Positions 1 to 20,852 of a DNA stretch of 20,852 nucleotides are shown in pieces. This DNA is from a virus, in the IMG/VR virus record IMGVR_UViG_3300043398_000128, positions 1-20,852 of that record; one strand, 5' to 3'. Below the pieces are notes generated by a model. The model was not told where the DNA came from. It worked only from the letters and a program-made list of their open reading frames with translations, and ran no database searches. The translations under genes and the position numbers were made by a program. How positions within the stretch are numbered: the stretch's first letter is position 1; each line of letters starts with the position of its first letter.

Positions 1-99
1 CGTGGTTTCGTGTGGTGTGCCTGGGAAGTAAGTGGCAAGCCCGTCAAACCCGCCTCTGCCGTCTTGCTCCCAGTCCCAGTGCCAGAGGGTTTTAGTCAT
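1..99 (-). CDS. Partial phage gene, unknown function (3' end outside window)
   Basis: An ATG at 97-99 opens a frame of 33 codons that runs without a stop to the window edge, so only the N-terminus is visible. The start lies one base beyond the stop of the upstream 53-residue gene and follows a purine-rich GGGGGAA stretch at good spacing, encoded in the end of that gene. The visible part is rich in Trp, Asp and Gly (MTKTLWHWDWEQDG at the start). I do not recognise the family. It is the last visible member of the leftward chain of small genes. Confidence 0.6.
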   Translation of the reverse strand, partial: MTKTLWHWDWEQDGRGGFDGLATYFPGTPHETT

Positions 100-100
100 T

Positions 101-262
101 TCATTCCCCCAGCACTTCGCGCAGTGCTTCAACGGCTTTGTGCCAGCGGCAGGCCCCCAATTCCTCCAACGCCAACTGCATCACCTCGCGCTGTTCGATA
201 ATCTGCATGTTTGCTTGGTCGAGTGCCGCTTGCAGGGCTTGGATTCTGAGTTCGTCGGTCAT
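101..262 (-). CDS. Small hypothetical phage protein, 53 aa
   Basis: A 53-codon frame starts at ATG 260-262 and ends at TGA 101-103. Its start overlaps the stop of the upstream gene as ATGA (259-262), and an AAGGGA ribosome site lies 6 bases before the start. The product is predicted to be one or two helices rich in Leu, Gln, Ala and Glu, with heptad-like spacing that could form a short coiled coil. It carries no signal peptide or membrane segment. The overlap and ribosome site make it convincing despite its length. The function is unknown. Confidence 0.7.
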   Translation of the reverse strand: MTDELRIQALQAALDQANMQIIEQREVMQLALEELGACRWHKAVEALREVLGE

Positions 263-555
263 TTCATTCCCTTCCCAATTTCAGCAGAAGCAAGGACGAT
301 GGCGCGGCGGGTGGCGGCGTATAAGTCGCCACATCGTGCTAAATCTTCATTCACCGTCCCTTTTTCGTCGCACACACAAACCTCATTGGGCCAGTGGTAC
401 ACCGTTAAATTCAACATCACCGCCAGCCGAAGCGCGTCGCCGTCGTCTTCAAGTGGGTTCCAAGGGCAACGGGCATCTTGAGTACCAAGATAGTTGTATT
501 TGATCGTTACACCAGCCGCCTTCGCAGCCAGTTCAAGTAGTTCGCGGTCGTTCAT
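259..555 (-). CDS. Conserved-looking phage hypothetical protein, 98 aa
   Basis: I chose ATG 553-555 because it overlaps the stop of the preceding gene as ATGA; the longer frame upstream to 663 would run through that gene. The product begins MNDRELLELAAKAAG and contains a WNPLEDDGDALRLAV block around residues 31-45. From memory this block recurs in small phage proteins of proteobacterial phages that have no assigned function. It is soluble, with mixed alpha/beta character. The ribosome site before it is weak (GAAGAA), so translation probably depends on coupling to the upstream gene. Confidence 0.78.
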   Translation of the reverse strand: MNDRELLELAAKAAGVTIKYNYLGTQDARCPWNPLEDDGDALRLAVMLNLTVYHWPNEVCVCDEKGTVNEDLARCGDLYAATRRAIVLASAEIGKGMK

Positions 556-740
556 TTCTTCGGACTTTCTGCGGGCAGGCCGCACAGTTCGTAGAGTTCG
601 GCGGCTGCAAGTTGGGTGTGATAGCGGCCTTTGGCGGCGTGGAGTTTTTGGACAGCCAACCACATAGTTCTGTAAACAGTCTTGTAGTTCTCAAGCTCGA
701 CGATCAGCTCGTCTTGATCGGCTTGTGTGACTGCGCTCAT
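552..740 (-). CDS. Small hypothetical phage protein, 62 aa
   Basis: A 62-codon frame starts at ATG 738-740, which overlaps the upstream stop as ATGA. An AAGGAG site lies about 8 bases upstream. The sequence is largely helical (DELIVELENYKTVYRTMW in the first third) with a basic middle, and no membrane segment. It is sandwiched by ATGA overlaps on both sides within the leftward polycistron. I do not recognise the family. Confidence 0.72.
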   Translation of the reverse strand: MSAVTQADQDELIVELENYKTVYRTMWLAVQKLHAAKGRYHTQLAAAELYELCGLPAESPKK

Positions 741-1042
741 GCTTGCTCCTTAAAATCATCCCGCTCCACAGTGCAGTCCCCATCAGGCTTCACGCCGAGA
801 GCTTCGAGTGCGTTCGCTACCAGGGTCGCTGTTTCTATGCCCACCTCTAGGCTTAGGTTGTCCTTGGGTATCCGTATGCGCAGAACCCTGCCATTGGTGG
901 CTGCCCGACCAGCGCCACCAAGCGACACGACCTTGCACTTGTCGAACGATTCTGAGACGGGAGCGGGCTCAACTTTGTCTCGCTTGTTCTTCGCGTCTCG
1001 TATGCCCAACATGATGAGGATGTAGGCGATGGCTTCAATCAT
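737..1042 (-). CDS. Hypothetical phage protein with hydrophobic N-terminus, 101 aa
   Basis: ATG 1040-1042 overlaps the upstream stop as ATGA and is preceded by a GGGAG ribosome site. The first 14 residues (MIEAIAYILIMLGI) are hydrophobic and could be a short membrane anchor. They are followed by a charged linker and an alpha/beta body that ends in a helix and an acidic tail. The last codons before the stop (GAGCAAGCATGA) match the end of the preceding gene, so the ribosome-site and overlap cassette is repeated. The function is unknown. Confidence 0.72.
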   Translation of the reverse strand: MIEAIAYILIMLGIRDAKNKRDKVEPAPVSESFDKCKVVSLGGAGRAATNGRVLRIRIPKDNLSLEVGIETATLVANALEALGVKPDGDCTVERDDFKEQA

Positions 1043-1260
1043 GCTTGCTCCCTTGCCTTCAGCATGGCGTCGGCAAATCCGTAGGCGTTATTTGCAAACG
1101 ACTCAAACTCACCATGTACGTTTTGGTCGGCAAGCAGGCCTTGCAAGGCCTGGGCGGCAAAATAGTCACGCACGGTGATGCCGAAGTAATCTTTTACTGG
1201 ATAGCCGTCACCATTGCGTTCTTCATAGGGAAACGCCGGACCGCCGTTGTTGTTGCTCAT
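1039..1260 (-). CDS. Small phage protein with GGPAFP and RDYFAAQAL motifs, 73 aa
   Basis: ATG 1258-1260 was chosen over the longer frame to 1365 because it overlaps the upstream stop as ATGA and follows a GGGGGTGG purine run. The product has a GGPAFPYEE start, then a GITVRDYFAAQALQGLL helix around residues 27-43, then a C-terminal helix (AYGFADAMLKARE). This layout is familiar from many short phage and prophage hypothetical proteins ('GG.AFP...G.T.RDYFAA.A...') of unassigned function. That recognition is from memory. No membrane segment is seen. Confidence 0.8.
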   Translation of the reverse strand: MSNNNGGPAFPYEERNGDGYPVKDYFGITVRDYFAAQALQGLLADQNVHGEFESFANNAYGFADAMLKAREQA

Positions 1261-1409
1261 AACCACCCCCAAGCCGTCACGATGATGATGGAGAACGCCA
1301 GTGCAACCACGCCCAGGGCAAGTGCGACTTCGGGCCAGATAGGGGGCTCGTCGGGGTCGTCCCAAAATTGGCCTGGGATTTCAATTTCGTCGTGGTTGTC
1401 GCGGTTCAT
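1257..1409 (-). CDS. Small single-pass membrane protein, 50 aa
   Basis: A 50-codon frame starts at ATG 1407-1409, overlapping the stop of the primase-helicase gene as ATGA. The first 28 residues are strongly acidic and soluble. Residues 30-48 form one hydrophobic segment (VALALGVVALAFSIIIVTA) that ends almost at the C-terminus, as in a tail-anchored protein. The ribosome site is weak (AGAAAG), which fits coupled translation behind the primase. It might be a small inner-membrane effector, but nothing in the sequence tells what it does. Confidence 0.65.
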   Translation of the reverse strand: MNRDNHDEIEIPGQFWDDPDEPPIWPEVALALGVVALAFSIIIVTAWGWL

Positions 1410-3835
1410 ACAGTCGCTGCTTTCTTGGTGGGTTTCTTTGTTGCGGTCGCTGCGGTGCTTTGTTTGGCAGCAGGCGCAGGGGCAAAGTGCATGCTGGTGT
1501 ACGCAGAGAACTGGTTGACGTCTTTCCATGTGACCTTGATGCCGCGTACGCTTTTGCTGCCCACCCACACAACGTCCAGATGGATACGGTGGTGTTTGAG
1601 CAGGGCAGTGAACTTGTTAGGTGACTGGGGCACGCCACCGATGGTGAAGTCGAACAATGTGCGTAGTTCTTCGCGGGTGATGTTGCATTGACCGTTAGGT
1701 GCAGTGCGCAGCATCAGGGCTTTGAGCAGCTCGGTGTAGTCCGTCACCTTGTTCATCTGCAGTGTGTTGCGTTCGTGCGACTTGTCTGTGGGCAGTTGTT
1801 CCAGGAAGAACTCGAATGAGCCTTCGAGCAGCGCGCTGCCTACGGTGTCGATAGAGGACTCGCTGATCGAGATCATCGTGTCACGGTCGTCGCTGTGGAT
1901 CACTTGGCCAGCCTTGTCGAAGTCGACAGGCATGTTGGCCAGGTAGTCGTAGAACGTCTGCAGCTCTTTGTCGATCAAGGCCAGTTCGGCGTCGGTAATG
2001 ATCAGCTTGTTGGGCTGGTACTTGCCGACGTTGAAGCGACGGTCTTCTTTGTCGATAGAGATGGGATCACTCATGTTGGACATGAAGATCCAGTTGGTGT
2101 GGTTGCGTACCTCTGTCGCGTTGGCGTACATGGCACGGATGGCGACTGTGGACTCTGTGATGAAGTTCTTGAGCTTGGCCATGACGCCACGCTCGTTCTG
2201 CAGTGCTTTGGTTTGCACCTCGTCAACAAACACCAGGAAGCTGCCTTCCATGAAGTGGTTGTATTTCTCGTTGAGCTCCTCCATGCGGCGTGTAGCGGTG
2301 TGAGCGCCGAACAACGGTCGCAGGATTTTGCTGGTGAGGATGCCTTTGCCGGTGCCGTGTGTGCCGTGCAGCACCCATGCGGTGCGAGTGCGGTCACGGG
2401 TTTGAACTACGGCGCCGAGCCAGTTGATGAAGTGCACCAAGATGTCCGGGTCGTTGCCTAAAGCGTTGTCAATGACTTTGAAGATGGTCTTTGGTACGGC
2501 CTTGGGCATCTTGGTGCCGACATTCAACATGTACTGCGTGGGCTGGAACTTGTTGACGATGCGGTTGCTGGGGTCAACGCGCACGGTGTCGTTGGGATCA
2601 AAGGTCAGATCCCACTCAGGGACGAAATCACCCATGGGTACGCCATATTGCTTGGCAAAGTGGCGCAGCTGTGTTTCGTTCTTGGCAGGGACGATGTCGA
2701 GTACGTCGCTGTTCTGGTCATAGGTTCCGCGCCAGTAGACGCCGGTTTGACGATCGCAGAAAGCGAGATACAACAGGCCGCTGGAGCTCGTTCGTGTGGA
2801 TGAACCACTCCCTGTTAGTTGTTGCCAGTAATCGGGCAGCAGTTCCTTGGTCAGGTAGGACGGCTCGCCCTTGAAGTTGTGGATGTAGTCCGGGTTGTCT
2901 TCCGGGTGGTAGTAGGCCCATGAGTCTCCGCCATTGAGATTGAAGTAGACAAAGCCACGCTCGACTTTGACATCGGTAACGATGCACTCGTCTGGTTTGA
3001 GCATGACCTCAGTTGAACCGACCATCTTGGTCAGGTGCTTGCGTTTGGGTAAACCGGTTTCTTCGCGCAGCTCATCGACACGCTTGTTGGTGAGCTCTTT
3101 GTTTTTGGTGGTGGTGTTGACTATGCCGTTGAGGCTGAGTTTGTTTGTGAGTTTTTTGACCAGCTGAATACGGGGCTGTTTGCCCATCGGGTCTTTGAGT
3201 CCTTTCAGGGTGGGTGGTGCGATGTAGATGAGCTTGTCGTTCTGACAGGCGCTGATGTCCAGAGGCCACGAGATGGAGTTGCCTGTCTTGGTCAGTCCCA
3301 TGCTGCCGCGAAGAATTGGAACCTCGTGGTTTTTCTGAATCAACCACTGCTTGAGCAACGGTGCTGCGTAGGGCTTGTCGAGCAGCATGAAGATGTGAGC
3401 GCGGATCTTCTTGTCGCTGATCCCATAAGACGCAGACCATTGAATGATGTAGCTGATGTCTTGCAGGCCGAGTTCTTGCAAGAACAGATCAATGGTCAGA
3501 GGCAGTTGTTGTGTGGCACCTGACGGAGCCAGCATATCGATCGTGTCAGGCAGACCGTCGAGGTCAAGCACGATCCATTCGGTCACTGCGTTGGTGTCGG
3601 TGCTGCCTGCACGTGACTCGCGCACAAGCGGACGAGCGATGCTGCCCTTGAGCAAACAGTGGCCTTGTGCTGCATGCTGTTTGATCAGTGATTCAAACTG
3701 CTGCAGTGACGTGCACTGCTCAGCAATTGATGTGAACTCCCACGTCATGGGGTAGGGTGTCTTCACCACACCAGAAGATGTCTTGGTGTACGACTTGGTC
3801 AGTTGCTCAGGTGCCTGCAGAAATTCAAGTTGCAT
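1406..3835 (-). CDS. Primase-helicase: AEP/PrimPol-like N-terminus plus D5/SF3-type helicase
   Basis: This 809-residue protein probably primes and unwinds the phage DNA at the replication fork. The C-terminal part has an SF3/D5-type ATPase core: Walker A GTHGTGKG (about residues 491-498), Walker B FLVFVDE (533-539), a sensor-like SNMSDP (586-591) and an EDRRF arginine-finger motif (597-601). The N-terminal part shows a DLDG acidic pair (91-94), an RAHIF motif (145-149) and a later WPLD. These resemble the catalytic motifs of archaeo-eukaryotic primases, as in NrS-1-like phage primase-polymerases, but that assignment is weaker. A TTG at 3850 would add five residues. I prefer ATG 3835 because GAAAG lies 8 bases upstream. 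The gene is first in its polycistron and follows the AT-rich putative origin. Confidence 0.9.
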   Translation of the reverse strand: MQLEFLQAPEQLTKSYTKTSSGVVKTPYPMTWEFTSIAEQCTSLQQFESLIKQHAAQGHCLLKGSIARPLVRESRAGSTDTNAVTEWIVLDLDGLPDTIDMLAPSGATQQLPLTIDLFLQELGLQDISYIIQWSASYGISDKKIRAHIFMLLDKPYAAPLLKQWLIQKNHEVPILRGSMGLTKTGNSISWPLDISACQNDKLIYIAPPTLKGLKDPMGKQPRIQLVKKLTNKLSLNGIVNTTTKNKELTNKRVDELREETGLPKRKHLTKMVGSTEVMLKPDECIVTDVKVERGFVYFNLNGGDSWAYYHPEDNPDYIHNFKGEPSYLTKELLPDYWQQLTGSGSSTRTSSSGLLYLAFCDRQTGVYWRGTYDQNSDVLDIVPAKNETQLRHFAKQYGVPMGDFVPEWDLTFDPNDTVRVDPSNRIVNKFQPTQYMLNVGTKMPKAVPKTIFKVIDNALGNDPDILVHFINWLGAVVQTRDRTRTAWVLHGTHGTGKGILTSKILRPLFGAHTATRRMEELNEKYNHFMEGSFLVFVDEVQTKALQNERGVMAKLKNFITESTVAIRAMYANATEVRNHTNWIFMSNMSDPISIDKEDRRFNVGKYQPNKLIITDAELALIDKELQTFYDYLANMPVDFDKAGQVIHSDDRDTMISISESSIDTVGSALLEGSFEFFLEQLPTDKSHERNTLQMNKVTDYTELLKALMLRTAPNGQCNITREELRTLFDFTIGGVPQSPNKFTALLKHHRIHLDVVWVGSKSVRGIKVTWKDVNQFSAYTSMHFAPAPAAKQSTAATATKKPTKKAATV

Positions 3836-4061
3836 GTCAGTGTCTTTCAAAGATGAACGAGGTCACAGGGTGCGTATCCTACCTCTATTTACTTATTTTC
3901 TTCTCTTTTTATACCTTACATTCTTACATTCTTACAGTAATAAAGTTTAAATTGAAATAAAAGAAGAGAAGAAGTAATAAGTATAGTAGTTGTATAAAGA
4001 GAAGTTAGAAGTCCGGTAAGGACGTAAGTTCGACAGGTCTCCCATAAGGTCGTCAAACGAT
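3836..4061. other. AT-rich intergenic region: candidate replication origin and leftward promoter
   Basis: This gene-free stretch is sharply richer in A and T than its surroundings, especially 3886-4010. It holds 8-bp direct repeats (CTTACATT at 3915-3922 and 3923-3930, and a partial copy at 3931-3936) flanked by a long imperfect inverted repeat (3891-3912 and 3957-3982). On the - strand there are two -10-like hexamers: TATACT at 3980-3985 and TATAAA at 3908-3913, neither with a good -35. The upstream operon appears to end at 4062-4099, so the primase gene needs a promoter here. Origin function is inferred from AT-richness, iteron-like repeats and the adjacent primase-helicase. Confidence 0.45.
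3891..3982. repeat. Imperfect inverted repeat flanking short direct repeats
   Basis: The left arm, 3891-3912 (ACTTATTTTCTTCTCTTTTT then AT), pairs with the right arm, 3957-3982, over about 22 bp with two small bulges. The 44 bases between them contain the CTTACATT repeats at 3915-3936. The arms are polypyrimidine on one strand and polypurine on the other. This would make a cruciform or an AT-rich unwinding element. Confidence 0.6.
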
Positions 4062-4099
4062 AAAAGATGTGCGCACGCAGGCCGTAGCCCACGTGCGCA
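4062..4099 (-). terminator. Likely intrinsic terminator after the 302-aa gene
   Basis: TGCGCACG (4070-4077) and CGTGCGCA (4092-4099) form a perfect 8-bp stem. The loop itself can add a GGC/GCC pairing across a CA/CA internal loop. Read leftward, the stem is followed by ACATCTTTTATC, giving a short T tract. It lies 8 bases past the stop of the leftward gene at 4108, the expected place for a terminator. Confidence 0.6.
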
Positions 4100-4107
4100 T
4101 CACTACA

Positions 4108-5016
4108 TCACATCAACGCAGTCGCTGCGTCACGGACACGCAACGCTGTGACGAACTTCGGTGCGCCACACACGTTGCGCAAATCTTTGACGGTCTTCAT
4201 CACCGACATCAGTATGCGGTCGTACTCGCTGTCTGTCATGTTGCGTTCGCTGGCAGCGTATTCATCTGCACGCTCCGCTGCTTTGATCGCGTTGTCGATC
4301 AGCATGCGCTGCGCATCCAGAGGCAGTGCGTAGAACGCTTTGTCTCGCGACGCAGCAGACTCGTCGTCGTTGCGCAGTGCCAGCTGGAACATGGCGAAGA
4401 CAGCACCTGCGGATTGCTTCATGTTTTCAGCGATGCGCCCGAGCTGCGACTTCTGGCGATCCATCTTGCGTTCGAGCAATGCTTCAGCTTGGTCGGCCAT
4501 GCCGTAGGCTTCAGCTGTACGCACCGCACTCATGCGCAAGCGACGTTGTGTGTCCGCGCTGACCTTCATGGACTGCTCTTTGAAGAACGCAGATTCGAGT
4601 GTGGGCCATTCGTATGTTGCTGGTACGCCGCGTCGCAGCACTGACATGTGCGTCATGGACGTGAGATCAGCAGCGAGGTCATGCCATTGATCACGTTGTG
4701 CATTGAGTGCACGCAGCTTCTCAACGCTGCCGTCGATGCACGTGCCAGCTTCGATGAACGACTGCTCGGCGAACTCTGCTTCTGCCAGCGCAGTGGTGAG
4801 TTCAGCGTAGCCATCCACACCTTGCTGGTACAGCAGTTCACGCACGGTCTTGAAGATGGTGCGAGCTTCGGAGACGATCATGGTGTCGATGCGCCATGCT
4901 GTGGATTGAGCTACTTGTGCAGCGACATAGGCTTCCACGATGTCATGTGTGTAGTCGAGCAGGTCGAAGTATTCGTTGGTGGTGGTAGCGAGTGTGGTGT
5001 TGATGGTCTTGCTCAT
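4108..5016 (-). CDS. Unknown phage protein, 302 aa, mostly helical
   Basis: I chose ATG 5014-5016 because AAGGAA lies 7-8 bases upstream; the frame extension to 5133 has no support and overlaps the upstream gene. The product is rich in Ala, Glu, Arg and Met and is predicted almost wholly helical, with no membrane segment, signal peptide, Walker motif or zinc-binding cluster. The C-terminal third (LRNVCGAPKFVTALRVRDA) ends in a basic helix. I do not recognise the family. It is the largest gene of its block and lies directly before the putative origin and primase, so a role in replication, recombination or host takeover is possible but unproven. A terminator-like hairpin follows its stop. Confidence 0.85.
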   Translation of the reverse strand: MSKTINTTLATTTNEYFDLLDYTHDIVEAYVAAQVAQSTAWRIDTMIVSEARTIFKTVRELLYQQGVDGYAELTTALAEAEFAEQSFIEAGTCIDGSVEKLRALNAQRDQWHDLAADLTSMTHMSVLRRGVPATYEWPTLESAFFKEQSMKVSADTQRRLRMSAVRTAEAYGMADQAEALLERKMDRQKSQLGRIAENMKQSAGAVFAMFQLALRNDDESAASRDKAFYALPLDAQRMLIDNAIKAAERADEYAASERNMTDSEYDRILMSVMKTVKDLRNVCGAPKFVTALRVRDAATALM

Positions 5017-5055
5017 TTCAATTTCCTTGGTTGATTGAAGCCGGGATGACTTCGT

Positions 5056-5077
5056 ACTGGGCTGCACGCAACCCAGT
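5056..5077 (-). other. Hairpin in the leader of the 302-aa gene
   Basis: ACTGGG (5056-5061) and CCCAGT (5072-5077) pair. The stem continues for up to three base pairs past one mismatch, leaving a short loop. No T tract follows, so it is not a standard terminator. It lies in the 70-base gap between the stop at 5087 and the start at 5016 and might protect or punctuate the message. Confidence 0.35.
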
Positions 5078-5086
5078 CCGCTGGCA

Positions 5087-5272
5087 TCACACTCCGATGT
5101 CGGTGACACGGTCGAGCAACAAGCGCTCGGCACTGTCTACGTCGCAGCCGAGGAAGTCGGCCAGCAACTCGGACTTGGCACGCAGCACTGCTTCCGGTGT
5201 GCTGGCAAAGTCGAGGTCGTCGTCTACTTCGCCGAACTCGATGTAGATGTAGCTGGGTTGACGATTGATCAT
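5087..5272 (-). CDS. Small acidic hypothetical protein, 61 aa
   Basis: ATG 5270-5272 overlaps the stop of the 32-residue membrane gene as ATGA, with GGAG 8 bases upstream. The product has a short beta-like start (PSYIYIEFGEV), an acidic patch (VDDDLDF) and a C-terminal helix pair with many Leu and Asp. No membrane segment is present. Longer frames through this region are in conflict with the upstream coupled gene. The function is unknown. Confidence 0.72.
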   Translation of the reverse strand: MINRQPSYIYIEFGEVDDDLDFASTPEAVLRAKSELLADFLGCDVDSAERLLLDRVTDIGV

Positions 5273-5367
5273 GTTGAAGCTCCAGGAAGATTGCCGCTGA
5301 GGGCGATGACACAAAAAAGAAAGCCTGCGATGAGGCAGGCTGTGAAGACAATGCGATCTGCATTCAT
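5269..5367 (-). CDS. Small single-pass membrane peptide, 32 aa
   Basis: This frame is short but well supported. ATG 5365-5367 overlaps the upstream stop as ATGA, TGA 5269-5271 overlaps the next start as ATGA, and AAGGA lies 6 bases before the start. The product starts MNADRIVF and then has a hydrophobic stretch of about 18 residues (residues 7-24) with two Cys and two Phe, followed by a short polar tail. It looks like a one-pass inner-membrane peptide. A terminator-like hairpin with a T tract (5313-5341) lies wholly inside the coding sequence; its T-rich part encodes the Phe-Leu-Phe run. Function is unknown. Confidence 0.68.
   Translation of the reverse strand: MNADRIVFTACLIAGFLFCVIALSGNLPGAST
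5313..5341 (-). terminator. Terminator-like hairpin inside the 32-aa reading frame
   Basis: AGCCTGC (5322-5328) and GCAGGCT (5335-5341) form a 7-bp GC-rich stem with a 6-base loop. Read leftward, the stem is followed by TTCTTTTTTG (complement of 5312-5321), a textbook intrinsic terminator form. It lies in the middle of the small membrane-peptide gene, so a translating ribosome would be expected to interfere with folding. It may therefore act as an attenuator for the two downstream genes. Confidence 0.5.
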
Positions 5368-5684
5368 TGCAGTTCCTTGACTGAATACTTGATGAGGCCG
5401 ACGTGGTAGTACTGACTGTCAACCACGTAGCCAAACAACTTCATGGCGATCTGCACGGTCACCAAACTACTGATGAACGCCATGACTGCGCTCATGGTTC
5501 CTATCAGCGTTCCCCAATGAATCATGAGGTTTAGTAATAAGAAACCGATGTGTAATAGATTTCGGTAATTAGCCGATCCCAGCACGCGGAGCCGAGTGCG
5601 CGGCTTCAACATGCTGAGCAGAACGAACTCGAACAAGATGTTCATTGCCCCGAAGAGCAATACTGCTTCGATCACGTCACGCAC
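5364..5684 (-). CDS. Multi-pass small membrane protein, 106 aa
   Basis: The product has about three hydrophobic segments: an N-terminal one around residues 4-27, a second around 44-61 and a third near 64-85. It ends in a polar tail, as expected for a small inner-membrane protein. The longest supported start is GTG 5682-5684, overlapping the preceding gene by 8 bases. GTG 5675 (one-base gap) and ATG 5645 are alternatives, the last removing part of the first segment. No family is recognised. A holin-like role is conceivable from the topology, but nothing lytic is visible beside it. It is translationally coupled to the 32-residue membrane peptide through an ATGA overlap. Confidence 0.65.
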   Translation of the reverse strand: MRDVIEAVLLFGAMNILFEFVLLSMLKPRTRLRVLGSANYRNLLHIGFLLLNLMIHWGTLIGTMSAVMAFISSLVTVQIAMKLFGYVVDSQYYHVGLIKYSVKELQ

Positions 5685-5949
5685 CCACGCGGACGCTGCG
5701 TCCTAAGCGCATTGCTGCTTCACGCGCCGCAACGAAGTGCTCGGGCAACTTGTGTGCCGATCGAGCAGCACCTGTAGTACTTGTAGCACCGGCCGCTGTG
5801 GGCCAGTCGCTGCGTGTCACGCCACCGCGCCCGGTGTTGCGTTGTGCCTGAGCGATGCTCAACTTGTTGCGCAGGTCTGCGATCGTCGCGCCCTGCTGCT
5901 GGGCCAATGCGATGAGCTCGGCCTTGGTCATTTTGTTCAGTGTGGTCAT
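5677..5949 (-). CDS. Small basic phage protein with KAELIALAQ N-terminal helix, 90 aa
   Basis: ATG 5947-5949 was chosen because AAGGAG lies 7 bases upstream; the frame to 6006 lacks a site. The first 35 residues (MTTLNKMTKAELIALAQQQ at the start) form a predicted helix pair reminiscent of SAP/HeH-type nucleic acid-binding or coiled-coil segments. A Gly/Thr/Ser-rich linker follows, then a basic C-terminal helix (FVAAREAAMRLGRSVRVG). The net charge is positive, so nucleic acid binding is plausible but only inferred. Confidence 0.7.
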   Translation of the reverse strand: MTTLNKMTKAELIALAQQQGATIADLRNKLSIAQAQRNTGRGGVTRSDWPTAAGATSTTGAARSAHKLPEHFVAAREAAMRLGRSVRVGA

Positions 5950-6019
5950 GATGAACTCCTTTACAGATGAACGATTAACGATGTTTCCCATTTCCCCGCG
6001 CCCCATTCCTTCGAGGCAA

Positions 6020-6045
6020 AGGACAAAGGCGTTAGCCTTTGTCCT
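6020..6045 (-). terminator. Perfect hairpin after the 74-aa gene
   Basis: AGGACAAAGGC (6020-6030) and GCCTTTGTCCT (6035-6045) form a perfect 11-bp stem with a GTTA loop, just past the stop at 6052. Read leftward it is followed only by TTTGCC, so the T tract is weak. It could be a partial terminator or a processing and stability element between the first and second genes of the leftward unit. Confidence 0.5.
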
Positions 6046-6051
6046 GTGTGC

Positions 6052-6276
6052 TTAGGCCTTGGCAGTCTTGAGCTTGCTCTGCACGGTGATGGCGGCAGTG
6101 CGAGACGCTGCTACTTCGAGACGCTGTGCGCGGAGCTCGGCTGCCTTGTCGGTGTAGCCTTGCTTGGCACCTTGTGCGAATGAGGTAGCACCGAGGCGTG
6201 TGCCTTCCCACGCATAGGCACCTGCCTTGCCAGTGATAGAGCCAGCGGTGATGAATGCTTTGGTGATAGCGGACAT
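6052..6276 (-). CDS. Small hypothetical phage protein, 74 aa, first leftward gene
   Basis: ATG 6274-6276 follows AGGAGA at 7 bases spacing, which is why it is preferred over the frame start at 6324. The product is rich in Ala, Gly, Lys and Thr. It has a Gly-containing N-terminal half (ITAGSITGKAGAYAWEGT) and a basic helical C-terminal half. It is the promoter-proximal leftward gene and is followed by an 11-bp hairpin, so it may be highly expressed early. That inference rests only on position and ribosome-site strength. I do not recognise the family. Confidence 0.72.
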   Translation of the reverse strand: MSAITKAFITAGSITGKAGAYAWEGTRLGATSFAQGAKQGYTDKAAELRAQRLEVAASRTAAITVQSKLKTAKA

Positions 6277-6395
6277 GTGTGTTCTCCTGGAACTGAGGTT
6301 TGAATGAATGAGCGAAATGCTCAAACAAACCAGAAGACATGCCGAGCTTGCTCGGCGTAAGGTAAGAACGAGACGGTGTGGCGCAGGGAGAAGGG

Positions 6396-6463
6396 ACTCC
6401 TACCCTCGTCGGAGAAACCGAATCCGAAGTGGGGTGGTGCTTCGGATGGAGGGGGTAGGGAGT
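6396..6463. other. Nested stem-loop in the divergent region
   Basis: The outer arms ACTCCTACCCTC (6396-6407) and GAGGGGGTAGGGAGT (6449-6463) pair with small bulges. Inside them, ATCCGAAG (6422-6429) and CTTCGGAT (6440-6447) form a perfect 8-bp stem with a 10-base loop. It could act as a transcript structure in either direction or as a protein-binding site. No T tract follows closely on either side. Confidence 0.5.
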
Positions 6464-6490
6464 GTCTACGCGGCGGTGTTTCTAAAAAAT

Positions 6491-6518
6491 TTTGCAAAAA
6501 ATTTCTTCGCGCTAAAAT
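6491..6518 (+). promoter_or_regulatory. Candidate rightward promoter for the packaging genes
   Basis: TTTGCA (6491-6496) or TTGCAA (6492-6497) is spaced 15-16 bases from TAAAAT (6513-6518), the best sigma70-like pair before the small terminase start at 6550. The spacing is shorter than ideal, and the -35 overlaps an A/T-rich near-palindrome that could be an operator. This is a weak prediction from consensus matching alone. Confidence 0.35.
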
Positions 6519-6549
6519 CCCCGTACATCGTTCACAGATAAAAGAAGCC

Positions 6550-7152
6550 ATGCCAGCAGGGCAACCCATCACCCGGACACCGAAGCGAACAAAAGCCAAG
6601 CCCGAAGGTCGTGGCACCGCCGTGCGCAAGTCACCCGACACCTCGACCATGGCTGCTGCGGCGTCTGTCAGCCCTGACAAGCCGCTCACTGAGAAGCAGC
6701 GTCTGTTTGCCAAGCACTACGCCGCGGGTGACTCAATCCCGAACGCGATGGCACGGGCCGGTTACTCCACCGCGCAGTACAGCCTGGGTTACCGGATGAT
6801 CAAGATGCCGAACGTGATCCGTGTGATCGACGAAGAACGGCGTTTGTTCGAGCAGCAGAACGAGATGACCCGGCGCAAGGTCATGGACATGCTGCTGGAG
6901 AGCTATGACTTTGCCAAGCTGGCTGCGGAACCCGCGTCGATGGTCTCTGCTGCCCGGGAGATCGGTCGGATGTGCGGTTACTACGAGCCTAGGAAGGTCC
7001 AGGTGGACGTGAATGTGCAGGGTTCGATCGCAATGGGCCGTATGAATGCACTCTCAGACGCGGATTTGCTGAAAATCATCGAGTCTGGGGCAGCGCCAGC
7101 CCTCCTGGAAGGCCCAGAAACGGCCGTAGGGGACGATTTTGACGAAGAGTAA
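6550..7152 (+). CDS. terS: Terminase small subunit
   Basis: This 200-residue protein likely recognises the packaging site on phage DNA and hands it to the large terminase. After a basic, disordered N-terminus, LTEKQRLFAKHY (about residues 44-55) followed by an AMARAGYST helix matches the helix-turn-helix start of Terminase_2-type small subunits. The central helices (PNVIRVIDEERRLFEQQ) and an acidic C-terminus fit the usual oligomerisation and TerL-contact regions. ATG 6550 has only a weak AGAAG site; extension to 6376 would run through the regulatory stem-loops. The end overlaps the TerL start by 14 bases, so the two are translationally coupled. Confidence 0.85.
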   Translation: MPAGQPITRTPKRTKAKPEGRGTAVRKSPDTSTMAAAASVSPDKPLTEKQRLFAKHYAAGDSIPNAMARAGYSTAQYSLGYRMIKMPNVIRVIDEERRLFEQQNEMTRRKVMDMLLESYDFAKLAAEPASMVSAAREIGRMCGYYEPRKVQVDVNVQGSIAMGRMNALSDADLLKIIESGAAPALLEGPETAVGDDFDEE

Positions 7153-8833
7153 GGGCAAAGCAGCCCCGTCGCCTAAAAACGCCCAAAAAGCACCCCCTAC
7201 TCAACCCCCTACTCAACCCCCTGCTCAACCCCCTGCACCCCAACTTAACCCCCTCGCGCTGGCCCAGAAGGAGCTGGCCGAGCGGGTCCTGGCCAAACGT
7301 CGCCTGATTCCGTTCACTCAGCGCATCAACCCGCGCTACGACGCGGGTTGGGTGCACCGTGACATTGCTCGTCGGCTGGAGAAGTTCAGCGACGACGTGG
7401 CCAAAGGGCTCTCGCCCCGCCTCATGATCCTGATGCCACCGCGTCATGGCAAAAGTGAGCTGGCCAGCCGGATGTTCCCGGCCTGGCACCTGGGGCGCAA
7501 CCCTGATCACGAGATGATCGCGTGCTCGTACAACGTGTCGCTCGCTATGTCCTTCAGCCGCAAGGTGAAGGAGGTGTTCAACGACCCGAGCTACCAGAGT
7601 GTGTTCGAGACGCGGCTGCACCCGGACTTTCAGGCCAATGAGGAGTGGGGTATTCAGGGCACGCGAGGTGGCTACGTTGCCGCGGGTGTGGGCGGTGGTA
7701 TCACGGGTAAGGGCGCGCACGTCCTGTTGATCGATGACCCTATCAAAAACGCCGAGGAGGCCGACAGTGCTGAAACACGTGAAAAGCTCTGGGATTGGTA
7801 CGGATCGACTGCTTACACGCGTCTTGCTCCTGGTGGCGGGGTGCTGGTCATTCAGACGTGGTGGCACGACGACGACCTTGCTGGACGTTTACAGGTCGCC
7901 ATGGCCACTGACGACGAGGCCGATCAGTTCGAGCTGGTGAAGTACCCGGCGATTGCCGAGCACGATGAGTTTTTGAACCTGGAGACGGACCTTATTGAGT
8001 ACGACGTGGCGCAGGTGCCTGCCGACACCGCGCACGGCATTGAGTTCGAGCACAACACCACACCCTACCGGTTTATTCGCCCCAAAGGCGCGCCGCTGCA
8101 CCCGGAGCGCTACGACCTGATCAAGTTGAACCGGATCAAGAAGACGATTCCGAATCGTTTCTGGGCTGCGCTGTACCAACAGAACCCGGTGCCGGACGAT
8201 GGTGCGTATTTCACGAAGGACCAGTTCCGTCGTCGCCCGTTGCCTAGGCTGTCCGAGAGCAATGTGTTCGTTGCCTGCGACTTTGCGATCAGCGAGAAGA
8301 AGCAGAACGACTACACCGTGATCGCCGTGGGGCTGCAGGACAGTGAGGACGTGCTGCACGTGGCGGAAATTGTGCGTTTCAAGTCGGGGGACGGCATGTT
8401 CATCGTTGAATCGATACTCAATACGTGCAAGCGGTGGCATAATCCCAACCTGGTGCTGGGGTTTGAGGATGGGCAGATATTTCGTGCCATTGAAAGCCTC
8501 TTGAAGAAGAGGATGAGGGAGCGGCAGTATTACCCCTCGACCCAGTTACTGAAACCCATTACCGACAAGCTGGCCCGTGCAAGACCTTTGCAAGGGCGGA
8601 TGCAACAGGGGATGGTGAGCTTCGCTGATGGTGCTGAGTGGTTTGACACTGCTCGCACGGAGATGCTTCGGTTCCCGGCCGGTGTGCACGACGATCAAGT
8701 CGACGCGCTGGCCTGGATGGCGACAATGGCGGTGGGTCGAGAGCCCCCGCGCATCAAACAGGCGAAGGCTCTAAAGTCATGGAAAGACAAGCTCAAGGGT
8801 TACAGCGGTTCGGTCAGTCACATGGTGGCGTGA
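7139..8833 (+). CDS. terL: Terminase large subunit (packaging ATPase and nuclease)
   Basis: This 564-residue motor pumps DNA into the prohead and cuts it. The ATPase has Walker A PPRHGKSE (100-107), Walker B VLLIDDP (195-201) and the VIQTWWHDDDLAGR segment (237-250) typical of phage terminases. The RNase H-like nuclease begins near CDFAIS (Asp381), with GFEDG around 441-445 and HDDQVDAL (517-524) supplying further acidic residues. The start is TTG 7139, because AGGGG lies about 7 bases upstream and no ATG precedes the ATPase region. The N-terminal 40 residues are a proline-rich tail built from a 12-bp tandem repeat (7193-7240). Confidence 0.93.
   Translation: MTKSKGKAAPSPKNAQKAPPTQPPTQPPAQPPAPQLNPLALAQKELAERVLAKRRLIPFTQRINPRYDAGWVHRDIARRLEKFSDDVAKGLSPRLMILMPPRHGKSELASRMFPAWHLGRNPDHEMIACSYNVSLAMSFSRKVKEVFNDPSYQSVFETRLHPDFQANEEWGIQGTRGGYVAAGVGGGITGKGAHVLLIDDPIKNAEEADSAETREKLWDWYGSTAYTRLAPGGGVLVIQTWWHDDDLAGRLQVAMATDDEADQFELVKYPAIAEHDEFLNLETDLIEYDVAQVPADTAHGIEFEHNTTPYRFIRPKGAPLHPERYDLIKLNRIKKTIPNRFWAALYQQNPVPDDGAYFTKDQFRRRPLPRLSESNVFVACDFAISEKKQNDYTVIAVGLQDSEDVLHVAEIVRFKSGDGMFIVESILNTCKRWHNPNLVLGFEDGQIFRAIESLLKKRMRERQYYPSTQLLKPITDKLARARPLQGRMQQGMVSFADGAEWFDTARTEMLRFPAGVHDDQVDALAWMATMAVGREPPRIKQAKALKSWKDKLKGYSGSVSHMVA
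7193..7240 (+). repeat. 12-bp tandem repeat encoding the TerL proline-rich tail
   Basis: Four 12-base units starting with CCCCCT follow one another at 7193, 7205, 7217 and 7229. The first two are identical (CCCCCTACTCAA), the third differs by one base and the fourth diverges at its end. Each unit adds four residues (PTQP-like), so gain or loss of a unit keeps the frame. Confidence 0.85.
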
Positions 8834-8852
8834 TGACGCTCGCGAGTAGCAA

Positions 8853-9785
8853 ATGACCTGGCGTACTCTTATCCGCGAAGACTTTAGTACCGATATGGAC
8901 GGGTACTACATGCCTTTCGTTGGGCGGTCGTTCACAGGGAATGCTGGTACTGCGTACTTGTCGGCGACGTACAACTGGGGCGCCACAGGCCCGTACACCC
9001 AATCCCCCAACCCCTACCCAGGGGACACCAACTTCCGGCTCCGCTCCGGTGGGGTGCATGTGTCAGGCGGGGTGCTGCGTGGGCTCCCCGACGAGTATTG
9101 TGTGAAGCACTTTAACCCCGGCGTGTACGGTACGCTGCAGGACCCGATCCTGTCGTTCACGTCCGATACCTACAACCTGACGAAACCGTACGGCTGGGAC
9201 GACAACTACCCATACCCCCCGCCAGTCTTGGTCGGTTTAGGAAAGAACTACCAGTGGGTCTTTGGCTTGGGGGGAGGGGTGTTCATTGGGCAGGGGATGA
9301 GGGTGTCAGCAGAGATCTCGCTATCTGGTCCTGTGTCGGCTTGGCACCGGTCGATCGGGGATGATGGTCGGGTTTCGTTCTACGTTGAAGCGCCGAACGG
9401 GGATTGGGGGTACGGAGCCGTCAGCCCCGACGAGACCTTCTGGGAGTGGGAGTTTGACGGGCAGTATGACTCGGTAGTCGACGCAGGTACAGGCGACATC
9501 ACCACTGCGGTGACTATAGAAGTATTCCCGGACAGGGCTGTGTTTTTCTTCGGTGTCTCCAAGGAGGCGAGCTTTGGGGGTCGTGTGTTCCCGCCGGACT
9601 CACAGGTCTGGCTGACCTGTGCGCCGCCCGCCACACACGACCGCATGGGTACTTGGGGGAACTCCATCAGTATCGACTACAACAACATCATCGACCCCCG
9701 CGTCGGTGGGATCAGCCTCTTTGAGATCCAGGCGTTTGAGAGTACCGGTTTTTGGCGCTCTCTGAAGAATACAACCGAGGTGTAA
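8853..9785 (+). CDS. Unknown beta-rich protein between TerL and portal, 310 aa
   Basis: This gene fills the space between TerL (stop 8833) and portal (start 9788), where many phages have nothing. The product is rich in Gly, Tyr, Phe and Asp, has few Lys, and alternates short hydrophobic strands (RVSFYVEAP, TIEVFPDRAVFFFGV). That pattern suggests a beta-sandwich, possibly of the concanavalin/LamG-like lectin type. No signal peptide, membrane segment or catalytic motif was recognised. ATG 8853 is the only early start, because a TAG precedes it in frame at 8847. The ribosome site is weak, so coupling to TerL is likely. It may be a virion surface, decoration or receptor-binding protein; this is inference from composition and position. 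Confidence 0.8.
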   Translation: MTWRTLIREDFSTDMDGYYMPFVGRSFTGNAGTAYLSATYNWGATGPYTQSPNPYPGDTNFRLRSGGVHVSGGVLRGLPDEYCVKHFNPGVYGTLQDPILSFTSDTYNLTKPYGWDDNYPYPPPVLVGLGKNYQWVFGLGGGVFIGQGMRVSAEISLSGPVSAWHRSIGDDGRVSFYVEAPNGDWGYGAVSPDETFWEWEFDGQYDSVVDAGTGDITTAVTIEVFPDRAVFFFGVSKEASFGGRVFPPDSQVWLTCAPPATHDRMGTWGNSISIDYNNIIDPRVGGISLFEIQAFESTGFWRSLKNTTEV

Positions 9786-9787
9786 CC

Positions 9788-11938
9788 ATGCCCATCGACA
9801 CTCAAAAAGCCACCAAACAGTGGACTCGCTACGCCTGGGCCCGTGACAACGGGCATGCCCAGTACGTCCAGAATGCGGAGAAGTGTGACGCTTTTTTCCG
9901 CGGAGACCAGTGGGACCGTGCCGACAAGATTGCATTGGAGCGGGTGCGCCGCCCGGCGATGACGATCAACAAGATCCTGAGCACGATCTCCAACGTGATG
10001 GGGGAGCAGATCTTCAACCGGGCTGAGATCAGCTTCCGGCCGAGGAACGGCGCCCCTGTGGAGACGGCGGAGATCCTGTCGAAGGTCTTCAAGCAGATCA
10101 GCGACAACAACCAGCTGGACTGGAAGCGCAGTGATATGTTCGCCGACGGTGTGATCACCAGCCGTGGCTTCTTGGACGTGCGGCTGGACCACAACGACAG
10201 CGTCGAGGGTGAGGTCCGCATTGAGAACCTGAACCCGAAGAACGTCATCATCGACCCGGACGGCGAGGAGTACGACCCGGACACCTGGGGTGAGGTGTTC
10301 ACGACGAAATGGGTCACGGCCGACGACATTGCTGTGTTGTACAACGAGGGGGATGCAGAGCTGCTGCGCAACCGCGAGCAGAGCTACTTCCCGTATGGCT
10401 ATGACAGCATCCAGGCCTACCGCGACCGTTTTGGTGACCGGTTCAACCCGATGTACACAGGCGACTACGACAACAGCAATGTGATGCGCAACATCCGGCT
10501 GATTGAGCGCCAGTACCGTGAGCTGAACCGCCAGAAGCACTTTGTGTCGTCCCAGACGGGGGACATGCGCGCTATACCGGAAGACTTTGACCGCAACCGG
10601 ATTGCCTGGTATGTGGAGAAGTTTGGCTTCCAGGTCACGACGAAGCTGGTGCGTCGCATCAAGTGGACTGCGATTGCGGATAACGTGGTGCTGCACGATG
10701 ACTGGAGCCCGTACAAGCACTTTACGGTGGTGCCGTACTTCCCGCACTTCCGCCGCGGTACGACGATCGGCCTGGTGGAGAACCTGACCGGCCCGCAAGA
10801 GGTGCTGAACAAGGTGACGAGCCAGGAGCTGCACATCGTCAACACCACAGCCAACAGCGGCTGGAAGGTGAAGGCCGGTGCGCTGGTGAACATGACGGTC
10901 GAGGAGCTGGAAGAGAAGGGCGCCCAGACCGGGCTGGTGGTGGAGGTCACGGAGACTGACGCCATCGAGAAGATCCAGCCCAACCAGGTGCCGCAGGGCC
11001 TGGACCGGGTGAGCTACAAGGCCGAGGAGTCGATCAAGACGATCTCCGGCGTCAGCGACAGCATGCAGGGTTTTGACCGTGAGGACGTGGCTGCCAAGGC
11101 GATTGAGAAGAAGCGCCAGGCGGGCAGCACGAACCTGGCCAAGCCGCTGGACAACTTGACCCGCAGTGACTACATCCTGGCGCGCAATGTGTTGGATCTG
11201 GTGCAGACGTTCTACACAGAGGAACGGATTCTGACCATCACCCACGATCAGGTGACCGGCGAGACCGAGAACTTCACCATCAACCAGGTGACACCTGAAG
11301 GCACCGTGGTGAACGACCTGACCATCGGCGAGTACGGCGTGGTGGTGACGAGCGTGCCGGTGCGCGAGACCTTGGAAGACAGCCAGTTCGAGCAGGCCGT
11401 GGCCTTGCGCGAGATGGGCGTCCAGATCCCCGACGCGGTGCTGATTGACGCCAGCCGTCTGATGAACAAGAAGGACATTATTCGCCAGCTCCAGGGCGAC
11501 CAGGACAGCCCAGAGGCTCAGGCGCAGAAGGAACTGCAGCGCCGCGCCCAGGAGGCGGAAGTGGCCAAGGTGGAGAGCGAGGTGGCCCAGAAGGGCGCCG
11601 ATGCCCAGCTCAAGCAGGCCAAGGTCCAGGAGACCATGGTCAAGACCCAGATCGCTGCCCAAGGCGAGCCAGACGACGGCTCGGGGCAGGCGAAGATGGC
11701 CGAAGCCGAAGTCAAGGCAGGCCAGGCAGAACATGAAGCGTCCCTGAAGGAACGTGAGTTCGAGCGCGATACACAGCTCAAGATGATGGAGTTCGGCCTC
11801 AAGCGCGAACAACAGAACAATGAGCTGCGCCTCAAGTCGCACCAGATGGCCGCGGACCGAGCAGACCGCCGCGCACAGATGACAGCCCAGGCAGCGGCGG
11901 CTGCACAACAACCGCAACCAGCGAAAGGCAACACATGA
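9788..11938 (+). CDS. Portal protein, P22-like
   Basis: This 716-residue protein would form the 12-fold ring at the capsid vertex through which TerL drives DNA. The N-terminal RRPAMTINKILSTISNVMGEQ block (about residues 57-77), the FRPRNG turn and the NLNPKNVIIDPD segment (about 150-161) are characteristic of the P22-type portal family. From about residue 577 to the end it is a long, charged, Ala/Gln-rich helical region like the P22 barrel. ATG 9788 has GAGGTG 6 bases upstream; the frame to 9752 overlaps the preceding gene. Its last codons overlap the scaffold start as ATGA, so portal and scaffold production are coupled. Confidence 0.9.
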   Translation: MPIDTQKATKQWTRYAWARDNGHAQYVQNAEKCDAFFRGDQWDRADKIALERVRRPAMTINKILSTISNVMGEQIFNRAEISFRPRNGAPVETAEILSKVFKQISDNNQLDWKRSDMFADGVITSRGFLDVRLDHNDSVEGEVRIENLNPKNVIIDPDGEEYDPDTWGEVFTTKWVTADDIAVLYNEGDAELLRNREQSYFPYGYDSIQAYRDRFGDRFNPMYTGDYDNSNVMRNIRLIERQYRELNRQKHFVSSQTGDMRAIPEDFDRNRIAWYVEKFGFQVTTKLVRRIKWTAIADNVVLHDDWSPYKHFTVVPYFPHFRRGTTIGLVENLTGPQEVLNKVTSQELHIVNTTANSGWKVKAGALVNMTVEELEEKGAQTGLVVEVTETDAIEKIQPNQVPQGLDRVSYKAEESIKTISGVSDSMQGFDREDVAAKAIEKKRQAGSTNLAKPLDNLTRSDYILARNVLDLVQTFYTEERILTITHDQVTGETENFTINQVTPEGTVVNDLTIGEYGVVVTSVPVRETLEDSQFEQAVALREMGVQIPDAVLIDASRLMNKKDIIRQLQGDQDSPEAQAQKELQRRAQEAEVAKVESEVAQKGADAQLKQAKVQETMVKTQIAAQGEPDDGSGQAKMAEAEVKAGQAEHEASLKEREFERDTQLKMMEFGLKREQQNNELRLKSHQMAADRADRRAQMTAQAAAAAQQPQPAKGNT

Positions 11939-12942
11939 ACCCACTTTTGAAAGCTCTGATGCACCGTCTGCACGCCCCGATGGACGGGGAAGGCAACGAC
12001 CTGGGAGGCGCCGTAGACCGCGGCGACGACTTCACCCCCACAGATGACGAGCCGGACACCCCCGCAGCCAAGCCTGAGCCGAAAGTGCCCGAGGCCACTG
12101 ACGAGGACGACGTCGACCCTGACGACCCGGACGCCGGGGAGGGGGACGAGCCCAAGGCGGACGACAAGCCCAAGAAAAAGGACCAGCGCATCCCGCTGAG
12201 CCGCCACAAGGACCTGCTGGAGAAAGAGCGCGCAAAACGCGCTGAGCTGGAGCAAAAGCTGCAGCAGTTCCAGCGTGGCGGTGAGGTGGCTGAGCTCAAC
12301 GAGAACATCACCAAAGCCGAGGAGAAGATCATCGGTCTGGAGAAGGACTACGCAAAGCTGCTGGCCGACGGCGAGGTGGAAAAAGCCTCAGCGCTGATGA
12401 GCCAAATTCGCAACCTGGAGCGCCAGGTGGTGGAGTCCAAGAGCGACATGAAGATTGCCGCAGCCGAGGCCCGGGCAACTGAGCGCGCTCGCTACAACAT
12501 TGCCCTGGAGCGCATTGAGCAGGCCTACCCTGAACTGAACCCGGAGTCCGACGACTTTGACGAAGAGATGATGCAGGACATCGTCGACCTGAAGGCATCG
12601 TACGAAAGCCGCCGCGGTCTGACCCCCACAGATGCCATGCAGAAGGCCGTGGAGAAGATGCTCGGCACCCGCACCAAGGCGCAGCAGAAGGCCATTGACA
12701 CCACGCCCCGTGTGAGCGACAAGGACGTGGCGAAAGAGGTCAAGGAAGAGCGCAAGAAAGAGGCGGTCAAAAAGACCCTGGACGCCGTGGGCAAGCAGCC
12801 GCCCAATGCGTCGAAAGTAGGGTTGGACAGCGACAAGGCCGGTGGTGCTCTGACGGCCAAAGACGTCATGAAACTGAGTCAGGACGACTTCGGCAAACTC
12901 AGCGACGAGATGCTGGCCCGTATGCGTGGCGACGAGCTGTGA
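11935..12942 (+). CDS. Scaffolding-like protein, 335 aa
   Basis: This gene sits between portal and capsid, the usual place for a scaffold. The N-terminal part (about residues 20-80) is very acidic and disordered (DEPDTP, EDDVDPDDPDAGEGD). A long coiled coil follows (about 85-180, KERAKRAELEQKLQQF). The C-terminal third is basic and helical. This architecture is typical of scaffolds that guide capsid assembly and then leave, though sequence alone does not prove the role. The start ATG 11935 overlaps the portal stop as ATGA. A strong terminator-like structure lies after the stop, so scaffold and capsid may be transcribed at different levels. Confidence 0.78.
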   Translation: MNPLLKALMHRLHAPMDGEGNDLGGAVDRGDDFTPTDDEPDTPAAKPEPKVPEATDEDDVDPDDPDAGEGDEPKADDKPKKKDQRIPLSRHKDLLEKERAKRAELEQKLQQFQRGGEVAELNENITKAEEKIIGLEKDYAKLLADGEVEKASALMSQIRNLERQVVESKSDMKIAAAEARATERARYNIALERIEQAYPELNPESDDFDEEMMQDIVDLKASYESRRGLTPTDAMQKAVEKMLGTRTKAQQKAIDTTPRVSDKDVAKEVKEERKKEAVKKTLDAVGKQPPNASKVGLDSDKAGGALTAKDVMKLSQDDFGKLSDEMLARMRGDEL

Positions 12943-12970
12943 TCCATAAACACCCATAAAAATTTGCCAC

Positions 12971-13023
12971 AGACCGTTGCGGTCTTTGACCTCGTTCATC
13001 TATTGACGAACGAGGTCTTTTTT
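12971..13023 (+). terminator. Tandem hairpin terminator between scaffold and capsid genes
   Basis: A small stem AGACC-GTTGC-GGTCT (12971-12985) is followed at once by a perfect 10-bp stem, GACCTCGTTC (12988-12997) with GAACGAGGTC (13008-13017). TTTTTT (13018-13023) completes a standard intrinsic terminator. It lies about 30 bases after the scaffold stop. Readthrough or a new promoter is needed for the capsid gene. Confidence 0.8.
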
Positions 13024-13033
13024 GTTGTACACT
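13003..13033 (+). promoter_or_regulatory. Weak promoter candidate upstream of the capsid gene
   Basis: TTGACG (13003-13008) is a 5 of 6 match to the -35 consensus. TACACT (13028-13033) is a 4 of 6 -10 match, but at 19-base spacing. The elements overlap the terminator stem and T tract. A capsid-specific promoter would make sense here, but the match is marginal. Confidence 0.25.
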
Positions 13034-13110
13034 TGAGGCATCTCGGTTAGGGCGAGGCTCCCGACAGCAGCCTTCCACACTTCGTTGGTCGAGACGACAC
13101 ATCGGCAAAG

Positions 13111-13132
13111 AGCGCGGATTTCTCCGCTTTTT
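13111..13132 (+). terminator. Second terminator-like hairpin in the capsid leader
   Basis: GCGGA-TTTC-TCCGC (13114-13127) is a 5-bp stem followed by TTTTT (13128-13132). It lies 28 bases before the capsid start codon, so it would stop or pause transcripts entering the gene. A stem of only five pairs may be a weak terminator or an attenuator. Confidence 0.4.
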
Positions 13133-13160
13133 GATCGCCTATCGTCTAAGGAGTGCCACC

Positions 13161-14270
13161 ATGGCATTGACCAACTTTGCCGCGTTGACCGCGGAACAAA
13201 AAACCGTTTGGGGTATGGACCTGTGGAAGCAGGCCCGCAACAACAGCTTTATCAACCGCTTCTTGGGCAAAGGCCCCAACAGCCTGATTCAGCACATCAC
13301 TGAGCTGAAGAAGAATGAGAAGGGCGCCCGCGCCGTGATCACTCTGTTGGCTGACTTGCAGGGCGACGGCGTTGCCGGCGACCGCACGCTGGAAGGCAAC
13401 GAAGAAGCCCTCCAGACCTTCGACCAGGTGATCCGCATTGACCAGTTGCGTCATGCCAACCGTCACGAAGGCCGCATGGCTGACCAGAAATCGATCGTCG
13501 AGTTCCGTGGCAACAGCCGCGACCTGCTGGCCTACTGGCTGGCCGACCGTATCGACCAGTTGGCGTTCTTGACCATGTCTGGCGTGTCCTATGCCAAGAA
13601 GAACAACGGCGCGAACCGCGTCGGTTCTGACCTGACGAACCTGGAGTTCGCCGCTGACGTGTCTGCCCCGACCGCCGCCCGCCGCTTGCGTTGGGACGCC
13701 ACCAACGGGCTGATCGCCGGTGCCGCTACCAGCGACATCGCCGCTGAGGACACCCTGACCTGGGCGACCTTCGTGCAGCTCAAGGCCTTTGCCAAAGAGC
13801 GCTACATCCGTGGCGTGAAAGAGGCTGGCGGCGAGGAGACCTTCCACGCGTTCGTTACGCCCCAGGCCATGGCCAAGCTGAAGATGGACCAGAACTACAT
13901 GCTCAACCTGCGCCACGCAGTCGAGCGTGACAAGTCGAACCCATTGTTCACCGGCTCGACCGTGAAGATCGACGGCATCTACCTGCACGAGTTCCGCCAC
14001 GTGTACAACACCTCGGGTGCCGCTTCCGGCTCCAAGTGGGGTGCAGGCGGTGCTGTGGACGGCGTGCAGATGCTGTTCTGCGGCGCTCAGGCACTGGGTA
14101 TGGCCGACATCGGCGCCCCTGAGTGGGAAGAGAAAGAGTTCGACTACGGCAACCAGCAGGGTATCAGCGTCGGCAAGATCGCTGGCTTCCTGAAGCCGAA
14201 GTTCTCGAACATCTACGAGGCCGGCGCCGTTGAAGACTTCGGCGTGATCTCCTGCTACGCAGCTCAGTGA
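13161..14270 (+). CDS. Major capsid protein, N4-gp56-like family
   Basis: This 369-residue protein should form the icosahedral shell. The N-terminus (TNFAALTAEQKTVWGMDLWK, then NNSFINRFLG), the VITLLADLQGDGVAGDRTLEGNEEAL region cut at several points, and the later LRHAVERDKSNPLFTGS block fit the N4-gp56 / DUF4043 family of HK97-fold capsid proteins, judged from memory. ATG 13161 has AAGGAG about 7 bases upstream; the TTG frame start at 13131 has none. Its long structured leader sets it apart from its neighbours. A GNRA-loop hairpin follows the stop. High expression is expected from the strong ribosome site. Confidence 0.88.
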   Translation: MALTNFAALTAEQKTVWGMDLWKQARNNSFINRFLGKGPNSLIQHITELKKNEKGARAVITLLADLQGDGVAGDRTLEGNEEALQTFDQVIRIDQLRHANRHEGRMADQKSIVEFRGNSRDLLAYWLADRIDQLAFLTMSGVSYAKKNNGANRVGSDLTNLEFAADVSAPTAARRLRWDATNGLIAGAATSDIAAEDTLTWATFVQLKAFAKERYIRGVKEAGGEETFHAFVTPQAMAKLKMDQNYMLNLRHAVERDKSNPLFTGSTVKIDGIYLHEFRHVYNTSGAASGSKWGAGGAVDGVQMLFCGAQALGMADIGAPEWEEKEFDYGNQQGISVGKIAGFLKPKFSNIYEAGAVEDFGVISCYAAQ

Positions 14271-14278
14271 TGAGTAAC

Positions 14279-14298
14279 GGGTGGGCGCAAGCCCGCCC
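14279..14298 (+). other. GCAA-tetraloop hairpin after the capsid gene
   Basis: GGGTGGGC (14279-14286) and GCCCGCCC (14291-14298) form an 8-bp stem with one G-T wobble and a stable GCAA loop. No T tract follows, so it is more likely a message-stabilising or processing structure than a terminator. Confidence 0.6.
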
Positions 14299-14326
14299 TG
14301 CATAACCAACTTCTTAGGAGCCCGAC

Positions 14327-14728
14327 ATGGCCAACACCACCCTGAAACCCGCGAACGGTCGTCAGTACCCTTTGTTCGCTGAAGTGACGATCAACGTCGC
14401 CAACCTCAACGAGTCCACCGTGCCGGTGGCAGCCATCAAGCTGCCCACCAACGCCATGGTGATCGGCGGCCGCGTGGTTGTGGACACCGCCTTTGATGCG
14501 GCCACTGCCACTCTGGACGTGGGTGACTCGACCGTAGCAAACCGCTACAAAAACGACGTGAACGTCGCCGCCCTCGGCGCCACTGAGCTGGTCCCCACCG
14601 GCTACGTGTCCGATGGCGCTGACCTGATCGTGACCCCTGTGTTTGCAGATGCCGTGACCGTTGGCAGCCTGCGCGTGCAGGTGGAATACGTGATCGCCGG
14701 CCGTGCCCACGAGGTGCAGCCTAACTGA
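14327..14728 (+). CDS. Putative capsid accessory or decoration protein, 133 aa
   Basis: The start ATG 14327 has TAGGAG 7 bases upstream. The product is small, nearly all beta by pattern, and rich in Val, Ala, Thr and Asn (VAAIKLPTNAMVIGGRVVVD, then TATLDVGDS and LRVQVEYVIAG). It sits directly after the major capsid gene, where head decoration or cement proteins are often encoded. That position plus a beta-sandwich pattern is the whole basis for the role. No signal peptide or metal-binding motif is seen. It is bracketed by hairpins on both sides (14279-14298 and 14733-14754), so its transcript may be separately stabilised. Confidence 0.7.
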   Translation: MANTTLKPANGRQYPLFAEVTINVANLNESTVPVAAIKLPTNAMVIGGRVVVDTAFDAATATLDVGDSTVANRYKNDVNVAALGATELVPTGYVSDGADLIVTPVFADAVTVGSLRVQVEYVIAGRAHEVQPN

Positions 14729-14732
14729 TCCG

Positions 14733-14754
14733 ACGGGGCTTCGGCCCCGTTTCT
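14733..14754 (+). terminator. UUCG-loop terminator-like hairpin
   Basis: ACGGGGC (14733-14739) and GCCCCGT (14744-14750) form a perfect 7-bp stem around a TTCG tetraloop, followed by TTCTC. It begins just after the stop at 14728. The T tract is short, so partial termination or 3'-end protection of the capsid-region message is likely. Confidence 0.6.
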
Positions 14755-14774
14755 CATAACTCAAGGACAGACCA

Positions 14775-15143
14775 ATGAAGTTCATCCTGAATCGTGACCG
14801 CGTAGTGGCATCGGCCTTCGGGCATTCCGTATCGTTCAAAAAAGGCGAACCCACCCACGTACCTCCTGAGATGTACGCCGAGGTGATTGCCGCAGGCGCT
14901 GTGCCAGAGGAAGAGCTGACAGAGCCCGTGGTGAAGAAGCCTGACTACCCAACCGCCCCTGCTGAGCGCGAGGCCGCACTTTTTGAGGCCTTTGAGGCGA
15001 TCGTGCTGCGCAACGACAGCTCGGATTTCACCGCCGGTGGCAACCCCAAGGACTCCGTGGTGGAGAAAGCTGTGGGCTTCAAGGTGAGCGCGAAAGAGCG
15101 CGAAGCCGCATGGAACAAATTCAAGCTCGGTAAGGACGAGTGA
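14775..15143 (+). CDS. Small head-region protein of unknown role, 122 aa
   Basis: ATG 14775 follows AAGGACAG. The first 45 residues are a compact beta/alpha segment (MKFILNRDRVVASAFGHSVS, then FKKGEPTHVPPEMYAEVIAAGA), a style often seen in short phage head-region proteins next to capsid genes. An acidic linker (PEEELTEP) and helical C-terminal half follow. No family assignment is possible from sight. The stop TGA 15141-15143 lies two bases before the preferred start of the next gene, which it would overlap if that gene used GTG 15140. Confidence 0.75.
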   Translation: MKFILNRDRVVASAFGHSVSFKKGEPTHVPPEMYAEVIAAGAVPEEELTEPVVKKPDYPTAPAEREAALFEAFEAIVLRNDSSDFTAGGNPKDSVVEKAVGFKVSAKEREAAWNKFKLGKDE

Positions 15144-15145
15144 GC

Positions 15146-15802
15146 ATGAACTCGACCGAGCTCATCGAGACCTTCCGGGACGAGATGAACGATCTCGCGG
15201 AGCCCTACCTGTGGTCGGACTCCCTGTTGTATCGCTATCTTGACGACGCGCAAAAGATGTTTTGCCGTCTGACCGAGGGTATCGAGGACTCGTCAACCGT
15301 TGCCGTCACCCGCCTGGACATCCAGGCCGGTGTCGAATGGTACGCGACCGACAAGCGGATCTTGAAGGTACGCAAGGTATTCGACACCGCGACAGGCAGA
15401 GAACTGCCGCTCGTGAACATGGAAAAAGCAGGTGCGGAGGGCGTCAGGTTTGACGGCCGCACCGGCCCACTCAAGGCCTTGGTGGCTGGGCTGGAAAAGA
15501 ACAAACTGCGCGCCTGGCCTAAGCCTTCAGCCGATGCAACCGTCGACTTGTCGGTGTTCCGCCTGCCGTTGGTGACGATCACCGATGACGGCGATCAGGA
15601 ACTCGAGGTCGACGAGCAGCACCATCTGAGCCTGCTGATGTGGGTAAAGCACAGGGCTTACGGCAAAGAGGACGCTGAAACGTTCAACCGCCGTAAGTCG
15701 GATGAGTACGAGCAGCGGTTCTATGCCTACTGCTCAGAAGCGCGCAAAGAGCAAGAGCGTGCCCGCCGCAGCGTGGGTACGGTGGTGTACGGCGGTATTT
15801 GA
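15146..15802 (+). CDS. Putative head-tail adaptor protein, 218 aa
   Basis: The N-terminal motif LWSDSLLYRYLDDAQKMFCR (about residues 23-42) followed by a DKRILKVRKVFD segment resembles phage proteins filed as DUF6682 / head-tail adaptor-like, as I recall them. Proteins of this size, placed after the capsid, commonly seal the portal to the tail. The C-terminus is a long charged helix (SEARKEQERARRS). ATG 15146 is preferred to GTG 15140 because AAGGA (15132-15136) is nine bases from ATG but only three from GTG. The adaptor role is inferred from size, motif and gene order, not proven. Confidence 0.72.
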   Translation: MNSTELIETFRDEMNDLAEPYLWSDSLLYRYLDDAQKMFCRLTEGIEDSSTVAVTRLDIQAGVEWYATDKRILKVRKVFDTATGRELPLVNMEKAGAEGVRFDGRTGPLKALVAGLEKNKLRAWPKPSADATVDLSVFRLPLVTITDDGDQELEVDEQHHLSLLMWVKHRAYGKEDAETFNRRKSDEYEQRFYAYCSEARKEQERARRSVGTVVYGGI

Positions 15803-15818
15803 TTGTTTTTGTGTTGAA

Positions 15819-15839
15819 GCCAGCACGGGCGTGTCTGGC
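15819..15839 (+). other. Hairpin in the gap before the 580-aa gene
   Basis: GCCAG (15819-15823) pairs with CTGGC (15835-15839). CAC and GTG extend the stem past a single bulged T around a GGGC loop. No T tract follows. It is the only feature seen in this 64-base gap besides the GAGGAG ribosome site of the next gene. Confidence 0.4.
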
Positions 15840-15866
15840 GGAACGTCCTAGCCCGAGGAGTCCGTC

Positions 15867-17609
15867 ATGGCATTAGACGCAACAAAATGGCAGGTGAAGT
15901 CCGATAAGGGCATTCGATACATCGGGGGTGCACACGGCACCGCCACGGCAAACTACGTGACGGTTCTTGAACTGCACCGATGGCTGCAAGACCTCGCTGA
16001 CGACGCGAGCATGGCCAACGATGACTTCATGGACATCACCAACGCGAACCCGTCGGACAAGAAGTTCGACACCATCATCACGTTGGTGAACGGGTACACC
16101 TTGGACGATGCCCACACCACGCCTGCCAGTGAGTACATCTACGGCGGCTCGATCATTCAGGGCTCGGGCGGCACTGAAGTGATTTATGACGGCGTTTCGG
16201 TGGTGGCGGCTCGCGGTGTTGTGGTGAACGTGGTTCAGAACAACACGGTGCTGACCAACAAGTTCTGGAACAACACCCCGAACGGCGAAGCCTTTGCGGG
16301 TATCAACCCTGCACCTGCTTCGGGTATTGCCATGCAGTTCATGGTGAAGGTCAAGACCGCTGGTGCGTTCATTGACAACGCTGCGCTGCTGTTCACAACC
16401 CGCGAATGGGGCAAAACCTTCAGCGAGTTCCGTATCCCCGCCACTGGCCGGGGTGTGAACGTGGTGCCGCTGACTTATGCGGATGACTTGAACAACACCA
16501 CGGGTTCGGGCACGGTTGCCACATGGACGGCAATCACGAACACCACAGCAGGGTTCAAGCAGATTGACGTGAACCAGGATTCGTCGGTCGAGAATTACTA
16601 CTCGGAATGGAACCGGGACACGTACTCGATCAACCAGTTCTACGAGCGCATGAAGTACATCACCCGCAACGGTGAGACCGGTACGCTGTACGGCTTGGCG
16701 GGTGAGAAGTTCCGGGGCATTACCCACGTTATTGACATTGGCACACCCACAGGCGGCACGTTTGCCACTGGCGGCGCAACGCCTTTGTCCTGGGGTTCTG
16801 GTGCTACGGCAGGCACGGCGCAGGTGCTTGCCAACGACACGACCAATCACATTCTGTATGTGCAGCTGTTGACGGGTGTTGTGCCTGGGAACAGCGTGAC
16901 TGTGACGCAGGGCGCGGTCAGTGCCACCACGGCAGCGTCGAACGCTGTGAGCGAGAAAACCGTTTCTGCCCCGTTCTGCGGTGCCTCTACGGGTTCTTCG
17001 CTGGTGGGTGCCTACGGCTTTACGCTGGAATACGCTGACTTGGCGGTGAACGACAAGATCACGGCCTTTGACGGTGTGACCCGCCAACCGCCGAACAACG
17101 TGGTGTTCACAGTGAACGGTGTGTTGAGTGGCTACCGTGTGCTGGTGGGGCCGGAGGATGGCTCTGGCGGCTTGCTCAAGAACCAGTTGACATTGGCCGG
17201 GGCGTTGACAGGTGCGGCGGTGACTTCGGTGGTGGTGAACGAGGCGATACCCGCCAACACACCCAGCAGCGGCACGATTCGCATTCAGCGGGCAGATGGC
17301 AGCTACACGCGCCACCCTTACTCTGCGGTGAACACGGGCACCAAGACGTTCACGATCACCAGCCACAACTTCAGCACGAACAACGCGGGTGCGAACGCCA
17401 ACACGTTTATCAGCTACATCGACGGCTCGGCTTCGGGCACTTCGATCAGCTTTAACACGGTGCAGACTGCCACGCAGACTTTGTTCATTGAAGCGCGTTT
17501 TGGTGGTACGGGGCCGAACTACACGGACTCGATCAAGCCGTCAAAGACCACGGGCTCGCTGGGCTCGACGGGCGGCAGCGCCACGATTTCGCCGGTGTCT
17601 GACGCTTAA
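15867..17609 (+). CDS. Large virion-type structural protein, 580 aa, unknown
   Basis: ATG 15867 has GAGGAG 8 bases upstream. The N-terminal 300 residues contain a LELHRWLQDLADDA helix (about 33-46) and an EWGKTFSEFRIPATGRG block (about 186-202), then YSINQFYERMKYITR (about 258-272). The second half is Gly/Thr/Ser/Asn-rich and beta by pattern, with short strand repeats (VLVGPEDGSG, TIRIQRADGS). It looks like a large virion or tail-associated protein rather than an enzyme. No known family was recognised, and no signal peptide or membrane segment is present. It is followed closely by the giant protein gene, probably in the same transcript. Confidence 0.8.
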   Translation: MALDATKWQVKSDKGIRYIGGAHGTATANYVTVLELHRWLQDLADDASMANDDFMDITNANPSDKKFDTIITLVNGYTLDDAHTTPASEYIYGGSIIQGSGGTEVIYDGVSVVAARGVVVNVVQNNTVLTNKFWNNTPNGEAFAGINPAPASGIAMQFMVKVKTAGAFIDNAALLFTTREWGKTFSEFRIPATGRGVNVVPLTYADDLNNTTGSGTVATWTAITNTTAGFKQIDVNQDSSVENYYSEWNRDTYSINQFYERMKYITRNGETGTLYGLAGEKFRGITHVIDIGTPTGGTFATGGATPLSWGSGATAGTAQVLANDTTNHILYVQLLTGVVPGNSVTVTQGAVSATTAASNAVSEKTVSAPFCGASTGSSLVGAYGFTLEYADLAVNDKITAFDGVTRQPPNNVVFTVNGVLSGYRVLVGPEDGSGGLLKNQLTLAGALTGAAVTSVVVNEAIPANTPSSGTIRIQRADGSYTRHPYSAVNTGTKTFTITSHNFSTNNAGANANTFISYIDGSASGTSISFNTVQTATQTLFIEARFGGTGPNYTDSIKPSKTTGSLGSTGGSATISPVSDA

Positions 17610-17622
17610 CGAGGGTTGAGGC

Positions 17623-20600
17623 TTGACGACCTACACGATGACAGGTAGCGGGACGCTGCGTGACATAGGGAACGCAGCGATCTTTGGTTCTGCCACGGCG
17701 CGCACGGGTGGCGACATATTCAACGTCAACGGTTTTGGCCTGACTATTGACCAAGACACCCGCTACGGCTTGTCCGGCACCACCTCTACCTCGCTGGGGA
17801 ACCTGACAATTTCAGGTACTGCGGGCGGTTCGATCACGATAGATGGTAGGTATGTGCGCCTGATCCCGTTCAATGCGGGGTCAGGAACGATCACGGCGGG
17901 TAGTTTGATTACGCTGGGTTCAGCTACGGCGAAGGTGATTGGGCTGTATTCGTCACTTACCAGTGCTCCGGCTCTGACGGGCGTGTCATCGGGCTATTTG
18001 AAAGTGACGGAGTGGAACGGGGTGCCATTCCCCACGTCGGGCACTTACACGCAGGCGGGGTTTACTTTTACGCTGCCTGGTTTTGGTGGGATTGATTCGT
18101 ACCCCGGCTGGATTGAGGTGGTGGGGGATGAGGCTTCAACACTGACCGCATACCGGCTTGGTACGGTTTCTATTTTAGGGGCGTGGTACGACTTCCTTGG
18201 CACGACGACGACCGGGACTCGCACCTCGACTTACCAGATACCCACCAACGGCTCGCTCACTTATGTAGCAGGCGTCTGGGTGCAGTCAGCATCAGCGACC
18301 ATCACAGGGGCTGCGCCCGCCGCCGGCAGCATCACATTCACCGCCGCTGGGCATGGATTCTTTGTCGGTCAAGAGGTGAGCATTACGGGGGCTTCGCCGT
18401 CGGGCTACAACTTGAGCGACGTTGTAATCACTGCCAAGACGCCCAACACGTTTACGGTGACAGCAGCTGATCCGGGCACCTGGACTTCTGGCGGCTCGGC
18501 ATCGGTGTATGAGTTTTACCCCAACGCAGGATCGCGCCCAGCCTTGGTTGCCAACATTCAGACCGATGAGGTGCGCGGAAAGTGGTGCTGGATTACAACG
18601 GCTGGCTTGGTTTACTTTGGCTCAGACGGCACCAACTCCACCGGCGGCTACATAGTGCCCGCTGGGCGCAAGCTGCGCGTGCCCAACGTGTTTTTGCAAA
18701 ACTGCACGACCGCCGCCCGCACGGCCAACGTGTTGCCCAACGCGACGCTGGCCACTCGCTACGACTTCACCACGACCGGTGGCGGGGCGTTGGTGATGGA
18801 CAAGGTGTCTTGCGCCTGGTACATGAGCTTTGCACAGGCCTATTCGGTCAGTTGCAAGTATGTGTCTACGTTTGAGTCGCTGACCATTTCAGAGACTGCC
18901 TCACCGCTGACCTTGTGGGACGTCGGTGTGGGTCAGGCGGGCACGGCCAACACGCAGATTGCCCTGAACTTGAGTCTGATGTTTGCGGGCGGCACCATAC
19001 GCAACTGCACCATGAGCCGGATTGCTCAGGCAGCATCTGGGGCTTACATCGAAAGTTGGACCGACTGCACTGGGTTCACGGTCACGAACCTGAAGTCACG
19101 TTCGCTTACCAAGGCGGCCAACGCCACCACGGGCACGGCCACCCTGACGCGGGTTATCGGCTGTACCTTTGAGGACTGTATGGCTGGGGGCGGACGCTAC
19201 GCCTTGGTTGGCTGCGATAGCACGGTGTTTACCGGCACGGTCTACTACGACAACATTGCTTCGACAACGGCTGCGACCATACCGATGTATGTGTGGGATT
19301 TGATTACAGCCCCCAGCTATAACATGAAGTTTGACGGCTTGAGTTTCGGCGGGCTGCCTTTGGTGCAACCCTACTCAGGTGTGTTGAACCTCGGGGTGGC
19401 CGGGTGCAACAACATCAAGTTGCGCAGCCTTGGCACTGCCGCCGCGCCGCTTGACATGGGTGGCCCGATGGTGGATGCCACGTGGACTCGAGCCACCACC
19501 ACCATGACCGTGACCAAGGTAGCCCATGGCCTCAAGGCGGGCGACACGATCGCGGTCAATATGTGTTCGGATGTGGCCCCGAAGGCAGTTACCACGACCA
19601 CCGCAACCTTGTGGTCGGTTTTGGCGGCACCTACCGCCGACACTTTCACGGCAACAGTGCTCAACGCAGGGCAAACAGCTGGTCAGAATCTGCGCTACTA
19701 CCCCACCATGGCCGGGGTGTTGGTGGGTTTTGCTACCGGGGCCGCAGCCAATGGCGTGTATATACAACGCTGCTACGTGCCGCATTTGAGGACGGGGGTG
19801 CTTGCATCGAGCGCCGATAACTCTTCCAAAAACATCTACCTTGAGGATGTGTGGGGGACTGAATGGGGTGTTCAAGCCAACCCATTGCTGAACTGCTTTG
19901 TGAGGCAGTTGCAGAGTACACCGTTGCTGACTTTCCAGACCTCGACCTACGGCACGCACTTTATTGACTTCTACACCACGGCGCAGCCCGCGTCTACCAG
20001 CGGTGTGAGCTGGAGCAGGTCGACAACAACCTGTACCGTGACCAGCAGCAACCACGGCCTGCGGGTGGGCGATCAGGTGCTTGTGACCGCAACCAGTGAT
20101 GCAGCTGCCGTCGTGCTGGGCGTTAAGACGCTGACACAAATCACGGCTGTCGCAAGCCCTGTGAACGTAGGAAACACGTTTCAATTTACCTGCCTCAATG
20201 CCGGGGCCGCCAGCGGTACTCTGACCTTCACACCTATCAATGGGCGCGTGGCGGTGCAGATGAACGAGGCGACCGCAGAAACATCGAACCAAGTTGCGCT
20301 GTCTGGCGGTGCCGGGTTCACTTCAACCGGAGCCTTGGCGCTCCTGGCGACCGGAAGGACTGCTGAGTTCACAATTGACGAACCTATTCGGGGCCACGGC
20401 TCGTTCCCGAACGTGCAGCCCGTCATCAATGGTGGCACGGCCAACGCAAACGACGTGACGTACAGCCTGGATGCTGGGGCGAGTTGGCACAACCTTTTTT
20501 ACAACCGAACAGGCGGCGGCGGCGCAAGCGCCTCGACCAACGTAACGATGACTTCGACGGTCGGAGTCGAAGCGGGCGATTATGTGTACGGCACGGGAAT

Positions 20601-20852
20601 TGCCCCCATGGCCCAGGTGGTGAGCATCACCAATGCCACGACCGTGGTTGTCAGCATTGCCAACACAGGCACGGTGTCTGGGGTGTTGGTGTTCAACCAC
20701 CTACCCAGCGAAACGGTCGCCAGTTCAGCGGCTGGGTTTCCACTCAAGATCAAAGTGGCGGCCAACCAAACCAACGGCAACAACTCGATTCAGGCTGTTT
20801 ATTTTTTCACGAACGCCAACGCCACCGACCGCGCCGCCACCTACCCGCTTGA
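17623..20852 (+). CDS. Giant repeat-containing virion protein, at least 1076 aa (3' end outside window)
   Basis: One frame stays open from TTG 17623 to the window edge, 1076 codons and two bases, with no stop seen in my reading. TTG is chosen because GAGGG (17611-17615) lies 7 bases upstream; ATG 17638 is the alternative. The product is Gly/Thr/Ala-rich and beta-rich. A domain of about 70 residues with an HG(L/F)xxGxxV core recurs at about residues 244, 635 and 811; the last two share W(T/S)R(A/S)TTT and a following LNAG. A central segment (about 355-615), with Asn-Cys and Gly turns, could be a beta-helix. Near residue 980 an EAGDYVYGTGIAP motif typical of phage fibre and baseplate add-ons appears. 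It is probably a tail fibre or other adsorption structure. Confidence 0.82.
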   Translation, partial: MTTYTMTGSGTLRDIGNAAIFGSATARTGGDIFNVNGFGLTIDQDTRYGLSGTTSTSLGNLTISGTAGGSITIDGRYVRLIPFNAGSGTITAGSLITLGSATAKVIGLYSSLTSAPALTGVSSGYLKVTEWNGVPFPTSGTYTQAGFTFTLPGFGGIDSYPGWIEVVGDEASTLTAYRLGTVSILGAWYDFLGTTTTGTRTSTYQIPTNGSLTYVAGVWVQSASATITGAAPAAGSITFTAAGHGFFVGQEVSITGASPSGYNLSDVVITAKTPNTFTVTAADPGTWTSGGSASVYEFYPNAGSRPALVANIQTDEVRGKWCWITTAGLVYFGSDGTNSTGGYIVPAGRKLRVPNVFLQNCTTAARTANVLPNATLATRYDFTTTGGGALVMDKVSCAWYMSFAQAYSVSCKYVSTFESLTISETASPLTLWDVGVGQAGTANTQIALNLSLMFAGGTIRNCTMSRIAQAASGAYIESWTDCTGFTVTNLKSRSLTKAANATTGTATLTRVIGCTFEDCMAGGGRYALVGCDSTVFTGTVYYDNIASTTAATIPMYVWDLITAPSYNMKFDGLSFGGLPLVQPYSGVLNLGVAGCNNIKLRSLGTAAAPLDMGGPMVDATWTRATTTMTVTKVAHGLKAGDTIAVNMCSDVAPKAVTTTTATLWSVLAAPTADTFTATVLNAGQTAGQNLRYYPTMAGVLVGFATGAAANGVYIQRCYVPHLRTGVLASSADNSSKNIYLEDVWGTEWGVQANPLLNCFVRQLQSTPLLTFQTSTYGTHFIDFYTTAQPASTSGVSWSRSTTTCTVTSSNHGLRVGDQVLVTATSDAAAVVLGVKTLTQITAVASPVNVGNTFQFTCLNAGAASGTLTFTPINGRVAVQMNEATAETSNQVALSGGAGFTSTGALALLATGRTAEFTIDEPIRGHGSFPNVQPVINGGTANANDVTYSLDAGASWHNLFYNRTGGGGASASTNVTMTSTVGVEAGDYVYGTGIAPMAQVVSITNATTVVVSIANTGTVSGVLVFNHLPSETVASSAAGFPLKIKVAANQTNGNNSIQAVYFFTNANATDRAATYPL

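What the first reader, a model, noticed from the sequence alone, without database searches (positions are those of the whole stretch)
8853..9785. Unrecognised beta-rich gene inserted between large terminase and portal
TerL and portal are usually neighbours. Here a 310-residue Gly/Tyr-rich beta-sandwich-like protein sits between them with tight spacing on both sides. The pattern suggests a lectin-like or virion surface protein, which would be an unusual place to carry a host- or glycan-binding function.
Basis: inference. Interest (0 to 1): 0.5.

Follow-up and report, generated by a model that had tools for sequence, protein, structure and literature searches.

The report
Orphan gene in a phage swap-slot
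A real but unrecognised phage gene sits at a spot where related phages repeatedly exchange accessory genes, most often one for an iron-handling DNA-protection-like protein; its protein looks rich in beta-strands, but what it does is not yet known.

Summary
The ORF is real: 310 codons, 19 bp after TerL, 2 bp before a P22-like portal, with coding-type codon use. Its Gly/Tyr/Trp/Phe content is extreme (2 of 610 long + strand ORFs as high, itself included). No search run found a homologue (phages, viral contigs, genome contigs, plasmids, Pfam, PHROGs, NCBIfam, 50 related records).

The premise that TerL and portal are neighbours fails for this group. In 110 non-redundant TerL-portal junctions the gap runs from 1 to 3148 bp; 21 are under 100 bp. 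The usual tenant (60 of 110) is a Dps/ferritin-like protein. The window falls in a supported 18-row portal clade whose other 17 members carry that gene; the window does not. So this looks like a clean gene replacement in a high-turnover accessory slot. Genes between TerL and portal are in print for other phages.

Beta-rich is supported by composition only. Both AlphaFold runs failed (pLDDT 32 and 36), so beta-sandwich, lectin and virion roles are untested. My best guess is an accessory beta-rich binding protein made with the virion genes, at modest confidence; a non-virion accessory protein is the main rival.

The parts
8853..9785 (+). Orphan 310-aa gene (P0001), Gly/Tyr/Trp/Phe-rich, no recognised family; no signal peptide or membrane segment seen by eye
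7139..8833 (+). Terminase large subunit; left border of the slot; its end (SHMVA-stop) fits the pattern [SG][HF]MxA-stop seen in 75 of 110 junctions
9788..11938 (+). P22-like portal protein; right border of the slot
8834..8852 (.). 19-bp spacer after TerL; no clear Shine-Dalgarno sequence before ATG 8853
   Evidence: sequence
9786..9787 (.). 2-bp spacer before the portal; a GAGG lies just before the portal start inside the end of the orphan gene
   Evidence: sequence
6376..7152 (+). Terminase small subunit (context)
11935..12942 (+). Lys/Glu-rich 335-aa gene between portal and capsid, probable scaffold by position and composition (inference)
13131..14270 (+). Major capsid protein
15140..15802 (+). 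SU10-type adaptor (head-tail) protein

Best explanation
The gene is an accessory gene carried in a variable slot between terL and the portal gene of a short-tailed phage with a P22-like portal, distantly related to KPP25. It most likely replaced the Dps-like gene that the nearest relatives carry there (supported by the junction survey and the portal tree). It lies on the same strand and almost touches the portal gene, so it is probably transcribed and translated with the packaging and head genes (inferred from spacing; no sigma-70-like promoter was found in the region). Its product has no signal peptide or membrane segment that I can see and is probably a beta-rich protein. Most likely it joins the virion as a non-essential fibre- or decoration-type binding protein (inferred from late-operon position, composition like the window's own tail-region genes, and other beta-leaning orphans or a fibre-type protein in the slots of some relatives). 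Glycan binding in particular is a guess.
For: Coding. Slot: 110 non-redundant junctions, gap 1-3148 bp, 60 with a Dps-like gene, 21 under 100 bp, 8 with only unassigned proteins of which one or more has at least 150 aa (window included). Turnover: 24 changes of slot state (Dps-like / short gap / other) on the 107-row portal tree; the window lies in a set of 18 rows (local support 96) of which the other 17 carry the Dps-like gene. No window ORF matches the Dps-like profile. In that clade the TerL ends fit [SGT][HF]MxA-stop in 18 of 18 and the portal start is kept, so the swap is clean. Beta lean: mean P(alpha) 0.93 and P(beta) 1.02, like downstream g9 and g10 (0.96/1.03, 0.96/1.05) and unlike TerL, portal and capsid and the Dps-like proteins (1.07/0.99; P(beta) above P(alpha) in 0 of 60). 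Precedent for fibre-type cargo: L117 slot protein matches phrog_12296 'tail fiber protein' 7.9e-13. No promoter-like site in 8600-10000.
Against: The commonest slot tenants are not obvious surface proteins (Dps-like 60 of 110, HNH-type 3 of 110), so the place says little about a virion role. No homologue with a known role; no fold (pLDDT 31.9 and 36.4); Foldseek gave no match at E 0.001 or better in any of three searches. No match to any structural PHROG; fibre-specific modules (adaptor-binding or trimerisation) were not tested separately. The start codon has no clear Shine-Dalgarno sequence, so expression level is uncertain.
Confidence: 0.4

Rival explanations
1. Non-virion accessory ('moron'-type) protein: it acts in the infected cell late in infection, as the Dps-like tenant presumably does, for instance as an enzyme or an inhibitor of a host or rival-phage function, and does not enter the particle.
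For: The slot's usual tenants are Dps-like and occasionally HNH-type proteins; the gene is an orphan, restricted and replaceable. No sequence match to any structural PHROG.
Against: Composition is Gly/Tyr-rich and Lys-poor like the downstream tail-region genes of the window; no enzyme family matches and no defence-related family.
Confidence: 0.35
2. Carbohydrate-active or lectin protein of a known fold (concanavalin A / LamG / GH16-like jelly roll or PLL-type beta-propeller) too diverged to be recognised by sequence.
For: By eye the ends look like the first and last strands of jelly-roll lectins (recalled, not tested). Foldseek with the full-length model lists PLL/PHL propeller lectins first (E 0.05 and worse, TM 0.12-0.15).
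Against: The model is unreliable; no match at E 0.001 or better; the fragment model gives a different, mixed list in which PLL/PHL lectins appear only at E 0.5 and worse. No internal repeats: best self-alignment score 38, reached by 19 of 100 shuffles, which speaks against a propeller. No Pfam lectin or glycosidase match at E up to 10 within HMMER's filters.
Confidence: 0.15
3. Head-completion or connector protein that works with the portal, as gpW (recalled) sits between TerL and portal in lambda.
For: Immediate neighbour of the portal gene.
Against: No counterpart in the other 109 non-redundant junctions, whose portals reach about 80% identity, so it is unlikely to be a required connector; the window has its own SU10-type adaptor downstream.
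Confidence: 0.05
4. Not a gene: a chance open frame in GC-rich DNA, or an assembly artefact.
For: No homologue in any search run; no Shine-Dalgarno; synonymous codon score lower than portal or capsid (0.085 against 0.318 and 0.323). A longer spurious frame exists antisense to the portal (755 aa).
Against: Codon use is right in this frame only and z = 8.0 against uniform synonymous choice; 3 of 2000 simulated slots had so long a frame; TerL and portal on both sides are at a like distance from relatives (about 79% for TerL and 79-80% for the portal over the best long pieces).
Confidence: 0.05

Closest known systems
TerL-portal slot with Dps-like gene (PF19174 DUF5856 / phrog_858) in related uncultivated phages
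   Same: Same borders (TerL stop, portal start), same strand, tight packing, same clade
   Different: The window's slot holds an unrelated 310-aa beta-leaning orphan instead
Pseudomonas phage KPP25 (Kochitakasuvirus) and Acidovorax phage AP1
   Same: Among the nearest named isolates by portal (46.6% and 38.4% identity); similar order terS-terL-portal-scaffold region-capsid as annotated
   Different: No gene between TerL and portal: 13-bp gap in KPP25, 4-bp overlap in AP1
Aeromonas phage phiA008
   Same: One unassigned gene (182 aa) between TerL and portal
   Different: Unrelated protein (no match of the orphan)
Insertions between TerL and portal in other phages: SPP1 ORFs 3-5, Microbacterium clusters EC (Quhwah, 17 ORFs) and EF
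   Same: Accessory genes interrupting the packaging/portal module (passages read in PMC6316719 and PMC7302621)
   Different: Other phage groups and other genes; no direct protein comparison made beyond the phage-wide search
L050 slot protein (232 aa, L050:3909-4607)
   Same: Orphan of similar composition, P(beta) above P(alpha), in the same slot; superficially similar ends
   Different: No sequence similarity by hhalign (probability 0.1%); it sits beside, not instead of, the Dps-like gene

Membership tests
Accessory (moron-type) insertion in a structural module | Present in one or few genomes, absent from close relatives at the same site | tested here: met
   In the window only, 1 of 110 non-redundant junctions; no match in 50 related records (no positive control in that call)
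Accessory (moron-type) insertion in a structural module | Strict (original) sense: own promoter and terminator | tested here: inconclusive
   No sigma-70-like promoter in 8600-10000; two terminator-like sites (shuffles give 0.9 on average), one inside the ORF and one on the - strand in the portal gene. Other promoter types are not covered.
Dps-like slot tenant (DUF5856 / phrog_858) | Profile match; H-x11-H-x14-D-x3-E | tested here: not met
   No window ORF matches the profile or the motif
ConA/LamG lectin-like proteins | Profile match to a lectin or LamG family | tested here: not met
   No Pfam hit at E up to 10, within HMMER's filters
ConA/LamG lectin-like proteins | Jelly-roll fold | tested here: inconclusive
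   pLDDT 31.9 and 36.4; Foldseek without significant match
PLL-type beta-propeller lectins | Several sequence repeats (blades) | tested here: not met
   Self-alignment no better than shuffles: 19 of 100 reach it (only alignments across a cut point were scored)
Virion surface / decoration proteins | Present in the particle | not testable with these tools
   Needs purified virions; the window is a virus record of 20,852 bases
Lambda gpW-type connector (recalled) | Conserved, required neighbour of portal | tested here: not met
   No counterpart of the orphan in the other 109 junctions

The most novel reading that the evidence does not exclude
The TerL-portal gap of this phage group is a dedicated swap site in which lineages exchange a DNA/iron-protection protein of Dps type for a surface-binding beta protein, and the window's orphan is the first member of a new phage carbohydrate-binding family placed with the packaging genes.
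Probability: 0.15. Interest if true: 0.5.

Novelty: new member of a known kind. Interest (0 to 1): 0.3.

Why it matters
It turns a single odd gene into a defined place where related phages trade accessory genes inside an otherwise fixed head-assembly module. That makes it a useful site for finding new phage accessory functions by comparing tenants. The orphan itself has no relatives in the searches run and could be a new fold or function. The commonest tenant, a Dps-like protein in the packaging operon, is at least as worth following.

Tried and rejected
Homologue searches with the whole protein and with its two halves or C-terminal part: nothing. The contig scans need exact short peptides, so diverged relatives could be missed. 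phmmer with all filters off against 8445 ORFs of 253 sequences (252 loci plus the window): best foreign hit E = 2.9. Three weak PDB sequence hits (E 0.0013, 0.032, 1.8) cover unrelated stretches of unrelated proteins and were dropped as chance. hhalign of the orphan against 11 other proteins of the slot or of the window (12 rows in all, one being the orphan against itself): none above 0.5% probability. The larger hhalign run timed out without output. Structure: full length and residues 118-300, both too poor to use; three Foldseek searches read only as negative. VIA-align was not used because the models are unreliable. Rfam: no match in the window.

A remnant of the Dps-like gene: weak tblastn pieces (best E 5e-4 against a 1.2-kb stretch, 0.025 against the whole window). 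The two leading places lie in TerL DNA, in a frame other than TerL's and matched by an over-extended ORF of L008, and at 9509-9688 in a frame other than the orphan's (frames checked). Rejected as chance.

Survey limits: 62 of 253 sequences had no TerL or no portal hit and were dropped, among them the phage records AP1 and ctwe8250 (L162, L161), which I read by their annotation. Portal starts were inferred from alignment, so single gaps can be off (KPP25 counts as 64 bp, its annotation says 13). Each scan keeps at most 80 loci, so proportions describe that sample. Three of 110 junctions (L047, L125, L253) are not in the tree, which is a quick FastTree tree with local support only. Labels 'HNH' and small families C, D, E are my own clusters; DUF5856/phrog_858 was checked on one slot protein (L003), the other members by my profile. 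The first survey (86 junctions) was superseded by the second (110).

Papers: passages only were seen of PMC13340246, PMC10269572, PMC3851460, PMC6316719, PMC7302621, PMC8008677 and PMC9509320; others only as listings. No paper in the held library has DUF5856, nor all five terms.

Full report
What is there. The window holds the packaging and head end of a phage with a P22-like portal and a SU10-type adaptor (so probably short-tailed): terS (6376-7152), terL (7139-8833), the 310-aa ORF (8853-9785), the portal (9788-11938), a probable scaffold (11935-12942), the capsid protein (13131-14270), two small genes, the adaptor (15140-15802) and two large Gly-rich genes (15867-17609, 17623 to the end). 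The spacers around the ORF are 19 and 2 bp.

Is it a gene. The ORF scores as coding in its own frame only (0.047 against -0.25 or lower in the five others). Its synonymous codon use, judged against the other window genes with itself left out, is 8.0 standard deviations above uniform choice; terS has 6.1 and TerL 12.4. A stop-free run this long arose in 3 of 2000 simulated slots. The start has no clear Shine-Dalgarno sequence, which is a mark against strong expression.

Is it known. No match in 50,697 phage records, 72,556 plasmids, IMG/VR contigs (whole protein and halves), bacterial and archaeal genome contigs, Pfam, PHROGs, NCBIfam or PADLOC. The contig scans reach close relatives only. It is also absent from 50 related virus records, though that tool warns that an empty answer without a positive control shows little, and from all 253 sequences of the survey by tblastn.

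The slot. I gathered relatives by portal, TerL, capsid and TerS, two by the L050 slot protein and four phage records. Of 253 sequences, the window included, 191 have both TerL and portal; they reduce to 110 non-redundant junctions, two of them from named phages (KPP25, phiA008). Gaps run from 1 to 3148 bp, median 434. 60 of 110 hold a protein of about 118 aa of the family that matches DUF5856 and phrog_858 (matched on one member); 21 have a gap under 100 bp; 15 hold only small unassigned frames or none; 8 (the window included) hold only unassigned proteins of which at least one has 150 aa or more; 6 hold other recurrent small families without the Dps-like gene. 3 carry an HNH-type frame (my label). 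Among isolates by annotation, KPP25 has a 13-bp gap, AP1 a 4-bp overlap, ctwe8250 a 12-bp gap, phiA008 a 182-aa gene.

Replacement. On a FastTree portal tree (107 of the 110; three had under 300 readable portal residues) the window lies in a set of 18 rows with local support 96, and the other 17 carry the Dps-like gene. The window has none. The simplest reading is loss of that gene and gain of the orphan on the window's branch. In those 18 the TerL end reads [SGT][HF]MxA-stop every time, and the portal start is kept (printed for 10), so the exchange left both neighbours intact. Over the whole tree the slot changes state at least 24 times (shuffled mean 42.5, none of 200 as low), so it turns over but is inherited for a while.

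What the protein may be. G+Y+W+F make up 28.4%; 2 of 610 + strand ORFs of 250 aa or more in the set, which includes this ORF, are as high. Chou-Fasman means favour strands (0.93 alpha, 1.02 beta), as in the window's own two downstream large genes, and unlike the 60 Dps-like proteins (1.07, 0.99). That is a crude measure; the small gene g6 (14327-14728) also leans to strands. AlphaFold without relatives gave 12 strands and no helix between residues 125 and 256, but at pLDDT 31.9; residues 118-300 alone gave 36.4. These cannot be used to claim a fold. Foldseek put PLL/PHL propeller lectins first for the full model at E 0.05 and TM 0.12, and a mixed list for the fragment; nothing reached 0.001. 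The lack of internal repeats argues against a propeller.

Mechanism. I commit, at 0.4, to a late, accessory, beta-rich binding protein that joins the particle. For: late position almost fused to the portal gene with no sigma-70-like promoter nearby, composition like tail-region proteins, a fibre-type PHROG match in the slot of L117, and beta-leaning orphans in the slots of L050, L074, L080 and L147. Against: the commonest tenants are not obvious surface proteins, so an intracellular accessory role (0.35) is nearly as likely. Shown: the gene and the variable slot. Well supported: the replacement. Inferred: co-expression, beta structure. Guessed: virion, glycan.

Verdict. An orphan accessory gene in a busy insertion slot: a new member of a known kind, interest 0.3. 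The side finding, that the usual tenant is a Dps-like protein with the ferroxidase spacing (recalled from Dps) in 60 of 60 cases, may be the better lead.

Noticed in passing
TerL-portal slot of relatives, e.g. L012:4569-4934, L007:4556-4924, L151:5656-6009: About 118-aa Dps/ferritin-like protein (DUF5856, phrog_858 'starvation-inducible transcriptional regulator') as usual tenant, 60 of 110 junctions; all 60 have H-x11-H-x14-D-x3-E, the spacing I recall for the Dps ferroxidase site, against 6 of 8377 other ORFs. A profile of 11 of them finds Dps chains in the PDB only weakly (E 0.24 and worse). Dps-like enzymes in other phages are in print (PMC8008677, passages).
   Followed up: partly
L074:2969-4960, L080:2051-4285, L147:2375-4234: Large (619-744 aa) beta-leaning orphan proteins in the same slot; no PHROG match, and no phage match for L080 and L147.
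   Followed up: partly
L117:6821-7078: 85-aa protein matching phrog_12296 'tail fiber protein' (7.9e-13) lies between TerL and the Dps-like gene.
   Followed up: no
window 15867-17609 and 17623-20850: Two large Gly-rich genes after the adaptor, nearly orphan: the first has 2 relatives among the survey ORFs (L197, L205), the second none, but 42% identity over 56% to a hypothetical protein of MW202577. Likely tail or fibre region by position.
   Followed up: partly
window 1406-3850 (-): 814-aa protein with primase-like matches (phrog_24712 1.3e-216, unnamed; DNA primase PHROGs; DUF5906) on the strand opposite to the head genes.
   Followed up: no
L003:4409-5011, L022:4382-5011, L125:7156-7863: HNH-type (my label, no library search) frames between the Dps-like gene and the portal, overlapping the portal start: possible homing endonucleases.
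   Followed up: no
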